A program made the translations under genes and the position numbers. DNA of 64,000 nucleotides. Origin: Ensifer sp. PDNC004. Lineage in GTDB: Bacteria > Pseudomonadota > Alphaproteobacteria > Rhizobiales > Rhizobiaceae. Positions 1 to 64,000 of this stretch are shown here, piece after piece. The DNA is taken from positions 1,116,001-1,180,000 of the forward strand of contig NZ_CP070352.1 of assembly GCF_016919405.1 (NCBI RefSeq), written 5' to 3'. Within the stretch, counting starts at the first letter, position 1. Each line of letters opens with the position of its first letter. The notes under the pieces were generated by a model. That model was not told the DNA's origin, made no database searches, and saw nothing but the letters and a program-made list of their open reading frames with translations.

Positions 1-899
1 GTGGTGACGGCGGTTTGGGCACGGTCTCGTTCACCCCCTCGGCCATCCTCTCCGGCTCGCCTTCGATCGGCATTCTCTTCTGCTTCGCCGCCTTCATCGG
101 TTTCGAGGCGACGACGATCTACAGCGAAGAGGCCCGCGATCCGGAAACGACCGTACCGCGCGCGACCTATATTTCCGTGCTGATCATCGGCATTTTCTAC
201 ATGTTCACATCCTGGCTGATGGTGAACGCTGCCGGTGCCGACAAGCTGGTGCCGGAACTGCAGGGCCTTGCCGATCCGACCACCTTCCTCTTCGGTCTTG
301 CCGAGCGTTTTGCCGGTGGCTGGCTGCCGCCGCTGATGAACGTGCTCTTCGTCACCAGCCTTTTTGCCGGCGTGCTGGCGTTCCATAACGGTGTCGCGCG
401 CTATCTCTACGTCGCCGGCCGCGAGCGGCTGCTGCCGGCCTCGATCGGCGTGACCCATCCGGTCTATCACAGCCCGCATGTCGGCTCGCTGATCCAGACG
501 GTGATTGCCGTGCTGGTCGTCGCGCTCTTTGCGGCTACGGGCCAGGACCCGGTGCTGGCGCTCTTCTCCTGGCTGACGAATGTCGGCACGCTTGCGGTCA
601 TGACGCTGATGGCCTTCACCGCCTTTGCGATCGTCGCCTTCTTCGGCCGCAATCCTGGACTTGAAACGAACCCGCTGGTGACCAAGGTCATTCCCGTCGT
701 CACCGGCCTGATCCTCGTTGCCGTCATCATCGCGATTGCCGCCAATTTCGGCGATCTCGCCGGCGCCACCGGCATGCTCGCCGTCTTCCTGCCGGGGCTG
801 GTGGTGATCTTCGGGGTCATCGGGCTCTTCCTGGCGGCATCGCTGAAATCGGGCAACCCGATCGAGTTCGCCCGCCTGGGCGCCGGCCAGGAGATCTGA
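1..899 (+). CDS. APC-family amino acid/polyamine permease, C-terminal part
   Basis: The frame is open at the window edge (first full codon at position 3), so the N-terminus is missing; about 298 residues remain. At least seven hydrophobic segments are visible. GFEATTIYSEEARDP and the cytoplasmic-loop motif VARYLYVAGRERLLP are hallmarks of the amino acid-polyamine-organocation (APC) permeases, which import amino acids or amines across the inner membrane with a cation. The stop is TGA at 897-899 and the aldehyde dehydrogenase starts 70 bases downstream on the same strand, so the two are probably co-transcribed. That arrangement suggests uptake of an amine or amino acid whose aldehyde product is then oxidised, but the substrate cannot be read from the sequence. 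Confidence 0.88.
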   Translation, partial: GDGGLGTVSFTPSAILSGSPSIGILFCFAAFIGFEATTIYSEEARDPETTVPRATYISVLIIGIFYMFTSWLMVNAAGADKLVPELQGLADPTTFLFGLAERFAGGWLPPLMNVLFVTSLFAGVLAFHNGVARYLYVAGRERLLPASIGVTHPVYHSPHVGSLIQTVIAVLVVALFAATGQDPVLALFSWLTNVGTLAVMTLMAFTAFAIVAFFGRNPGLETNPLVTKVIPVVTGLILVAVIIAIAANFGDLAGATGMLAVFLPGLVVIFGVIGLFLAASLKSGNPIEFARLGAGQEI

Positions 900-968
900 T
901 CTCTCGGGGACATCGCCTTTGGGCATGGTGGCTCGCCGCCATGCCTGCAACAAACGGGACAGGACACC

Positions 969-2447
969 ATGCAGGACAAGATCGATCAATTGCGCAACCT
1001 GCCCGTCGCGGCTCAGAAACTGTTCATCGGCGGCCGTTGGCAGGAGAGCCTCTTGGGCGTGACGCTCGACGTCGTCTCGCCGATCGACGGTCGGCATCTG
1101 ACGACGATTGCCGATGCGGCAGCCGGTGACGTCGATGCGGCGGTTCGCGCGGCGCGCGCCGCTTTCGAGAAGGGAAGCTGGTCGAAGGCTGCCCCGGCGC
1201 AACGCAAAAAGGTCCTGACGCGCATTGCCGAGATCATCGAGGCGCACGCGCTGGAACTGGCCGTTCTCGGCGTGCGCGATAACGGCACCGAAATCTCGAT
1301 GGCGCTGAAGGCGGAGCCAGGCAGTGCTGCCGGCACATTCCGCTACTATGCCGAGGCGCTCGACAAGGTCTATGGCGAAATCGCGCCGACGGCCGACAAT
1401 ATCCTCGGCCTCATTCATCGCGAGCCGATCGGCGTGGTCGCCGCGATCGTTCCCTGGAATTTTCCGCTGATGATCGGCGCCTGGAAGATCGCGCCGGCGC
1501 TTGCCGCCGGCAATTCCGTCGTGCTGAAGCCAGCCGAGGGCGCATCGCTTAGCCTGCTGAGGCTCGCTGAGATCTGCGCCGAGGCCGGTTTGCCCGAAGG
1601 CGTGTTGAATGTCGTCACCGGCCGCGGCGCGACGACGGGCGAAGCGATCGGGCTTCACGGCGATATCGATGTACTCGCCTTCACCGGTTCTGGCGGCGTC
1701 GGTCGTCGGCTGCTCGAATATTCCGCCCGCTCGAACCTGAAGCGCGTCTATCTCGAACTCGGCGGCAAGTCGCCGAACGTCGTCTTTGCCGACGCACCCG
1801 ACCTCGACCAGGCCGCACGCATTTCCGCCTATGGCATCTTCCGCAATTCCGGCCAGGTCTGTGTCGCCGGCTCCAGGCTCCTAGTTGAGCGCTCGATCTA
1901 TGAAGCCTTCGCAGAGAAGGTGGCGGCGATCGCGGCCGGTCTGAAGTTCGGCGACCCGCTGCTTCTTTCGACGGAGGCCGGCGCCATCTCCAGCGATGCG
2001 CAACTTCAGAAGAACCTCGAATTCGTCGGCGAGGCCGAAGGGGAAGGCGCGCGCCTGCGCACTGGCGGCAAACGTATCCTCAAGGAGACCGGCGGCTATT
2101 ATATGCAGCCGACCGTTTTCGACGTTCAGCCGGAGATGAAGCTGGCAAGGGAAGAGGTCTTCGGCCCCGTGCTCGCGGTCATTCCCTTCGACGACGAGAC
2201 GGACGCGCTCCGGATCGCGAACGCGACCGAGTACGGTCTCGCGTCGGCCGTCTGGACCGCAAACCTGTCGCGCGCGCACCGCATGGTACGCGGCATCCGC
2301 GCCGGGGTCGTGCACGTCAACACCTATGGCGGCGCTGACAATACGGTGCCGCTCGGCGGCGTCAGACAGTCGGGCAACGGTCACGACAAGTCGCTGCACG
2401 CGCTCGACAAATACACCGACTTGAAGACGGCCTGGATTCAACTCTGA
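969..2447 (+). CDS. NAD(P)-dependent aldehyde dehydrogenase (PuuC/betaine aldehyde DH-like)
   Basis: A full-length 492-residue class ALDH enzyme, oxidising an aldehyde to the acid in the cytoplasm. The family signatures are all present: VPWNFPLM near residue 161, KPAE with the cofactor lysine at 187, FTGSGGVGRR near 239, ELGGKSPN with the general-base glutamate at 264, and GQVCVAG with the nucleophilic cysteine at 298. The start ATG at 969 follows a GGACAGGACACC stretch. It lies 70 bases after an APC permease, so an amine- or amino-acid-derived aldehyde (for example gamma-glutamyl-gamma-aminobutyraldehyde) is a reasonable substrate, but no other gene of the Puu pathway is adjacent. Family certain; substrate unknown. 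Confidence 0.9.
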   Translation: MQDKIDQLRNLPVAAQKLFIGGRWQESLLGVTLDVVSPIDGRHLTTIADAAAGDVDAAVRAARAAFEKGSWSKAAPAQRKKVLTRIAEIIEAHALELAVLGVRDNGTEISMALKAEPGSAAGTFRYYAEALDKVYGEIAPTADNILGLIHREPIGVVAAIVPWNFPLMIGAWKIAPALAAGNSVVLKPAEGASLSLLRLAEICAEAGLPEGVLNVVTGRGATTGEAIGLHGDIDVLAFTGSGGVGRRLLEYSARSNLKRVYLELGGKSPNVVFADAPDLDQAARISAYGIFRNSGQVCVAGSRLLVERSIYEAFAEKVAAIAAGLKFGDPLLLSTEAGAISSDAQLQKNLEFVGEAEGEGARLRTGGKRILKETGGYYMQPTVFDVQPEMKLAREEVFGPVLAVIPFDDETDALRIANATEYGLASAVWTANLSRAHRMVRGIRAGVVHVNTYGGADNTVPLGGVRQSGNGHDKSLHALDKYTDLKTAWIQL

Positions 2448-2488
2448 CCCGGACGAGAAACCGTATCGGCGTTGGGCCGGGTAGCCGG

Positions 2489-3397
2489 CTATTCCACCGT
2501 CGTCCGCAAAGCCCGGATGATCTCCTCGGCAAACATCGCGGCGGCGAGGCCATGGCCGCGCCTTTCCCGCTGCACCAGCGAAAGCACGTTCTTGGCGAAA
2601 GTCCGGTCGCGGATCTGCAGGTAGGTCAGCACGCCGTTTCGCTGTTCCTCGGTAATGTCGAATTTGCTGAGGAAGGCGATGCCGTCGCCGGCCGCGGCGA
2701 GAAACTTCATCGCCTCGATGGAGTTGGTGAGATAGCTCGGCTCGACCGTTAGCCCAGCCTCGGCGAAGGCGTCCGCGACGATGCCATGGATCTGCATCGA
2801 CTTGTCCGCGAAGATCAGCGGGTAGGGCTGGCAATAGGCAAGCGGCAGCGTCTCCATGCCGACGAGCGGATGTTCCGGCGCCACCACCGCGCCGAGGCGG
2901 GTGTCCATCTTCCAGAGTGTCTCGAGCTGCGGCGTAGACGGGAGATTGAAGGCAAAGCCGAGATCGGCCTCGCCATCGGCCACCGCCTGGGCGATATCGC
3001 GGGCAAACATCACCCGGATCGTGATCTTGAGACGCGGATGGCGTGCGCCGAAGATCGCGGCCACCTTCGGCACGATGCCGCCCGCAAGGCCGTTCATTGT
3101 GGCGATGATCACCTCGCCGCTCTGCAGCGCCTTGATATCGCGGATCTCGGCCTCGACCTGGCTGTATTCCTTCATCGTCCGGCGCACATGCGCAACGAGG
3201 ATTTCGCCGGCCGGCGTCAGCCTCAGGCCACGCGGCAGCCGCTCGAACAGCGGTTCGCCGATGTCTTCCTCAAGCTGCAGCACATGCTTGTTGATGGCCG
3301 AGGCAGCGACGTTCAGCCGCTCGCTCGCCCCGCGGATCGAGCCTGAGCGCGCCACCTCGTCGATGTAGCGCAGTACGCGTGAATGCAGCATGGCCAT
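2489..3397 (-). CDS. LysR-family transcriptional regulator
   Basis: A 302-residue LysR-type regulator. The N-terminal winged helix-turn-helix covers about residues 5-65 (SGSIRGASERLNVAASAINK, then LPRGLRLTPAGE), followed by a periplasmic-binding-protein-like effector domain. It is transcribed divergently from the adenine deaminase-like gene, the usual arrangement for a LysR protein and its target. The 168-base spacer contains two inverted repeats: AGCAG-N6-CTGCT at 3432-3447 and CGTTC-N9-GAACG at 3408-3426; either could be its operator. The start could be the ATG at 3397 or the one at 3391. The effector is unknown, with a purine-type ligand only a guess from context. Confidence 0.9.
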   Translation of the reverse strand: MAMLHSRVLRYIDEVARSGSIRGASERLNVAASAINKHVLQLEEDIGEPLFERLPRGLRLTPAGEILVAHVRRTMKEYSQVEAEIRDIKALQSGEVIIATMNGLAGGIVPKVAAIFGARHPRLKITIRVMFARDIAQAVADGEADLGFAFNLPSTPQLETLWKMDTRLGAVVAPEHPLVGMETLPLAYCQPYPLIFADKSMQIHGIVADAFAEAGLTVEPSYLTNSIEAMKFLAAAGDGIAFLSKFDITEEQRNGVLTYLQIRDRTFAKNVLSLVQRERRGHGLAAAMFAEEIIRALRTTVE

Positions 3398-3407
3398 CCC
3401 TCACAAT

Positions 3408-3447
3408 CGTTCTCGAAAAGCGAACGGTATGAGCAGAAAATACTGCT
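3408..3447. promoter_or_regulatory. Candidate LysR operator region
   Basis: Two inverted repeats lie in the divergent spacer between the LysR gene and the adenine deaminase-like gene: CGTTC-N9-GAACG (3408-3426) and AGCAG-N6-CTGCT (3432-3447). Interrupted dyads of this size in such a spacer are typical of LysR binding sites. No direct proof; the dyads are short. Confidence 0.4.
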
Positions 3448-3565
3448 TTTCGGAAGCGGTGCAATGACTTCTTATGGTTGGCGAGGGCGCGCTGCCGGCA
3501 CCGCACCCGCTGAGAATGGCGGGTTGTCGGCAGGCGCCGACGACTATGAAAGTGGAGGATTATTC

Positions 3566-5293
3566 GTGAACCAGACTGAAGCCGCGCATTACGAAAAGGT
3601 GCGCGCCATCTTCGATATCCTGAACGGCGAGAGGGAAGCGGATCTTCTCCTGAAGAACCTGAACATCCTCGATGTCCATGGGGAGACCGTCTACCAGGGA
3701 TCCATTCTCGTCTATGACAAGCGCATCGTTGCGCTCAACCCGGACGAGACCGTCTTGAAGGTCAGGCAAGTCTTCGACGGCAAGGGTCTTTACGCGATCC
3801 CCGGCCTGATCGACGCGCATATTCATTTCGAATCCCAGCTCGCGCATCCGACGGCACTCGCCGAAGCGATGGTGCCCTGCGGCACGACCACGATCTATGC
3901 CGAATGCCTGGATCTCTTGAGCGCTGCAGGCAAGGAAGGCATCGAAGCCGCCGAGAAACTCTTCAAGGATTACGATCAACTGCCCTACCGGCTCTATGCT
4001 TTCGCGCCGGGCAAAAAGACGGCGGCGTCGGTAACGGAAGCAGTGCTCAAGATGGAGCCGGTGATCGGCCTCGGGGAATTCGAGCATTTCACCTACAGTT
4101 CCGGCAACGATGACGATTTCCGCAAGGCGGCCTGGGTTCGCGCCAAGGGCGGCTTCATGAACGGCCACTGGGGCGTCACCGCGCTCTCCGACATGATCCT
4201 CAACTACCTGCCGGCGATCGGCGTCTCCAACAATCACGACGTCTGGAACGAGAAGGATATCGAGAAGAGCATTCGCTACGGCTTCCCGACGCACATCAAG
4301 TTCGGGGTCGGCAGCAGCGAGGTGATCAAGGTGCTGTTGCGCGCGATCGTCGACCGCAAATGGCCGACCGACAACTTCATGCTGTGCACCGACAACATCT
4401 CGATCGAGCGACTGCTGACGATGGGCCACATGGACTGGATCATTTCGCTTTGTGCAGAGATGGGCATCAACCCCATCCACGCGATCAAGATGGCGACCTA
4501 CAACACTGCCCGCTCGTTCCACATGGAAGACAGGATCGGTTCGCTGACGCCTGGCCGCTTCGCCGATATCGTCTTGACCGACAGTCTGTCGAAGATCAAT
4601 CCGCTCTACGTGTTCAAGGACGGCGAACTGGTCGCAAAGGACCGCAAGCTGCTGAAGAATGCCGACATCGACTATTCCGGCATGTGCAAGGACGGCGTTA
4701 CCGGTCTTGCCGATCTCTCGCCGGAGCAGCTCGACATCGTGCCCCTGGAGGTGACGGAAGACGGCACGCAGGCCAAGGTCTATCTTTTCGACGTCTACGG
4801 TCGCGGCCACGCCAAATTCTACCAGGAAATCTGGGTGCCGCTGAAGGATGGCAAGGTCGTTGCCGAGCACGAGGGCAAGAAGTTGAGCCGGCTGTCGGTC
4901 GTCCAGCGTTATGCCGACGGCAAGCGCCATGTGGTGAACGGGCTGTTCAAGGGCGTGCATGTCGATCGCGGCGCGGTCGCGACCTTCTGGCCGGCGCCGA
5001 AGCCCTATTTCGTCGCCGTCGGTCAGGACAGCGCCGAAATGTGCCATTGCCTCAAGCGGGTCGATACCCATGCCGGCGCCTGCATCGTCACCGAGGAGAA
5101 GGTGGAGAAGGCCGTCATGCCGCTCGAGATCTATGGCGTCATGGCAAACATGAGCGTCGACGAACTGACGGCCAGCGCCGCGGCGATCGACGCAGCGCTC
5201 GAAGCTCTCGGCAACCGCAACGAAGGCGAACCGGTGGTCAACAAGCTGCTCAGCCTGTTCATCTCGTTGCACCGGTTCCGCTTCATGGCCTAG
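3566..5293 (+). CDS. Adenine deaminase-like amidohydrolase
   Basis: A metal-dependent amidohydrolase of the adenine deaminase (AdeC) type, 575 residues, predicted to convert adenine or a related purine to the 6-oxo form plus ammonia. The GTG start at 3566 is chosen because GGAGG sits seven bases upstream; the open frame extends further 5' without a good ribosome site. Metal-site features follow the family order: PGLIDAHIHFES with H85 and H87, GEFEHF near 170-175, SNNHD with H224, and CTDN with D276. The C-terminal region from about 500 matches the extra domain of adenine deaminases. Length agrees with the family (about 570-600). It is divergent from a LysR gene and followed by a YczE-type membrane protein. 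Substrate could be another purine or pterin. Confidence 0.82.
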   Translation: MNQTEAAHYEKVRAIFDILNGEREADLLLKNLNILDVHGETVYQGSILVYDKRIVALNPDETVLKVRQVFDGKGLYAIPGLIDAHIHFESQLAHPTALAEAMVPCGTTTIYAECLDLLSAAGKEGIEAAEKLFKDYDQLPYRLYAFAPGKKTAASVTEAVLKMEPVIGLGEFEHFTYSSGNDDDFRKAAWVRAKGGFMNGHWGVTALSDMILNYLPAIGVSNNHDVWNEKDIEKSIRYGFPTHIKFGVGSSEVIKVLLRAIVDRKWPTDNFMLCTDNISIERLLTMGHMDWIISLCAEMGINPIHAIKMATYNTARSFHMEDRIGSLTPGRFADIVLTDSLSKINPLYVFKDGELVAKDRKLLKNADIDYSGMCKDGVTGLADLSPEQLDIVPLEVTEDGTQAKVYLFDVYGRGHAKFYQEIWVPLKDGKVVAEHEGKKLSRLSVVQRYADGKRHVVNGLFKGVHVDRGAVATFWPAPKPYFVAVGQDSAEMCHCLKRVDTHAGACIVTEEKVEKAVMPLEIYGVMANMSVDELTASAAAIDAALEALGNRNEGEPVVNKLLSLFISLHRFRFMA

Positions 5294-5311
5294 AGCCGTT
5301 CAGGAAAAGGA

Positions 5312-5376
5312 GACGGACGTTTCGGCGTCCGTCCGCCAGGAAAGTGGCGTGCTGTCCCGACAACAGGTGGCACGCC
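5312..5376 (+). other. Two consecutive RNA hairpins between amidohydrolase and membrane protein genes
   Basis: GACGGACG (5312-5319) pairs perfectly with CGTCCGTC (5326-5333) around a six-base loop. It is followed by GGCGTGC (5346-5352) pairing with GCACGCC (5370-5376), with an inner CTGT/ACAG extension and a small bulge. Neither is followed by a T-run, so they look more like a structured leader or an mRNA-stabilising element than a terminator. They lie 80-140 bases before the next start codon. Confidence 0.45.
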
Positions 5377-5455
5377 GAGGGATTAAAAAGCGCATCGCTG
5401 AGGGGGCGATGGGCAGGCGGGGCAACAAACCCGCATCGTTTCGAGGGAGGAAACA

Positions 5456-6163
5456 ATGGCACACAATGCGGCGGAAGCCGAAATCGTCGATACCGGTAGC
5501 CTGACGCGGCGCTGGATCATGTATGTCGTCGGCATCTACGTGCTGACCTTTGGCGTCAGCCTGGCGATCCGGGCCGGCATCGGCATTTCACCCCAGAGCA
5601 GCCTGACGCGGACCATGACGCTGGTCTATCCGCCCTTCAGCCAGGGCACCTACAACTTCATGCTCGAACTGATCATGCTGTTCCTGACCTATCTGGTCTT
5701 GCCGAAGGACTTCAAGCTCAAGAACTTCGCGTCGCTGATCCCGGCTTTCGTGCTGGCGGTCTTCCTGGATTTCAACCTGGGCATCACCGAGTTCATCAAG
5801 CTCGAAGCCTATCCAGTCCGGGTGGCTTTGCTGGTCTTCGCCGACGCGGCGCTCGCTTTCGGCCTGTTCCTGATGATCCGCGCCAATCTCGTGCTGATGC
5901 CGATCGACATGTTCGTCAACACGATCTTCAAGCGCACCGGCTGGAAGTGGGGCAACATCAAGACTGGCTTCGACTGCACGCTGCTGGTGCTCTCCGCCTG
6001 TATAGGCCTGCTCTTCCTCGCCGAGGTCAAGTTCATCCGCGAGGGTACGATCCTGAACGCCATTCTCGTCGGTCAGTACATCAAGCTCTACTTCTTCCTG
6101 TTCAAGAAGTTCCAGGGCAAGCCTGCGCCGTCGCCGAAGGGCCTGGAGGCGGCCGCGGAATAG
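5456..6163 (+). CDS. YczE/YyaS/YitT-type integral membrane protein (DUF6198-like)
   Basis: A 235-residue protein with five to six predicted membrane helices. The pattern resembles the YczE/YitT group: an N-terminal helix ending in GVSLAIRAGIGISPQSS, a central acidic helix pair, and MIRANLVLMPIDMFVN in the fourth helix. GAGGGAGG lies seven bases before the ATG. Proteins of this group are uncharacterised; some sit beside nucleobase or amino acid genes and are suspected transporters. Here it follows an adenine deaminase-like gene by 162 bases and precedes a strong terminator, so the pair is likely one transcription unit and a purine-related transport role is possible. No catalytic motif is visible. 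Confidence 0.7.
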   Translation: MAHNAAEAEIVDTGSLTRRWIMYVVGIYVLTFGVSLAIRAGIGISPQSSLTRTMTLVYPPFSQGTYNFMLELIMLFLTYLVLPKDFKLKNFASLIPAFVLAVFLDFNLGITEFIKLEAYPVRVALLVFADAALAFGLFLMIRANLVLMPIDMFVNTIFKRTGWKWGNIKTGFDCTLLVLSACIGLLFLAEVKFIREGTILNAILVGQYIKLYFFLFKKFQGKPAPSPKGLEAAAE

Positions 6164-6182
6164 CATCCCGCAATAATGCGAG

Positions 6183-6207
6183 AGGGGGCGCCTAACCGGC
6201 GCCCCTT
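6183..6207. terminator. Rho-independent-like terminator between convergent genes
   Basis: GGGGCGCC (6185-6192) pairs perfectly with GGCGCCCC (6198-6205) around loop TAACC, extended by AG/TT flanks. It lies 20 bases after the membrane protein stop and before the 3' end of the convergent GGDEF gene. The T-tract is short (TT then CATCATG). Confidence 0.7.
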
Positions 6208-6245
6208 CATCATGTGTCGTGATGGATGCCCATGGGCGAACAGGC

Positions 6246-7499
6246 CTATCCGAAAGCGAGTTCGAGGTTCTGCCGGTCCCGCGCCACCACCTGGCACTTG
6301 GTTTCGAAACCATCACCGGCAACGACCAGGACGAGTTCGGGCGGTATACCGGCGGAATTCGAAACCGTAACCGCGGCGCCATCGGCGCCCAGCGACCGGA
6401 TGGTGCAGTCGATCCGCGAATGCCTGTCATCGAAGAGGATGGTGCCGGCCTTCAGCACGCGCTGGCGCGGGCCGAGCGGATAGCCGGCTTCGAGACTGCT
6501 CCATTCGACGCAGCGGTTTCGCCCTCCGGCCTTGGCGAGATACATCGCCGCATCCGCCTGGGCGAGCAGCGTGGCGCCATCCCTGCTCTTGGTCGAAAGG
6601 GCGGCGGTGCCGAAGCTCGCGGTTACCGCCAGTTGGCCGAAGTCGCCGTGGATCGTCTGGGCGGCGATCGCTGCCCGCAGCTTTTCCGCCGCGGCCAGCG
6701 CTCCCCTCGTGTCGACATGCGGCAGCATGATCGCGAATTCCTCGCCGCCGAGCCGCCCAAAGAGGTCGCTTGCTCGCAGGTTTGACTGGCAGATGGAGGC
6801 GACTGCCTTCAAGACCTCGTCTCCCGCCGCATGCCCGTGGGTGTCGTTGACACGCTTAAAGTGGTCGACATCGAGGACGATGCAGGACAGATCATGCTGG
6901 TGCCGCACGGCAAGCGAGATCAGCTTGTCGGCTTCCTCGCGAAAGGCGCGCCGCGTCAGCGTCCCGGTCAGCCCGTCCGTCGCGGCCGAGCGGAGCAAAT
7001 CGATTCGGTCCATCGCCACGCCCGCCAGTTCCGTCAGGATCGCAAGATTCGTCGCAGTGAACTGTCGTGGCGCGCGGTCGATCGCACACACGGTCCCCAC
7101 CGTATGTCCGTCCCGCGTCTTCAGCGGAACGCCTGCGTAGAACCGGATATGTTCGGGGCCGGCCACGGCCGGGTGCTGCGAAAAGCGTGCATCCTTCGTC
7201 GCGTCGTGGACGACGAGAGGCTCCTCGGACGCGACGACATATCGGCAGAAGGTGTCTTTGCGCGGGACCTCGTCGGCCGAAAGGCCGGAGCAGGCCTTGT
7301 ACCATTGGCGATGCGCATCGACCAAGGAGACGATGCCGATATCGATGTCGAAGACCTGTTTGATCAGCCGTACGACGCGTTCCAGGCCTTCATCCCTGGG
7401 CGTGTCGAGGATATCGAGATGTCCAAGGGCGGCCAAGCGATCGAATTCCCTGCCTTTCGCGTCCATCGTCGGACGTCCGGCTGGCCTAGCCATCACCAT
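6246..7499 (-). CDS. GAF-GGDEF diguanylate cyclase with C-terminal PilZ-like domain
   Basis: A 417-residue cytoplasmic signalling protein. Residues about 20-165 form a GAF sensor domain (LDTPRDEGLERVVRL; FYAGVPLKTRDGHTVG), about 165-335 a GGDEF domain with an intact LGGEEFAIM active loop and DVDHFKRVND metal motif, and about 340-417 a PilZ-like tail (RVLKAGTILFDD; DCTIRSLGADGAAV). It should therefore make cyclic-di-GMP in response to a small ligand or redox cue. The RxxD product-inhibition site is not clear. In the PilZ part the usual (D/N)xSxxG motif reads SLGADG, so c-di-GMP binding may be lost. Start at 7499 is favoured by GAGAAAGGA upstream; longer frames lack a site. No operon partner. 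Confidence 0.85.
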   Translation of the reverse strand: MVMARPAGRPTMDAKGREFDRLAALGHLDILDTPRDEGLERVVRLIKQVFDIDIGIVSLVDAHRQWYKACSGLSADEVPRKDTFCRYVVASEEPLVVHDATKDARFSQHPAVAGPEHIRFYAGVPLKTRDGHTVGTVCAIDRAPRQFTATNLAILTELAGVAMDRIDLLRSAATDGLTGTLTRRAFREEADKLISLAVRHQHDLSCIVLDVDHFKRVNDTHGHAAGDEVLKAVASICQSNLRASDLFGRLGGEEFAIMLPHVDTRGALAAAEKLRAAIAAQTIHGDFGQLAVTASFGTAALSTKSRDGATLLAQADAAMYLAKAGGRNRCVEWSSLEAGYPLGPRQRVLKAGTILFDDRHSRIDCTIRSLGADGAAVTVSNSAGIPPELVLVVAGDGFETKCQVVARDRQNLELAFG

Positions 7500-7647
7500 T
7501 CCGTTTTCCTTTCTCATTCCGCGCCTGGCAATAGACGCGTTTCGGGGAGAAAACAAAAGGCGCTGAAGAGCAACTGGATGTGGATTGCGTCGGCTCTATG
7601 GCGAAAGATGCGGTGTTGGCACCCGAACCGCGGTGCCGCGTCCGCGC

Positions 7648-8172
7648 CTAGCCGCCGAAACTTCCGAGCTGGGTCGGCACGTGTACGTAGTTGCGGTCGA
7701 AGTAGAGCAGCGCATTGCCGTCGCTGCGCGAACGGATGCCGACGACCCGGCCGATCAGGATATGGTGGGTGCCGAGGAGCCGCGCCTCGGCCAGTTCGCA
7801 GTCGAGCGAAACGATCGCATCCTTAACCGCGAAGCTTCCGGAGCTCATCTCCACCCAGTCGGCCGCTGCATAACGGGCGGCCATGTCCTGCGTCGCGCCG
7901 GCGAAATGGCCGGCGAGGTCCCGGTGGTCGTGGCTGAGTACATTGACGCAGAAGCGCCGGTTCTCGATGAACAGGCCGCACTGGGTGGAGTTGCGGTTCA
8001 TGCAGACGAGCAGCGTCGGCGGCTCGTCGGTCACCGAGCACATGGCGGTAGCGGTGAACCCGCCGCGTCCGGCGGGTCCGTTTGTGGTGATGACGTTGAC
8101 CGGCGCGCAGACCCGCGCCATGGCGTTGCGAAACTCCGTCTTTGAAACAAGCGGCTCCATGGCGGACCTCAT
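7648..8172 (-). CDS. hpaC: Flavin reductase component of two-component monooxygenase (HpaC-like)
   Basis: A 174-residue short-chain flavin reductase. It would reduce FAD/FMN with NAD(P)H and pass reduced flavin to the oxygenase encoded just upstream. Typical features are the N-terminal CAPVNVITTNG strand, GGFTATAMCSVTDEPP flavin-binding loop, NVLSHDHRDLAGHFAG, and the C-terminal LLYFDRNYVHV. Its ATG (8172) overlaps the TGA of the hydroxylase gene in an ATGA junction, showing translational coupling; an internal ATG at 8160 with an AGG upstream is an alternative start. The pairing supports the HpaC name; the substrate of the system is not proven. Confidence 0.85.
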   Translation of the reverse strand: MRSAMEPLVSKTEFRNAMARVCAPVNVITTNGPAGRGGFTATAMCSVTDEPPTLLVCMNRNSTQCGLFIENRRFCVNVLSHDHRDLAGHFAGATQDMAARYAAADWVEMSSGSFAVKDAIVSLDCELAEARLLGTHHILIGRVVGIRSRSDGNALLYFDRNYVHVPTQLGSFGG

Positions 8173-9731
8173 TCGGCGGCGTTGCTGAGAACTTGGCCGT
8201 CGCTCAGCGGCGGCAGCCAGGTGTTGCCGGTCCAGCCGTTCTCGTCATAGTCGGCCATGCACTGGTCGACGAGCGCTTCCATCTCCTTCAGCCGCCCGCC
8301 ACGCTCGGCGCCTTTCAGCACCTGCAGCCGCACTTCTTCCGGCGCGCCGGCATAGTTCAACTCATAAAGCGCGTGGCGGCCGCCAAACTCGGTGCCGGTC
8401 GCATCCCACAGCAGCTTCATGATCTTGATGCGCTCGATATGGCCCATGTCGTTGGAGCCGCGCACATATTGCGCCAGGTAACGATCGATTTCCGGATTGC
8501 CGAAGTCGCGCGCCGAGGACGGCAGGTAGATCAGGCCCGACGCGATTACCCTGCGGATCGTCTCGACGACCCGCGGATAGGCCTCCGACATGAAGGTGCG
8601 ATAGGAAAGGGCGGCCTCCAGATTGGGAAGCACGGCGCCGTCGGCCCAGGGGATGGGGTTGTGCGCCATGGCGTTGGAGAAGCTCCAGAACATGTGACGG
8701 AGCGCGATGACCTCGCCGAGTGCTGCCTGGTTGCCACGGAACGCATCGCCGCCGGTCGCCTTCAAAGCCTTGGCGAGCAGGCCGGCGAGGAAATCGAGCT
8801 TCACCGCAAAGCGAGTGCAGCCCTGGAAGCAATAGCCGTGCATGAAGCCGGAGGCGGGGTGGAAGGAGAGGATCTTGGCGGCGTCCCTGAGGACCAGCAC
8901 GTCCTCCCAGGGCACGAAGACGTTGTCGAGCACCAGGATCGCGTCGTTCTCGTCGAAGCGCGACGACAGCGGATAATCGAAGGGATGGCCGACCGTGTTG
9001 GCCGTCTGCTCGTAGGAGACGCGGCAGAACATCTTGATGCCTGGCGCATTCATCGGCACGATGAACATGACGGAGAGCGAGGGATCCTCCGTCACTGTCG
9101 CCGAGCTTTGCGCCAGGAAATTATAGTGCGTGAGCGCCGAAGACGTGGCGACCACCTTGGCGCCGGAGACGTAGATGCCGGCATCGGTTTCCTTGGTGAT
9201 GTGAACGAACACGTCCTTGACCGCATCCGCCGGCTTGTGGCGATCGATCGGCGGATTGACGATCGCGTGGTTCATGAAGAGCGCGGCTTCCTGGGCGCGT
9301 CTGTGCCAGGCGAGCGCATTGTCCTTGAACGGCCCGTACCAGTTGGCATTGGCGCCCAGCGTGTTCATCAGCGCCGCCTTGTAATCGGCGGTGCGGCCCA
9401 TCCAGCCATAGGACATGCGCGCCCATTCGGCGATCGCGCCCTGCTGGGCCGCCAGGTCGGTGGACGAGCGGGCGACGCGGAAATATTTGTGGGTGTAGCC
9501 ACCGGAACCGGTGTCGGTCGGTGACGTCAGAATGTCTTTCTTCGCCGGATCGTGCAGCGCGTCATAGAGGCGTGCAAGCGACCGGGCGGAGTTGCGCATG
9601 GCAGGATGACTGGTGACGTCGTGCACGCGCTCGCCGTTGATGTAGACCTCGCGGCCGTCGCGCAGGCTCTCCAGATATTCGGCGCCGGTAAAGGGCCGCG
9701 TCCGGTCGGCGCGGAAATCCTCTGCTCTCAT
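8169..9731 (-). CDS. hpaB: 4-hydroxyphenylacetate 3-monooxygenase-type flavin-dependent oxygenase (HpaB-like)
   Basis: A 520-residue large component of a two-component, FADH2-dependent aromatic hydroxylase, the family that ortho-hydroxylates 4-hydroxyphenylacetate, phenols or chlorophenols. Recognisable blocks are the N-terminal TGAEYLESLRDGREVYING, RMSYGWMGRTADYKAALM with the aromatic-binding region, ITKETDAGIYVSGAKVVATS, and DNVFVPWEDVLVLRD near the flavin site. GGGAGGAG lies before the ATG at 9731. It forms an operon with the flavin reductase (four-base overlap) and faces an AraC-type regulator of the HpaA kind. No ring-cleavage genes for homoprotocatechuate are in this window, so the catechol product must be handled elsewhere. 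Length matches HpaB (about 520). Confidence 0.88.
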   Translation of the reverse strand: MRAEDFRADRTRPFTGAEYLESLRDGREVYINGERVHDVTSHPAMRNSARSLARLYDALHDPAKKDILTSPTDTGSGGYTHKYFRVARSSTDLAAQQGAIAEWARMSYGWMGRTADYKAALMNTLGANANWYGPFKDNALAWHRRAQEAALFMNHAIVNPPIDRHKPADAVKDVFVHITKETDAGIYVSGAKVVATSSALTHYNFLAQSSATVTEDPSLSVMFIVPMNAPGIKMFCRVSYEQTANTVGHPFDYPLSSRFDENDAILVLDNVFVPWEDVLVLRDAAKILSFHPASGFMHGYCFQGCTRFAVKLDFLAGLLAKALKATGGDAFRGNQAALGEVIALRHMFWSFSNAMAHNPIPWADGAVLPNLEAALSYRTFMSEAYPRVVETIRRVIASGLIYLPSSARDFGNPEIDRYLAQYVRGSNDMGHIERIKIMKLLWDATGTEFGGRHALYELNYAGAPEEVRLQVLKGAERGGRLKEMEALVDQCMADYDENGWTGNTWLPPLSDGQVLSNAAE

Positions 9732-9825
9732 GTTCTCCTCCCTTGAGTTTCGTCAAGGCTAGGCGTTGAAATCGTCAGCCGCCATGGACAGAATGGCAAA
9801 ATGACTTGGACTTTTTCGGGTGGGT

Positions 9826-10704
9826 ATGAGCAGCAGCATTCCAAGTTTCTTCGTCTACGGCGAGCCGGAGCAACAGCTCGAGCCCGGGTTCTTCCACGTC
9901 GAGACGGTGATGGCCCGGCGCGGCCTGCATCAAGGACAGGTGAAGGCGCACAAGCACGACCAGATGGGGCAGATCACCTACTGGCTGAGCGGCGGGGGAA
10001 CCTACTTCATCGATGACAAGCCATTGGACTTTTCCGCGCCCGCGGTCAGCTTCGTGCCGAGCGGCATCGTGCACGGCTTTTCGGTCGACCGGGAGACGAG
10101 CGATGCGGTCGTCGTTTCGGTCGCCGACGGCGCGCTGCTCTCGATCCGCGAGAACTCGACGCTGGCGCTCGATAGGCCGACGATGATCCGTGGCGACAGT
10201 GAAGACCGGCATTGGCGCCGCCTAGCCGAACTGCTCGATATCGTCGCCGACGAATATGCCGGGGGTGCTCCCGGCACCCAGCGGATGCTGGCGTCTCTGG
10301 TTACTGCGGTGCTGACCCAGATCGCCCGTCTGGCGGCGGCCACGCCGGACACCGCCCAGCCGACGCAGGCGATGTTGGCAACGGAATTGCGCCGGCTCAT
10401 CGACCTGCGGTTCCGCGAGAACTGGAGCGTCGGGCACTACACCGAAGCGCTCGCCACCACCCCGCACCTGCTTGCCAAGGCGAGCAGGGACGCCTTCGGC
10501 ATGCAAGTCAAGGAGCTGATCAACGAGCGTCGATTGCTCGAGGCCAAGCGTTTGCTGCTCTTTACCGTCCGGCCGCTCGAAGACATTGCCTATGAGATCG
10601 GCTTTGCCGATGCCGCCTATTTCTCGCGCTTCTTCCGCCTGCGTGTCGGCGCGGCGCCGAGCGACTGGCGCCGGGCGCGCGTGGGCTCAATAGGAGCCGG
10701 CTAA
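9826..10704 (+). CDS. AraC-family regulator with cupin sensor domain (HpaA-like)
   Basis: A 292-residue activator, divergent from the HpaB/HpaC operon across a 94-base spacer. The N-terminal half is a cupin (VKAHKHDQMGQITYWLSG; PSGIVHGFSV) that should bind the aromatic effector. The C-terminal 100 residues are a double helix-turn-helix AraC domain (LLAKASRDAFGMQVKELI; EDIAYEIGFADAAYFSRFF). The organisation matches HpaA, the 4-hydroxyphenylacetate-responsive activator of hpaBC, and the location supports that role. ATG at 9826 is used; a GTG two codons upstream is equally possible. The ligand is inferred from context only. Confidence 0.85.
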   Translation: MSSSIPSFFVYGEPEQQLEPGFFHVETVMARRGLHQGQVKAHKHDQMGQITYWLSGGGTYFIDDKPLDFSAPAVSFVPSGIVHGFSVDRETSDAVVVSVADGALLSIRENSTLALDRPTMIRGDSEDRHWRRLAELLDIVADEYAGGAPGTQRMLASLVTAVLTQIARLAAATPDTAQPTQAMLATELRRLIDLRFRENWSVGHYTEALATTPHLLAKASRDAFGMQVKELINERRLLEAKRLLLFTVRPLEDIAYEIGFADAAYFSRFFRLRVGAAPSDWRRARVGSIGAG

Positions 10705-10740
10705 GTCACCGGCCCCGAGAGGTATCGGCAGGGCTGACGG

Positions 10741-11871
10741 TTATCGGCCATAAGCCCGCATCAGCTCCATCAGCGGTTCGTGCCGGATGGCCTGAATCTT
10801 GAAGCGATCATGGGCCGTGCCGCCGGAATCCTCAGCTGCGATCATCGCATTCACCACCGCCTCCTCGACGCTGTCGACGGTCGCGAGGTAGACAGGATCG
10901 AGCAATTCGTCGTTGACGATTTCGAGCGACAGACGCGGCGGCGCCTTATGCGCCATCGGCTGGGTGTTGGCGGTCGAGAAGGCGAGAAAGATGTCGCCGG
11001 AATTGTTGCCGCCGGGCGTGCCGTTGCGGCCGATGCCGATCGCCGCGCGGCGCGCCAGACGCTTCAACTGATGCGGCGCCATCGGCAGGTCGGTGGCGAT
11101 GACGACGATGATCGAGCCGCGCTCCTGCATCTGGCTCTGCGGCGTGCCGTCGCGCATGTGCTCGCCGACCGGAACGCCGCGGATCGTCAGCCAGTCGCGC
11201 TGGCCGTGATTGGCCTGGACCAGCGTGCCGATCGTGTAGTCGCGTCCGCCGAACGCGACGACGCGGGACGCGGTGCCGGTGCCGCCCTTGAAGCCATAGG
11301 CGATCATGCCTGTGCCGCCGCCGCAATTGCCCTCCTGGACCGGGCCGGACGTGGCGGCGTCGAGTGCGGCGTGCACGTCCGTTTCGGTGATCGGCTGGCC
11401 GTTGATGTCGTTCAAAACGCCGTCATAGGTCTCGGCGACGACAGGCATCAGCCAGAGGAAATCATCGGTGTCGTAGGTCGTGCTGTAGCGTTCCAGCATC
11501 CACTTTATGGTGGCGTGATGCGTCATGCCGACCGCGTGGGTGTTGGTGATCATCACGGGTCCGAGGAAGAAACCGCCGTCCTCGATCCAGTGGGTGCCGG
11601 TCATCTCGCCATTGCCGTTGAAGCGGTGCACGCCGGCATAAACCGGGACCGGCGTTTCCGATCCGGCATGCGGCAGGATGGCGGTGACGCCGGTGCGCAC
11701 CGGACGCTTTCGGCCGGGCCGCGGCGTCTGTTCCTCGATGGTGCGGAAACCGACGGCAATGCCTTCGACATCGGTGATGGCGTTGAAGCGGCCGGTGCGG
11801 CCGGCAAAGGGCAGGCCGATATCGCGGGCGCGGGCGCTGGAGGGCGTAGAGGTTTTGTCGTTCATGATCAT
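10741..11871 (-). CDS. P1 family (DmpA/BapA-type) aminopeptidase/amidase
   Basis: A 376-residue N-terminal nucleophile hydrolase of the DmpA family (L-aminopeptidase/D-esterase, beta-peptidyl aminopeptidase). The key autocleavage and nucleophile motif TPGGNNSGDIFLAFST is present near residue 270, with chain break expected before the serine of NSGD. EGNCGGGTGMIAYGFKGG is the second family signature. Its ATG at 11871 overlaps the TGA of the upstream permease gene (ATGA), so it belongs to the ABC transporter operon. That suggests the imported molecule, or its conjugate, is an amide or short peptide cleaved inside the cell. The same frame stays open upstream into the permease gene, but the overlap junction argues against a fusion. 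Confidence 0.85.
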   Translation of the reverse strand: MIMNDKTSTPSSARARDIGLPFAGRTGRFNAITDVEGIAVGFRTIEEQTPRPGRKRPVRTGVTAILPHAGSETPVPVYAGVHRFNGNGEMTGTHWIEDGGFFLGPVMITNTHAVGMTHHATIKWMLERYSTTYDTDDFLWLMPVVAETYDGVLNDINGQPITETDVHAALDAATSGPVQEGNCGGGTGMIAYGFKGGTGTASRVVAFGGRDYTIGTLVQANHGQRDWLTIRGVPVGEHMRDGTPQSQMQERGSIIVVIATDLPMAPHQLKRLARRAAIGIGRNGTPGGNNSGDIFLAFSTANTQPMAHKAPPRLSLEIVNDELLDPVYLATVDSVEEAVVNAMIAAEDSGGTAHDRFKIQAIRHEPLMELMRAYGR

Positions 11872-12698
11872 TTCTGCCGGGAGCGAAGGTAAAGGCCGAG
11901 CGAGGCGACGACGAAGGAGAAGGTCAGCATCATCACGGCGATGGCGTTGATCTCCGGTTTGATGCCGCGCCGAAGCATGGAGAAGATGAACATCGGCAGC
12001 GTCGTGACGTCGACGCCGGCGATGAAATAGGTGATGACGAGATCGTCCATCGAGATGATGAAGGCGAGCAGCGCGCCGCCGACGATCGCCGGAAAGAGTT
12101 GCGGCAGCACCACCCGACGAAAGGTCATCCATTCGTTGGCACCGAGATCGGCCGACGCGTGTTCCAGCGTCCGGTCCATGCCGGCAAGGCGCGCCGAGAC
12201 GACGATGAAAACGTAGGAGATCAGGAAGGTGCACTGGCCGATGATGATCGTCGTCAGGCCGAGCTTGATGCCGGAATTGACAAAGAAGATCAGGAGCGCG
12301 ATGCCGAGCACGATATCCGGCATCAACATCGGCATGAACATCACCACCCGGTAGAAGCGCTGGCCGACGAATTCGAAGCGATAGAGGGCAATCGCGATCG
12401 CCGTGCCGAAGATGGTCGCAATCGCGGTGGTCGAGGCGGCAATGACGAGGCTGTTCCACACCGCCTGAAGCAACTGCCCGGTCGATTCGATGTAGAGCGC
12501 GCTTTCTGAGACCTTGGTCTTGAAGCCGAGAACCTGGGCGTACCATTCGGTGGTGAAGCCCGTCCAGGTCATCATGTTCACCGGATTGGCATTGAACGAA
12601 TAGACGGCGATGACCACGAGCGGGATATAGATGAAGGCGAAGAACAGGCCGGTGTAGGCAAGCAGGCCACTGGCAAAAAGGGATCGAGCGATCTTCAT
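11868..12698 (-). CDS. Polyamine-type ABC transporter permease (PotC/PotI-like)
   Basis: A 276-residue inner-membrane permease with six hydrophobic helices. The EAA loop that docks to the ATPase reads EHASADLGANEWMTFRRV near residue 175. The start of the protein (YTGLFFAFIYIPLVVIAVYSFN) and the end with SLGLYLRSRQ match the PotC/PotI subgroup. It is the second permease of the importer, starting seven bases after the PotB/PotH-like gene, and its stop overlaps the P1 peptidase start. Substrate is probably an amine or amine conjugate; see the binding protein entry. Confidence 0.88.
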   Translation of the reverse strand: MKIARSLFASGLLAYTGLFFAFIYIPLVVIAVYSFNANPVNMMTWTGFTTEWYAQVLGFKTKVSESALYIESTGQLLQAVWNSLVIAASTTAIATIFGTAIAIALYRFEFVGQRFYRVVMFMPMLMPDIVLGIALLIFFVNSGIKLGLTTIIIGQCTFLISYVFIVVSARLAGMDRTLEHASADLGANEWMTFRRVVLPQLFPAIVGGALLAFIISMDDLVITYFIAGVDVTTLPMFIFSMLRRGIKPEINAIAVMMLTFSFVVASLGLYLRSRQK

Positions 12699-12705
12699 GT
12701 GCGCC

Positions 12706-13608
12706 TCACCGTGCCAGCGCCGCGGCGGCAGCGCTGCGCCGTCCGGAGATGACCACTTGGGCGATCATCATGATCAGCATGACGCTCATCACCATCATCG
12801 CCAGCGCCGCACCGAAGGGCCAGTTGCGGGCAGCGAGAAACTGCTGCTCGATGAGGTTGCCGAACATCATCACCTTGGCGCCGCCAAGCACCGCCGGCAC
12901 GACGAAGTTGCCGAGCGCCGGGATGAAGACGATGACGGCGCCACCGGCGATGCCGGGTGCGGTCAGGGGCAGAATCACGCGCCAGAATGTGCGCACCGGA
13001 CCGGCGCCGAGATCGAGCGAGGCGCGCACCAGCGTCCAGTCGAGCTTTTCGACGCTCGCATAGACCGGCATGAACATGAAGGGAATGAACACATAGGTCA
13101 TGCCGAGAATGATCGCGCCCTGGGTATAGATCAGGTCGAGCGGCCTTTCGATCAGCCCCGTGGATAGAAGCACCTCGTTGACGAGACCGGTCTGGCGCAG
13201 GATCAGCACCCAGACGAAGAGCCGCACGATCAGGCTGGTGAAGAAGGGCAGCGTGATCAGGAACAGGCAGAAATTCTTCCAGCGCTCGGAGAGCCGGGCG
13301 ATGCAGAAGGCCGCGGGGTAGCAGACGAGAAGGGTCGCAAGCACCGTCAGTGCGGCGATCTCGATCGAGCGCAGGAAGATCGCGATGTAGATCGGATCGA
13401 ATTCCTCGAACATCGGATCGGCAAAGCCGAGAATGCGGCCGAAATTATGCGGATAGAAGGTCCATTCCACGCCGCCATAAAGGCCGGGCGCGAGGAAGCT
13501 TGTCACGATCATGATCGCGAGTGGCCCGAGGAAGAAGACGGCGAGGAAGGCCGAGACGGGCCCGAGCAGGAGCGCAAGCTGGAAGCGGCGGCGACTGGCG
13601 ATCGTCAT
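12706..13608 (-). CDS. Polyamine-type ABC transporter permease (PotB/PotH-like)
   Basis: A 300-residue permease with six to seven helices and an EAA motif at about 195-215 (VRASLDLGAGPVRTFWRV). The first helix (LLGPVSAFLAVFFLGPLAIM) and the large first periplasmic loop are typical of PotB/PotH. It starts one base after the stop of the ATPase gene, a tight junction typical of translational coupling, and forms a heterodimer channel with the next permease. Confidence 0.88.
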   Translation of the reverse strand: MTIASRRRFQLALLLGPVSAFLAVFFLGPLAIMIVTSFLAPGLYGGVEWTFYPHNFGRILGFADPMFEEFDPIYIAIFLRSIEIAALTVLATLLVCYPAAFCIARLSERWKNFCLFLITLPFFTSLIVRLFVWVLILRQTGLVNEVLLSTGLIERPLDLIYTQGAIILGMTYVFIPFMFMPVYASVEKLDWTLVRASLDLGAGPVRTFWRVILPLTAPGIAGGAVIVFIPALGNFVVPAVLGGAKVMMFGNLIEQQFLAARNWPFGAALAMMVMSVMLIMMIAQVVISGRRSAAAAALAR

Positions 13609-13609
13609 C

Positions 13610-14704
13610 TTACGCCACCCCCGTGTTTGCGCCGATCAGGTGCACGGCCGCGGGGTCGTAGGCGAGCCGCGCCTTGCGGGTCTGCTCGACCGTGCCGACG
13701 AGATTGCGGCGGTTGGCCGGGATCTCGGCAACGACCTTGCGGCCCTCGGCGGTGCGGCCGAACAGCTCGAAGGTGGACCCGACGAAGACGATCTGGTCGA
13801 GATCGACGTCGATCGTCGGGAAGGGGGCGTTGTCCTCGGCGAGGAAAAACTGTTCCGGCCGGATCAGCGCCGTCGCCTCTGTCGAGATTTTCCGCTCGCA
13901 GGGCCGGTGGCGGATCGCCATGCCGTCAGCCGTCATCAGCCGGTCGCCGTCGAGCCTGCCTTCGAACAGATTGCTGGCGCCGATGAAGGTGGCAACGAAA
14001 GTGTTGACCGGATGGTCGTAGATGGCGCGCGGTGTATCGAGCTGCTGGATGCGCCCGCCTGACAGCACCGCGACGCGATCCGACATCGTCAGCGCTTCCT
14101 GCTGGTCGTGGGTGACGAAAATGAAGGAGATGCCGAGCTCGTTCTGCAACGTCTTGAGCTCGATCTGCATGGCCTGGCGCAGGTTCTTGTCGAGCGCCGA
14201 CAGCGGTTCGTCGAGCAGAAGCAGCTTCGGCCGGGCGATGATCGCGCGGGCGAGCGCCACGCGCTGTTGCTGCCCGCCGGAGAGCTGGCGCGGCTTGCGT
14301 GCTTCCATGCCTTCGAGCCCGACCATCTTCAAGGCGGAGGCGACCTTCTCCCGGCGCTGCGGCTTGGCAACGCCTGCAACCTCCAGCGAATAGGCGACGT
14401 TTTCGCCGACCGTCATATGCGGAAACAGCGCGTAGTTCTGGAAGACAGTGTTGACCGGGCGACGGTAGGGCGGCCGGTCCGTCATGTCTTCGCCGTCGAT
14501 CAGGATGGAGCCGCCGTCGAGTTCGACGAAGCCGCTGATCGCCTGCAGCAGAGTGGTCTTGCCGCAACCGGATGGGCCGAGCAAGGTCAGGAACTCGTTG
14601 CGGCGGACATCGAGATCTATACGGTCGAGAGCGGTCACGGTGCCGCCTTCCGGAGTGGTAAAGGCCTTGCTCGCCTCCACCAGCCGGACGATGGAATTCT
14701 GCAT
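13610..14704 (-). CDS. Polyamine-type ABC transporter ATP-binding protein (PotA/PotG-like)
   Basis: A 364-residue ATPase that drives the importer. Walker A GPSGCGKTTL, signature LSGGQQQRVALARA, Walker B LLLLDEPLSALD and the switch histidine in FVTHDQ are all intact. The C-terminal third is the TOBE domain found in MalK/PotA-type subunits. ATG at 14704 is preferred because GGGGAA lies just upstream; a TTG 27 bases earlier is in frame but unlikely. First gene of the minus-strand unit (ATPase, two permeases, P1 peptidase), divergent from its binding protein. Confidence 0.9.
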   Translation of the reverse strand: MQNSIVRLVEASKAFTTPEGGTVTALDRIDLDVRRNEFLTLLGPSGCGKTTLLQAISGFVELDGGSILIDGEDMTDRPPYRRPVNTVFQNYALFPHMTVGENVAYSLEVAGVAKPQRREKVASALKMVGLEGMEARKPRQLSGGQQQRVALARAIIARPKLLLLDEPLSALDKNLRQAMQIELKTLQNELGISFIFVTHDQQEALTMSDRVAVLSGGRIQQLDTPRAIYDHPVNTFVATFIGASNLFEGRLDGDRLMTADGMAIRHRPCERKISTEATALIRPEQFFLAEDNAPFPTIDVDLDQIVFVGSTFELFGRTAEGRKVVAEIPANRRNLVGTVEQTRKARLAYDPAAVHLIGANTGVA

Positions 14705-14867
14705 ACTTCTGTTCCCCAAAATGTTATGCAAATAACGCTTGTGCGTTTTCGATATATGGATACCATTTGCCTATCGGAGTCAACGGCCACGAGAAGCCGT
14801 GATCCGTAAGCGGCCGGTCAAGGTCGTGTCAGGCCGTCCGGCCAGAAACCATCAGAGGAGAATTTCA

Positions 14868-15947
14868 ATGACGACGACAAACGGGACGACCCGCGGAGGC
14901 AGGAGAGCTTTCGCGACCCGTGCACGCACAGTGGCACTTTCCCTGGCGACGCTGACAGCCCTTTTCGGCACGTCGCAGGCGGCCGAGCTCAACATCTACA
15001 ACTGGGGCGAATACATCAATCCGGCCGTGCTGAAGAAGTTCGAGGAGGAGACTAAGATCAAGGTCAACCTCTCGACCTATTCCTCCAACGAGGAAATGCT
15101 GGCGAAGATCCAGGGCGGCGCCACGGGCTATGACATCGTCTTTCCGTCGGTGCACATGCAGGACATCATGGCCAAGCTCGACCTGCTGGAAAAGACCGAC
15201 ATCAACACTTACGAGGGCTTCAAGAACATCGACCCCACGTTCCTTCGTGCCAAGAGCGACCCGAAGGGCGAATATTGCCTGCCCTATGCCTTCGGCACGG
15301 TCGGCATCCTCTATAACCGCACACTGCTCGGCAAGGACGTAACCGGCTGGCGCGACCTGATCGAGACGGTGAAGGCCAAAGGCCTGAAGTTCACGCTGCT
15401 CGACGACATGCGCGAGGTGCTGTCGGTCGGCCTGATCCTCAACGGCCACAAGGTCAACTCCACCGATCCGGCGGAACTGCAGCAGGCAGCCGATACGATC
15501 ATCGCCATGAAGCCCGAAGTCGCCGCCTTCACCTATGACACCCGTCCAATGGTGGCGGCCGGCGACGTGGCGGCCGGCCACTTCTTCGTCGGCTCGATGG
15601 TCGACGTCTTCGGCAATCCGAAGGATCTCGGCTACGTGATCCCGGAGGAAGGCGCGACGATGTATCAGGAGGATATCTGCGTCCTGAAGACCGCGCCGAA
15701 CAAGGAGAACGCCGTCAAGTTCATGCAGTTCTACACGCGCCCCGAAGTGGCTGCACTCAACATCGAGCAGCAGACGAACGGCACCGCCAACGTCCCGGCG
15801 CGGCAATTGACCCCCGAGCAGATCAAGAATAGCAAAGAAATCAATCCGCCGCCGGAAACCATGCAGAAGCTGCAGATTTTCGAAGATCTCGGCCCCGGCG
15901 TGCGCCAGCTCGATCGGGTCTGGACGAAGGTGAAGACGGCGCAATAA
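14868..15947 (+). CDS. Polyamine-type periplasmic binding protein (PotD/PotF-like)
   Basis: A 359-residue secreted binding protein: a twin-arginine-like basic N-terminus (RGGRRAFATRARTVALSLA) and a hydrophobic stretch ending in SQAAELN, then the mature start LNIYNWGEYINP, the polyamine-binding protein hallmark. AGAGGAG lies seven bases before ATG. It is divergent from its ATPase/permease genes across 163 bases. Compared with what is known of PotD/PotF, the second-half ligand tryptophan/aspartate region reads HFFVGSMVDVF instead of a W-x-G-(D/S) pattern, so the ligand may not be simple putrescine or spermidine. The co-encoded peptidase points the same way. Family certain; ligand uncertain. Confidence 0.87.
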   Translation: MTTTNGTTRGGRRAFATRARTVALSLATLTALFGTSQAAELNIYNWGEYINPAVLKKFEEETKIKVNLSTYSSNEEMLAKIQGGATGYDIVFPSVHMQDIMAKLDLLEKTDINTYEGFKNIDPTFLRAKSDPKGEYCLPYAFGTVGILYNRTLLGKDVTGWRDLIETVKAKGLKFTLLDDMREVLSVGLILNGHKVNSTDPAELQQAADTIIAMKPEVAAFTYDTRPMVAAGDVAAGHFFVGSMVDVFGNPKDLGYVIPEEGATMYQEDICVLKTAPNKENAVKFMQFYTRPEVAALNIEQQTNGTANVPARQLTPEQIKNSKEINPPPETMQKLQIFEDLGPGVRQLDRVWTKVKTAQ

Positions 15948-15963
15948 ACAGGCGATGCGACGG

Positions 15964-16000
15964 AGCGGGGTGTGCGGCGAAGCCTTGCCGGCATCCCGCT
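15964..16000 (+). other. Intercistronic hairpin after binding-protein gene
   Basis: AGCGGGGTG (15964-15972) pairs with CATCCCGCT (15992-16000) with one G-T pair, and inner GC-rich bases extend the stem. It sits between the abundant binding protein and the regulator. No T-run follows, so it may stabilise the upstream message or lower read-through rather than stop transcription. Confidence 0.45.
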
Positions 16001-16023
16001 TTGATCATGCAAGGGGAGGGGAC

Positions 16024-16881
16024 GTGGCACAGCGAATCCTGAAGCTGGTGCGCAGCGACGAGCTCAGACGCTCGAAATCGGACAAGCTCATCGCCAATTA
16101 CATCGAGCGAAATCTCGCCGACATTCCCTTCGAGACGGCGCGCTCGATCGCGACCCGGCTCGAGGTCTCACCGATGACGGTCGGGCGCTATCTCCGGCGC
16201 ATGGGCTTCGACGGTCTCGACGAGCTGAAGCTGGAGCTTCGGCGCGACGGCTCCAACAATCCGGCCTGGCAGGTGAAGGGATCGGTCGGCCGGCTGCGCG
16301 ACGACAATCGCGAAGGCAAGCTGCTTGCCGGTCTTATCCAGCAGCAGATCGACAATCTCGGCATGATCTATGAGCTGACGACCGCGCCGGAATGGCAGCA
16401 GGCGATCGACGCGTTGATCTCTGCCAGCGAGGTCTATGTCGCGGCCTATCAGAACGTGCGCGGCATCGCGCAATATTTCGCCAGCCAGCTTTCCTATACC
16501 CGGTCGCGGGTGCAGTTCGTCGACGGCCTCAACGGCACCTATGCCGAGCTGCTCGACGGCTCCGTCGAGGGTCGGGTGCTGTTTCTGCACGACGTGCGCC
16601 GGTTTGCCGCCAAGGCGCGGCCCTTGGCGGAGGAGGCGCGCCGGGCCGGCGTCAAGGTTATACTCTTCACCGACGAGTTCTGCCCTTGGGCGCCCGAGGT
16701 TTCCGACATCTGCCTCATCGTGCCCGGTTCCCATGGTCCGCTCTGGGATGGGGCTGCGACGACGGTCGCGGTCATGGACCTGCTCTTGAGCAACGTCATC
16801 GTCGTGCTCGGCGACGAGGTCGGCGAGCGTGTCGCCCAGCTGACCCGGCTACAGAACGTCTTCGGCGACTTCGAGGATTGA
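16024..16881 (+). CDS. RpiR/MurR-family transcriptional regulator
   Basis: A 285-residue regulator. Residues about 1-75 are an RpiR helix-turn-helix (TARSIATRLEVSPMTVGRYL), and residues about 120-250 a SIS domain that normally binds phosphosugars (VYVAAYQNVRGIAQYFASQL). GTG at 16024 is preferred because AGGGGAGGGGAC precedes it; an earlier in-frame start at 15955 falls inside the hairpin. It lies 76 bases after the binding protein and probably controls the divergent polyamine-type transporter operons. An RpiR regulator on an amine transporter is less common than on sugar loci. Confidence 0.88.
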   Translation: MAQRILKLVRSDELRRSKSDKLIANYIERNLADIPFETARSIATRLEVSPMTVGRYLRRMGFDGLDELKLELRRDGSNNPAWQVKGSVGRLRDDNREGKLLAGLIQQQIDNLGMIYELTTAPEWQQAIDALISASEVYVAAYQNVRGIAQYFASQLSYTRSRVQFVDGLNGTYAELLDGSVEGRVLFLHDVRRFAAKARPLAEEARRAGVKVILFTDEFCPWAPEVSDICLIVPGSHGPLWDGAATTVAVMDLLLSNVIVVLGDEVGERVAQLTRLQNVFGDFED

Positions 16882-16896
16882 CGCCGCAGCCTCCGC

Positions 16897-18195
16897 TCAG
16901 GGCGTCGGCGCCTGCGGGATGTAGTCGAGCCCGATATCGATCGAGGCCGGGCGACCGTCGAGGAAGAGTTCGCCGATGCGCGGCGCTGTCCGTGCGATGA
17001 CCTTGCCGGCCCTGATAACGGCGAGCCGGTTCGGCTTCAGCCTAAGGGCCTCGCTGACATCGGCCGCCTGCAACAGGACGAGGTCGGCCTTACAGCCGAC
17101 ATCGAGCCCATAGCCTTCGAGACCCATGGTCCTTGCCGAGTTCACGGTGATCGCATCGAAGATCTTCCGCTTGTCCTCGATGCCGCCCATCTGCGTCACA
17201 TGGATGGCCATGTGGGCTACTTCCAGCATGTCGCCCGATCCCATCGAGTACCAGGGATCCATGACGCAGTCGTGCCCGAAGGAGACGTTGAGGCCGGCCG
17301 CCATCAACTCCTTCACCCGCGTCATGCCGCGGCGCTTGGGATAGGTGTCGTGGCGTCCCTGCAGCATGATGTTGATCAGCGGATTGGGGATCACGTTGAT
17401 CTTGGCCTCCGCCATCAGCGGAATGAGTTTGGAGACGTAGTAGTTGTCCATGGAATGCATCGAGGTCAGATGCGAGCCGGCGACGCGGCCTTGAAGACCG
17501 AAGCGGACCGTCTCAGCCGCCAGCGTCTCGATGTGGCGCGACATCGGATCGTCGGTCTCGTCGCAATGCATGTCGACCGGCAGGCCGCGGTCGGCGGCGA
17601 TCCGGCAAAGCGCTTCCACCGAGCGGGCGCCGTCCTCCATCGTGCGCTCGAAATGCGGAATGCCGCCGACGATGCCGATGCCCATGTCGAGCGCGCGGTT
17701 CAGTGACGCCACTCCTTCAGGCGCGCGAAAATAGCCGTCCTGCGGGAAGGCGACGAGCTGCAGGTCGATATAGGGTGCGACCGTCTCCTTCACCTCCAGC
17801 AGTGCCTCGGCCGTCACCAGCCGCGGGTCGGACGTGTCGACGTGGCTGCGGATGGCAAGCAGACCCTGGCTGACGGCGAGGTCGCAGTAGCGCAGCGCCC
17901 GCTCGATCAGCGCCTCCTTGGTCAACATCGGGCGCAGCTCGCCCCAGAGCGCGATGCCTTCCAGTAGCGTGCCGGAGACGTTCATGCGCGGCAGCCCGAG
18001 CGACAACGTCGCGTCCATGTGGAAATGCGGGTCGCAGAAGGGCGGGCTGAGCAGGCGGCCGCTGGCGTTGATCTCTTCGCCTGCTGTCGCGGCAAGTGCC
18101 TTTTCGATCGCTGCGATCTTGCCGCCCTTGAGGCCGACATCGAAACCTCGCCGTCCGTCCGGAAGGTTGGCATTGCGGATAATCAGATCGAACAT
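16897..18195 (-). CDS. codA: Cytosine deaminase / cytosine deaminase-like amidohydrolase
   Basis: A 432-residue amidohydrolase closely following the CodA pattern. It is expected to hydrolyse cytosine to uracil and ammonia, or act on a related pyrimidine, triazine or creatinine-type ring. Metal ligands: DPHFHMD with H57 and H59, VDMHCDETDD (histidine and glutamate), SHLTSMHSMD, and GHDCVMDPWY with the catalytic aspartate. Other CodA-specific blocks are VAFPQDGYF and RHDTYPKRRGMTRVKELM. It lies 45 bases downstream of a GlxA-type regulator on the same strand, so probably in that unit, and it is convergent with the RpiR gene. The CodA match is strong; the true substrate could differ, as this family is broad. 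Confidence 0.85.
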   Translation of the reverse strand: MFDLIIRNANLPDGRRGFDVGLKGGKIAAIEKALAATAGEEINASGRLLSPPFCDPHFHMDATLSLGLPRMNVSGTLLEGIALWGELRPMLTKEALIERALRYCDLAVSQGLLAIRSHVDTSDPRLVTAEALLEVKETVAPYIDLQLVAFPQDGYFRAPEGVASLNRALDMGIGIVGGIPHFERTMEDGARSVEALCRIAADRGLPVDMHCDETDDPMSRHIETLAAETVRFGLQGRVAGSHLTSMHSMDNYYVSKLIPLMAEAKINVIPNPLINIMLQGRHDTYPKRRGMTRVKELMAAGLNVSFGHDCVMDPWYSMGSGDMLEVAHMAIHVTQMGGIEDKRKIFDAITVNSARTMGLEGYGLDVGCKADLVLLQAADVSEALRLKPNRLAVIRAGKVIARTAPRIGELFLDGRPASIDIGLDYIPQAPTP

Positions 18196-18240
18196 GCTGG
18201 TTTCTCCGGTGGCGGTAACGGCGCGGGCCTTGAGCGAGGC

Positions 18241-19200
18241 TTAGGAGCCGAAGCTCTTTCGATAAGCCGCCGGCGACGTGCCGAATCGACGAACGAAGGA
18301 ACGACGGAAGGCGATATCGTCATGGAACCCGATATCGGTCGCAATCTTTTTGAGCGGGATGCTGGTGTCTTCGGCCAGCCTGCGCCCGGCCTCAAGCCGC
18401 ATGCTCTCAACATAGTCAGCCGGCGTCATGCCCACCTCCTGCTTGAATTGCCTGGAGAAGTTTCGCTCGCTCATGCCGGTGCGCCTGGCGATCGCCCCGA
18501 CACCGAGATCGGCAGAGAGGTTGTCGGCAATGTAGTCCTGCGCCGCGCGAATAGGGGTCTTCTGCGCAAGCTGGCCGGCAAGGAGCGTGCTGAACTGGGT
18601 CTGGCCGCCGGGTCGCTTGAGGAAGACAACAAGTTCCCGCGCTACTTTCAAGGCGATGTGCAGGCCGAGATCCTTTTCGACGATGGCAAGTGCGAGGTCG
18701 ATGCCGGCTGTCACGCCCGCCGAGGTCCAGACATTGCCGTCCTTGGTAAAGATGCGGTTGGGCTCGAGCTTCACCTCCGGAAAGCGCTTGCCGAATTCCG
18801 CCGCTTGCGACCAATGCGTCGTCGCCCGCCTGCCGTTCAACAGGCCCGCTTCGCCGAGCACGAAGGCGCCGGAGCATACCGATCCGAAGCGACTGGCACG
18901 GGCGGATGCGTCTTTCACCCAAGTCAGAAGCGATATCGGAAGCGGTCGTTTGTGAATGAGCGGGTCCCCGGCAACCAGCAGTGTATCGATGTCGGCAATG
19001 CCGTCATCCATCGCACGGTCGGGAAGGAGGGTCAGCCCGGAAGACCCACGCACCGGGGCGGTGGAGGCGCTGACTACCTCCACCGAATAATGGTCGGTGC
19101 CACTCTGACGGTTGGCCTCCGCGAACACGTCCGAAGGGCCGATAACGTCGAGGAGCTGGACGCCCTGCATTGCGACGATCGCGACTTTGTGAACGGCCAT
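18241..19200 (-). CDS. GlxA/FtrA-type AraC regulator with DJ-1/PfpI domain
   Basis: A 319-residue regulator. The first 180 residues are a DJ-1/PfpI-like fold (VAIVAMQGVQLLDVIGPSDV; FGSVCSGAFVLGEAGLLNGR) and the last 100 an AraC double helix-turn-helix (VGAIARRTGMSERNFSRQF; KKIATDIGFHDDIAFRRSF). Such regulators sense amine- or amide-derived ligands in several known cases. ATG at 19200 overlaps the preceding gene's stop in a TGATG junction, so it is coupled to the TDT transporter. The frame is open further upstream but overlaps that gene. Confidence 0.88.
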   Translation of the reverse strand: MAVHKVAIVAMQGVQLLDVIGPSDVFAEANRQSGTDHYSVEVVSASTAPVRGSSGLTLLPDRAMDDGIADIDTLLVAGDPLIHKRPLPISLLTWVKDASARASRFGSVCSGAFVLGEAGLLNGRRATTHWSQAAEFGKRFPEVKLEPNRIFTKDGNVWTSAGVTAGIDLALAIVEKDLGLHIALKVARELVVFLKRPGGQTQFSTLLAGQLAQKTPIRAAQDYIADNLSADLGVGAIARRTGMSERNFSRQFKQEVGMTPADYVESMRLEAGRRLAEDTSIPLKKIATDIGFHDDIAFRRSFVRRFGTSPAAYRKSFGS

Positions 19201-20195
19201 CAGCGAACCTCGAACAATCTGCCGGTGAGGATGATGCTGATCGTCCGATAGAAGACAACCGCAATCGCGCCAGCCAGAAACAGAAAGAACAGTCCAGCCA
19301 GCGCGGTGAGGACGGTGCTCTCGGCAGACGCAGCATACCGGAAGAAGGCGATCGAGAGCGCAGCAAGCGGAAAGCTGATCGCCCACCAGGCGACGCTGAA
19401 GGGGACATGGGAGCGGAATACCATCGGCGACAGGACGAGCATCAGAAACAGCGCGAAGTAGAAAAGGACCGTGGCGAAGAGATCGACCGAACCCGTGACA
19501 TTGGTATAGGCGAGGAAGCCGACGGCAAAGGGGGCGACCAGAACCATGAGAGACGGCCGAGCCAGCGCCGGAAGCGGATCTTCATGGCGCAACCGCGAGA
19601 AGATCAGCGCAATGAAGACTGCGGCGATGACGCTGCCGACCGAGAAGGCAAGCATGTTGACCTCATGTGCCCAGGCGAACGGCATGGCGTGGCCGGTAAC
19701 GGCGATATCCAGAGTGGCGACACCGGGGATGAGCAGCGGCGGCAGCGTCGTATCGCGCGACTGTTGCCGGCCGAGGAAGCCCCTGGCGACGACATAAGCG
19801 AGGGCGAAGGTCAGCGCCGACGCAGCCGTCCAGACGACTTCTGACAGCAGCGGGCTATAGCGGTTCAGAAAAGCTGACTGCAGAAGCAAGCCGATTGCGA
19901 CCGTTGCGAAGAAGTTGCTTTGAACCGGATGGGCGAATTCGGCGGCGACCGAGGCCGGATGGCGGTGCCACTTGAAAGCGTAGCCGAGCGCAAGGCTTAG
20001 AAAGATCGAAGTCCCGAGCCAGCCGACATATTCGCCGGGAAGGGCCGGCAGACCGATCGTCCTGGTGGCTTCGCGCCAGGCGAGGCTCAGGCCGGTTACG
20101 CCCATTACCGAGGCGAACAGGTTGATCGGAAGCTGCGAGATCGACCTGCGGGTCAACGGCGTGCTGTTCGAGAGGTCCATGGATTGAACGGTCAT
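19200..20195 (-). CDS. TDT-family (TehA/SLAC1/Ssu1) membrane transporter
   Basis: A 331-residue protein with about ten hydrophobic helices in the arrangement of the tellurite-resistance/dicarboxylate transporter family. Family cues are NLFASVMGVTGLSLAWR at the start and SHVPFSVAWWAISFPLAALS in the ninth helix. Members export anions: malate (Mae1), sulfite (Ssu1), chloride/nitrate (SLAC1), or mediate tellurite resistance (TehA). ATG at 20195 is preferred over the longer frame because GGACAGGA precedes it. Its stop overlaps the GlxA-type regulator start. A sulfite-export role is conceivable because the TauE/persulfide dioxygenase genes lie just upstream on the same strand, but the 157-base gap leaves this open. 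Confidence 0.78.
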   Translation of the reverse strand: MTVQSMDLSNSTPLTRRSISQLPINLFASVMGVTGLSLAWREATRTIGLPALPGEYVGWLGTSIFLSLALGYAFKWHRHPASVAAEFAHPVQSNFFATVAIGLLLQSAFLNRYSPLLSEVVWTAASALTFALAYVVARGFLGRQQSRDTTLPPLLIPGVATLDIAVTGHAMPFAWAHEVNMLAFSVGSVIAAVFIALIFSRLRHEDPLPALARPSLMVLVAPFAVGFLAYTNVTGSVDLFATVLFYFALFLMLVLSPMVFRSHVPFSVAWWAISFPLAALSIAFFRYAASAESTVLTALAGLFFLFLAGAIAVVFYRTISIILTGRLFEVR

Positions 20196-20352
20196 TGGAT
20201 TATTCCTGTCCGAAAGAGTGCTGACAGGATTAAAACACGCCACGCCGTTGTCTTGAATGATCCAGATAGTACGATTCCGGACTCGCTGCGTATGTTTCCG
20301 GCCAAGGACCGATCAGTCGCGCCGTCATATGGATTGCGGACGGCGAAGCCGG

Positions 20353-21135
20353 TCACACGGCTCCGTAGCTGCGCCAGAGAACGTAAAGGCTGACGGAAAA
20401 GATGATCGCACGGAAAATCTTGGTCAACGTATCGCGCTGGGTCGAAAGCTGCGTCGAAACGATCGTGCCGATCACGCCACCCGCGACGCCACCCAGGATG
20501 AAGTAGCCGGCGATGCGCCAATCCACCAATCCAGAGGCGGCATAGTTGATCGCGGTCGTCAGGCCGAAGGTGCCGACAGCAAGCAGCGACGTGCCCACAG
20601 CGTTGATGAGCGGCATGCCGGTCGCAAGCAGCAGTCCGGGAACGATGAGGAAACCGCCGCCGATGCCGAAGAAGCCGGAACAGGTGCCGGTCAGAAGCGC
20701 CGTCAGGCCGGTCTTGCCGTGTGTGCCGAGAGAAAGCGACTGCGGTGTCGCCGCCGTGTCGCATTTGACTTTCCGCATGGCGAAGCTGATGAACATCATC
20801 ACCAGGCCGAAGAGAAACAGCAATCGCTGGCCGTCGATCAGCTTGCCGAGGCTGGAGCCGAAAAACGCCCCGAGCGAACCGGCGACCGTGAAGATCAGCG
20901 CGCAGCGCCACCAGAGATGGCCGCGAAGTGCGTGGCTGATGAGGTTGAGATAGGCGTTGGCGGATACCGCAAGCGCGCCGGTGCCAAGCGCCGTGTGCAC
21001 GTCGCGGATGCCGACCACATAGATCAGGAGCGGTGTCGCCAGGATCGAGCCGCCGCCGCCGATCAGGCCGAGCGTGAAACCGGTGAGAGAACCGGAGCCG
21101 ATCGCAAGCAACATCTGCTGGAAGGGATCCACCAC
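20353..21135 (-). CDS. TauE/SafE-family sulfite/organosulfur exporter
   Basis: A 260-residue membrane protein with about eight helices and the two family repeats: FTLGLIGGGGSILATPLLIY at residue 20 and GTCSGFFGIGGGFLIVP near 150. TauE/SafE proteins export sulfite, sulfoacetate or sulfolactate. It starts (GTG 21135) seven bases beyond the 3' end of the persulfide dioxygenase gene, so it is the last gene of a three-gene unit: class V PLP enzyme, Blh, exporter. That order suggests removal of sulfite formed by sulfur oxidation. Similar pairs are found in bigR operons of Rhizobiaceae and Xylella. Confidence 0.88.
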   Translation of the reverse strand: MVDPFQQMLLAIGSGSLTGFTLGLIGGGGSILATPLLIYVVGIRDVHTALGTGALAVSANAYLNLISHALRGHLWWRCALIFTVAGSLGAFFGSSLGKLIDGQRLLFLFGLVMMFISFAMRKVKCDTAATPQSLSLGTHGKTGLTALLTGTCSGFFGIGGGFLIVPGLLLATGMPLINAVGTSLLAVGTFGLTTAINYAASGLVDWRIAGYFILGGVAGGVIGTIVSTQLSTQRDTLTKIFRAIIFSVSLYVLWRSYGAV

Positions 21136-21142
21136 GATGCCG

Positions 21143-22018
21143 CTACCCCCAGACCGAGCCGGGGAGCGCGTCGAGCGGGATCTTCAGATAGCGCCGACCG
21201 TTGTCTTCCGGCGCCGGCAGCTCGCCGCCGCGCACGTTCACCTGCAGCGCGTGCAGGATGAGCTTCGGCATCGGCAGGGTGCGGTCGCGTGCCTCGCGCA
21301 GGCCGACGAAATCGGCCTCGGTCTTGCCGGCCACATGCGGGTTCGTGGATTTCTGCTCGGCGACCGTGCTTTCCCAGCGCGCCTCCCGGCCGCCGGGGCA
21401 ATAGTCGTGACCGGTGAAGAGCCGGGTTTCATCGGGCAGCGCCAGAATGGCCTGGATCGATCGCCAAAGATCGGCAGCGCTTCCACCCGGAAAATCGGCG
21501 CGGGCCGAGCCGCTGTCTGGCATGAACAGCGTGTCATGGATGAAGGCGGCATCGCCGATCACGTAAGAGATCGAGGCGAGCGTATGTCCCGGCGAATGCA
21601 TCACGTGGGCCTTGAGTTCGCCGATCTGGAACATGTCGCCGTCGGCAAACACCCGGTCCCATTGCGAGCCGTCGCAGGCGAAGTCCGGCCAGTTGTAGAT
21701 CGCCTTCCAGATCCGCTGCACGCCCTTCACATGTTCGCCGATACCAGTCGGCGCGCCGGTCTTCGCCTTGAGGTAGCGCGCGGCCGAGAAATGGTCGGCG
21801 TGCGGGTGGGTGTCGAGGATCCATTCGACGGAGAGGTTCTTGGCGGCGATATGGTCGAGGATCGCGTCGGCGTTGCGCGTGGCGGTCGAGCCCGATTTTT
21901 CGTCGAAGTCCAGCACCGGATCGATGATTGCGCATTTGCCGGTCGCCGGGTCGGCGACGACATATTGGATGCTGCCGGTGCGGGGATCGTAAAAGCCGGT
22001 CACATCGGGCTTATGCAT
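21143..22018 (-). CDS. blh: Persulfide dioxygenase-like metallo-beta-lactamase fold protein (Blh type)
   Basis: A 291-residue member of the ETHE1/Blh branch of the metallo-beta-lactamase fold. The motif THPHADHFSAARYL gives H71, H73, D75 and H76; SPGHT gives H145, and IHDTLF and FTGHDY complete the iron site. Known Blh/ETHE1 enzymes oxidise glutathione persulfide to sulfite and glutathione. The ATG at 22018 lies within the last codons of the class V gene (eight-base overlap), and the TauE exporter follows seven bases later. The chain of desulfurase, persulfide dioxygenase and sulfite exporter makes the function persuasive. No rhodanese domain is fused and no BigR regulator is adjacent. Confidence 0.87.
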   Translation of the reverse strand: MHKPDVTGFYDPRTGSIQYVVADPATGKCAIIDPVLDFDEKSGSTATRNADAILDHIAAKNLSVEWILDTHPHADHFSAARYLKAKTGAPTGIGEHVKGVQRIWKAIYNWPDFACDGSQWDRVFADGDMFQIGELKAHVMHSPGHTLASISYVIGDAAFIHDTLFMPDSGSARADFPGGSAADLWRSIQAILALPDETRLFTGHDYCPGGREARWESTVAEQKSTNPHVAGKTEADFVGLREARDRTLPMPKLILHALQVNVRGGELPAPEDNGRRYLKIPLDALPGSVWG

Positions 22019-23507
22019 AGGCGAGGGCCTCTTCAGCCGCGGCGCAGGGGAAGAAGATCGCGCGGGCGGGGTCAAAATCGTAGTCGGCTTCGAAGCTCGG
22101 CGCGTCGGCGGCCAGCTGCATGACGCAATCGAGGATGTATTTCACCTTGTCTTCCGAAAGCAGCACGCTGAAGTTCAGCCGGGTGAAGCCCGGCTTCTCG
22201 ATTTCCTCGCCGGCAAGGATCGCCTGGCGGATCTGTTCGGAGTGCGCGGCATCGATCGACAGCAGCCGGTGCACGTAAGGTCCGGCGCAGGCGCAGCCGC
22301 CGCGCGCCTGAATGCCGAAGCGGTCGCTCAGCATGCGGGTGACGAGCTGCTGGTGGACGTAGCCGCCCTTGCCGTTCTTGATGCGGAACGAAAAGATCGG
22401 CAGACGGTCCGGTTCCTGCAGGCCGAGCAGCTCCAGTTGCGGAATGGCCTTCCAGGCGGCAAACGCCTGCTCCGCCAGTTCGCGGTTGCGCCGCTCCATG
22501 TTCTCAAGGCCGATGGCGTGCTTGACGATAAAGGCGAGCGCCGCCCGGATGTCGCCGACGACATTCGGCGTTCCGGCCTCTTCGCGGGCTTCGATGTTGG
22601 CGCTGTAGTCGTGCGTATCCGGCGAAACGAATTTCACCGTGCCGCCGCCCGGCCAGGTCGGCTTGTCCGTCGTGACGCTGTCGCGGCGAACGATAAGGAT
22701 GCCGGAAGCGCCCGGCCCGCCGATGAACTTGTGCGGCGAAACGACGATGGCGTCGATTTCGGCACCGGACGCAGGGCACATGGCGATCGGAACATAGGGG
22801 CCGGCGCCGGCATAGTCCCAGATCATCTTCGCGCCGGCGGCCTTGACCATGCGGGTGATCGCGGCCACGTCGCTGGTGATGCCGGTGATGTTCGAGCCGG
22901 CCGAAAGCGTACAGACCATCAGCTCGGGCGAACCGGCATTCAGCGCTTCGCGAAGCTCCGTGAGGTCGGGTCCGCCCGCCGGGCACTCGGCGATCTCGAC
23001 GATCTCAGCGCCGCTTTCGCGCCAGGGCAGAATGTTGGAGTGGTGCTCGTAGGGGCCGATGATGACGCGGACGGTCTTGCCGGCGGCAACCGCGTCGGTA
23101 ACGCCGACGAGCTTGACCAGCCGGTTGATACCGGAGGTCGCACCGGAGCCGGTGAAGATCACGGCGTGGTCGGCCGTGGCGCCACAGAACTCACCGATCA
23201 GCGCCCGTGCTTCCCGCCGCATCCGGGTCATGAAGCCCCCGCAATAGGAGGCTTCCGTGTGGCTGTTGGCGTAGTAGGGCAGGACCTCTTCAAGCACGAA
23301 ATCCTCGATCACCCGCAACGCGCGCCCGGAGGCGACATAGTCGGCATAAACCAGTGCCTTCGTGCCGTAGGGGCCGGCGATCCGCGCCTTCGCTCCGACC
23401 AGATCGTCGCGAAGATCGGCGATAAGACCCGGCCGGTTGAGGGATTGGCGGAACCGGGCGAGCGGCGAGAGCGCCTCGCAGGGCTGGTGGACGGCGGGCA
23501 CGATCAT
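22011..23507 (-). CDS. Class V PLP-dependent enzyme, cysteine desulfurase-like
   Basis: A 498-residue fold-type I PLP enzyme of class V. The PLP lysine is K260 in SPHKFIGGPG, and EHHSNILPW near 154 is the class V cofactor block. A loop ARGGCACAGPY with C405 and C407 stands where cysteine desulfurases carry their persulfide-forming cysteine. It could remove sulfur from cysteine or a related amino acid. It is larger than IscS/SufS (about 400), having about 45 extra N-terminal residues and a C-terminal extension after about 470. It heads an operon with a persulfide dioxygenase and TauE exporter, divergent from an Lrp-type regulator. Selenocysteine lyase or another lyase reaction is an alternative. 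Confidence 0.82.
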   Translation of the reverse strand: MIVPAVHQPCEALSPLARFRQSLNRPGLIADLRDDLVGAKARIAGPYGTKALVYADYVASGRALRVIEDFVLEEVLPYYANSHTEASYCGGFMTRMRREARALIGEFCGATADHAVIFTGSGATSGINRLVKLVGVTDAVAAGKTVRVIIGPYEHHSNILPWRESGAEIVEIAECPAGGPDLTELREALNAGSPELMVCTLSAGSNITGITSDVAAITRMVKAAGAKMIWDYAGAGPYVPIAMCPASGAEIDAIVVSPHKFIGGPGASGILIVRRDSVTTDKPTWPGGGTVKFVSPDTHDYSANIEAREEAGTPNVVGDIRAALAFIVKHAIGLENMERRNRELAEQAFAAWKAIPQLELLGLQEPDRLPIFSFRIKNGKGGYVHQQLVTRMLSDRFGIQARGGCACAGPYVHRLLSIDAAHSEQIRQAILAGEEIEKPGFTRLNFSVLLSEDKVKYILDCVMQLAADAPSFEADYDFDPARAIFFPCAAAEEALAYA

Positions 23508-23607
23508 CGCGCTTACTCCTCGGAGCGGACATTGACAGCAATTCTAATCCCGTCCAGGGTCGAAAACTTCACCTATCTTCTGCGGTTTCATCGAGGAATT
23601 GTGTCAA

Positions 23608-24090
23608 ATGATCGAATCTTCGTTCAAAATCGATGCGTTCGATCTGAACATTCTTACCGCATTGCAAAAAGATTCGTCGCTGTCGCAGCGGGATCTGGCC
23701 GAGAAGGTCGGCCTGTCGCAAAACGCCTGCTGGCGCCGTCTGCAGCGCCTGCAGGCGATCGGCGTGATCCGGGGCTCGCACGCGGACATCGATCTTGACG
23801 TTTTGGGGCTGGATCTCACCGTGTTCGTGATGATCCGCACGCGCCATCATTCCAAGGAATGGAGCGACGGTTTCCGCCAGCATGTCGAGCGACTGCCGGA
23901 GGTGATCGATTTCTATCGCATCGGCGGGGATTGGGATTATCTGATCAAGGTGGTGACGCGCGGCATGCGCGGCTATGACGGCTTCTACCAGAAGCTCATC
24001 ACCAATTTCGACCTCGCCACGGTCACCGGCTTTTTCTCGATGGAGGCGATCATCAATAGCCGCCCGGTGGATTTGAGCCGATTGAAGTGA
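23608..24090 (+). CDS. Lrp/AsnC-family transcriptional regulator
   Basis: A 160-residue regulator with an N-terminal helix-turn-helix (RDLAEKVGLSQNACWRRL, about residues 26-43) and a C-terminal RAM ligand-binding domain (GDWDYLIKVVTRGMRGYD). These regulators usually sense an amino acid. It is divergent from the class V enzyme/Blh/TauE unit across 100 bases, which makes cysteine a sensible ligand, as with DecR/CuyR-type regulators. ATG 23608 is chosen with GAGGA ten bases upstream; an earlier TTG is less likely. Confidence 0.88.
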   Translation: MIESSFKIDAFDLNILTALQKDSSLSQRDLAEKVGLSQNACWRRLQRLQAIGVIRGSHADIDLDVLGLDLTVFVMIRTRHHSKEWSDGFRQHVERLPEVIDFYRIGGDWDYLIKVVTRGMRGYDGFYQKLITNFDLATVTGFFSMEAIINSRPVDLSRLK

Positions 24091-24113
24091 GGCGCCGGGG
24101 TGCGGGCGCCTCA
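24088..24113. terminator. Hairpin terminator between convergent genes
   Basis: TGAGGCGCC (24088-24096) pairs perfectly with GGCGCCTCA (24105-24113) around an eight-base loop. The stop codon of the Lrp-type gene is the first arm's start. It lies between convergent genes; a T-tract is not obvious. Confidence 0.6.
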
Positions 24114-24121
24114 TCCTGTGC

Positions 24122-24814
24122 TTACATCACACCGAAGCGCTCGAACGCCTCGACGGTGCTCATGCCGGCCTCGATGGCGAGCCGCACCTTGTTTTCGGTC
24201 TCGGCCTTTTCCAGCGCCAAGGCGATCGCCTCGCGCCCCGCCTCTTTCGGGATGACGAGCACGCCGTCGCGGTCGCCGAAAAGGATGTCGCCCGGCCGAA
24301 TGCGGATGCCGCCGATCTCGATCGGGATATGGTAGTCGACGACCTTGCCGCGCGGTCCCTGGTCCTGGGCATAGGAGCCGTAGCAGAAGGTGGGGAAATC
24401 GAGCGCGAGAATGCCGGCGCTGTCGCGGCAATAGCCGTCGCAGATTGCGCCGGCCGCCTTCAGTTTCATGGCCCGCGTCGACATCAGTTCGCCCCAGACG
24501 GCGTATCGCGGCGACGAGCCGGAGCAGACATAGATCTCGTTTTCCTTCAGGCTGTCGAGCGCATGGAACATCAGGCCAAAGGGCTTGGCGCTGAATTCCG
24601 AATGACCGCCGGCCTCCGCCGTCGCGAAGAAATCCGCTTCAAGCACGGGCATCGCGCGGCCCACGGCGACCATGTCGTCGCGCAGCGCCTTGATCTGCGG
24701 CGGCAGGAACTGGTGCTGCAAGCCCATCGTGTCGAGAATGTCGCCAACCACGGCCGTGAACAGCCTGCTGCGCATGGCGGCAAAGAGTTGGGTATCGTCT
24801 TCAAAATGTTTCAT
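24122..24814 (-). CDS. RraA/HMG-aldolase-like protein
   Basis: A 230-residue member of the RraA-like fold, which includes 4-hydroxy-4-methyl-2-oxoglutarate (HMG/CHA) aldolases that release pyruvate, as well as the non-enzymatic RNase E inhibitor RraA. The class II aldolase motif D-x20-R-D appears here as E109-x20-R130-D131 (WGELMSTR ... CDGYCRD). Another block, FGDRDGVLVIPKEA, is typical. GAGGGAAG precedes the ATG. It starts eight bases after the uxuA stop, so it is in an operon with mannonate dehydratase. A role in cleaving the 2-keto-3-deoxy product, or another oxoacid, is plausible; the D-to-E change at the metal-water site is unusual. Confidence 0.75.
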   Translation of the reverse strand: MKHFEDDTQLFAAMRSRLFTAVVGDILDTMGLQHQFLPPQIKALRDDMVAVGRAMPVLEADFFATAEAGGHSEFSAKPFGLMFHALDSLKENEIYVCSGSSPRYAVWGELMSTRAMKLKAAGAICDGYCRDSAGILALDFPTFCYGSYAQDQGPRGKVVDYHIPIEIGGIRIRPGDILFGDRDGVLVIPKEAGREAIALALEKAETENKVRLAIEAGMSTVEAFERFGVM

Positions 24815-24822
24815 GTCTTCCC

Positions 24823-26022
24823 TCAAGCCTTATGCGCCATGGCGGTCGCGATGCCCTGCATGACGCCTCTGATTTCTGCGAGACCCTTCAAGCGCCCGAT
24901 CAGCGAATAGCCGGGGTTGATGCGCTCCTTGCCGATGTCGTCGGCAAGCAGATGCCCGTGGTCGGGCCGAAGCGGGATCTGCCAGTCGGTGCGCCCCTCG
25001 CGGACGCGGCGCTCCTGTTCCTCCATCAGCGCGAGGATCACCGCGGGCATGTCGCTCGATCCGCCAAGATGGTCGGCCTCGTAGAATGAGCCGTCCTCTT
25101 CGCGCCGGACGTTGCGCAGATGGGCGAAATGGATGCGCGGACCGAATTCGCGCACCATGGCCGGCAGGTCGTTATCCGCGCGCGTGCCGTAGGAGCCGGT
25201 GCAGAAAGTGATGCCGTTGGCGGGACTGTCGACGGCTGAGAGAATGCGCCTGACGTCGGCCGGCGTGGAGACGATGCGCGGTAGGCCATAGAGGGAAAAG
25301 GCGGGGTCGTCGGGATGAATGCAGAGCCGGATACCGACTTCTTCGGCGACCGGCACGATCTCCTTGAGGAAGCGCGCCAGGTTGTCATGCAGCGCGTCGG
25401 CGGTGACGCCGTCATATTCCGAGAGGGCAGCGAGGAAGCTTGCCCGGTTGAACTGGCGCTCGGTTGCCGGAAGGCCGGCGATCAGATTGCGTTCGATCCG
25501 GTCGATTTTCGCCTGGTCCATCTCATCGAAGCGCTGACGGGCGACGAAGATCTGCCGCTCGGAATAGCTGTCCTCGACGCGCGGACGCTTCAGCACGAAG
25601 AGATCGTAGGCGGCAAAGTCGACGGCGTCGAAGCGCAGTGCGTAGCCGCCGTTCGGCAGGGGCTGCACTAGCTCCGTGCGCGTCCAGTCGACCACCGGCA
25701 TGAAATTGTAGCAGACGATCTCGATGCCCGCCCGCGCCAGGGCGCGAAGCGTGTCCTTGTACCAGCCGATGTAGCGGGCACTGTCCGATGTCGCGAGCTT
25801 GATCGAGTTGTGCACCGGAATGCTCTCGACGACGCTCCAGCGCATGCCGGCCGCCTCGATCAGCGCCTTCTGCTTCAGGATCGCCTCATCGGACCAGGGC
25901 GAGCCGTCGTAGATATGGTGCAGCGCCGAGACGATCCCCGTGGCGCCTGCCTGCCGGATGTGGCTGAGCGGCACCGGATCGTTTGGCCCATACCAGCGAA
26001 AGCACTCTTCCATCATTCTCAT
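24823..26022 (-). CDS. uxuA: D-mannonate dehydratase
   Basis: A 399-residue TIM-barrel enzyme dehydrating D-mannonate to 2-keto-3-deoxy-D-gluconate in hexuronate breakdown. It follows UxuA throughout: [19 protein letters not shown] at the start, [15 protein letters not shown] near 110, [43 protein letters not shown] and [11 protein letters not shown] near the end. The metal-binding histidines, cysteine and aspartate are therefore in place. It is divergent from a GntR-FCD regulator and shares a spacer rich in TGGWCCAACAA repeats. ATG at 26022 or 26016. A second, divergent UxuA-like gene lies 5.5 kb away on the other strand, so the two probably act on different substrates. Confidence 0.93.
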
Positions 26023-26050
26023 GCAGAACTCCTACCCGCTTCCGTGGTTA

Positions 26051-26188
26051 TTGTTGGACCACGCTCGGCAATAATGTCCCATTGGTCCAACAATTCAAGC
26101 CTGAAATCGGCGAATTTGCGCGAAAATCAGTGATTCAGATGAGAGTATCAAATTTTCTCTTGACGGAAACTGTGATCTGGACCAACAA
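26051..26188. promoter_or_regulatory. Three copies of a GntR operator-like motif TGGWCCAACAA
   Basis: TTGTTGGACCA (26051-26061), its inverse TTGGTCCAACAA (26082-26093) and TGGACCAACAA (26178-26188) lie in the spacer between uxuA and the GntR gene. The common core TTGG-W-CCAA is a short palindrome and resembles the TTGGTATACCAA-type sites of UxuR/ExuR regulators. A partial copy TTGGTCC is at 27028-27034, before the transporter genes. The first pair flanks the uxuA side, the third lies just before the GntR start. Confidence 0.65.
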
Positions 26189-26214
26189 ATAAAACATCGC
26201 AGGGAGGAGAGCCG

Positions 26215-26958
26215 GTGAGCAGTTCGGTACGGGAAGATGCACTGTCGGGCGTGGAGGCCGTCGAGCCGGGGAAGACCTCGGCCGTCGATCGCCTTGTCGA
26301 GCAGATCCGCGACATGATCTCCGAGCGTGGCCTTGGTGTCGGCGACGCGTTGCCGACCGAGCGTGATCTTGGCGAGCAGTTCCAGGCGGGCCGCAACACC
26401 GTGCGCGAGGCGCTGCAGGTTCTGCGCGCCTATGGCATGGTCGAGACCCGCCCGAAGGTGGGTGCCGTCATCAGCGGCGGCCACGGCGAGGCGATCCGTC
26501 GCCTCTTTGCCTTCCACAACGGTATCTCGCCGGACTCGTTTCATGACCTGCAGGGCTTCCGTCGTATCATCGAGACCGGTGTCGGCGAACACATCATCCT
26601 GACGGCCAGCGACGCCGATTTCGACCGGCTGGATGCGATCAATGCCCGCATTCTGGAGGCCGAGAGCGTCGAGGCGGCCGCACAGTGCGACTATGAGTTC
26701 CACTCGGCGATCGTCGAACTCTCGGGCAACCGCACGACGCTTGCCGCCTATCACATGCTGCGTTCTGTGATCGAGGAGGTCATGCGTCTCGGCAAGGCCG
26801 AGCGCCCGGTGCATGCGGCGACCTTCGAGGCGCATGCCGAGATCATTCGGGCGCTGCGGGCGCGCGATCGCATCGCCTATGTCTACCTGATGAGCCGTCA
26901 TCTGGAGTTCGGCATTCGCTTCGTCGATGCCCCGCCGGGCGGCCTGCAGCCACGATAA
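26215..26958 (+). CDS. GntR-family regulator, FadR/FCD subfamily
   Basis: A 247-residue repressor. The N-terminal winged helix (TERDLGEQFQAGRNTVREAL, about residues 45-64) is followed by an all-helical FCD ligand domain with the metal-site pattern D..H (CDYEFHSAIVELSGNR) and further histidines near the end. The GTG start at 26215 has AGGGAGGAG upstream. It is divergent from uxuA/rraA-like genes and 112 bases ahead of a ribose-type ABC importer, so it probably controls both arms through the repeats in the spacer. UxuR/ExuR regulators that sense hexuronate derivatives belong to this subfamily; the real ligand is unknown. Confidence 0.9.
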   Translation: MSSSVREDALSGVEAVEPGKTSAVDRLVEQIRDMISERGLGVGDALPTERDLGEQFQAGRNTVREALQVLRAYGMVETRPKVGAVISGGHGEAIRRLFAFHNGISPDSFHDLQGFRRIIETGVGEHIILTASDADFDRLDAINARILEAESVEAAAQCDYEFHSAIVELSGNRTTLAAYHMLRSVIEEVMRLGKAERPVHAATFEAHAEIIRALRARDRIAYVYLMSRHLEFGIRFVDAPPGGLQPR

Positions 26959-27070
26959 GCATTTTGGAGATTGGGTCCGGACCGCGCTTCATGCGGTGCG
27001 GGCAGCCATTTGCCGGATTTTCGCCCGTTGGTCCGGCGGCACGAACAGGGCACTTGGGAGGAGAACCAAT

Positions 27071-28030
27071 ATGAGCAACATGAAACGTCTGGCGCTTGCC
27101 GCACTTCTTGCCACCGTCAGCTTCGCGCCGGGTGCGGCCTTTGCCGGCGGCAAGGCGATCGCCGGCATCGTCTTCCAGCAGGACCAGTATTTCCGCGGCA
27201 TCCAGATCGGCATGGAAAAGGCGGCGGAAGCCGCCGGTGACGAGCTTCTGGCCGGCAACAGCGACAGCAAGCTGGAGAAGGAAGCGCAGCTGATCGACAC
27301 CTACATCGCCCGCGGCGTGAACTCGATCGTCGTCGCTCCGCTTTCCGCCGATGCCTCGGTGCCGGCGCTGAAGAAGGCACGTGACGCCGGCATCACCGTC
27401 GTCACCTACGGAACCTCGGCCAATGGCGACGTCGCCCAGGCAACGGTGACAAGCTCGGACCGCGATATCGGCATCGGCACCGGCAAGGCCGCGACCGATT
27501 TCCTGAAGACGCTCGGCAACGGCGGCAAGGTCAAGATCGGCACGCTCGCCTTCAAGGCACTGCTGCCCGAACAGTCGAACGCCCGCGTCGACGGGTTCCT
27601 GAGCGTCGTCAACGATCAGGTCGACATCGTCGCCCAACAGGATGCCTGGCTCGCCGAAAAGGCGCTCGCCGTCGCCAGTGACATGCTGACGGCCAATCCC
27701 GATATCCAGGTGATCTATGCGGCCAACGAAGGCGGCACGATCGGTGCGGTCCAGGCGGTGAAGAAGGCTGGTCTTGAAGGCAAGGTCTTCGTTTTCGGCA
27801 CCGACGGTTCCGAGCAGCTCGCCAACATGCTGCTCAATTCCGACAACGTGCTGCAGGCAACGACGGCGCAGCAGCCGCTCGAGGTCGGCAAGCAGGCGAT
27901 CGAAGCGGCGCAGAACCTGCTCGACGGCAAGAAGATCGAGACCAAGGTCAACGTGCCGGTGCTGCCTCTGACCCGCGCCGATACGCAGGCCGTCGCCGCC
28001 TACAAGGAAGGCCTGAAGGCGCTGAAGTGA
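27071..28030 (+). CDS. Ribose-type (CUT2) sugar ABC transporter periplasmic binding protein
   Basis: A 319-residue exported binding protein: signal peptide MSNMKRLALAALLATVSFAPGAAFA, then a two-lobed periplasmic-binding fold of the RbsB/XylF type (VFQQDQYFRGIQIGMEKAA; GVNSIVVAPLSADASVPAL; IYAANEGGTIGAVQAV). TGGGAGGAG precedes ATG 27071. It is followed by its ATPase and permease, and precedes a set of sugar-acid enzymes, so it should deliver a sugar or sugar acid. Closest in type to ribose/xylose/galactose-family proteins; ligand not predictable. Confidence 0.88.
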   Translation: MSNMKRLALAALLATVSFAPGAAFAGGKAIAGIVFQQDQYFRGIQIGMEKAAEAAGDELLAGNSDSKLEKEAQLIDTYIARGVNSIVVAPLSADASVPALKKARDAGITVVTYGTSANGDVAQATVTSSDRDIGIGTGKAATDFLKTLGNGGKVKIGTLAFKALLPEQSNARVDGFLSVVNDQVDIVAQQDAWLAEKALAVASDMLTANPDIQVIYAANEGGTIGAVQAVKKAGLEGKVFVFGTDGSEQLANMLLNSDNVLQATTAQQPLEVGKQAIEAAQNLLDGKKIETKVNVPVLPLTRADTQAVAAYKEGLKALK

Positions 28031-28048
28031 TTGGGTTCTGACGTGAGC

Positions 28049-28071
28049 CGAGCGGCGGGTCATCGCGCTCG
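28049..28071 (+). other. Intercistronic hairpin between binding protein and ATPase genes
   Basis: CGAGCG (28049-28054) pairs with CGCTCG (28066-28071) around an eleven-base loop. Short, no T-run. Position after the binding protein gene fits the common mRNA-stabilising role. Confidence 0.35.
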
Positions 28072-28104
28072 CCACTCCCTTGTCTTGCACAGCAGGAAAT
28101 CCGC

Positions 28105-29649
28105 ATGAGCTATCCGCAACCGAGTTCAGCCGCGTTGCAAGGGGTGCAGGGACGGCTGGACTTTCGGGCCGTAACCAAGCGTTACGGCCCGACTGTCGCC
28201 CTCTCTGAATTCACCCACAGCTTCGCACCCGGCCAGGTGCATGCCCTGATGGGCAAGAACGGCTCGGGCAAATCGACGCTCGTCAAGCTGCTCGCCGGCG
28301 TCACCGAGCCAACATCGGGCACGATCAGCGTCAATGGCGAGGATCGCCATTTCACTTCGCCGCACGACGCCTTTGCCGCCGGCATCGTCACCGTACACCA
28401 GGAGCTTTCGCTGGTGCCGGAGCTTTCCGTCGGCGAGAACATCTTTCTCGGCCGTCTGCCGCATCGGCGCCGGGCCGGCTTCAGCGTCGTCGACTGGACG
28501 GGCCTGCACAAACGCGCCGGCGAATTGCTTGCCGACATGGGGCTCGCAATCGACTCCCGCCAGCCGGTTTCGGCGCTCAGCGTCGGCCAGCAGCAGGTGG
28601 TGGAGATCGTCAAGGCGATGTCCTTTAACCCGTCGATCCTGCTCTTGGACGAGCCGACTTCGGCGCTGGCGTCGCGCGAGGTCAAGCAGCTCTTCACCCT
28701 GATCGAGCGGCTGCGCGCCCGCGGCGTGACGATGATCTACATCACCCACCGCATGAGCGAGCTTTTCGAGATCGCCGACACCTGCACGGTGATCCGCGAC
28801 GGCCACTATATCGGCGCGGTCGAGATGAAGGCGACGACGCCGTCGGCGATCGTCGGCATGATGTTCGGCGATGCCGCCCGTGCGACGCGGCCGCCACGGC
28901 GCACACTCGATCGCACCAGGCCGGTGCTCGAAGTGCGCGACCTTAGCCGCTCCGGGCATTTTCAGAATGTTTCTTTCGATCTCTATCCCGGCGAGATTCT
29001 CGGCATTGCCGGCCTGCTCGGCGCCGGGCGCACGGAACTGATGCGGGCGATCTTCGGCGCCGACCGGATCGATGGCGGTAGGGTCACATTCGACGGTCGT
29101 GACATGACCGGCGCGAGCCCCCGCGACATGCGCAAGGCGGGGCTCGGCTACACGCCGGAAAATCGCAAGGAGGTCGGCCTGGTGCAGTCGCTTTCGACCG
29201 CCGACAATCTCTGCATGGCGAGCCTCGGCCCGATCTCCAACAAGGGCTTCATCTCGCGCCGGCGCGAACAGCCGCATGTGCGCCGCCAGATCGCCGATCT
29301 GCACATCAAGTGCGGCGATCCGGAACTGCCGGTGTCGTCGCTGTCGGGCGGAAACCAGCAGAAGGTGGTGATCGGCAAGTGGCTGAACCGGCAGCCGTCG
29401 GTGATGTTCTTCGACGAGCCGAGCCGCGGCGTCGACGTTCAGGCCAAGCGCCAGATCTTCGACATCATCTGGCAAAAGGCCGCCGACGGCCTCGCCAGCA
29501 TCTTCGTTTCGACGGAGCTTGAGGAGGTGCTTGAGGTCGCCGACCGCATCCTCGTCATGCACCACGGCGCCGTTGTCGCCGAAGTGGATCCGACGAAAAC
29601 CGACCTGACCGAACTTTACGGCCTGTGCATGGAAGGGGCCAAGCAATGA
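28105..29649 (+). CDS. Ribose-type sugar ABC transporter ATPase (two fused nucleotide-binding domains)
   Basis: A 514-residue RbsA-like protein with two ATPase halves. The first has Walker A GKNGSGKSTLVK, LSVGQQQVVEIVKA and Walker B LLLDEPTSAL. The second has a degenerate Walker A (GLLGAGRTELMR), as usual for the family, with signature LSGGNQQKVVIGKWL and FFDEPSRGVD. It powers uptake with the single permease that follows; the ATGA overlap at 29646-29649 shows coupling. Part of the GntR-controlled sugar locus. Confidence 0.93.
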   Translation: MSYPQPSSAALQGVQGRLDFRAVTKRYGPTVALSEFTHSFAPGQVHALMGKNGSGKSTLVKLLAGVTEPTSGTISVNGEDRHFTSPHDAFAAGIVTVHQELSLVPELSVGENIFLGRLPHRRRAGFSVVDWTGLHKRAGELLADMGLAIDSRQPVSALSVGQQQVVEIVKAMSFNPSILLLDEPTSALASREVKQLFTLIERLRARGVTMIYITHRMSELFEIADTCTVIRDGHYIGAVEMKATTPSAIVGMMFGDAARATRPPRRTLDRTRPVLEVRDLSRSGHFQNVSFDLYPGEILGIAGLLGAGRTELMRAIFGADRIDGGRVTFDGRDMTGASPRDMRKAGLGYTPENRKEVGLVQSLSTADNLCMASLGPISNKGFISRRREQPHVRRQIADLHIKCGDPELPVSSLSGGNQQKVVIGKWLNRQPSVMFFDEPSRGVDVQAKRQIFDIIWQKAADGLASIFVSTELEEVLEVADRILVMHHGAVVAEVDPTKTDLTELYGLCMEGAKQ

Positions 29650-30638
29650 CACTCGTAAGCCAGACCACGGAAGGCGGCGGGCAGAACACCCCGCTCAAAT
29701 TCCTGAAAACCTACCCGATGGAGATCATCCTCGCCGCCTTGGTGATTTTCCTGATCTTCGTCGCACCGGGCTTTGCCTCCACCAGCAACGTCTTGAACGT
29801 GCTACGCACGGTCTCGATGCTCGGTATCATCGCCTTCGGCATGACGGCTGTGATCATCAGCGGCGAGATCGACCTTTCGGTCGGTGCGGGTGCTGCCCTT
29901 GCCGGCTGCATCGTCGCCTGGTTTGCCGATCGCTTCACCGATGTCTTCGGCGACTGGGGCGCGGTCACGGTAGGTTTTGCCGCGGCGTTGCTGCTCGGCT
30001 TCTCGCTCGGCTATCTCACCGGCCGCTTTCGGCAGTGGTTCAACGTGCCGACCTTCATCACCACGCTGGCGCTTTTCGCAGCGCTTCGCGGTGTCGCCAA
30101 TCTGATCACCGGCGGCTTCCCGATGTCGTCTTTCCCGCTCGGCTTCGATTTCCTCGGCGGCGGTTACCTCTTCGGCATCCCGTTCCCGGTCTATATCTTC
30201 GCGCTGACCTTTGCGGCCATGCACTTCCTGATGAAGTACACGAGCTTCGGCCGCGAGGTTTACGCGGTCGGCGGCAACATGGAAGCGGCCCGCCTTTCCG
30301 GCATCGACATCTGGAAGGTGAAGGCGCTGACGCTGGGCCTGACGGGCGCTCTCACCGCCGTCTCCGGCACGCTGATCGCCTCGCAGATCGGGGCCGGCAC
30401 CGGGACGACGGCGACCGGCATGGAGCTCGACGTGATTGCGGCCGTGATCATCGGTGGCACCTCGCTCTTCGGCGGCAAGGGCCGCATCTGGGGCACGCTG
30501 ATCGGGGTGCTGTTCCTTGGCTGCATCTCCAACGGCATGACGCTGATGAATGTCAGCGAATACTGGCAATACGTCGTGCGCGGCGGGATCATCCTCGGCG
30601 CCGTGCTCCTGAACCAGGTTCTGGAACGGGTGCGCTGA
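29646..30638 (+). CDS. Ribose-type sugar ABC transporter permease
   Basis: A 330-residue permease of the RbsC family with eight to ten helices. Family blocks: MTAVIISGEIDLSVGA near residue 75, GNMEAARLSGIDIWKVK near 218 and VIIGGTSLFGGKGRIWGT near 268. Starts at the ATG overlapping the ATPase stop. As usual for this class, one permease gene is enough and works as a homodimer. Confidence 0.92.
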   Translation: MTLVSQTTEGGGQNTPLKFLKTYPMEIILAALVIFLIFVAPGFASTSNVLNVLRTVSMLGIIAFGMTAVIISGEIDLSVGAGAALAGCIVAWFADRFTDVFGDWGAVTVGFAAALLLGFSLGYLTGRFRQWFNVPTFITTLALFAALRGVANLITGGFPMSSFPLGFDFLGGGYLFGIPFPVYIFALTFAAMHFLMKYTSFGREVYAVGGNMEAARLSGIDIWKVKALTLGLTGALTAVSGTLIASQIGAGTGTTATGMELDVIAAVIIGGTSLFGGKGRIWGTLIGVLFLGCISNGMTLMNVSEYWQYVVRGGIILGAVLLNQVLERVR

Positions 30639-30645
30639 GACCGGT

Positions 30646-30665
30646 GCGGGGTGTCCGCATCCCGC
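30646..30665 (+). other. Hairpin after permease gene
   Basis: GCGGGGTG (30646-30653) and CATCCCGC (30658-30665), one G-T pair, tetraloop TCCG. It lies just after the permease stop and ahead of the SDR gene. No T-run follows, so read-through into the enzyme genes is likely. Confidence 0.45.
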
Positions 30666-30745
30666 GCCCTCTATGAGTAACGATCACGCTTATGGTCCCG
30701 TGCCGACGCCGGCCCGGATCATCGCGATCCATCGCGGAGACAATC

Positions 30746-31531
30746 ATGACTGAATTCAAGGGAAAAGTGGCACTGGTCACCGGCACGTCGGGCATCGGGC
30801 TTGCCTCGGCAATCCGGCTCGCCTCGTCAGGCGCGACCGTGCTTGCCTGCGGCAACGACGTCGCCACCAACGAGATCTTCGACCGCATCGCGAAAGAGCG
30901 TGACCTGCCGATGTCGACCCGGCTGACCGACGTCTCGTTCGAGGCGGAAGTGGAAGCGGCCGTGCGCGAGGCGGCGCTGCGCCATGGCGGCCTCGACATC
31001 ATCGTCAATGCTGCGGCCGTCCATCCCTATGGCACGGTGCTCGATACCAGCGCCGAGACCTTTGCCCGCTGCCTCGCGGTCAACGTCGGCTCGATCTACC
31101 TCACCGGCCGCTTCGGCATTCCGGAAATGATGAAGCGCGGCGGCGGCGCGATCGTCAACATCTCCTCGGTGCAAGGCCATGCCTGCCAGCAGAATGTCGC
31201 GGCCTATGTCGCCTCCAAGGGCGCGATCCACGCGCTGACCCGCGCCATGGCGCTCGATCACGCGGCAGCAAAGGTCCGGGTCAATTCGGTGAGCCCCGGC
31301 TCGGTGCGCACGCCGCTGTTGGCGCTCGCTGCCCGCACCTATGGCGGCGAGGGCGTCAGCGAGGCGGAAGCCTTTGCCCGCTTCGGCGCTGCGCACCCGA
31401 TCGGCCGCATCGGCGAACCGGAGGAGGTGGCCGAACTGGTCGCCTATCTCGCCTCGGATCGCGCCGCCTTCGTCACCGGCTCGGACTTCCGCATCGACGG
31501 CGGCCTCACGGCCGGCATCGGCGTCAAATAA
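30746..31531 (+). CDS. SDR-family dehydrogenase, candidate sugar 1-dehydrogenase
   Basis: A 261-residue short-chain dehydrogenase. The cofactor loop TGTSGIGLASA near 13-23, the NAAAVHP strand, the catalytic serine in NISSVQG and the tyrosine/lysine pair in YVASKGAIHAL are intact; the C-terminal GSDFRIDGGLT closes the family pattern. GGAGACAATC precedes the ATG. It leads five further enzyme genes and fits the first oxidation of a cyclic aldose to its lactone, as in rhamnose or fucose dehydrogenases. A 2-keto acid or alcohol substrate cannot be ruled out. Confidence 0.85.
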   Translation: MTEFKGKVALVTGTSGIGLASAIRLASSGATVLACGNDVATNEIFDRIAKERDLPMSTRLTDVSFEAEVEAAVREAALRHGGLDIIVNAAAVHPYGTVLDTSAETFARCLAVNVGSIYLTGRFGIPEMMKRGGGAIVNISSVQGHACQQNVAAYVASKGAIHALTRAMALDHAAAKVRVNSVSPGSVRTPLLALAARTYGGEGVSEAEAFARFGAAHPIGRIGEPEEVAELVAYLASDRAAFVTGSDFRIDGGLTAGIGVK

Positions 31532-31550
31532 TCGGATAGGAAAAGACAAG

Positions 31551-32663
31551 ATGAAAATCGGCCTTGGGCTCTACCGGGAGCAACTCACCCCGGATAACTT
31601 TCAGTTTGCCGTGCAGGCGGGGGCGACCCATGTCGTCGCGCATCTCACCAACTATTTCGCCGGCAAGGATCCGAAGATCGACAGCGGCGATCAGGGCGGC
31701 TGGGGCGATTGTTCCGGTGACCGGCTCTGGACTTACGAAGAGCTTTCGGCGCTGGTGAAGGACGTCAGGGCCGGCGGGCTGGAGGTTGCGGCGATCGAGA
31801 ACTTCTCGCCGCGCTTCTGGCATGACGTACTGCTCGACGGGCCTGAGCGCGCTCAGCAGATCGAGGGGCTGAAGCAGCTCATTCGCGACGCCGGCCGCGC
31901 CGGGATTCCCTGCATCGGCTACAATTTCTCGCTCGCCGGTGTCTATGGCTGGACCCGTGGTCCTTATGCTCGCGGTGGCGCCGAATCCGTCGGCTTCGGC
32001 GTCGAAAACAGCATCGCGCCAAGCCCGGATGCACCGATCCCCGACGGCATGATCTGGAACATGCGCTATCGTCGCGGCGTCGCCGGCGCTGCCTCCGTTT
32101 CCGTCAGCTCGGCGGAGCTCTGGGAGCGCCTCGGCCACTTCCTGAAGGAGGTCGTGCCGGTCGCCGAAGAGGCGGGTGTCGTGCTTGGCGCTCACCCTGA
32201 TGATCCGCCGGCCGAGGAACTGCGCGGCACCGCGCGGCTCGTCAACCGGCCGGAGAAGTACGATCGGCTGATGTCGATCGTCGACTCGCCCTCGAACGGG
32301 CTAGAACTCTGCCTCGGCTCGCTCCAGGAAATGCCGGGCGGCGACATCTACGAGCATGTCCGCCGCTTCGCCCGCTCCGGCCGCATCGGCTACATCCACT
32401 TCCGCAACGTGCGCGGAAAGATGCCGCGTTATGTCGAGACCTTCGTCGACGAGGGCGATATCGACATGGCGGAGATCATCCGCATCCTGCGCGACGAGAA
32501 CTATCAGGGCGTGATGATCCCCGACCATACGCCGGCCATGACCTGTGGCGCCTCCTGGCACGCTGGCAAAGCTTTCGCGCTCGGCTACATGAAGGCGCTG
32601 GTGCAGAATGCCGAGGCGCTCGGCCCGTCGCGGTCGATCCCGACAAGCATCGCAGCGGAATAG
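31551..32663 (+). CDS. Divergent mannonate dehydratase (UxuA)-like enzyme
   Basis: A 370-residue TIM-barrel protein related to UxuA but clearly different from the one at 24.8-26.0 kb. It begins KIGLGLYREQLTPDNFQFA rather than the FRWYGPNDP of true UxuA. The metal-site blocks are recognisable: GAHPDDPPAEELRG, CLGSLQEMPGGD (true UxuA has CTGSYG), HFRNVRGKMP, DEGDIDM and MIPDHTPAMTCG. It should dehydrate an aldonate to a 2-keto-3-deoxy acid. Its place between an SDR and a lactonase suggests it takes the dehydratase step of an oxidative sugar route. Substrate is probably not D-mannonate. Confidence 0.82.
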   Translation: MKIGLGLYREQLTPDNFQFAVQAGATHVVAHLTNYFAGKDPKIDSGDQGGWGDCSGDRLWTYEELSALVKDVRAGGLEVAAIENFSPRFWHDVLLDGPERAQQIEGLKQLIRDAGRAGIPCIGYNFSLAGVYGWTRGPYARGGAESVGFGVENSIAPSPDAPIPDGMIWNMRYRRGVAGAASVSVSSAELWERLGHFLKEVVPVAEEAGVVLGAHPDDPPAEELRGTARLVNRPEKYDRLMSIVDSPSNGLELCLGSLQEMPGGDIYEHVRRFARSGRIGYIHFRNVRGKMPRYVETFVDEGDIDMAEIIRILRDENYQGVMIPDHTPAMTCGASWHAGKAFALGYMKALVQNAEALGPSRSIPTSIAAE

Positions 32664-32672
32664 GAGGTGGCG

Positions 32673-33566
32673 ATGGCCCGTGAGCTTATCTGCGTCGCGC
32701 CTGTCGGTGACCGCTGCGGAGAGGGTGCCGTCTGGTCGGCGGACGAGGCGGCGCTCTACTGGACCGACATCAACCGGTTTCTGATCCATCGCTATGACGA
32801 GGCAACGCGAGCGGTCCGGACGTGGCTGTTCGACGAGCCAGTGGTGGCGATCTCGCTGACCCGTGAAGACGGACGGCTGCTGGTCGCCCTCGGTTCGAAG
32901 CTCATCTGGTGGTGGCCCGAAACCGACCGGCAGGAGGATCACGGCTTCGTCCTGCCCGGTTCGCCACGGGTTCGGCTGAATGACGGCCGCGCCGATCCAG
33001 TCGGAAATTTCTGGGTCGGCTCGATGAAGAACAATGTCCTTCCCGATGGCCAGCTTGGAGACGTCGCGCCGGGCGAGGGTATCCTCTACCGGATCGCGCC
33101 CGATGGTGCCGTCACCGAATGGCGGCGAGGCCTCGGCATTTCCAACACGCTGTGCTGGAGCCCGGATCGAACCACTTTCTATTTCGGCGATACGCTGGCC
33201 AACGAGATCTATGCCTTCGATTATGATGCAAGGGCTGGAGCGATCTCCGGCGAACGATACTTCTTCACCGGTTTCGGCCGCGGCGCGCCCGACGGTTCGG
33301 CGATCGACAGCAATGGGTTCCTCTGGAACTGCCGTTATGGCGGTGGCTGCATCGCGCGCATAGCGCCCGATGGGAGCCTTGCCGAGGCGATCGACATGCC
33401 GGTCACCAACATCACCACTTGCACCTTCGGCGGCGCAGACTTGAAGACGCTCTACATCACCACGGCCGGGGGAGGGCCAGCCGAGCGCCTTGCTGGCAGC
33501 CTCTATGCCATGCGTGTCGAAGTCCCGGGCATGCCGGAAAATCGGTTTGGGGTGGCAAGCCGGTGA
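32673..33566 (+). CDS. SMP-30/gluconolactonase-family lactonase
   Basis: A 297-residue six-bladed beta-propeller hydrolase. The metal ligands of the family can be seen: E in GEGAVWSADE (about residue 17), N in RLNDGRADPVGNFWVG, N in GISNTLCWSPD, and D in APDGSAIDSNGFLWN. It would open an aldonolactone made by the SDR. AGGAGG lies five bases before ATG 32673, which decides the start over the GTG six bases upstream. Its stop overlaps the next start in a GTGA junction. Confidence 0.9.
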   Translation: MARELICVAPVGDRCGEGAVWSADEAALYWTDINRFLIHRYDEATRAVRTWLFDEPVVAISLTREDGRLLVALGSKLIWWWPETDRQEDHGFVLPGSPRVRLNDGRADPVGNFWVGSMKNNVLPDGQLGDVAPGEGILYRIAPDGAVTEWRRGLGISNTLCWSPDRTTFYFGDTLANEIYAFDYDARAGAISGERYFFTGFGRGAPDGSAIDSNGFLWNCRYGGGCIARIAPDGSLAEAIDMPVTNITTCTFGGADLKTLYITTAGGGPAERLAGSLYAMRVEVPGMPENRFGVASR

Positions 33567-34585
33567 GCGCGGAGACGACACGGCGCGCCCTTGCCTGGGC
33601 GCATGGCTGCCTCACGGTGCAGTCGCTCGGCGGCATGCTCGGCCCGGTGCTGTTCCTGCTGCCGGATGGACGCCAGGTCAGCCCCTTGCATGTGGCGCCA
33701 TGGGGCAACAACCCCGAGCGGGAGACGCTGCCGGAAATCCTGAGGGAGTTGCGTGGTGAGTGGCCGTGTGTGCCTTTCGGCAGCGACACGGACCGCACGC
33801 TTCCCGCAGGCTGGCCCGTAGACGGTGAGAGTTTTGCGGGCGCCGACGTGCCGCATGGCCAAAGCTCCAACGTCCATTGGGACTGGGGCGCCTGCGACGA
33901 CCGTCAGATCACCATGGAATGCCAATATCCGGAGACCCATCCGATCCGCCTGCTGCGGCGGCGGATCGTGCCGGATCCCAATGCGGCGGCTGTCGACCTC
34001 ACCTTGGAAATCGAGGCTCGGCGTCCGTGCCGCCTGCCGATCGGCCTGCATCCGACGTTCCGGCTCTCGACCCGCCCCGGTTCGGTAGCCATCGAACCCG
34101 GTGCTTATGACCAAGTCTGGAGCTTTCCCGGCGATGTCGAACCGGGCGCGGCTCTGTTTTCGCCCAACCGGCAGTGGTCGTCGCTCGGTAAGGTCGATAC
34201 GCGTGGCGATGCGAGCATCGACGCATCGCAGGTGCCGCTTGTCGAAGAGACCGAGGACCTGCTGCAGCTCTCCGGTATCGATGGCAGCTTGGTGCTCCAC
34301 TATCGCGACGAGGGTTTTCGCGCGCGGCTTGCCTGGCAGAAGGAACATTTTCCGAGCCTTCTGCTCTGGTTCAGCAACCGCGGACGCAAGGCCTATCCCT
34401 GGAACGGGCGACATGTGGCGCTTGGTGTCGAGCCGATAGCTTCCGCCTTCGATCTCGGACCGGCGGTCTCCACAGGCGACAATCCCATCGCGGCATCCGG
34501 CGTTGCAACGGCGATTGCCTTCGAACCCGATCAGACTTTCACCACCCGCTATCGGCTGTCCGTCGAGGCCGCTCCGATCGGCTGA
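33563..34585 (+). CDS. Aldose 1-epimerase-like (mutarotase fold) protein
   Basis: A 340-residue galactose-mutarotase-like beta-sandwich protein. Clues are the N-terminal GGMLGPVLFLLPDGRQVSPLHVAPWG, the middle PIGLHPTFRLSTRPG, and a C-terminal block GVEPIASAFDLGP. The expected catalytic histidine and glutamate may be the LHPTF histidine and the VEP glutamate. It would interconvert sugar anomers ahead of the dehydrogenase. Starts GTG 33563, overlapping the lactonase stop, so it is translationally coupled. It is a divergent family member; another carbohydrate-binding role is possible. Confidence 0.72.
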   Translation: MSAETTRRALAWAHGCLTVQSLGGMLGPVLFLLPDGRQVSPLHVAPWGNNPERETLPEILRELRGEWPCVPFGSDTDRTLPAGWPVDGESFAGADVPHGQSSNVHWDWGACDDRQITMECQYPETHPIRLLRRRIVPDPNAAAVDLTLEIEARRPCRLPIGLHPTFRLSTRPGSVAIEPGAYDQVWSFPGDVEPGAALFSPNRQWSSLGKVDTRGDASIDASQVPLVEETEDLLQLSGIDGSLVLHYRDEGFRARLAWQKEHFPSLLLWFSNRGRKAYPWNGRHVALGVEPIASAFDLGPAVSTGDNPIAASGVATAIAFEPDQTFTTRYRLSVEAAPIG

Positions 34586-34626
34586 ACGGCGTTCGCCCGG
34601 ACCTATACAACTGAAAGGCCAAGAGA

Positions 34627-35469
34627 ATGAAATTGCTGCGTCTCATCGTCGGCGGCTCCGCCGTGCCCTGCATCCTCGATGGCGAGGGCAAGGCGCGGGA
34701 CGTGTCTTCGCTCGTCCAGGACTTCACGGCGGAAACTTTGCCTGGTGTCTTGGCAGTGCTCTCCGGCGCCGATTTCGCGGCGCTCCCTTTGATGCCGGTG
34801 GTCGATGCGGACATCCTGCCGCCTGTCGCAAGGCCCGGTACGATCTGGTGCGTCGGCCTCAACTACTCCGACCATGCGGAAGAGGCGGGACTGCCAGTGC
34901 CGTCCGAACCGATCCTCTTCAACAAGGCGGCCGGCACCTATTGCGGTCCGAACGCGCCGCTTCTCCACTCCGAAAACATGTCGAAGCTCGACTGGGAGGT
35001 CGAGCTCGGCATCGTTATCGGCAAGCGCGCACTCGGTATTTCTCGTGACGCTGCCATGGACCATGTCTTCGGCTATACGGTCGTCAACGATGTCTCCGAA
35101 CGGGCCTGGCAGATGGAGCGCGGCGGGCAATGGGTGAAGGGCAAGAGCTTCCCGAACTTCTGCCCGACGGGCCCCTGGCTCGTGACGAAGGACGAGGTGC
35201 CGGACCCGCAGGCGCTGTCCATGTGGCTCGACGTCAACGGCGAGCGCATGCAGGCCGGCACGACCGCCCGCATGATCTTCGATGTCGCGACCATCGTCTC
35301 CTACATGAGCGAGTTCTGCGTGCTGGAGCCCGGCGATCTCATCTGCACTGGCACCCCGCCGGGCGTCGGCATGGGCAAAAAACCGCCGCGCTACCTGAAG
35401 CCCGGTGATGTGGTGGAACTTGGTATCGATGGCCTCGGCCGCCAGCGGCAGGTCGTTCAATCCCTCTAG
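34627..35469 (+). CDS. Fumarylacetoacetate hydrolase (FAH)-family protein
   Basis: A 280-residue C-C bond hydrolase. The metal ligands are E124 and E126 (LDWEVELGIVIG) and D155 (VVNDVSERA), with the lysines of QWVKGKSFPNFCPTGP near 171-173 positioned for substrate. FAH enzymes cleave beta-diketo acids such as 2,4-diketo-3-deoxyaldonates to pyruvate and a hydroxy acid. The next gene is a BDH2-like SDR that could make such a diketone. This pair is a hallmark of the diketo-hydrolase branch of L-fucose and L-rhamnose routes. Forty-one bases separate it from the epimerase gene. Confidence 0.87.
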   Translation: MKLLRLIVGGSAVPCILDGEGKARDVSSLVQDFTAETLPGVLAVLSGADFAALPLMPVVDADILPPVARPGTIWCVGLNYSDHAEEAGLPVPSEPILFNKAAGTYCGPNAPLLHSENMSKLDWEVELGIVIGKRALGISRDAAMDHVFGYTVVNDVSERAWQMERGGQWVKGKSFPNFCPTGPWLVTKDEVPDPQALSMWLDVNGERMQAGTTARMIFDVATIVSYMSEFCVLEPGDLICTGTPPGVGMGKKPPRYLKPGDVVELGIDGLGRQRQVVQSL

Positions 35470-35489
35470 ACATGCGGAAGGATTTCACC

Positions 35490-36239
35490 ATGAAGGAAAA
35501 GTCGGGACGATTGGCCGGGCGCATTGCCGTGGTCACGGCCGCCGGCCAGGGCATCGGCCGCGCCGTCGCCGAACGGCTGATGGCCGACGGTGCCGAGGTC
35601 CACGCCAGCGACATCAATGCCGAGCTGCTCGCCACCCTCGACGGTGCTGCGACGACGCGGCTCGATGCGACGGATCACGGGGCCGTCAGCGCCTATTTCG
35701 AAGGCTTCGATCGGGTCGATATCCTCGTGCATGCGGTCGGCTACGTGCATCAGGGCACGGTCGAGGAATGCTCGCCCGCCGATTGGCGCCGCTCGGTGAA
35801 CATCACGCTTGATAGCGCCTATAACGTCATTGCCGGCGCGATCCCGAAAATGAAGGCCAATAGCGGCAGCATCATCACCATCGGTTCGGTCGCTTCTTCG
35901 ATCAAGGGTTTCCCGCGGCGTGCCGCCTATGGTGCTGCCAAGGGTGGTGTTATCGGTCTGACCAAGGCAGTGGCCGCCGACTATGTATCCCAGGGCATCC
36001 GCTGCAACTCGGTCTGCCCCGGAACGGTGGCTTCGCCTTCCCTGGAGGAGCGCATCGGCGAACTCGGTGAAAAGCTTGGAAGCCGGGATGAGGCCTATCG
36101 ATCCTTCATCGGTCGGCAACCGGCCGGGCGTTTCGGCACGGTCGAGGAGGTCGCCGCCATCTGCGCCTTCCTCGCCTCGGACGAGGCGGCCTTCATTACT
36201 GGCCAGGCCATCAACATCGACGGCGGCATCACGATCTGA
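35490..36239 (+). CDS. SDR-family dehydrogenase, 2-keto-3-deoxyaldonate dehydrogenase-like
   Basis: A 249-residue short-chain dehydrogenase of the BDH2-like branch. Cofactor loop TAAGQGIGRAVAE, catalytic serine in TIGSVASSIKG and YGAAKGGVIGL, and the tell-tale RCNSVCPGTVASPSLEERI, shared by 2-keto-3-deoxy-L-fuconate/rhamnonate 4-dehydrogenases. It would oxidise the 4-hydroxyl of a 2-keto-3-deoxy acid to a 2,4-diketone. ATG 35490 has AAGGA upstream; an ATG at 35472 is the longer option. Last gene of the plus-strand unit, followed by a strong terminator. Confidence 0.87.
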   Translation: MKEKSGRLAGRIAVVTAAGQGIGRAVAERLMADGAEVHASDINAELLATLDGAATTRLDATDHGAVSAYFEGFDRVDILVHAVGYVHQGTVEECSPADWRRSVNITLDSAYNVIAGAIPKMKANSGSIITIGSVASSIKGFPRRAAYGAAKGGVIGLTKAVAADYVSQGIRCNSVCPGTVASPSLEERIGELGEKLGSRDEAYRSFIGRQPAGRFGTVEEVAAICAFLASDEAAFITGQAINIDGGITI

Positions 36240-36268
36240 GACCTCGTCTTCCCAAGGCCGGAAATGCA

Positions 36269-36299
36269 AAACACCTCCGGATGCGCTCCGGAGGTGTTT
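36269..36299. terminator. Strong terminator hairpin at end of sugar locus
   Basis: AAACACCTCCGGA (36269-36281) pairs perfectly with TCCGGAGGTGTTT (36287-36299): 13 base pairs and a five-base loop, then GTTTCTC. It lies between the SDR and the convergent leuB gene and, being flanked by A and T on both sides, can serve both strands. Confidence 0.88.
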
Positions 36300-36354
36300 G
36301 TTTCTCAAGTTCCCGCTGGCGTCGGTGGGACGCCCGCATCTGATCTGTCGTCGT

Positions 36355-37464
36355 TTAAGCCGACAGCGCCTTGAACTCGGCGAGGATGGCGTCGCCCATC
36401 TCCGTGGTGCCGACCTTCTTCGCCCCTTCGGCCATGATGTCGCCGGTGCGGATGCCCTGGTCGAGCACGTTGGCGATCGCCTTCTCCAGATTGTCGGCTT
36501 CCTTCACGAGGTTGAAGGAGTAGCGCAGGCACATGGCAAACGACGCGATCATCGCGATCGGGTTGGCAATGCCCTTGCCGGCAATGTCCGGCGCCGAACC
36601 ATGCACCGGCTCGTAGAGCGCCTTGCGCTTGCCGGTGACGCCATCCGGCGCGCCGAGCGAGGCCGACGGCAGCATGCCGAGCGAACCGGTGAGCATGGCG
36701 GCCACGTCCGACAGCATGTCGCCGAACAGGTTGTCGGTGACGATGACGTCGAACTGCTTGGGCTGGCGCACCAGCTGCATGCCGCCGGCGTCCGCCAGCA
36801 TGTGCTCGAGCTGGACGTCGGAGTACTTCGCCTTGTGCGTCTCTGTCACCACCTGGTTCCAAAGCACGCCCGACTTCATGACGTTGCGCTTTTCCATCGA
36901 GCAGACGCGGTTTTGCCGCGTGCGGGCCAGTTCGAAGGCGACGCCGGCGATGCGCTCGATCTCGTAGGTGTCGTAGACCTGGGTGTCGATGCCGCGCTTC
37001 TGGCCGTTGCCGAGATCGACGATCTCCTTCGGTTCGCCGAAATAGACGCCGCCGGTCAATTCACGCACGATCAGGATGTCGAGGCCTTCGACCAGTTCGG
37101 GCTTCAGCGACGAGGCGGCCGCGAGCGCCGGATAGCAGATCGCCGGGCGCAGGTTGGCGAAGAGTTCAAGATCCTTGCGCAGGCGCAACAGACCCGCTTC
37201 CGGGCGAACCTCGTAAGGCACCGCATCCCACTTCGGACCGCCGACGGCGCCGAACAGCACCGCATCGGCGGCGAGCGCCTTTGCCATGTCCCCTTCCGAG
37301 ATCGCCTGACCGTGGGCGTCATAGGCCGAACCGCCGACCAGGCCCTCGTCGGTCACGAAGCCGGCAGAAAGCTCGGCATTCATGTAGGCGATGATTTTGC
37401 GGACTTCCGCCATGGCTTCCGGGCCGATGCCGTCGCCGGGGAGGATGAAAAGTTTGCGGGCCAT
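36355..37464 (-). CDS. leuB: 3-isopropylmalate dehydrogenase (LeuB), possibly a paralogue
   Basis: A 369-residue beta-hydroxyacid oxidative decarboxylase. [12 protein letters not shown] starts the fold, [12 protein letters not shown] is the LeuB-specific substrate loop (tartrate/malate enzymes differ here), [12 protein letters not shown] carries metal aspartates and [15 protein letters not shown] binds NAD. It catalyses oxidation and decarboxylation of 3-isopropylmalate in leucine synthesis. Here it is the last gene of a minus-strand operon with a dipeptide-type importer and an amidase, not with leuCD, so it may be a second copy or act on a related 3-alkylmalate. AGGAGT precedes ATG 37464. 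Confidence 0.88.
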
Positions 37465-37528
37465 TGTCGGCACTCCTGTGGTTTTCAGTCTGTGTAAAGC
37501 GGCACGGCCGCGTTGATGATGATGCGGG

Positions 37529-37759
37529 CTAGGCCGCTGCCTTCGCGCCTTCGATCTGTCCGATGCGCTCACGCAGCGTATTGGCGACTGCTTGCGAGGC
37601 CGAAGACACGGCGATTTCGAGGCTGGCCTTGCCGCCATCCACCTCGATCGCGAGTTTCGAAACGCTGACGCCGAGCCGGCGAACGATGTCGAGCAGGCGG
37701 GAGACGATGTTTTCGAGATCGCCGCTCTCGATGGTGTAACGCATCGTGTCGCTCATCAT
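37529..37759 (-). CDS. Small ACT-like protein, unknown function
   Basis: A 76-residue protein. Its pattern ([20 protein letters not shown], then [20 protein letters not shown]) suggests an ACT-like beta-alpha-beta fold similar to the small regulatory subunit of acetolactate synthase (IlvM), but it is too short for certainty. It overlaps the amidase stop (ATGA at 37759-37756) and lies 64 bases before leuB. A regulatory or amino-acid-binding role is only an inference from that context. Confidence 0.55.
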
Positions 37760-39144
37760 GCGACCTTCGGCCAGGGGCGTTGCTCAGGGCGCATGATCTC
37801 GAAGGCACGTGCGAGGCGAAGCACGCCGATATCGTCGAACTGCTGGCCGATAATCTGCAGGCCGATCGGCAGGCCGCCTGCGGTATAGCCGCAGTTGAGC
37901 GAGATTGCCGGCTGGCCGCCCATGTTGACGGCGACGGTGAAGGCGATGTGCTCGAACGGCTTCTGCGGGTCGTTGACCGGCGAGGCCCATTCGGCCGGAT
38001 AAGAGGCCGTCGGCGCGGTCGGCGAGAGGATGAAGTCATAGCCGGAAAGTGCTGCATGCAGCGCGTTGCGCATCGCCTCGATCTGGGCGAAGCCGGTATA
38101 AACCTCACGGCCGTTAAAGTCCTCGGCGGTTTTGATCCAGTCGAAGATGTAGGGCAGGATCTGCGCCTGCTTTTCCGGCGAAAGACGCGACACGTCTTCC
38201 CAGCCGCGCGCCCGCCAAAAGCGGTCGAGACCGTCGATCATCTCGCGCGTCAGGAACGGGCCGATCGGTTCGATGATCGCGCCGGCGTCGGCAAAGAGCT
38301 GGGCCGCCTTCTTGACCGCCTGCTCCGTTTCCTCCGTGACCGACTGGCCAAAGCCGGCGTCGAGCCAGAGGCCGATCTTCAGCCCTTTCAGATCACGATC
38401 AAGATCGAGCCAGGGAATGTCAGCATAGGGCAGGGACATCGTGTCCCGGGCGTCCGGCTGCGACAGCACCGACATGTAGAGCGCTGTGTCGGCGACCGTC
38501 CGGGTCATCGGGCCGGCGACGCGGCCGATGAACGGCGGGTTGATCGGCACGCGGCCGGCCGAAGGCTTCAGCCCGACGATGCCGCACCAGCCGGCCGGCA
38601 GGCGGACGGAGCCGCCGATATCCGTGCCGATGTGCAAAGGCCCATAACCGGCTGCGGCGGCCGCGCCGGCGCCGGCGCTCGATCCGCCCGGATTGGCCGA
38701 GAGGTCCCACGGGTTGCGGGCCAGCTTGTGGAAACTGGAAAGGCCGGAAGAGAGCATGCCGTAATCGGGCATGGTGGTCTTGGCGAGCAGAACGCCGCCT
38801 GCCTCACGGGTGCGGGCCGCCGGCGGTGCGTCGGCGGCAGCCGGCGTCAGCGACACGGCGGCGCAGCCGAGCGGCACGGCCGTGCCCTTGGTCGCGATGT
38901 TTTCCTTGATGGTCACCGGCACGCCGTCGATCGCCCCCAGAGGCTCCCCCTTTGCCCAGCGTTCCTCCGATGCCTTGGCGGCCTTGCGGGCTTCGGTCGG
39001 ATCATAGGCCCAGAGCGCGTTCAGTTTCGGTTCGGAAGCGTCGATGCGGGCAATGACGGCTTCGGTGACCTCGACGGGGGAGAGCTTTTTCGAGCGGTAG
39101 GCGTCGACAAGGTCGACGGCGGTGAAATCGGCGAGTTCGGACAT
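37756..39144 (-). CDS. Amidase signature family hydrolase
   Basis: A 462-residue enzyme with the Ser-cisSer-Lys triad of the amidase signature family: lysine in VTIKENIATKG near 84, serine pair in NPGGSSAGAGAAAAAG near 155 and HIGTDIGGSVRLPAGWCG with the nucleophile serine. It hydrolyses an amide to acid and ammonia in the cytoplasm. AGGAAG precedes ATG 39144. It follows the DppF-like ATPase by ten bases and overlaps the small ACT-like gene, so it is part of the importer operon, and the imported compound may be its substrate. Confidence 0.9.
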   Translation of the reverse strand: MSELADFTAVDLVDAYRSKKLSPVEVTEAVIARIDASEPKLNALWAYDPTEARKAAKASEERWAKGEPLGAIDGVPVTIKENIATKGTAVPLGCAAVSLTPAAADAPPAARTREAGGVLLAKTTMPDYGMLSSGLSSFHKLARNPWDLSANPGGSSAGAGAAAAAGYGPLHIGTDIGGSVRLPAGWCGIVGLKPSAGRVPINPPFIGRVAGPMTRTVADTALYMSVLSQPDARDTMSLPYADIPWLDLDRDLKGLKIGLWLDAGFGQSVTEETEQAVKKAAQLFADAGAIIEPIGPFLTREMIDGLDRFWRARGWEDVSRLSPEKQAQILPYIFDWIKTAEDFNGREVYTGFAQIEAMRNALHAALSGYDFILSPTAPTASYPAEWASPVNDPQKPFEHIAFTVAVNMGGQPAISLNCGYTAGGLPIGLQIIGQQFDDIGVLRLARAFEIMRPEQRPWPKVA

Positions 39145-39154
39145 GGGGCACTTC

Positions 39155-40129
39155 CTAGGCAAAATGGCAGCGGGCGGACCAGGCCGGCGTCACCGGCTTG
39201 GCCTCAGGCGTTCGGTTCAGACAGATCTCCTGTCTCGCGGGACAGACGGCGGCATAGGCGCAGCCGGCTGCGGTCGTTGCGGTATGGACCGGCGTTTGCG
39301 GCGGCCCATCGGAGCGCACGCGCTTGCGCCGCCCGGAAAACGGCTTGGGTACGGCGGCGACCAGCGCCTGGGTGTAAGGATGGCGGGGGTTGTCGAAGAC
39401 CTCTGATGTCGGCCCTTCCTCGACGATGCGGCCGAGATGCATGACCGCTACCCGATCGGTAATGGCGCGCACAACACCGAGATCGTGGCTGATGAAGAGG
39501 TAGGAAAGACCGAGCTTCTCTTGCAGGTCCATCATCAGGTTCAACACCTGCGCCTGGATCGAGACATCGAGAGCCGACACCGGCTCGTCGGCGACGATCA
39601 GCGCCGGCCGAGTGATCAGCGCGCGGGCAATGGCGATGCGCTGGCGCTGACCGCCGGAGAATTCGTGCGGATACTTGTCGGCCGACGCCAGCGGCAGGCC
39701 GACCGCCTCCAGCACCTCGGCGATGCGGCGGTTGCGCTCTGTGGTGCCGGTCTCGCGCTCCAGCGAAACGATCGGCTCGGAGATGATTGTCCTCACCGTA
39801 TGGCGCGGATCGAGTGAACCATAGGGATCCTGGAAGATCGCCTGAAAGCCCTTGCGGGCCTCGCGCAGCCCGGCACGGTCGAGCGCATAGATATCCTTGC
39901 CGGCGATCGAGACCTGGCCAAACTGCGGTCGTTCCAGCCCCATCACGGCGCGTGCCAGCGTCGACTTGCCGGAGCCGCTTTCCCCGACGATGCCGAGGCT
40001 CTGGCCGGCGGCCAGTTCGACGCTGACGCCATGGAGCACGCGCAGGCGGCTCTGCTTCGAGAAGATCGACGGGCGCGGCAGGTCGTATTCGCGCACCAGA
40101 TCGGTGGTCTTGAGGATCACCTCGCTCAC
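39155..40129 (-). CDS. Peptide-type ABC transporter ATPase, DppF/OppF-like
   Basis: A 324-residue ATPase: Walker [14 protein letters not shown], signature SGGQRQRIAIARAL, Walker B LIVADEPVSALDV and a C-terminal cysteine-bearing extension (GCAYAAVCPARQEICL) typical of OppF/DppF proteins with an iron-sulfur-like cysteine cluster. Start overlaps the DppD-like stop (ATGA). It works with the preceding ATPase and two permeases to import a peptide, nickel, opine or amide compound. Confidence 0.92.
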   Translation of the reverse strand: MSEVILKTTDLVREYDLPRPSIFSKQSRLRVLHGVSVELAAGQSLGIVGESGSGKSTLARAVMGLERPQFGQVSIAGKDIYALDRAGLREARKGFQAIFQDPYGSLDPRHTVRTIISEPIVSLERETGTTERNRRIAEVLEAVGLPLASADKYPHEFSGGQRQRIAIARALITRPALIVADEPVSALDVSIQAQVLNLMMDLQEKLGLSYLFISHDLGVVRAITDRVAVMHLGRIVEEGPTSEVFDNPRHPYTQALVAAVPKPFSGRRKRVRSDGPPQTPVHTATTAAGCAYAAVCPARQEICLNRTPEAKPVTPAWSARCHFA

Positions 40130-41142
40130 GATGCCACCATCCTTTCGCGCGGATGAAAGCAGGCGGCGCGATGCTCGACATTTTCATCGGTGTTGATCAG
40201 GTCCAGCGCGGGGATCGCCAGACGACAGTCCGGTTGGGCATAGGAACAGCGGTCCGCAAAGGAGCAATGGGACGGCCGTCCGAAGGGATCGGGCACGATG
40301 CCCGGAATGGCGTTCAGCCTTGGCCGCCCTTCGCCGACTTCACGGGGCGTAAGTGCCGCTCCGTGTGGCAAGGCGGCAAAGAGGCCTCGGGCATAGGGAT
40401 GCGCCATGCGCGCAAAGACGTCGTCCGTGCGCCCGGTTTCGATGATGCGGCCGGCATACATGACGGCGATGCGGTCGGTCATCTCCGAGACGACGCCGAG
40501 ATCGTGGGTGATCAGCATCAGCGCCGTGCCGGTGTCTTCGATCAGCTCGTCGAGCAGGTCGAGGATCTGCGCCTGTACGGTGACGTCGAGCGCCGTCGTC
40601 GGCTCGTCGGCAATCAGCAGGTCCGGTTCGCAGGCGATCGCCATCGCGATCATCACGCGCTGGCGCTGGCCGCCGGAGAGCTGATGCGGGTAGAGATCCA
40701 GATCGAAGCGCGGCGCCGGCAGGCCGACGCGGTCGAGAAGCGCACGCGCCTTCTTCTCGGCGTCGGCTTTCGTTTCACCGAGGTGTAGCCGCCGACCCTC
40801 GGCGATCTGCGCACCGATCGACTTGACCGGATTGAGCGCGGTCATCGGCTCCTGGAAGATCATCGCCATGCGCCGGCCGCGATAGCCGCAGTAATCGGCT
40901 TCGCCCAAGCCCGCGAGATTGCGGCCGTCGAAGGAAAGTTCGCCGCGCACCCGCATGCGCTGCGGCAGCAGGCCCATGACGGCAAGGGCTGTCATCGACT
41001 TGCCGCTGCCGGACTCACCGACGATGCCAAGCCGTTCGCCGCGGTTGAGTTCGAGATCGATGTCGCAGACGATATCGACCGTGCTTTTGCCGGCCGTAAG
41101 TTCGACCGACATGCCGGCCATGTGAAGCAAGGGTCTGGTCAT
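40126..41142 (-). CDS. Peptide-type ABC transporter ATPase, DppD/OppD-like
   Basis: A 338-residue ATPase with [16 protein letters not shown] (Walker A), [15 protein letters not shown] (signature), [13 protein letters not shown] (Walker B) and a C-terminal cysteine region ([15 protein letters not shown]). ATG 41142 overlaps the permease stop in an ATGA junction, which decides the start; the open frame continues upstream over the permease gene but is not used. Confidence 0.92.
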
Positions 41143-41999
41143 CGTTGCCGCCTCACGCGCGGGTCGAGAATGTCGCGCAGGCCATCGCCGAGCAGGTTGA
41201 GGCCGAGCACGGCAAAGGTGATTGCCAGGCCCGGGAAGATCGCGAGCCAGGGCGCTTGATAGATGAAGGTCTGGGCGTCGTTCAGCATCTTGCCCCAGCT
41301 CGGCATCGGCGGCTGCGTGCCGAGGCCGACATAGGAAAGGCCGGCTTCGGCAACGATTGCCAAGGCGAACTGGATTGTCACCTGGACGAGCAGCACGTGG
41401 TTGATGTTGGGCAGGATGTGCAGAAACGTGATTGCCACGTCGCCGCGTCCGGCGCAGCGCGCGGCCTGCACATATTCGCGTTTCCAGAGCCCCATCGAGG
41501 CGCCGCGGGTGACGCGGGCAAAGACCGGGATGTTGAAGATGCCGATCGCGATCATCGCGTTGGTGGCGCCGGGGCCGAAGATCGCGGTGATGATGACGGC
41601 GGTCAGAAGCGCCGGGAAGGCGAAGGCAAGGTCGCTCATGCGCATGACAAGACCATCGACCCAGCCGCCGCGGGCGGCCGCCCAGGCGCCGAGCGGCACG
41701 CCGATGCCGGCGCCGACCAGCACCGCGACGATCGAGACGCTGATGGAGTTGCGGGCGCCGACCATGATCATCGACAGGATATCGCGGCCGAAATTGTCGG
41801 TGCCGAACCAATGGGCAAGGCTCGGACCCTGCAGCTTGTCGCGGAAGTTCATCGCCGTCGGCGAATAGGGTGTCCAGACATAGGAGACGAGCGCCATCGC
41901 CACGAGGATGATGGTAACGGTGGCGCCGATCGTCAGGTTTCGGCTGTCGATGAGCTTTGAGAAGAGGCTGGGTTGCGCGGCGGCTGCTTGAGCGGACAT
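41139..41999 (-). CDS. Peptide-type ABC transporter permease, DppC-like
   Basis: A 286-residue permease with six helices and a DppC-type N-terminal cytoplasmic region. GTDNFGRDILSMIMVGARNS near 70 and the EAA loop EYVQAARCAGRGDVAITFLH near 178 match the family, as does the closing LNLLGDGLRDILDPRVRR. Coupled to DppB (TGATG) and to DppD (ATGA). Confidence 0.92.
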   Translation of the reverse strand: MSAQAAAAQPSLFSKLIDSRNLTIGATVTIILVAMALVSYVWTPYSPTAMNFRDKLQGPSLAHWFGTDNFGRDILSMIMVGARNSISVSIVAVLVGAGIGVPLGAWAAARGGWVDGLVMRMSDLAFAFPALLTAVIITAIFGPGATNAMIAIGIFNIPVFARVTRGASMGLWKREYVQAARCAGRGDVAITFLHILPNINHVLLVQVTIQFALAIVAEAGLSYVGLGTQPPMPSWGKMLNDAQTFIYQAPWLAIFPGLAITFAVLGLNLLGDGLRDILDPRVRRQR

Positions 42000-42949
42000 C
42001 AGTGGCCTCCCCTCGACAGGCGCGGATCCAGATAGCCGTAGACCAGATCGACGAGGAAATTGATGGTGATGACCGAGGCCGCCAGCAGCGTCACCAGCGT
42101 CTGCACCGTCACGAGATCGCGCTGGGCAATCGCCTGGAAGACGAGGCGGCCGATGCCTGGCAGGTTGAAGACGTTCTCAATGATGATCGTACCGGCAAGC
42201 AGGAAGGAGAACTGCAGGCCGATGATGGTGACGACGGGAATGAGCGCGTTCGGCACCGCGTGCTTCCACAGAGCGCCGGCGCGGCTCAACCCCTTGGCGC
42301 GGGCGGTGCGAATGAAATCTTCGCCAAGCGTTTCGATGACGGCGGAGCGGGTGACGCGGCCGAGAATGGCGGCAAGCGGCAGGCCGAGCGCGAGCGCCGG
42401 CAGGATCAGCGAATGCAGGCCGTTCCAGATGCCGCCTTCCCAGCCGGCAAAGCCGGAGGCCGGGAACCAGGCGAGCTTCAGGGCGAAGAGCAGGATGAAG
42501 AGAAGCGCCAGCCAGAAATTGGGAATGGCGACGCCCACCTGGGCGATGCCCATGACGACGGTGTCGCCGGCCTTGCCCCGGTTGGCGGCGGCATAGACGC
42601 CGATGGCGATGGCGACGACGACGGAGATCGCCATGGAGAGCAGCGCCAGCGGCAGCGTCACCAGGATGCGCGGGCCAAGCAGCTCCCGGATCGGCACCGA
42701 ATAGGTGAGGCTCATGCCGAAATCGCCGACGACGAAGCCGCCGATCCATTGGAGGTAGCGGATCCAGATCGGCTGGTCGAGGCCGAGCTGCCGGTGCAGC
42801 GCCGCGATCGCGTCTGCGTCGGCATTCATGCCGAGCATCAGCACGGCCGGGTCGCCGGGCAGCACCTGCATCAGCAGAAAGACGATGACTGAGGCGACCA
42901 GTGTCGTCAGCAAGAGCGACACGAGGCGACCGCCAATGAAGGAAATCAC
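41999..42949 (-). CDS. Peptide-type ABC transporter permease, DppB-like
   Basis: A 316-residue permease: VISFIGGRLVSLLLTTLVAS at the start, PGDPAVLMLG, and the EAA block DFIRTARAKGLSRAGALWKH near 215, ending VDLVYGYLDPRL. GTG 42949 is chosen as start because GGGAGG lies five bases before it; there is no ATG nearby. Its stop overlaps the DppC start. It is separated from the binding protein gene by a 153-base region with a palindromic repeat. Confidence 0.9.
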   Translation of the reverse strand: MISFIGGRLVSLLLTTLVASVIVFLLMQVLPGDPAVLMLGMNADADAIAALHRQLGLDQPIWIRYLQWIGGFVVGDFGMSLTYSVPIRELLGPRILVTLPLALLSMAISVVVAIAIGVYAAANRGKAGDTVVMGIAQVGVAIPNFWLALLFILLFALKLAWFPASGFAGWEGGIWNGLHSLILPALALGLPLAAILGRVTRSAVIETLGEDFIRTARAKGLSRAGALWKHAVPNALIPVVTIIGLQFSFLLAGTIIIENVFNLPGIGRLVFQAIAQRDLVTVQTLVTLLAASVITINFLVDLVYGYLDPRLSRGGH

Positions 42950-43042
42950 ATCAACCTCCCGGAAAGAGCGAGCGTTGACCGGCGCCGGGTGCGGCGGCCA
43001 ACGACAGATCTGCGCCCGCCCCAATCGAGAGGGCGGATGCTG

Positions 43043-43089
43043 GAGCGGGATGAGGAAAAGTGCATGCGGTTTCCGCCCGCATCCCGCTC
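43043..43089. repeat. Rhizobial intergenic palindrome, copy 1
   Basis: GAGCGGGATG (43043-43052) and CATCCCGCTC (43080-43089) flank a 27-base core whose reverse complement begins CGGGCGGAAACC and ends CACTTTTCCT. The same core and arms occur at 45416-45467. Located between the binding protein and permease genes of the peptide-type operon. Elements of this form are common in Rhizobiaceae genomes (from memory; RIME-like). Confidence 0.8.
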
Positions 43090-43101
43090 AATGAACGTCG
43101 A

Positions 43102-44574
43102 TCAGTTTTCCCAATAGGTCTGGGTCTGGTCGTCGGCCGGCACCGGCATGTTCTTCCAGAGACCCTTCACCTTCTTGTTCCAGACGCCGATCTTCGGCAG
43201 TGCATAGAGGAAGACGTTCGGTTCGTCCGCAGCCAGCTTGCGCTGGAGCTGGCCGATCAGGTCCATCTGCTCGGCTTCAGTCGAAGCCAGCGTGTAGGAC
43301 TTGTAGAGCGCCTTGTACTCAGGGTTCTGGTAGTTGAAGTAGTACTTGTCGCGGGCATAGATATCGAGGTCGCGAGCTTCCGCATGGGCGATGATCGTCG
43401 CGTCGAAGTTCGAGTTCTTGAACACCTGATCCAGCCACTGCGCGAACTCGATCGGCACGAGGTTCACCTTGATGCCAACTTCGCTGAGCATGGCCGCGAT
43501 GATCTCGCCGCCACGGCGGGCATAGGCCGGCGGCGGCAGCATGATGGTGATTTCGAGGTTCTGAACGCCTGCTTCCTGCAGCAACTGCTGCGCCTTGCCG
43601 GGGTCATAGGGGTAGGTTTCGTTGAGATCCACATAGCCGGGCTCGACCGGGGAATAATGCGAGCCGATCGTCGTGCCGAAGCCCGAATAGGTGCCTTCGA
43701 CCAACGCCTTGCGGTCGATCGCATGGGCGAGCGCCTGGCGGACGCGAACATCGTCGAAGGGCTTCTTCGCATTGTTGAGCGCGAGCACCACCTTGCCCGA
43801 GGTGCTGCCGACCTCGACCTGCAGGTTCGGATCGCTCTGGAACTGGCTGACCAGTTCTGCGGCCTGGAACATCGGGAAGGCATCGACATTGCCGGCGAGA
43901 ACGGCGGCGGCGGCAGCCGACGGGTCGCTGATGAACTTGAACGTCACTTCGCTGAGCTTGGCCGGTTCGCCCCAATAGTCGGCGTTCTTTTCAAGAACCA
44001 CCTTGTCGCCCTTCGCCCACTCCTTGAACTTGAACGGGCCGGTGCCGACGGGCCTGGTCTTGTTGTCTGCGGCCGACGACGGCGCGATCATCACCGCGTC
44101 GCCCCAGGCCATGTTGAACAGGAAGTTGGAGGCCGGGCGCTTCAGCGTCACCACCGCGGTCGCCGGATCCGGGCATTCGGTCTTTTCGATCGGCTCGAAC
44201 AGGCCTTTCTGCGCATTGGTGGAATCGGCCGAAACGGCGCGCTCATAGGAGAACTTCACCACGGAGCAGTCGAAGGCGGTGCCATCGTGGAACTTGACGC
44301 CCTGGCGAAGCTTGAAGCTGTAGGTCTTCTGGTCGTCGGAGACCGTCCAGCTTTCGGCGAGCAGCGGCTTCACCGTGCCGTCTTCGACCACGCGGACGAG
44401 ACCCTCAAAGAGGTTGCCGTAGGTGATGTAGCGGATCGGTGCTGCGGCACCGGCGGTCGGGTCGAGGCCCGGCGGCTCGAGCACCTGGCCGACAGTGATC
44501 GTATCCTTGGCCATTGCCGGCGTCAGCGACGCGGCGATGAAGCACGAGGCAAGCGCCAGTTTCGTCAAGTTCAT
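43102..44574 (-). CDS. Peptide-type ABC transporter periplasmic binding protein (DppA-like)
   Basis: A 490-residue extracytoplasmic solute-binding protein family 5 member. Signal peptide MNLTKLALASCFIAASLTPAMA, then the signature region around YGNLFEGLVRVVEDGTVKP and SYSFKLRQGVKFHDGTAFD. It binds short peptides, opines or other amides and feeds the DppBCDF-type complex encoded downstream. With the amidase and dehydrogenases in the same operon, an amide- or amino-acid-conjugate ligand is plausible. Family certain, ligand unknown. Confidence 0.92.
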   Translation of the reverse strand: MNLTKLALASCFIAASLTPAMAKDTITVGQVLEPPGLDPTAGAAAPIRYITYGNLFEGLVRVVEDGTVKPLLAESWTVSDDQKTYSFKLRQGVKFHDGTAFDCSVVKFSYERAVSADSTNAQKGLFEPIEKTECPDPATAVVTLKRPASNFLFNMAWGDAVMIAPSSAADNKTRPVGTGPFKFKEWAKGDKVVLEKNADYWGEPAKLSEVTFKFISDPSAAAAAVLAGNVDAFPMFQAAELVSQFQSDPNLQVEVGSTSGKVVLALNNAKKPFDDVRVRQALAHAIDRKALVEGTYSGFGTTIGSHYSPVEPGYVDLNETYPYDPGKAQQLLQEAGVQNLEITIMLPPPAYARRGGEIIAAMLSEVGIKVNLVPIEFAQWLDQVFKNSNFDATIIAHAEARDLDIYARDKYYFNYQNPEYKALYKSYTLASTEAEQMDLIGQLQRKLAADEPNVFLYALPKIGVWNKKVKGLWKNMPVPADDQTQTYWEN

Positions 44575-44633
44575 GATGGTTCCCCCGCTTTGCGGTTTCG
44601 TTGTTCATGGTCCCAGAAATCGGATCGAAGTAA

Positions 44634-45380
44634 TCAGATCGAGCGTCCGCCGTCGACGTCGAGCGCCACGCCGGTGATCATCGACGCCTGCGGCGAGGCG
44701 ACGAAGAAGGCGGCCTCGGCAAGGTCCTCCGGTTTCAGCAGGCGTCCGAGCGGAATGGAATCGCGGAACTTCTTGCGGATTTCCTCGGTATCCTCGCCCA
44801 TGAAGGTCGAAAGCAGCGGCGTTTCGCCGGCAACCGGATTGAGCGCGACGACGCGGATGTTGAACGGCGCGAGTTCGATCGCCAGCGCCTTGGTGGCGGA
44901 AACGACCCAGCCCTTGGTGGCGTTGTACCAGGCAAGGTTCGGCCGCGGCCGGTTGGCGCCGGTCGAAGCGATGTTGACGATGACGCCGGCCTTGTTTTCC
45001 TTCATGTGCGGCAGCAGCGCCCGCGTCATCAGATAGACGCCGCGCACATTGACGCCGAGGATGCGGTCGAACTCGTCGGGTTCGACCAGTTCGGCGTTTT
45101 GCGGCTTGTGGCCAATGCCGGCATTGTTGATCAGGATATCGACGCGGCCGAACTGCTTGAGGCCTGCGGCAACGGCAGCTGCGACATCCGTCTCCTTGGC
45201 GATATCGGCAACCACGGGAAACGCGTTCTTGCCGAGTTCCTTGGCGACGCGCTCGGCGCCTGCGGCATCGCGGTCGACGACGATGACCTTCGCGCCGCCT
45301 TCGATGAACCGCTTCGCAATGCCCTCGCCGAAGCCGGAGCCTGCGCCGGTGATGAGAGCGACCTTACCTTCTAGTGACAC
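44634..45380 (-). CDS. SDR-family dehydrogenase
   Basis: A 248-residue classical short-chain dehydrogenase: TGAGSGFGEGIAKRFI cofactor loop, NNAGIGHK, serine in NIASTGANRP, YNATKGWVVSATKALA with catalytic tyrosine and lysine, and the C-terminal TGVALDVDGGRSI. It oxidises or reduces an alcohol/ketone. Lies between an ALDH and a peptide-type importer in one minus-strand unit; an alcohol-to-aldehyde step ahead of the ALDH is possible. Confidence 0.9.
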   Translation of the reverse strand: MSLEGKVALITGAGSGFGEGIAKRFIEGGAKVIVVDRDAAGAERVAKELGKNAFPVVADIAKETDVAAAVAAGLKQFGRVDILINNAGIGHKPQNAELVEPDEFDRILGVNVRGVYLMTRALLPHMKENKAGVIVNIASTGANRPRPNLAWYNATKGWVVSATKALAIELAPFNIRVVALNPVAGETPLLSTFMGEDTEEIRKKFRDSIPLGRLLKPEDLAEAAFFVASPQASMITGVALDVDGGRSI

Positions 45381-45415
45381 GTGTAGTTCCTCCCGAGGAG
45401 ACTTGGATCATGGGT

Positions 45416-45467
45416 TAGAGCGGGATGCGGGCGGAAAATCGCACACACTTTTCCTCATCCCGCTCTA
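45416..45467. repeat. Rhizobial intergenic palindrome, copy 2
   Basis: TAGAGCGGGATG (45416-45427) and CATCCCGCTCTA (45456-45467) are perfect 12-base arms around a 28-base core CGGGCGGAAAATCG...ACTTTTCCT, the same as copy 1 in reverse. The ALDH stop codon (45465-45467) lies inside the arm. It can form a long RNA hairpin within the operon. Confidence 0.85.
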
Positions 45468-46910
45468 GCCGTGGTAGACAGAAATGGTTTTCATGCTGGC
45501 AAAGCCGTAGAGGGCCTCGAACCCCTTCTCGCGGCCATGACCGGATTTCTTGACACCGCCAAAGGGCAGCTCGACGCCGCCGCCGGCGCCGTAATTGTTG
45601 ATGAACACTTGGCCGGCGTGCACGGCGCGCGCCATGCGCAGCTGCCGTCCGCCGTCATTGGTCCAGACGCCGCAGACGAGACCAAAGGCGGTGCCGTTGG
45701 CAAGCCGGATCGCCTCCTCTTCACCGTCGAACGGCATGATCACCTGCACCGGGCCGAAGATCTCTTCCTGCACGGTGCGGTGCTCGTGCGGCACATCGCG
45801 CAAAAGGGTGGGGGCGACATAGGCGCCCTCGGCCGGCGCGTCGGCGACGATCTCGCCCTGCGCCGCAACCTTCAGGCCATCCTTGGCGGCGTCGAGAAGG
45901 AAGCCCTCGACGATCGCCTTCTGCCGCTGCGAGACAACTGGGCCGACCGAGAGATCGCTTCCGGCCGGACCGACCTTCAGCGCGCGGTATCGCTCGCTCA
46001 TCCGCGCCACCACCTCTTCGTAGACGGCGCGCTCGACCAAAATGCGCGACGAGGCCGAGCAGGTCTGGCCGGCATTCTGAATGCCGGCATTGACGAGGAA
46101 AGGGACCGCGCGGTCGAGATCCGCATCGGCAAAGACGATCTGTGCCGACTTGCCGCCGAGCTCAAGCGTCACCGGCACGGCGTTCTTCGCCGCTGCCGCC
46201 TGCACCATTTCACCGGTGCGGACCGAACCGGTGAACGAGATGTGGTTGACGTCGGGATGCTCGGAAAGGGCCGCACCCGCCTCCGAGCCGAAGCCGGTGA
46301 CGATGTTCAGTGCGCCTGAAGGCAGGCCCTCTTCCTCGGCGATGCGGGCGAATTCGAGGATTGTCAGGCAGGCTTCTTCCGCCGGCTTGACCACGGCCGC
46401 GTTACCCATGGCAAGGGCAGCGCCGAGGCTGCGGCCGAGGATCTGCATGGGATAGTTCCAGGGGATGATATGGCCCGTGACGCCATGCGGCTCGTAGACG
46501 GTCAGCACGGTGAAGCCGTTCTGATAGGGGATGGTGTCGCCATGCACCTTGTCGGCGGCGCCGCCGTAGAATTCGAGATAGCGGGCAAGCGCCACGACGT
46601 CGGCGCGCGCCTGGGTCAGCGGTTTGCCGACATCGCGCGCCTCAAGCTCCGTCAGAAGGTCGATGTTGCGCAGCACGCCCGCCGAAATCCGGGTCAGAAC
46701 CCGGCCGCGCTCGGTCGGCGTCAAACGTCCCCACTCGCCGGAGAGCGCTGCGCGTGCAGAACGCACGGCGAGGTCGATATCATCCCGGGTGCCCCGGGCG
46801 ATGCGTGCGAATTCCTGGCCGTTGGAGGGGTCCCTGACGGCAATGAACTCGCCGTTCGTTGCGTCCTGCCACTTGTTCGCGATGAAATTGCCGTAGCTCT
46901 TCACAGTCAT
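45465..46910 (-). CDS. NAD(P)-dependent aldehyde dehydrogenase
   Basis: A 481-residue ALDH with IIPWNYPMQILG, KPAEEACLT (cofactor lysine), ISFTGSVRTGEM, ELGGKSAQIVFAD (general base) and GQTCSASSRILV with the catalytic cysteine. GTG/ATG context: the ATG at 46910 overlaps the GntR gene stop (ATGA). Substrate unknown; could be a semialdehyde or aromatic/betaine aldehyde. Part of the GntR-led operon. Confidence 0.92.
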   Translation of the reverse strand: MTVKSYGNFIANKWQDATNGEFIAVRDPSNGQEFARIARGTRDDIDLAVRSARAALSGEWGRLTPTERGRVLTRISAGVLRNIDLLTELEARDVGKPLTQARADVVALARYLEFYGGAADKVHGDTIPYQNGFTVLTVYEPHGVTGHIIPWNYPMQILGRSLGAALAMGNAAVVKPAEEACLTILEFARIAEEEGLPSGALNIVTGFGSEAGAALSEHPDVNHISFTGSVRTGEMVQAAAAKNAVPVTLELGGKSAQIVFADADLDRAVPFLVNAGIQNAGQTCSASSRILVERAVYEEVVARMSERYRALKVGPAGSDLSVGPVVSQRQKAIVEGFLLDAAKDGLKVAAQGEIVADAPAEGAYVAPTLLRDVPHEHRTVQEEIFGPVQVIMPFDGEEEAIRLANGTAFGLVCGVWTNDGGRQLRMARAVHAGQVFINNYGAGGGVELPFGGVKKSGHGREKGFEALYGFASMKTISVYHG

Positions 46911-47590
46911 GCCTCTTTGTCAGTCCCGCGCTCTTCAAGCAGCGCCTTCAGTCTCATGGCCGTCGCGTTGATGTGGGCGCGCGCCAGCTTCTCGGATTCA
47001 TCAAGGTTGCGTGCGGCGATCGCCTCAACGATCAGCCCGTGTTCGGCGACGGCCGTGCTCGCCCGTTCGCTGGACAGCGAAAACGCCGGCGCAAACACCT
47101 GCGAGGTCATGCGCAGCAGCGGTCCGAGCGCGGCCAGCGACGCATTGCGCGAGGCGGCAACGATCGCCTCGTGAAAGACGACGTTGGATTGGGTGTAGGC
47201 GCCGGGATCCCAGTTCTCGACGATCTTGCGCTGGCGTTCGACCTGCTTTGCCAGGTCCTTGATCTCGGCAGTCGTTGCCCGCTCGGCGGCGTTGCGAGCT
47301 GCCACCCCATCCATCGCCTCGCGCACCGCATAGGCGTCCAGCAGCTTCGGCAGGTCGGCGGTTGCGACCCGCACGCCGCTGCCCGGCTTGTTGACGACCA
47401 GCCCGTCGCGCTCGAGCACCCGCAGGGCCTCGCGCAGCGGCGTACGGCTGATGCCGAATTCGGCGGCGATCTTCTCCTGCCGGAGCGTCGCGCCGGGGGC
47501 GTAGACGCCGGCATAGATGCGTTCGCGAAGGGCCTGCGCCACTTCGTCGAGCAGCCGTGACTGGCTTCGCCATTCAAAGGATTGGTTCAT
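46907..47590 (-). CDS. GntR-family regulator, FCD subfamily
   Basis: A 227-residue repressor. HTH at about residues 40-60 (EKIAAEFGISRTPLREAL) and an FCD domain with the metal-binding pattern (NVVFHEAIVAASRN and a late histidine in VAEHGLIVEA). GGGAGGG precedes ATG 47590. It is the first gene of the ALDH-SDR-Dpp-amidase-leuB operon and is coupled to the ALDH. A perfect palindrome TGTATCC-A-GGATACA lies 27 bases upstream, so it probably represses its own operon. Confidence 0.9.
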   Translation of the reverse strand: MNQSFEWRSQSRLLDEVAQALRERIYAGVYAPGATLRQEKIAAEFGISRTPLREALRVLERDGLVVNKPGSGVRVATADLPKLLDAYAVREAMDGVAARNAAERATTAEIKDLAKQVERQRKIVENWDPGAYTQSNVVFHEAIVAASRNASLAALGPLLRMTSQVFAPAFSLSSERASTAVAEHGLIVEAIAARNLDESEKLARAHINATAMRLKALLEERGTDKEA

Positions 47591-47616
47591 CGATCCCTCC
47601 CAAGATCGAGGCAAAT

Positions 47617-47631
47617 TGTATCCAGGATACA
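47617..47631. promoter_or_regulatory. GntR operator palindrome TGTATCCAGGATACA
   Basis: A perfect 15-base palindrome (7-base arms, one central base) 27 bases before the GntR start codon. Sites of the form TGTATAC/TGGTATACCA are typical for FCD-subfamily GntR regulators, so this is a good operator candidate for the regulator that follows. Confidence 0.75.
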
Positions 47632-47784
47632 GACCGTGTCAATCCGGTGATGGCATTTAAGTCCCAGGGATTATCGCCAAGCGCTAGCGCCGCCGCCGGC
47701 TTCGGCAATCCCGACTTGCGCCACCGCGTTGACGCGCCGCTCGTCGCGGCTTCTATTAGAAACAGCTATGGTGGGAGGCCGGCC

Positions 47785-48543
47785 GTGCAGATGCTTGATT
47801 GGATTGCGATTATCCTGTTCCTCGTGACCTGGGTGGGACTGGAGCCGATGATGGCGCTTGGCTGGCCGCGCCGGACCGACAGCCTGATGCTGGACATGGT
47901 GCGTGTCCGGCAGGCCTGGATGCGCGAGGTGCTGACGCGGGACAGCAACTTCATCGGTGACGCCGCCATCCTCGGTCACACGATCAACTCGGCATCGTTC
48001 TTCGGTTCGGCCAATCTCATCGTCATCGTCGCCATGAGCAGCGCGCTGTTCATCCAGCCGACGATCGGCCTTCAGTCGGGCATCATCGCGATGTTCGCGC
48101 CGATCGAGCCGCTGTGGCTGTTTCAATGCAAGGTGCTGCTCGTCATGGCGACCTTGCTGCGCGGGTTGTCCGAATTCATCTGGGCGGTCCGGCAGATCAA
48201 TTATTGCCTCGCGGCGATCGGCGCGAGCCCGTCGCGCGAAGAGGCCCGCGACATTGCCGCATGGGCCCACGCCCTGTCGCTGATGATCAATCCGGCCCTT
48301 CGCTCCTTCAGCCAGGGTGTCCGCTCTTATTACTTCACCGTGGCCGCGGCGCTCTGGTTCCTGGGGCCGATCGCCTTTGTTATCGCCATCGTCGGCTCGG
48401 TCGCGCTTCTCGTCTGGAGACACAGCTGGTCGGATACGGCCAAGGGCGTGATGGAAGTGCGCAGGCTGCTCGACGAGAGCCATCCGGCGGCCGCCGCGGC
48501 AGAACCCTCAACAGCCGTCCATTCTTCGGCGGCAAACAGCTGA
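47785..48543 (+). CDS. DUF599-family membrane protein
   Basis: A 252-residue membrane protein of unknown function with three or four hydrophobic helices: MLDWIAIILFLVTWVGLEP at the N-terminus, NSASFFGSANLIVIVAMS in the middle and VAAALWFLGPIAFVIAIV near the end. The pattern (RVRQAWMREVLTRD, ADAAI-like GDAAILGHTINSASFFGSA) is that of DUF599 proteins found widely in proteobacteria. GGGAGG lies six bases before GTG 47785; the open frame upstream is unlikely. Stands alone, divergent from the GntR operon. Confidence 0.75.
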   Translation: MQMLDWIAIILFLVTWVGLEPMMALGWPRRTDSLMLDMVRVRQAWMREVLTRDSNFIGDAAILGHTINSASFFGSANLIVIVAMSSALFIQPTIGLQSGIIAMFAPIEPLWLFQCKVLLVMATLLRGLSEFIWAVRQINYCLAAIGASPSREEARDIAAWAHALSLMINPALRSFSQGVRSYYFTVAAALWFLGPIAFVIAIVGSVALLVWRHSWSDTAKGVMEVRRLLDESHPAAAAAEPSTAVHSSAANS

Positions 48544-48621
48544 GGGTTTTTGGCGTGACCGGTTGGAATCGGCCGGCGAGGGTACCACCTAGTATTTGTA
48601 ACGCTCTGGAGGTGGTCGCCC

Positions 48622-49002
48622 ATGTCAGACAAACCGATCAAGATCCCCGGTCCCGATCATCCGATCACCACCGAAAGAAACCCGGGCCGCGTCGTCGTCA
48701 CACTCGGCGGGCGCGTCGTAGCCGACACCCGCAATGCGCTGACCCTGCGCGAGGCATCCTATCCCGCGGTGCAGTACATACCGCGGGAGGATACCGACAT
48801 GTCCCTGCTTGAGCGCACCGATCATTCGTCCCATTGCCCCTATAAGGGTGACGCCTCCTATTTCAGCATCCCTCTGGGCGGCGAGCGGTCGCGCAATGCG
48901 GTATGGACCTATGAAGACCCGCACCCGGCGGTGGCCGCCATCAAGGGGAGGTTGGCTTTCTATCCGGACCGGGTGGATTCGATCGAAGAGAGCCAGTCCT
49001 AG
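48622..49002 (+). CDS. DUF427-family protein
   Basis: A 126-residue small soluble protein of the DUF427 family, of unknown function. Its conserved region reads ALTLREASYPAVQYIPRED, then LERTDHSSHCPYKGDASYFS and a closing WTYEDPHPAVAAIKGRLAFYPDRVD. These features, especially the HCPYKGDA block, are diagnostic. GGAGG precedes the ATG. Lies 78 bases after DUF599 and convergent with a LysR gene. Confidence 0.85.
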   Translation: MSDKPIKIPGPDHPITTERNPGRVVVTLGGRVVADTRNALTLREASYPAVQYIPREDTDMSLLERTDHSSHCPYKGDASYFSIPLGGERSRNAVWTYEDPHPAVAAIKGRLAFYPDRVDSIEESQS

Positions 49003-49044
49003 AGCTTCCGCGCTCACCCGACGCATGCGCTCCTGGCCGCAGGG

Positions 49045-49956
49045 TCACGCGTCGCGAAGCCGAAACGTTTCGCGCACGGCCTTCAAGAATTCCGCCACTT
49101 TCGGCAGATCGCCGAGTTGTTGGTGGAAGAGATAGTAAATGTGGGTGGACGGCCCGGACCACGCCGGAAGAACCGCAACGAGCCGTCCGGTGGAGACGCC
49201 GTCGGCGGCAAGCGCTTCGCTGAGCATGCCGATGCCGAGGCCCTCGGCGATCAACCGTTCGCTGATCGCCGGATCGTCGACGACGATCGACGGCGGGCGC
49301 TCGAGCGTAAACTGCCTGGTGCCGTCGGAGAGCACCCAATGGGCAAGGTCCCGCCGCATGCGCGTCCGGTAGGCGATCAGAGCCAAATGCATCAGGTCTT
49401 CCGGAGACGAGAGCGCCAATCCGGCGCAATAGGCCGGGGCTGCATAGAGGCGCGGCGCGATCGTTCCGATCTTCCTGTAGATCATCTCGCTGTCGACCGG
49501 CTGTCCCATCCTCAAGGCCACGTCGACGCCTTCGCCGATCAGGTCGACATTCTGGTGGGTGGTCTGCACGTCGACCTGGACTTCGGGGCAGAGCTCCGCA
49601 TAGCGCTTCAGGATCGGCGGCAGGAAGGTGCGGGCAAAGGCGACCGATGTGGCGACCCGCAGGCGCCCCCGCGCCGTACCGTCGGCGGGCTGGAAGCCGG
49701 CGATGCCGCGGTCGATGAGTTCGACGGCACCGCCGACCGACTCCAGCAGATGTTTGCCGGCCTCGGTCAGCGAGACCCGGCGGGTGGAGCGCAGCAGCAG
49801 GGCAACGCCAAGGGCGGCCTCAAGCTCTCCCAGGCGCCGGCTGACCGTGCTCGGTGGCAGGTGCAGGCGAAGCGCTGCTGAGGAAAAGCTCTCGGAGCGG
49901 GCGACCTCGAGGAAAATCCTGAGGCTGTTGAGATCGGCAGATTGGGGGGATTTCAT
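49045..49956 (-). CDS. LysR-family transcriptional regulator
   Basis: A 303-residue LysR regulator of the CrgA-like subgroup: HTH FSSAALRLHLPPSTVSRRLG at 25-44, effector domain with RLRVATSVAFARTFLPP. ATG 49956 is chosen with GGAAACGC upstream; a TTG 15 bases earlier is less likely. Divergent from the metallo-hydrolase gene at 50048, which is probably its target. Effector unknown. Confidence 0.9.
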   Translation of the reverse strand: MKSPQSADLNSLRIFLEVARSESFSSAALRLHLPPSTVSRRLGELEAALGVALLLRSTRRVSLTEAGKHLLESVGGAVELIDRGIAGFQPADGTARGRLRVATSVAFARTFLPPILKRYAELCPEVQVDVQTTHQNVDLIGEGVDVALRMGQPVDSEMIYRKIGTIAPRLYAAPAYCAGLALSSPEDLMHLALIAYRTRMRRDLAHWVLSDGTRQFTLERPPSIVVDDPAISERLIAEGLGIGMLSEALAADGVSTGRLVAVLPAWSGPSTHIYYLFHQQLGDLPKVAEFLKAVRETFRLRDA

Positions 49957-50047
49957 GCGTTTCCGGAACAATCACTTCCACGATCGCAGGATAATCGACC
50001 GGCGGTTGAATTGATAGCGTCTCGGCATCCAATCGAAGGAGCCGATC

Positions 50048-51007
50048 ATGACCACCCGCAGACAAGCTTTGGGCCTTCTTGCCGCCACCGCCCTGTTGCC
50101 GCTCGCGCCGCGTTTCGCCTTTTCCGCCGCGCCATTCTCGACCGTCGCCAATGCCGGTTATTACCGCTTCCGCTTCGGAAAGTTCGAAGTCACCGCCTTG
50201 TCGGACGGCACCGTGGCGTTGCCGATGACGAAGATCTATCAGAACGAATCGGAAGGCGAGCTGCAGCGCAGGCTGGAGGCGAATTTCCTCGGCAAGGAGC
50301 CGCATCTGTCGATCAACGCCTACCTCGTCAACGACGGCGAACGGTTGGTGCTGATCGATGCCGGATCGGGCGCCCTGCTCGGTGCTGCCGCCGGCAAGCT
50401 CGTGCGGCATCTCACCGCCTCCGGCTACCGCGCCGAACAGGTCGACGCCGTGATCCTGACCCATGTGCACGCCGACCATTCCGGCGGCCTCATTGTCGAC
50501 GGGAAGCCGCAATTTCCGAACGCGGAGATCCATCTCGCCGACCGCGAATACCGCTACTGGATCGAGCGCGAGGGCGTAACGGCGCTGACCGAGGCGCAGA
50601 AGACCGACTTTCAGCGCGCGCACGATGCCCTTGCTCCCTACATTGCCGCCGGAAAGGTGAAGCGGTTCGCCGATAATGGCGACGTCTTGCCGAACCTCGG
50701 ATCGACTTTGCGTGCCGGCCACACGCCCGGGCATTCCGCGATCGCGCTGAAGGGGGATGACGGCCAGCGCCTCGTCTTCTGGGGCGACGTCATTCACGGG
50801 GATTACATCCAGTTCGACACGCCCGACGTCTTCGTCAGCTTCGACGTCGATGGCACCGCGGCGGCGGCTACGCGTGCCGTGGCGCTGGCGGATGCGGCCG
50901 ATGGGCGATACCTCGTTGCCGGTGCGCATCTGCCGTTCCCTGGTGTCGGCCATGTGGCGCGCGACGAAACGCTCTATCGCTTCGTCCCCTGGAACTACGT
51001 CGAGTAG
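50048..51007 (+). CDS. Exported metallo-beta-lactamase-fold hydrolase
   Basis: A 319-residue protein. The N-terminus MTTRRQALGLLAATALLPLA carries a twin-arginine signal and a hydrophobic core, so it is probably exported folded. The THVHADHSGG motif near residue 138, AGHTPGH near 223 and WGDVIHGD near 240 form a two-metal site as in MBL-fold lactonases (AHL lactonase-like) and hydrolases. It is divergent from a LysR gene and otherwise alone. A quorum-signal lactonase is one possibility; substrate unknown. Confidence 0.85.
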   Translation: MTTRRQALGLLAATALLPLAPRFAFSAAPFSTVANAGYYRFRFGKFEVTALSDGTVALPMTKIYQNESEGELQRRLEANFLGKEPHLSINAYLVNDGERLVLIDAGSGALLGAAAGKLVRHLTASGYRAEQVDAVILTHVHADHSGGLIVDGKPQFPNAEIHLADREYRYWIEREGVTALTEAQKTDFQRAHDALAPYIAAGKVKRFADNGDVLPNLGSTLRAGHTPGHSAIALKGDDGQRLVFWGDVIHGDYIQFDTPDVFVSFDVDGTAAAATRAVALADAADGRYLVAGAHLPFPGVGHVARDETLYRFVPWNYVE

Positions 51008-51028
51008 CGGGGGCTGCGTCTGCCCGGT

Positions 51029-51598
51029 CTACGAGATGACGTTGCGCACGAAGGTCACGACATCGTCGCCGTCATTGATGTAGGCATAGGCCTGGGCCGA
51101 GCTGTAGACGGTATAGGCGCCGGTTGCGTAGCGCTTTCGCTCGCCCGAGAGCTCGAGCGTCAGGGCGCCTTCCGTCACGAACAGCATCTCATGCCAGCCC
51201 TGCGGGTCGGGCTCGGCGTCGTAGCGTTCGCCGGGCGCCAGCGACCAGAGCCACATCTGCGCCTCGCTCGCAGCCGGGGTGGACGCAAGCAGCCGCGCCT
51301 CACTTTCCTTTTGCCGACCGCGCCAGGTCACCGCGTCGATGCTGTCGCCGGATTGTCGTTGCGGATCCCGGACGAGATCGATGAAGCCGACCTTCATGGC
51401 GGCTGCCAGCTTGTCGAGGCTGGAGAGGCTGATGTTGGCATCTCCGCTCTCGACCGCGACGATCATCCGCCGGCTGATGCCGGACGCATCGGCCAGTGCG
51501 GCCTGGCTGAGGCCGGCCGCCTGGCGGATCCGCTTCAGGTTTTCGGCGACGTGAGACAAAACGTCGGACCGATCTTGACTGTGCAATATATTGCTCAT
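51029..51598 (-). CDS. XRE-family regulator with C-terminal cupin domain
   Basis: A 189-residue regulator: residues 15-75 are an XRE helix-turn-helix (GLSQAALADASGISRRMI), and the last 70 residues a cupin (AEPDPQGWHEMLFVTEGALTLEL). This build is typical of local regulators of amino acid or polyamine genes. ATG 51598. It is divergent from an aminotransferase gene and its first codons contain a 12-base palindrome that could be its own operator. Confidence 0.88.
   Translation of the reverse strand: MSNILHSQDRSDVLSHVAENLKRIRQAAGLSQAALADASGISRRMIVAVESGDANISLSSLDKLAAAMKVGFIDLVRDPQRQSGDSIDAVTWRGRQKESEARLLASTPAASEAQMWLWSLAPGERYDAEPDPQGWHEMLFVTEGALTLELSGERKRYATGAYTVYSSAQAYAYINDGDDVVTFVRNVIS
51583..51594. 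promoter_or_regulatory. Palindrome GCAATATATTGC over the XRE gene start
   Basis: A perfect 12-base palindrome covering codons 2-5 of the XRE-cupin gene. Position and symmetry suit an autoregulatory site, but it could be chance in coding sequence. Confidence 0.35.
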
Positions 51599-51802
51599 AA
51601 CGTCTTTCTACAGCGACCGAACACCAATTGCCACAGCTTTTCCAGGGGGCTCCGATAGCAACGGAGTGTCTGTGCGGAGGCGTGTCAGCTCGTCGGTTCA
51701 TGTCACAGCAGACGGCAATTCTCAACGAGAGCGTCGTGGCCGTCTCGACCATGGCACCGGCATGGTCGGGGCCATGCTTTCAACATTCGAAAGGAAATCC
51801 GC

Positions 51803-52936
51803 ATGAAAATCCGCGACTTCGGCGTCGAGATCTGGATGAACCGCTACGAGAACCATTGCGAATGGAACCTCGCCGAAACCTGCGTCGAGCCCCTGACCGT
51901 CGCGGAACTCCTCGACATGGCGGGCAAGACGGATACGATCCTTGCCGAATTGCTGCCGCTGAAACTGACCTATGGCGCGATCGAGGGATCCGAGCGGCTG
52001 CGCGGGCTGATCGCGGGCCTCTATGCGAAACAGGCGATCGACAATGTCGTCACCACTCATGGCGCGATCGGCGCAAATGCGCTGGTGCACGAAACGCTGG
52101 TCGAACCGGGCGACCGGGTGATTTCGGTGCTGCCGACTTATCAGCAGCACTATTCGATCCCCGAGAGCTACGGCGCCGATACGCGGATCCTACGCCTGAC
52201 GGAAGAGACCGGCTTCCTGCCCGACCTCGAGGAATTGCAGCGGCTGGCGATCCCCGGGACCAAGCTGATCGCCATCAACAATCCCAACAACCCGACCGGC
52301 GCACTGATGGACCGCGCCTATCTCGAAAGGATCGTCGAGATCGCGCGCGCTTGCGACGCGTGGGTCCTCTGCGACGAGGTCTATCGCGGCACGGATCAAG
52401 AGGGCAGCGGCCTGACAGCGTCGATCGCCGACCTCTATGAAAAGGGCATCAGCACCGGCAGCATGTCGAAGACCTTTTCGCTCGCCGGACTCAGGCTCGG
52501 CTGGATCGTCGCGCCGCCCGAATTGATCCAGGCCGTTTCGGTCCACCGCGACTACAACACCATCAGCGTCGGCATGCTCGATGACCATTTCGCGGCCATC
52601 GCGCTGGAAAACAAGGACAAGATCCTTGCCCGCAGCCAGGCGATCACCCGCACCAACCTCGCCATTCTGTCGGACTGGGTGGATGCTGAGCCGCTGATCT
52701 CTTGGATCAGGCCGCAGTCGGGCACGACGGCGCTTCTGAAATACGACCTGCCGATGACATCAGAGGCGTTCTGCCTGCAACTGCTTCAGCGAACCGGCGT
52801 GATGTTCACGCCGGGCAGCGCCATGGACATGGAGGGCTACATCAGGATCGGCTATGCCAACAACGAAGCCGTCCTGCGCGAAGGCCTGAGGCGCGTCTCC
52901 GCATTTCTGCGCGAACAGCGGGCTGCCGCCGCGTGA
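51803..52936 (+). CDS. PLP-dependent class I/II aminotransferase
   Basis: A 377-residue fold-type I aminotransferase or lyase. NNPNNPTGA near 152, CDEVYRG near 191 and the PLP lysine in GSMSKTFSLAGLRLGW near 220 are intact, and the C-terminal arginine block is YIRIGYANNE. It is divergent from an XRE-cupin regulator across 204 bases and probably controlled by it. Substrate unknown; the family includes aspartate/alanine-type aminotransferases and related beta-lyases. Confidence 0.87.
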   Translation: MKIRDFGVEIWMNRYENHCEWNLAETCVEPLTVAELLDMAGKTDTILAELLPLKLTYGAIEGSERLRGLIAGLYAKQAIDNVVTTHGAIGANALVHETLVEPGDRVISVLPTYQQHYSIPESYGADTRILRLTEETGFLPDLEELQRLAIPGTKLIAINNPNNPTGALMDRAYLERIVEIARACDAWVLCDEVYRGTDQEGSGLTASIADLYEKGISTGSMSKTFSLAGLRLGWIVAPPELIQAVSVHRDYNTISVGMLDDHFAAIALENKDKILARSQAITRTNLAILSDWVDAEPLISWIRPQSGTTALLKYDLPMTSEAFCLQLLQRTGVMFTPGSAMDMEGYIRIGYANNEAVLREGLRRVSAFLREQRAAAA

Positions 52937-52954
52937 CGTTGGCGGCGCATCTCC

Positions 52955-53680
52955 TCAGGGCGCGATGTCCAGTTCCGGATAGCGGCGGAAGATTCCGTTC
53001 TCGTTGAAGGCCAGCCGCCGCGGTGAGGCGAGATAGGCGGCGATGTTGGGCCGGCTTTTCACCGAAGCATGCAGCTTCAAAAGCCCGGGATATTGCGGCT
53101 CATAGTGGCGCATCGCCTTCGGGAAGGCATAACGCAGCCCTTCGATCACCTGGAACAGCGACAGGTCGACATAGCTGGGGCCGCCACCGACCGCGTGGCC
53201 GCCGCCCGCGGGGTTCTGCTCAAGCATCCGCTCGAAGTAACCGAGAAATTTCGGCATGCGGTTTACGACAAACTCCAGGGCCCGGTCCTTCGCTTCCGCC
53301 TTCTGGTCTTCGTAGTATTTCGATGTCGCGATCGGATGGTGCGTGTCGTGCACTTCGGCGATGAAATCGGTGATCGTCAATTGCAGGCCGTTGGCGAACC
53401 AGCGCAACGCTTCGTCTTTCGGCGCCAACCCCAGTTTGGGGCCGAGGTAGAAGAGGATGTTAGCCACATGCGAAATGATCTGGTCGCCGTCCCTGAGAAA
53501 AGGTGGGGCAAAGGGAATGTGCGCTTCGGTCGTGCTTTCCATCAGCCTCATCATTTCGCCGGTGCCGCGGCCCAGCTCGCGCGTGACGTCGACATAATCG
53601 GCGCCGGCATCTTCGAATGCCAGCCGCACGAACTCGCCGCGCCCCTGAATGCCGTCCCAGTAAAACAGTTCATAGCTCAT
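52955..53680 (-). CDS. Glutathione S-transferase family protein
   Basis: A 241-residue protein with a thioredoxin-like N-terminal domain (SYELFYWDGIQGRGEFVRLAFEDAG has the usual tyrosine and arginine) and a helical C-terminal domain (GPSYVDLSLFQVIEGL). The second glutathione-binding region reads PPFLRDGDQIISHVANI. It may detoxify an electrophile. It stands alone, convergent with the aminotransferase gene. Confidence 0.85.
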   Translation of the reverse strand: MSYELFYWDGIQGRGEFVRLAFEDAGADYVDVTRELGRGTGEMMRLMESTTEAHIPFAPPFLRDGDQIISHVANILFYLGPKLGLAPKDEALRWFANGLQLTITDFIAEVHDTHHPIATSKYYEDQKAEAKDRALEFVVNRMPKFLGYFERMLEQNPAGGGHAVGGGPSYVDLSLFQVIEGLRYAFPKAMRHYEPQYPGLLKLHASVKSRPNIAAYLASPRRLAFNENGIFRRYPELDIAP

Positions 53681-53838
53681 GGAAGCCTCGGTGTGATTCT
53701 GAATACCGGCTTGATATAGGCGGCGAACGAGCGATGGCGAGGGCGGGCTGAACGAGGACAGACACTCTGTCGAGCAAGCCTCGCCCTATGCTAAGGCGTT
53801 ACAGGCGGGCGTCGTTGGTCTATATGAGGGAAGTCTCC

Positions 53839-54840
53839 GTGAGCAAGCCGAACTATCGCGACATTGCCGAGCTTGCAGGCGTCGGAACCGCGACGGTCGA
53901 GCGGGTCTTGAACGGCCGCGGTGGTGTCCGCCCGGACCTCGTCGAAAAAGTCGTCGTCGCGGCGCGCGCTCTGAACTATCCGCGAACCCTTCCCGAGGCC
54001 CATCGCGGGCTGCTGCGCATCGACGTGCTGATGGTGCGGCCGGAGACGACCTTCTATCGCCGCCTGTCGCAGGCCTTCCAGCGGATCGCCGAGACGCTCG
54101 ATCCGCTCGTCGTCGTGCATCGCAGCTTTACCGAGGAAATGAAGCCGGAGGAAATCGCCAGGCGCATCCTCTCGACCGAGGTCAGCCGCGCCGGATTGAT
54201 CCTGGCCGTACCCAACCATCCGCTGATCAGCGCCGCCGTCGAAGCCGTGATCGCGCGCGGCGTGCCGGTGGTCCATGTCGTGACGAGGGCCTCGCACGAA
54301 CTGGGCGCGTTCGTCGGCATCGACAATCATGCGGCCGGACGAACGGCGGCGCTCTTCATCGCGCGCGTGGCGCGCCAGACAGGGCCTGTCGTCGCCCTTT
54401 GCCACCCGATCTATCAGGTCCACCGCGACCGCCTCAGCGGCTTTTCGGATTATTTTGCAGCGCATCCGGGCGAGCGCCGGTTTGAGTGGCTGGGCTTTAC
54501 CCGCGACGAGGAGCATTACGGTGCCGAAGCCTTGCGATGGGCGCTCGACATGTATCCTGACATGGCCGGCCTCTATAATGCCGGCGGCGCGAATGCGGCC
54601 CTGATCGACGTGCTTCGCCGGCATAAGCGCGGTAACGAGATCTTCTTCGTCGGTCATGAACTGACCGACTACACCCGCAAGGCGCTAAGCGATGGCATCA
54701 TGGACGTGGTGCTCGACCAGGCGCCGGAGGCGCAGGCCCGTCGCTCGCTTGACCTGATGCTGCGCCGGATCGGGCTTTCCGAGATGGAGCCGGATACGGC
54801 GCCCATTCGCTTCATCACCATCACCGCCGAGAGCCTTTGA
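53839..54840 (+). CDS. LacI-family transcriptional regulator
   Basis: A 333-residue repressor. HTH with DIAELAGVGTATVERVLNGRG near residues 7-27, then a periplasmic-binding-like effector domain (HPLISAAVEAVIARGVPVVH; FVGIDNHAAGRTAALF). GAGGGAAG precedes GTG 53839, which decides the start over an ATG 15 bases upstream. It precedes the hydroxylase/Rieske genes by 147 bases on the same strand and probably regulates them. A sugar- or inositol-type ligand fits the family and the downstream binding protein. Confidence 0.88.
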   Translation: MSKPNYRDIAELAGVGTATVERVLNGRGGVRPDLVEKVVVAARALNYPRTLPEAHRGLLRIDVLMVRPETTFYRRLSQAFQRIAETLDPLVVVHRSFTEEMKPEEIARRILSTEVSRAGLILAVPNHPLISAAVEAVIARGVPVVHVVTRASHELGAFVGIDNHAAGRTAALFIARVARQTGPVVALCHPIYQVHRDRLSGFSDYFAAHPGERRFEWLGFTRDEEHYGAEALRWALDMYPDMAGLYNAGGANAALIDVLRRHKRGNEIFFVGHELTDYTRKALSDGIMDVVLDQAPEAQARRSLDLMLRRIGLSEMEPDTAPIRFITITAESL

Positions 54841-54845
54841 TCTGA

Positions 54846-54855
54846 TTTGATCAAA
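54846..54855. promoter_or_regulatory. Palindrome TTTGATCAAA before hydroxylase operon
   Basis: A perfect ten-base palindrome just after the LacI-type gene stop and 133 bases before the hydroxylase start. A LacI-type operator is possible, but the site is short and AT-rich. Confidence 0.35.
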
Positions 54856-54987
54856 CAAGCTTTCGCCGTTCCCACCGCCCCCTGCTAGATTTTTATCAAG
54901 AAGGAACGCGGATCGGACCGAACCGGACAGCGATCTCCTTCATCGGAGTTTGGCGGAGCGCATGCGGTCCGCCGGGAGGAGAGCGTC

Positions 54988-56022
54988 ATGGATGATCTGA
55001 AATATGGAAAGCGCAACAAGCGCGGCGACTGGGCGCCGAACGACCCGATCGAAACCGCGCCGCTGTTTGCCTTCCCGCCAAAACTGCTGGCGCTCGTAAA
55101 GTGGCTGCCACACTATTTCTTTCCGTGGAATGCGATCTTCGCGGCCTCGGCCGTTGCCTATTGGGCCTGGGTCATCCCGCCGGTCGAGACGATGCAGAGC
55201 TTGAGCGTCGGCTGGATCGCCTGGCTCTATGCGGTCAACGCGGTCTGCGTCTTCCTGTTCTACGGCGCGTTCGAGATGCACCTCTATGTGCTGAAGCGGC
55301 AGGAAAACCGCTTCAAGTACAACGGCAAGTTCCCGGCCGAGCAGAAGAGCAAGGCTTTCTGGTTCGAGAGCCAGAACCTCGACAATATCCTGCGCACGTT
55401 CTTGTCCGGCGTGACTATCTGGACCGCCGTCGAGGTCGGCATGCTCTTCGCCTATGCCAATGGCTATGCGCCGTGGCTGACCTTCGCGGACAATCCCTGG
55501 ACGCTCGCTCTGGTCGCACTCGTCGTGCCTGTCATCCACGAGTTCCACTTCTTCTGCATCCACCGGCTCATCCACACGCCGCTGCTCTACAAGTGGGTGC
55601 ACTCGGTCCACCACAATTCCGTGAACCCGTCGCCGTGGTCGTCGCTGTCGATGCATCCGGTAGAGCACCTGCTCTACTTCGGTACCGCCTTCTATCACCT
55701 GATCCTGCCGTCGAACCCGATCCTGATGCTTTATCAGCTGCACTATGCGGGCTTCGGCGCCATTCCCGGTCATGTCGGCTTCGACAAGGTCGAGGTCGGT
55801 GAAGAGACCCTGGTCGATAGCCACGCCTATGCGCATTACCTGCACCACAAGTACTTCGAGGTGAATTACGGCGACGCCCTGATCCCGCTCGATCGCTGGT
55901 TTGGCACCTGGCACGACGGCTCCAAGGAGGGCGAGGCGCGGATGCAGGAGCGCTATCGCAAACGCAAGGAAAAACTCGCTAGCCGCAAGGCACGCAACAC
56001 CATCGGGGAGGCAGCAGAATGA
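54988..56022 (+). CDS. Membrane fatty acid hydroxylase/sterol desaturase superfamily protein (MocD-like)
   Basis: A 344-residue integral membrane di-iron oxygenase. Four or five helices surround the histidine clusters: HEFHFFCIHRLIH (184-196), HSVHH (205-209), HPVEH (223-227) and HAYAHYLHH (279-287). It would hydroxylate or O-demethylate a substrate using electrons from the Rieske ferredoxin that overlaps its stop by four bases. In the rhizopine system of Sinorhizobium, MocD is described as such an oxygenase with MocE and MocF (from memory). Substrate unproven. Confidence 0.83.
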   Translation: MDDLKYGKRNKRGDWAPNDPIETAPLFAFPPKLLALVKWLPHYFFPWNAIFAASAVAYWAWVIPPVETMQSLSVGWIAWLYAVNAVCVFLFYGAFEMHLYVLKRQENRFKYNGKFPAEQKSKAFWFESQNLDNILRTFLSGVTIWTAVEVGMLFAYANGYAPWLTFADNPWTLALVALVVPVIHEFHFFCIHRLIHTPLLYKWVHSVHHNSVNPSPWSSLSMHPVEHLLYFGTAFYHLILPSNPILMLYQLHYAGFGAIPGHVGFDKVEVGEETLVDSHAYAHYLHHKYFEVNYGDALIPLDRWFGTWHDGSKEGEARMQERYRKRKEKLASRKARNTIGEAAE

Positions 56023-56342
56023 GCACCGTGATCACCTGGATACCCGCCTGCAAGCTTGACGACATCGAACAGGAAGGGGCGATCCGCTTCGATCATGGTG
56101 GCCGCACCTACGCCGTCTACCGCGGCCCCGACGATAGCGTCTATTGCACCGCCGGCCTCTGCACCCACGAGGCCGTCCATCTCGCCGATGGCCTCGTCAT
56201 GGACTACGAGGTCGAATGTCCCAAGCATTCCGGCGCCTTCGACTACCGCACCGGTGAAGCCATCAGGCTTCCGGCCTGCGAGAACCTGAAGACCTATCCC
56301 GCCGAAATCGTCGACGGCGAGGTTCGCGTGGCGCTCGGCTAG
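56019..56342 (+). CDS. Rieske [2Fe-2S] ferredoxin (MocE-like)
   Basis: A 107-residue Rieske-type ferredoxin. The cluster ligands are C48-T-H50 and C67-P-K-H70 (LCTHEAVHL and ECPKHSGAFD), with the family spacing. It carries electrons from a reductase to the oxygenase encoded just before it; the ATGA overlap at 56019-56022 shows coupling. The size and partner genes match MocE of rhizopine catabolism. Confidence 0.92.
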   Translation: MSTVITWIPACKLDDIEQEGAIRFDHGGRTYAVYRGPDDSVYCTAGLCTHEAVHLADGLVMDYEVECPKHSGAFDYRTGEAIRLPACENLKTYPAEIVDGEVRVALG

Positions 56343-56423
56343 GGCCGCCCACGCAAGCATTGATCAGGCCCATCGGGGCCTCCGGAATGCGATCGGGTGA
56401 TCCGGCACCCTCGGGAGGAAATC

Positions 56424-57368
56424 ATGAAATCCATGTACCTGGCGGCAGCGCTTGCCGCCTTGATGGGAAGTGCTGCCTCGGCGGAGACGATCGGCGTCTC
56501 GATGCAGAGCTTCGACAACAACTTCCAGACCCTGCTGCGCGAGGGCATCAATGCCCGGGTCGGCGAGGTCAACGGCGCCACCGTCCAGATCGAGGATGCG
56601 CAGACCGACATCTCCAAGCAGCTCAACCAGGTGAACAACTTCATCGCGGCGGGCGTCGACGCCATCATCATGACACTGACCGATACCTCGGCCGCAGCAG
56701 GGATCAGCGAAGCCGCCGAGAAGGCGGGCATTCCGCTCGTCTACCTCAACCTCGAGCCGGAGAACCTCGGCAAGCTGTCGGCAAAGCAGGCCTATGTCGG
56801 CTCGAAGGAAACGGACTCCGGTAAATTGGGCGCGGAAGCCGCCTGTTCGCTGCTGAAGGAAAAGGGCAAGGCCAGCGATGCGCAGGTCTACATCCTGATG
56901 GGCGATCTTGCCCACCAGGCCTCGCGCGACCGCACCTCGGCGTTCAAGGAAACGCTCGCTGCCGGCGACTGCAAGGGTGCCACCATCGCCGACGAGCAGT
57001 CGGCCGCCTGGACGCGCACCAATGCGATGGATCTCACCACCAACTGGATCACCGCCGGACAGCCGATCGACGTGGTCTTTGCCAACAACGACGAAATGGC
57101 GATCGGCGCCATCCAGGCGCTGAAGGCCGCTGGCGTGTCGATGGACGACGTGATCGTCGTCGGCATCGACGCGACCCAGGACGGGCTTGCCGCCATGGCT
57201 GCCGGCGACCTCGACGCAACCGTGTTCCAGAACGCCAAGGGGCAATCGGCAAGTGCCGTCGACACCGCCGTCTCACTGGTGCGCGGTCAAAGCGTCGAAA
57301 AGAACGTCTGGGTTCCCTTCGAGCTCGTCACGCCGAAGAACATGGCCGATTACGCAGCGCGCAACTGA
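56424..57368 (+). CDS. Periplasmic sugar-binding protein, ribose/inositol (MocB) type
   Basis: A 314-residue exported binding protein: signal MKSMYLAAALAALMGSAASA, then GVSMQSFDNNFQTLLREG and VDAIIMTLTDTSAAAGISEA, the pattern of inositol/rhizopine/ribose-binding proteins. GGGAGGAAATC precedes ATG 56424. Eighty-one bases separate it from the Rieske gene, so it is in the same unit. No ATPase or permease lies next to it, so it may serve another transporter or sense ligand. A strong terminator follows. Confidence 0.87.
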   Translation: MKSMYLAAALAALMGSAASAETIGVSMQSFDNNFQTLLREGINARVGEVNGATVQIEDAQTDISKQLNQVNNFIAAGVDAIIMTLTDTSAAAGISEAAEKAGIPLVYLNLEPENLGKLSAKQAYVGSKETDSGKLGAEAACSLLKEKGKASDAQVYILMGDLAHQASRDRTSAFKETLAAGDCKGATIADEQSAAWTRTNAMDLTTNWITAGQPIDVVFANNDEMAIGAIQALKAAGVSMDDVIVVGIDATQDGLAAMAAGDLDATVFQNAKGQSASAVDTAVSLVRGQSVEKNVWVPFELVTPKNMADYAARN

Positions 57369-57460
57369 TCTTCTACGGTCCTTTGATCGTCGCCGGTCAA
57401 GGGACTGCAGGAACTCGAAGTCCTACAGCGACCGTGTCTGATCAGACGTGCGGCGCTGAG

Positions 57461-57500
57461 GGCCGGCGCATTTCTCCTGCCTGCGCCGGCCACCTTTTTT
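57461..57500 (+). terminator. Rho-independent terminator
   Basis: GGCCGGCGCA (57461-57470) pairs perfectly with TGCGCCGGCC (57482-57491) around an 11-base loop, then six T residues at 57495-57500. A textbook terminator after the binding protein. Confidence 0.92.
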
Positions 57501-57571
57501 GAACGGACTGACAAATCTACGTGCGGTTCTGCTGAACCGCACCCGTCAACGCCTGGTCTACGGAGCAAGCC

Positions 57572-58777
57572 ATGGATCGCATCGTCATCATCGGTGCCGG
57601 GGAATCCGGCACGCGCGCGGCCTTTGCGCTGCGTGAATCGGGCTTTGCCGGCAGCGTCACGCTCATCGGTACGGAACCGCATCTGCCCTATGAGCGCCCG
57701 CCATTGTCGAAGCCGCTCAATGGCGCGGTGCAGATGAAACCGATCTGCGGCGCCGAAGCGCTGGAGGCTGCCGGTATCGACTATATCAAGGGCGTTTCCG
57801 CGTCTCGACTGGACCGGCATGCACGCTCCGTGACCTTGAGCGATGGGCGGACACTCGCTTACGACAAGCTGCTGCTCGCCACCGGTGCCCGGCCGAGACG
57901 GCTCACGTGCCCCGGTGCCGAGCGCGCGCTCGATTTCCGCACGTACACAGATGCGGCGACGATCTTCGCCCGCGCCGATGCCGGCAGACAAGTCGCGATC
58001 ATCGGCGGCGGGCTGATCGGCATGGAGCTCGCGGCCGTGCTGCGCGGCAAGGGCATCGCTGTCAGCGTCATCGAAATGGCACTGAGGCCGCTCGGTCGCG
58101 CGGTGCCGCCACGCTTCGCCGCGAGGCTCCACGCCCGGCATCTCGACGAAGGCGTCACCTTCCATCTCGGTCAGGGGATCGCTGAAATCACCGAGGATGC
58201 GGTTGTTCTTTCCGATGGCACGTCAGTGCCGGCCGATATCGTTGTCGCCGCGATCGGGGTCCAGCCGGATACAGCACTCGCCGAGGCGGCAGGGCTCGGC
58301 GTTGGCAACGGCATCCTGACGGATGGCCATCTCTTGACCAGCGATCCGAACATCTATGCATCAGGCGATTGCGCCGCCGTGGCCCAACCGGGTGGCGGGC
58401 ATGTTCGGTTTGAGAGCTGGCGCAATGCCCGCGCCCAGGCGGAGGTCGCCGCCCGCAATATGGCCGGCGGCAAGGAGGTTTTTGCCGCGATCCCCTGGTT
58501 CTGGACCGATCAATATGATCTCGGTCTGCAGGTGGCGGGTCTGCCGCATCCGGACCATCAAAGCGTGACGCGCCGGCTCGACGGCGGCGAACTCGAATTC
58601 TACCTGAACGGCGGTCGCCTCGTCGCGGCCGCGGGCCTCGGTCTCGGCAATTGTGTGGCCAAGGACATCAAGCTTTCGGAAATGTTGATTGCCGCCGGCA
58701 TCAGCCCTGATCCGGGAGCGCTCGCCGACGCCAGCGTGAACCTCAAGGCGCTGCTGAAAAGCGCGCGGGCTGCGTGA
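57572..58777 (+). CDS. FAD-dependent ferredoxin reductase (MocF-like)
   Basis: A 401-residue NAD(P)H:ferredoxin oxidoreductase of the rhodocoxin/putidaredoxin reductase type. FAD site VIIGAGESGTRAAFAL near the start, LPYERPPLSKPL near 31, NAD site IIGGGLIGMELAAV near 145, and YASGDCAAV near 265 in the FAD C-terminal block. It would reduce the Rieske ferredoxin of the adjacent oxygenase. It is separated from it by a binding protein and terminator, so it may have its own promoter between 57501 and 57571. Coupled to the next gene by a GTGATG overlap. Confidence 0.9.
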   Translation: MDRIVIIGAGESGTRAAFALRESGFAGSVTLIGTEPHLPYERPPLSKPLNGAVQMKPICGAEALEAAGIDYIKGVSASRLDRHARSVTLSDGRTLAYDKLLLATGARPRRLTCPGAERALDFRTYTDAATIFARADAGRQVAIIGGGLIGMELAAVLRGKGIAVSVIEMALRPLGRAVPPRFAARLHARHLDEGVTFHLGQGIAEITEDAVVLSDGTSVPADIVVAAIGVQPDTALAEAAGLGVGNGILTDGHLLTSDPNIYASGDCAAVAQPGGGHVRFESWRNARAQAEVAARNMAGGKEVFAAIPWFWTDQYDLGLQVAGLPHPDHQSVTRRLDGGELEFYLNGGRLVAAAGLGLGNCVAKDIKLSEMLIAAGISPDPGALADASVNLKALLKSARAA

Positions 58778-59658
58778 TGCAGAAACTGCTTGTCTTTCAG
58801 TCGCTCTGGGCGATGGAGCGCCGGCATGCGGACGGTCATGAGCGCAGTCTCGAAGAGAATATCGCTGCTATCGTCGAGGCCGGGTTCGACGGCATCAGCG
58901 CACACTATACCAACCGTCGGAATGTCGAACGCCTCAACGAAGCGATCCGCGGCACCGGCCTGAAGATCGAAGGTGTCTGTTTTCCTCGAAGCGTCGAGGA
59001 TCTGCGCTTGACGCTGGAATTGGCTGCGGAATTTCCGGTCAGCCACATCGACCTGCAGGCCGACATTCGTCCGCGCCGGGTCGAGGACTGCCTGCCGCTT
59101 CTCGACGGATGGATGCGGTTTGCCGAGGATACGGGCGTTCCCGTCTATATCGAAACCCATCGCAATCGGATCACCAGCGACCTTCTGTTCACGCTCGACC
59201 TGCTCGACCGTCGCTCCGACCTGCCGCTCTTGGCCGACCTCTCGCATTATCTCGTCGGCCGGGAGTTTGCCGTCCCGGTCGAAGACGAAAGCCATGCACA
59301 AATCCATCGCATCCTGCGCAACGCTAGGGCTTTCCACGGCCGCATCGGCTCCTGCCAGCAGATCCAGATCGAGATGTCCTTTCCGCAGCATCGGCTGTGG
59401 GTGGACCTCTTCCATCAGTGGTGGACCTACGGCTTTCGGCACTGGCGCTCCCGTGCCGCTAAAGATGCCGAACTGGTCATGACCTGCGAACTCGGCCCAA
59501 GGCCCTATGCGATCACCGACAGGAACGGCAACGATACGACCGACCGATGGGCCGAAGCGCTTTTGCTCCGCGATATGGTCCGCGAGATCTGGGCGGAGAG
59601 TGCCACTTCCCCGACGGGTGAAGCACGGGAATTGCGGACGCCCGAACGCGTCACTTAA
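58774..59658 (+). CDS. Xylose isomerase-like TIM barrel (AP endonuclease 2/sugar epimerase family)
   Basis: A 294-residue TIM-barrel protein of the sugar phosphate isomerase/epimerase family (AP endonuclease 2 fold). Family cues: AAIVEAGFDGISAHYTN near 30, SHIDLQADIRPRRVEDC, a metal-type glutamate in VYIETHRNRIT near 126 and LLADLSHYLVG near 152. It starts at GTG 58774 (or ATG 58777), overlapping the reductase stop. Its end overlaps by eight bases the 3' end of the convergent LysR gene. Related proteins (IolE, MocC) act on inositols in rhizobial pathways; the substrate here is unknown. Confidence 0.82.
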   Translation: MMQKLLVFQSLWAMERRHADGHERSLEENIAAIVEAGFDGISAHYTNRRNVERLNEAIRGTGLKIEGVCFPRSVEDLRLTLELAAEFPVSHIDLQADIRPRRVEDCLPLLDGWMRFAEDTGVPVYIETHRNRITSDLLFTLDLLDRRSDLPLLADLSHYLVGREFAVPVEDESHAQIHRILRNARAFHGRIGSCQQIQIEMSFPQHRLWVDLFHQWWTYGFRHWRSRAAKDAELVMTCELGPRPYAITDRNGNDTTDRWAEALLLRDMVREIWAESATSPTGEARELRTPERVT

Positions 59659-60592
59659 CGAAGGACGGCCGGAACGGCAGATTGTGCTCGAGACCAAGCC
59701 ATGGCGGGTTTTCCGCATACATCTCCACGATCAGCGCCTTGATCAGCTCGATGTAGCGCGAATTGTCGCCGACCCGGTGGTTGAGGATAACGGGCGAGGT
59801 CGCCCGCTCGCCCTCGATCATGCGATAGTGCAGGTCGGAGCGGACCTGACGCGCCGAGGAGGGGACGATGCAAAGTCCGGCATCCGAGGCGACGAGGCCA
59901 AGTGCACTCTGGATTTCGCGCACCTCATGCACTTCGGCCGGGCGCACATCCTCAGCGTGAAGCAGGCTCAACACGTGGTCGGCATAGCTCGGGCGCGGTT
60001 CCTTCGGGTAGACGATCAGCTTTTGCCCGGCAACCGCGCTTAACGGCAGCGGAGACGTATCATCGGCAAACGGCGTGCCTTGCGGTATCGCTAGGGCGAG
60101 CCGCTCTTCCCGCATGAGGATGCCGGCGACGTTGGGGTCGTTGTGATGCAGCCGGCCGAAACCGACATCGATCCGGCCCTCCTTCAACGCCGCGATCTGC
60201 TGCACCGACACCATCTCCAGCAGGCGGATGTCGAGTTCCGGCGCGTTCTGCCTGAGCTTGCGCACCAGCGTCGGTAATCCGCCATAGAGCGTGGACGCGA
60301 CAAAGCCGATCGACAGCACCCGGTTCTGGTTGAGGCCGACACGACGCGTCGCCTCCACCATCTGTTCCACCCGGCCGAGCACCTGTAGCGACTGTTCGTA
60401 GAACAATCGGCCTGCCTCCGTCAGCCGCACCGGCCGGCTCTTGCGGATGATCAGCGGCACGCCCAGTTCTTCCTCAAGAAGCTGGATCTGCCGGCTGAGC
60501 GGCGGCTGGGCGATGTGCAACTGCTCGGCGGCGCGGGTGAAATTGCGCTCGCGGGCCACGGCGACGAAGTAGCGAAGCTGGCGCAGATCCAA
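59651..60592 (-). CDS. catR: LysR-family regulator of the catechol operon (CatR/CatM/BenM-like)
   Basis: A 313-residue LysR activator. Its start MDLRQLRYFVAVARERNFTR, HTH and VSIGFV-type effector domain with ERIDVGFGRLHHNDPNV are typical of CatM/BenM/CatR, which sense cis,cis-muconate. It is divergent from catB across 153 bases containing ATAC-N7-GTAT sites, as for known cat operons. Muconate as ligand is inferred from position. Confidence 0.88.
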   Translation of the reverse strand: MDLRQLRYFVAVARERNFTRAAEQLHIAQPPLSRQIQLLEEELGVPLIIRKSRPVRLTEAGRLFYEQSLQVLGRVEQMVEATRRVGLNQNRVLSIGFVASTLYGGLPTLVRKLRQNAPELDIRLLEMVSVQQIAALKEGRIDVGFGRLHHNDPNVAGILMREERLALAIPQGTPFADDTSPLPLSAVAGQKLIVYPKEPRPSYADHVLSLLHAEDVRPAEVHEVREIQSALGLVASDAGLCIVPSSARQVRSDLHYRMIEGERATSPVILNHRVGDNSRYIELIKALIVEMYAENPPWLGLEHNLPFRPSFVK

Positions 60593-60612
60593 TGTTACGG
60601 CCCCTATTGTCC

Positions 60613-60687
60613 TACCATTGCGGTATGTTGCAGTGCGGCAAGCGCATGAATGCGCGTAATCTTTGTCATACTATACCGTGAAGGTAT
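60613..60687. promoter_or_regulatory. CatR/BenM-type operators in catR-catB spacer
   Basis: Site 1: ATACCGTGAAGGTAT at 60673-60687, a perfect ATACC-N5-GGTAT dyad (ATAC-N7-GTAT), the known consensus of CatM/BenM/CatR. Site 2: TACCATTGCGGTA at 60613-60625, TACC-N5-GGTA, just ahead of the catR start. Centres are about 61 bases apart, six helix turns, fitting cooperative binding and activation of catB plus autoregulation. Confidence 0.82.
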
Positions 60688-60745
60688 CGTAGATAACCTA
60701 TTTGGTGTTGGACGTCACCCGGTGCGTGAGCGCACAGTTCACGGC

Positions 60746-61927
60746 ATGAACACGACCCTTGCACCCATCGCTCCGACCGCAGCCTTTTCTCCCGTCGTCG
60801 AACGGGTCGAAACTGTTCTGGTCGATCTGCCGACCATCCGGCCGCACAAGCTCTCGGTCGCGACAATGACCGGCCAGACCCTGATGCTGGTGAAGGTGCA
60901 TTGCAGCGACGGCACGGTCGGCCTCGGCGAGGGCACGACCATCGGCGGTCTCGCCTATGGCGGCGAGAGCCCGGAATCGATGAAGCTTGCAATCGATACC
61001 TATTTCGCACCGCTTATGGTCGGCGAGAACGCGACCCGCGTTCGCGCCCTGATGGCCCGCATCGGCAAGGCGGTGAAGGAAAATCGCTTCGCCAAGAGTG
61101 CTGTGGAAACGGCGCTGCTCGACGCCCACGGCAAGCGCCTGGGTCTGCCGATCAGCGAACTGCTCGGCGGGGCACTGCGCAAGCGCCTGCCGGTCGCCTG
61201 GACGCTGGCGTCGGGCGACACGGCCAAGGATATTGCCGAAGCTGGGAAGATGCTCGACCTTCGCCGCCATCGGATCTTCAAGCTGAAAATCGGCGCACGG
61301 CGGCTGAAGGACGATATCGCCCACGTGGCAGCGATCAAGCACGCCCTCGGGGACCGCGGCGCGGTGCGCGTCGACGTCAACATGGCCTGGAGTGAGTTTG
61401 AGGCGGCCTATGGCATGGCAGCACTTGCGGACGCCGGTTGCGAACTGGTCGAGCAGCCCGTCGCCTCGACCGCAGCACTCGGTCGCCTGGTCCGTCGCTT
61501 CCCGGTGGCGCTGATGGCGGACGAGTCGCTTACGGGACCGGAGAGCGCGTTCGAGATTGCCAAGACCAAGGGTGCCGACGTCTTCGCGATCAAGATCGAG
61601 CAGAGCGGCGGCCTCTTCAATGCGCAGCGCGTGGCTGCCATCGCCGATGCCGCCGGCATCGAACTTTATGGCGGCACGATGCTGGAAGGCGGCGTTGGCA
61701 CGGTCGCGTCAGCCCATGTGTTTTCCACCTTCGCCAACCTGCAATGGGGCACGGAACTCTTTGGCCCGCTGCTTCTGACCGAGGAAATCCTGGCGACGCC
61801 GCTCGACTACAGCGACTTTGAACTGACGGTGCCGGACGGGCCGGGGCTCGGGATCGAACTCGACGAAGACCGGCTGAAATTCTTTGCGCGCGACGGGCTG
61901 CGCAAGACGATCAGCGTTGCAAAGTGA
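60746..61927 (+). CDS. catB: Muconate cycloisomerase
   Basis: A 393-residue enolase-superfamily enzyme that converts cis,cis-muconate to muconolactone. The catalytic lysine pair is K179/K181 (FKLKIGARR); metal ligands D210 (RVDVNMAWS), E236 (LVEQP) and D259 (MADES) are intact, and LPTIRPHKLS near the N-terminus is a CatB block. ATG 60746 gives a slightly long N-terminus (about 15 residues more than usual) and has a weak ribosome site; a GTG upstream is possible. First gene of the catBCA unit. Confidence 0.94.
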   Translation: MNTTLAPIAPTAAFSPVVERVETVLVDLPTIRPHKLSVATMTGQTLMLVKVHCSDGTVGLGEGTTIGGLAYGGESPESMKLAIDTYFAPLMVGENATRVRALMARIGKAVKENRFAKSAVETALLDAHGKRLGLPISELLGGALRKRLPVAWTLASGDTAKDIAEAGKMLDLRRHRIFKLKIGARRLKDDIAHVAAIKHALGDRGAVRVDVNMAWSEFEAAYGMAALADAGCELVEQPVASTAALGRLVRRFPVALMADESLTGPESAFEIAKTKGADVFAIKIEQSGGLFNAQRVAAIADAAGIELYGGTMLEGGVGTVASAHVFSTFANLQWGTELFGPLLLTEEILATPLDYSDFELTVPDGPGLGIELDEDRLKFFARDGLRKTISVAK

Positions 61928-61937
61928 GGATCAAGCC

Positions 61938-62228
61938 ATGCTGTTTCACGTCAGAATGGACGTTCACATCCCTCACGATCTGCCGGCCGAGCAGGTGGCG
62001 GAGATCCTCGCCCGGGAGAAGGCCTATTCGCAACAGCTGCAACAGAGCGGCAAGTGGCGGCATATCTGGCGGATCGCCGGCCAGTACGCGAACTACAGCG
62101 TCTTCGACGTGAAGGACAATGCCGAGCTGCACGAGCTTCTCTCGGGCCTGCCGCTCTTCAAGTTCATGCAGATCGAGGTCACGCCGCTGCTCCGGCACCC
62201 ATCCTCGATCCGTGACGACGATAGCTAG
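61938..62228 (+). CDS. catC: Muconolactone delta-isomerase
   Basis: A 96-residue protein matching CatC in length and sequence (LFHVRMDVHIPHDLP, QSGKWRHIWRIAGQYANYSV, LHELLSGLPLFKFMQIEV). It isomerises muconolactone to beta-ketoadipate enol-lactone. Starts 10 bases after catB. Confidence 0.96.
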   Translation: MLFHVRMDVHIPHDLPAEQVAEILAREKAYSQQLQQSGKWRHIWRIAGQYANYSVFDVKDNAELHELLSGLPLFKFMQIEVTPLLRHPSSIRDDDS

Positions 62229-62302
62229 AATTTGTGAGCGCCGCGGCCGGGAGGTTTGGCAGGCGGCTCGAGCTTCAAGACAATCCAAGTGGAGGAATTG
62301 AT

Positions 62303-63241
62303 ATGAGCGTGAAGATTTTCGACAAGCCGGAAACGCAAGCTTTCCTGAAGACCTTGAGCGGACTCGACAAGGACGGCGGCAATCCGCGCGTCAAGCAAAT
62401 CGTGCACCGGGTGATGTCGGACCTGTTCAAGGCGATCGACGATCTCGACATCACGCCTGACGAATACTGGACCGGGATCGCCTGGCTGAACGAGATCGGC
62501 GCTGCCGGCCAGGCCGGCCTCATCTCGCCCGGCCTCGGCCTCGATCACTTCCTCGACGAGCGTCTCGACGCGATCGACGAAGCGCTCGGCATCCAGAACC
62601 AGACGCCACGCACCATCGAGGGCCCGCTCTATGTCGCTGGCGCGCCGGCTTCGGAAGGCTTTGCCCGTCTCGACGATGGCCGCGACACCAATGGTCAGCC
62701 GCTGATCATGCACGGCACCGTCTATGACGCCAATGGCCAACCGCTGAAGGGCGCGACCGTCGAAGTCTGGCACTGCGATACCCGCGGCTTCTACTCGCAT
62801 TTCGATCCGACCGGGCTGCAGGCGCCGTTCAACATGCGCCGCACGATCGTCACCGACGCCAAGGGCTGTTACAAGTTTCAGAGTATTGTGCCGCACGGCT
62901 ACGGCGTGCCTCCGGGCAGCCCGACCGAGCAGTTGCTTTCCGCCCTCGGCCGCCATGGCCAGCGCCCGGCCCATATCCATTTCTTCATCAGCGCCGATGG
63001 CCACCGCAAGCTGACGACCCAGATCAACATCGCCGGCGACCCGCTGGTCAACGACGATTTCGCCTATGCGACCCGTGACGGCCTGGTGCCCGATGTCACC
63101 GAGCGCACCGACGAGGCGAGCATCAAGGCCAACAATCTCTCCGGCCCCTTCGCCGAGATTGTGTTCGACATCCATCTCACCTCGCTGGTGAACGGCGTCG
63201 ACAACCAGGTGAACGAGCAGCGCAAGCGCGCCGCCGCTTGA
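62303..63241 (+). CDS. catA: Catechol 1,2-dioxygenase
   Basis: A 312-residue intradiol ring-cleaving dioxygenase forming cis,cis-muconate from catechol. Fe(III) ligands are visible at Y164 ([11 protein letters not shown]), Y200 ([10 protein letters not shown]), H224 and H226 (RPAHIHFFI). The N-terminal helical dimer region ([13 protein letters not shown]) is present. GGAGGAATTGAT precedes ATG 62303. Together with catB and catC it completes the ortho pathway from catechol to enol-lactone. Confidence 0.96.
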
Positions 63242-63249
63242 TCACCTCT

Positions 63250-63272
63250 GCGGCGGCCGACTGAGCCGCCGC
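63250..63272 (+). other. Hairpin between catA and benA
   Basis: GCGGCGGC (63250-63257) pairs with GCCGCCGC (63265-63272) around loop CGACTGA. No T-run; could reduce read-through into benA. Confidence 0.45.
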
Positions 63273-63341
63273 CCCCTGACATCAGACATTGTTGCAATCG
63301 CTAGAGCCGAGCACGGATCAGCTGGTTGCGGGAGAAGAACC

Positions 63342-64000
63342 ATGTCCGCAGTTATCGACAAAGCCCAAGCCCTCGACGACCTGCTCGCCACCGCGGTCGA
63401 GGACGATCATGAGGCCGGCTCCTTCCGCTGCCGCCGCGACATCTTCACCAACGAAGACCTCTTCGAGCTGGAGATGAAACACATCTTCGAAAGCAACTGG
63501 GTCTATCTCGCTCATGAGAGCCAGATCCCCGAGAACAACGACTATTACACCACCACGATCGGCCGGCAGCCGGTTGTCGTCACACGCGACAAGACGGGCG
63601 AACTGCACGCCGTCATCAATGCCTGCGCCCACCGCGGCGCCATGCTCTGCCGCCGCAAGCACGGTAACAAGGGCAGTTTCACCTGTCCTTTCCACGGATG
63701 GACTTTTTCCAACACCGGCAAGCTCCTGAAGGTGAAGGATGAAAAGACCACACAATATCCGCCGCAGTTCGCGAAAGACGGTTCGCACGATCTCAAGCGT
63801 GTCGCCCGTTTCGAAAGCTATCGCGGCTTCCTCTTCGGCAGCCTCAATCCGGATGTGACTTCACTCGCAGACTATCTCGGCGAAACTAAAGTCATCATCG
63901 ACCAGATCGTAGACCAGGCGCCCGGCGGGCTGGAAGTGCTGCGCGGCAACTCCTCCTATATCTACGACGGGAACTGGAAGCTGCAGATGGAGAACGGTTG
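63342..64000 (+). CDS. benA: Benzoate 1,2-dioxygenase large subunit, N-terminal part
   Basis: The first 219 codons of a ring-hydroxylating dioxygenase alpha subunit, cut off by the window end. The Rieske ligands CAHRGAMLC...CPFHGW are intact, and [19 protein letters not shown] and [14 protein letters not shown] fit the BenA/XylX group, which converts benzoate to its cis-diol. GGGAGAAG precedes ATG. Located 100 bases after catA, so benzoate-to-catechol oxidation is probably encoded together with the catechol branch. Anthranilate or toluate dioxygenases are alternatives that the missing C-terminus would settle. Confidence 0.88.

Follow-up and report, generated by a model that had tools for sequence, protein, structure and literature searches.

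A GntR-associated divergon of Ensifer sp. PDNC004 that may encode a non-phosphorylating oxidative route for a D-manno-type aldose

Which sugar is broken down by a tight run of six genes in the soil bacterium Ensifer sp. PDNC004, and do these genes make up a complete pathway? The run (SDR1, the UxuA-like protein UXL, SMP-30, a mutarotase-like protein, FAH and SDR2) lies at positions 30746..36239 of a 64,000-nucleotide stretch of contig NZ_CP070352.1 (hereafter the window). The initial annotation had described six same-strand genes led by a ribose-type importer and ending in a strong terminator, and this observation was confirmed; the genes are real and closely spaced (Table 1). It had also equated the six genes with the pathway, which did not hold. 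A second arm, encoding a true UxuA (UxuA1) and an RraA-like protein, is divergent from the GntR regulator on the opposite strand and belongs to the conserved core, while FAH and SDR2 are missing from most relatives.

Table 1. Features of the Ensifer locus, in window coordinates.
Feature	Position	Strand	Evidence
RraA-like protein, candidate class II pyruvate aldolase	24122..24826	-	PF03737 112.5 bits; 4-base overlap with UxuA1
UxuA1, D-mannonate dehydratase	24823..26022	-	TIGR00695 503 bits, cut-off 199.55; 467.6 bits vs E. coli 4eac
Three operator-like sites TTGTTGGWCCA between the arms	26051..26188		at 26051, 26083, 26178
GntR-family (FCD) regulator	26215..26958	+	PF00392 and PF07729
Importer sugar-binding protein, RbsB-type	27071..28030	+	PF13407; matches solved ribose and allose binders
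Importer ATPase, RbsA-type	28105..29649	+	assigned by reading the translated sequence; ortholog at 45% identity or above in 13 of the 35 full-flank relatives
Importer permease, RbsC-type	29646..30638	+	assigned by reading the translation; start picked for 4-base ATPase overlap
SDR1, probable aldose 1-dehydrogenase	30746..31531	+	nearest solved chain 3vtz, 183.8 bits; NF005007 209.6 bits, cut-off 341
UxuA-like metalloenzyme (UXL)	31551..32663	+	PF03786 177.6 bits; TIGR00695 110.7 bits (below cut-off)
SMP-30/gluconolactonase-type lactonase	32667..33566	+	PF08450 265 bits; solved regucalcins and 7plb
Aldose 1-epimerase fold (mutarotase-like)	33563..34585	+	galactose mutarotase fold; GTG start
FAH-type 2,4-diketo-3-deoxyaldonate hydrolase	34627..35469	+	8gsr 286.4 bits; NF053535 346 bits, cut-off 500
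SDR2, 2-keto-3-deoxyaldonate 4-dehydrogenase	35472..36239	+	type 1 arginine pattern; Ile at Trp252 position (PMC11199699)
Terminator hairpin, strong	36266..36301	+	closes the six-gene run

Operator-like sites common to both arms make a single GntR-controlled divergon the most likely arrangement, with the GntR protein presumably binding to them. Three of the four exact copies of TTGTTGGWCCA in the 6.78-Mb genome sit between the two arms. A control pattern also gave four matches genome-wide, and the evidence is thus the clustering of the sites and not their copy number. In the equivalent spacer of 45 segments, among which the Ensifer locus figures twice (as L002 and as itself), TGGNCCA was enriched 34-fold; six segments had no such site (L011, L012, L017, L019, L020 and L043).

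Conservation was examined in the 80 best loci of 582 confirmed relatives, a choice that possibly leaves out the records closest to the Ensifer genome. The main set consists of the 35 relatives with UXL at least 65% identical and 9 kb on both sides. There UXL is accompanied by the GntR regulator in 34, by UxuA1 in 33 and by SDR1 in 33, and RraA lies nearby in 30 when searched by profile, or in 28 when at least 45% identity is required. A second tier comprises the lactonase (12), the mutarotase (12) and the importer, whose count depends on the threshold (33 without one, 13 at the 45% identity used here). FAH (2/35) and SDR2 (3/35) are add-ons, also when all 50 loci with at least 65% identity are considered (6 and 8, respectively). 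Mesorhizobium contributes 23 of these 50 loci, with SMP-30 and mutarotase near UXL in none and this importer in one (L035); the others have a different two-permease importer, only 24-40% identical. The aldose-oxidation head is therefore not universal. The 15 full-flank loci outside Mesorhizobium held GntR in 14, UxuA1, SDR1 and the importer in 13 each, SMP-30 and the mutarotase in 12 each, RraA in 11, SDR2 in three and FAH in two. Collapsed to 22 groups, cut contigs included, the counts were SDR1 18, RraA 16, SMP-30 15, UxuA1 14, mutarotase 13, SDR2 5 and FAH 3. UxuA1 was nearby in only three of the 30 more distant loci (two at 45% identity).

We give about an even chance to the reading that the divergon serves to import an aldose and degrade it by a non-phosphorylating oxidative route, with UxuA1 as the main dehydratase and two exits. 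The sugar would likeliest be an aldohexose of D-manno configuration, D-mannose first. The importer would bring in the aldose, on which the mutarotase would act next; SDR1 would oxidize it to the lactone, SMP-30 would open the lactone to the aldonate, and UxuA1 would convert D-mannonate to 2-keto-3-deoxygluconate (KDG). From KDG, the conserved exit would be cleavage by the RraA aldolase to pyruvate and glyceraldehyde. In the nearest relatives of the Ensifer locus and a few others, SDR2 and FAH may provide a second exit through a 2,4-diketo acid to pyruvate and glycerate. The initial annotation had proposed a variant of known oxidative routes, and an oxidative non-phosphorylating route is indeed the likeliest interpretation.

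Counted in favor of a D-manno route is that UxuA1 scores well above its equivalog cut-off in a genome without UxaC, which usually supplies UxuA from uronates. SDR1 also counts in favor: its nearest solved chain, 3vtz, was deposited as a glucose 1-dehydrogenase, and the aldose dehydrogenase model NF005007 is its second-best match. The hexuronate pathway comprises UxaC, UxuB and UxuA, and the Ensifer locus resembles it in its true UxuA and GntR regulator. It differs by the presence of a sugar importer, lactonase and mutarotase and by the lack of any UxaC (PF02614) in the genome, in a search whose control found PF02614 in 7 of 14 named genomes; the canonical hexuronate route was rejected on this ground. 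Among the cluster genes, no dehydrogenase of Route II (alpha-ketoglutarate semialdehyde) was seen. KDG and mannose would also fit certain neighbors of UXL, all of them rare and below model cut-offs. Two of the 80 loci, L017 and L019, have KdgK-like genes that fall into one cluster; the copy scanned, that of L019, reached 258 bits against a cut-off of 400. The operon of L053 includes a gene resembling D-mannose isomerase (372.8 bits against 600), and L055 has one resembling glycerate 2-kinase (231.8 bits against 550).

Several observations count against mannose. SDR1 stays under the cut-off of the aldose dehydrogenase model NF005007, and the alignment places His where 3vtz has Glu, a position that we take to be the mannose-reading residue of AldT. 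This last point is limited to the Ensifer protein, because the motif pattern failed to fit 28 of the 48 SDR1 rows. Matches of the binding protein to solved ribose and allose binders give no clear sugar, and a linear mannose scheme would not need UXL. L013 keeps GntR, importer, SDR1, UXL and mutarotase and has neither UxuA1 nor RraA within its full flanks. Finally, RraA-family proteins catalyze several reactions, one of them a dehydratase/decarboxylase reaction according to an excerpt of PMC8563752.

It was suggested in the initial annotation that a UxuA-family protein divergent from true UxuA takes the dehydratase step. The divergence is borne out by profile scores, catalytic residue and tree. 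UXL stayed below the cut-offs of the UxuA equivalog model TIGR00695, as tabulated, and of NF003027, with 151.3 bits against 191. The nearest structures to its predicted model, which is of moderate quality (mean pLDDT 75.4, several loops below 50), are 3ban, 1tz9 and 4eac. In the alignment, H215, C254, H283 and D325 are invariant in both UxuA-type and UXL groups; this His-Cys-His-Asp set presumably represents the metal ligands of mannonate dehydratase. The column of Tyr325 of the S. suis mannonate dehydratase, which we assume to be the catalytic Tyr, has Tyr in 48 of 48 UxuA-type rows and His in 73 of 73 UXL rows (the Ensifer locus and 72 of the 80 loci, others having been removed by a length filter). 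The same 48 rows, including all three solved mannonate dehydratases, stand apart from the 73 (SH-aLRT 100) in a tree made by a quick method, unrooted and with a very long branch; the phylogeny proposed at the outset thus splits UXL from true UxuA. On these three grounds UXL was ruled out as a true UxuA. The second half of the claim, that UXL is the dehydratase feeding SDR2 and FAH, was not sustained. UXL need not feed them, because the core already holds a true UxuA and an RraA-type protein and most relatives are without FAH and SDR2.

By its sequence, UXL is a widespread relative of a known dehydratase. The protein search matched 7723 of 7999 scored candidates, of which the best 120 were examined and the rest may include true UxuA proteins; the 80 best loci extend to Phycisphaeraceae, Anaerolineae, Gemmatimonadaceae and Opitutales. 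A co-conserved UxuA-fold metalloenzyme would be expected to take the sugar acid of the pathway or an epimer of it as substrate, either as a second dehydratase or as an isomerase. Tentatively, UXL may found a broad family of sugar-acid metalloenzymes with His for the catalytic Tyr, which together with a lineage-dependent dehydratase (UxuA, enolase-type or UxaA/GarD-type) and RraA aldolase would form a modular bacterial oxidative mannose-type route, the Route III exit having been gained in the nearest relatives of the Ensifer locus.

In 58 of the 80 loci (43 of the 49 with full flanks), another acid-sugar dehydratase was found at a distance of up to about 9.5 kb from UXL. In an alternative reading UXL would be an isomerase or epimerase and not a dehydratase, making a ketose or epimer from which SDR1 would form the acid for UxuA1; with uronates it would thereby replace UxaC. 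We consider this rather unlikely, given that the other 22 loci, 16 of them with cut flanks, show no second dehydratase, that an RbsB-type importer, lactonase and mutarotase point to a neutral aldose more than to a uronate, and that the 25 best of the 227 families matching SDR1 include no model for a mannonate oxidoreductase.

The 58 loci with another acid-sugar dehydratase weigh against one linear route of six genes for a (deoxy)sugar, with UXL as the sole aldonate dehydratase feeding SDR2 and FAH. Gene order and spacing argue for it, as do the retained metal-site residues and seven loci with UXL and RraA and no other detected dehydratase (L046, L047, L051, L053, L058, L074 and L082; only L051 and L082 have full flanks). 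The co-occurrence proposed as a check was partly found: all six genes are together in 6 of 50 loci, five in the same order and strand (L003-L007), and FAH and SDR2 are missing from most, so that the six genes were rejected as a unit. We regard this linear route as unlikely, since a true UxuA with operator-like sites in common is co-conserved, UXL lacks the presumed catalytic Tyr and, in SDR2, the Trp in contact with a C6 methyl has been replaced. No enolase-, IlvD/EDD- or UxaA-type dehydratase matched the three profiles in the 50 loci (15 with shorter flanks). Of five IlvD rows one (L098) was wrong-frame, as were some enolase rows, but the IlvD profile recovered the other four members at 788 bits or more. 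A single enolase-type match was present in the window, about 25 kb away, and it was rejected as a locus member. Non-enolase types (UxaA/GarD, IlvD/EDD) are already published for such routes in the excerpt of PMC6336799.

The second exit of the D-manno route depends on SDR2 and FAH, whose resemblance to a Route III pair had been pointed out earlier and was supported here. Aligned to 8y11, SDR2 has the R-T-R-R substrate pattern of type 1 L-KDFDH enzymes; the top solved match of FAH (8gsr) has L-2,4-diketo-3-deoxyrhamnonate hydrolase function, although the NF053535 cut-off was missed. In the excerpt of PMC11199699, Trp252 of L-2-keto-3-deoxyfuconate dehydrogenase contacts the C6 methyl, and D-KDG is a listed weak substrate. 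SDR2 has Ile at this position, hydrophobic but outside the common residues listed there (Trp, Met, Phe, Leu), which argues against a 6-deoxy substrate; DGGI was read in 9 of 10 SDR2 matches within the 80 loci. The genome also has a fucose-type cluster (L097), to whose counterparts FAH is 57-58% and SDR2 48% identical. Unlike the Ensifer locus, it has enolase-type dehydratases and an SDR that keeps Trp252, and by blastp none of its proteins matches the UxuA, UXL, RraA, SMP-30 or mutarotase of the Ensifer locus. This paralogy would fit a D-manno 6-deoxyhexose (D-rhamnose), which UxuA1 would turn into 2-keto-3-deoxy-D-rhamnonate and SDR2/FAH or RraA into pyruvate and lactate or lactaldehyde, but the Ile, the rare KdgK-like and glycerate-kinase-like neighbors pointing to a hexonate, and the lack of such a D-rhamnose catabolic pathway among the literature matches listed (titles and abstract starts) make it very improbable.

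Parts of the proposed D-manno route have precedents, here compared from excerpts of the papers. Route III pathways for L-fucose, L-rhamnose and pentoses (FucM, A, B, C, F, G; Herbaspirillum; PMC6336799, PMC11199699) likewise use a mutarotase, SDR, lactonase, 2-keto-3-deoxyaldonate 4-dehydrogenase and FAH. Their arginine pattern is shared by SDR2, in which Ile replaces Trp252. In place of their dehydratases the Ensifer locus has a pair of UxuA-family proteins together with an RraA-like one, and its FAH and SDR2 are optional in relatives. Another precedent is the oxidative mannose route proposed for Thermoplasma acidophilum (AldT, ManD, KDG aldolase; PMC6901390), which shares with the Ensifer locus the pairing of an SDR akin to aldohexose dehydrogenase with a mannonate dehydratase in one locus and the absence of phosphate, the dehydratases being likened by name. 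The Ensifer locus adds an importer, lactonase, mutarotase, second UxuA-like protein and Route III exit, and its RraA-like protein stands where KDG aldolase would. By its description, a haloarchaeal mannan cluster of Natronoglomus (PMC10963439) also groups two mannonate dehydratases with a gene resembling sugar dehydrogenases, with RraA in the same figure legend, but it is archaeal and carries mannanases. The gene set was not found among the matches listed from open-licence literature (titles and abstract starts), and the excerpt of PMC9007349 holds nothing on this locus.

If the D-manno reading is true, the divergon would represent a phosphate-free bacterial route for mannose or a related hexose, in which a true UxuA operates outside hexuronate catabolism and the exit of Route III can be added or left out. 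For the many proteins entered in databases as "mannonate dehydratase", it would also suggest a role open to enzyme assays.

The window locus is a real catabolic divergon. The six genes read by the initial annotation as a single pathway are all present on one strand and in the order it gave: SDR1 (a probable aldose 1-dehydrogenase), UXL (a UxuA-like metalloenzyme), SMP-30 lactonase, mutarotase-like, FAH hydrolase and SDR2 (a predicted 2-keto-3-deoxyaldonate 4-dehydrogenase). They are separated, 5' to 3', by 19, 3, -4, 41 and 2 bases, and the strong terminator noticed earlier corresponds to a strong hairpin 3' of the run. Clear Pfam matches were obtained for five of the six; the mutarotase-like protein had no Pfam or NCBIfam match, and its predicted structure is that of an aldose 1-epimerase. 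The run belongs to one arm of the divergon; the genes on the opposite strand had been overlooked. These encode a true UxuA (UxuA1, D-mannonate dehydratase; TIGR00695, 503 bits against a cut-off of 199.55), divergent from the GntR gene, and an RraA-like protein whose gene overlaps that of UxuA1 by 4 bases.

Coordinates of features in the window and in related loci
Feature	Location	Strand
TauE/SafE-like, metallo-beta-lactamase-fold and aminotransferase/desulfurase-like genes	window 20353-23507	-
UxuA1	window 24823-26022	-
Six-gene run	window 30746-36239	+
SDR1	window 30746-31531	+
UXL	window 31551-32663	+
FAH	window 34627-35469	+
SDR2	window 35472-36239	+
Enolase-superfamily protein	window 61235-61870	+
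Enolase paralog and APH-type kinase genes	L015:417-2722	
Enolase paralog and APH-type kinase genes	L018:5415-7723	
NagB-/NagA-like genes	L015:14340-16235	
TRAP transporter, second UxuA, reductase	L015:16201-21092	
PanB-like protein	L023:854-1939	
IclR regulator and solute-binding-like protein	L025:4979-6978	

The motif TTGTTGGWCCA occurs three times within 138 bases of the spacer between the arms, and an exact copy is found only once more in the 6.78-Mb genome; a reversed control pattern also has four matches genome-wide, and it is the clustering, not the number, that carries weight. The TGGNCCA core reaches 7.8 per kb in 45 inter-arm spacers (the window entered twice, and six of the 45 without a site) versus 0.23 per kb in the remaining locus sequence. 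The clustering and this enrichment suggest that both arms most likely form one regulon, and we infer that the GntR protein binds these operator-like sites.

Reference genomes were scanned with a UXL protein alignment, and the best 80 of 582 loci were kept; 50 of these were at least 65% identical, 35 of them with 9 kb on either side. Three tiers of conservation emerge. The core comprises UXL, GntR (34 of the 35 full-flank loci), UxuA1 (33), SDR1 (33) and RraA (30 by profile, 28 at 45% identity); the head comprises the window-type importer (13/35), lactonase (12/35) and mutarotase (12/35); SDR2 (3/35) and FAH (2/35) are an optional tail. Over all 50 loci the counts were SDR1 46, UxuA1 41, RraA 40 (profile), SMP-30 21, importer 21, mutarotase 19, SDR2 8 and FAH 6. 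The head is retained outside Mesorhizobium (importer 13, SMP-30 12, mutarotase 12 and RraA 11 of 15 full-flank loci); within that genus the window-type importer appears in 1 of 23 loci, and lactonase and mutarotase near UXL in none of the 23. In most Mesorhizobium loci (e.g. L025), the stretch from UxuA1 to a sugar importer with two permeases contains an IclR regulator and a solute-binding-like protein that has no transporter partner. All six genes of the run were together in 6/50 loci: L003-L007, which keep the window's order, and L020, where the genes for SDR2, FAH and mutarotase lie on the opposite strand. UXL has a patchy distribution: at a threshold of E 1e-60 it was present in 15 of the family's 247 genomes, one of them the window's own.

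In an alignment with L-2-keto-3-deoxyfuconate 4-dehydrogenase (8y11) and human BDH2 (2ag5), SDR2 shows every residue of the type 1 substrate pattern described in PMC11199699 (Arg148, Thr183, Arg192, Arg214). SDR2 has Ile at the position of Trp252, the residue in contact with the C6 methyl group, and its DGGI recurs in nine of the ten SDR2 matches among the loci. The closest match of FAH is 8gsr, a 2,4-diketo-3-deoxyrhamnonate hydrolase, with a score under the NCBIfam cut-off of that family. A second FAH/SDR pair in the same genome (57-58% and 48% identical, respectively, to the window's) adjoins enolase-type dehydratases and has Trp at position 252. Its cluster looks canonical fucose-type, and its two enolase-type proteins were above no NCBIfam cut-off among the matches listed. 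The type 1 pattern, the Ile and the comparison with this second pair indicate that the window's pair most likely represents a true Route III module (non-phosphorylative, with 4-dehydrogenase and FAH hydrolase), its substrate probably not 6-deoxy.

An enolase paralog (TIGR01060, 478.7 bits in L018) is paired with an APH-type kinase gene beside the core in L015 and L018, possibly for the steps from glycerate to PEP, and L016 too has a clustered enolase-like gene. A PanB-like protein near core genes in L023, L020 and L078 is possibly another C-C lyase; the L023 copy, the one scanned, falls in the ketopantoate hydroxymethyltransferase family, under cut-off. NagB-/NagA-like genes lie near UXL homologs in L015, L073, L077, L080 and L081 (Opitutales, Opitutaceae and Phycisphaeraceae records, and Maritalea); both L015 copies, the only ones scanned, were under cut-off. 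Adjacent to this in Maritalea (L015) is what resembles a distinct hexuronate operon, made up of a TRAP transporter, a second UxuA (51% identity to UxuA1) and a gene judged to encode a reductase of the mannitol-dehydrogenase type. In the window, the TauE/SafE-like, metallo-beta-lactamase-fold and class V aminotransferase/desulfurase-like genes, as read from sequence, look like a separate sulfur module, and an enolase-superfamily protein (PF13378, 173.7 bits) is encoded in an unrelated part. In the literature, Mesorhizobium huakuii MCHK_0451, annotated uxuA, showed a 16.06-fold change in bacteroids vs free-living cells (PMC3973600, Table 3), and a uxuA-annotated gene of Paenibacillus sp. B2, a proposed hydratase upregulated by a lignin dimer, adjoins an RraA-type aldolase (PMC12673573) and may form another UxuA/RraA pair with it.

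As to the sugar, the structure nearest to SDR1 is 3vtz, a Thermoplasma volcanium aldohexose dehydrogenase whose deposition names it glucose 1-dehydrogenase; an aldose dehydrogenase model is its second-best match, under cut-off. UxuA1 implies D-mannonate as a likely substrate, and the genome lacks UxaC, the enzyme through which uronates usually enter. Rare neighbours fit 2-keto-3-deoxygluconate and mannose: a glycerate 2-kinase-like gene in L055, a gene resembling D-mannose isomerase within the L053 operon, and KdgK-like genes in L017 and L019, of which the L019 copy was scanned. All scanned copies were under model cut-off. Against D-mannose count the missing head genes near UXL in Mesorhizobium and the His of SDR1 where 3vtz has Glu, presumably the mannose-reading position of AldT.

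Published parallels are the Thermoplasma scheme of AldT and mannonate dehydratase (PMC6901390) and, in haloarchaea, a mannan cluster that contains two mannonate dehydratases and for which a figure legend names RraA (PMC10963439). The locus may work like the Thermoplasma mannose route. We do not assign it to that route, to the hexuronate pathway or to the L-fucose/L-rhamnose pathway, nor UXL to UxuA, because each of these assignments lacked defining features among those tested.

An oxidative non-phosphorylating route remains the best reading, as first proposed, but with true UxuA rather than the UxuA-like protein at the main dehydratase step. We give an even chance to the divergon being such a route for an aldohexose, D-mannose being the first candidate, in which true UxuA would be the main dehydratase, RraA the conserved exit, and SDR2 with FAH an added Route III exit.
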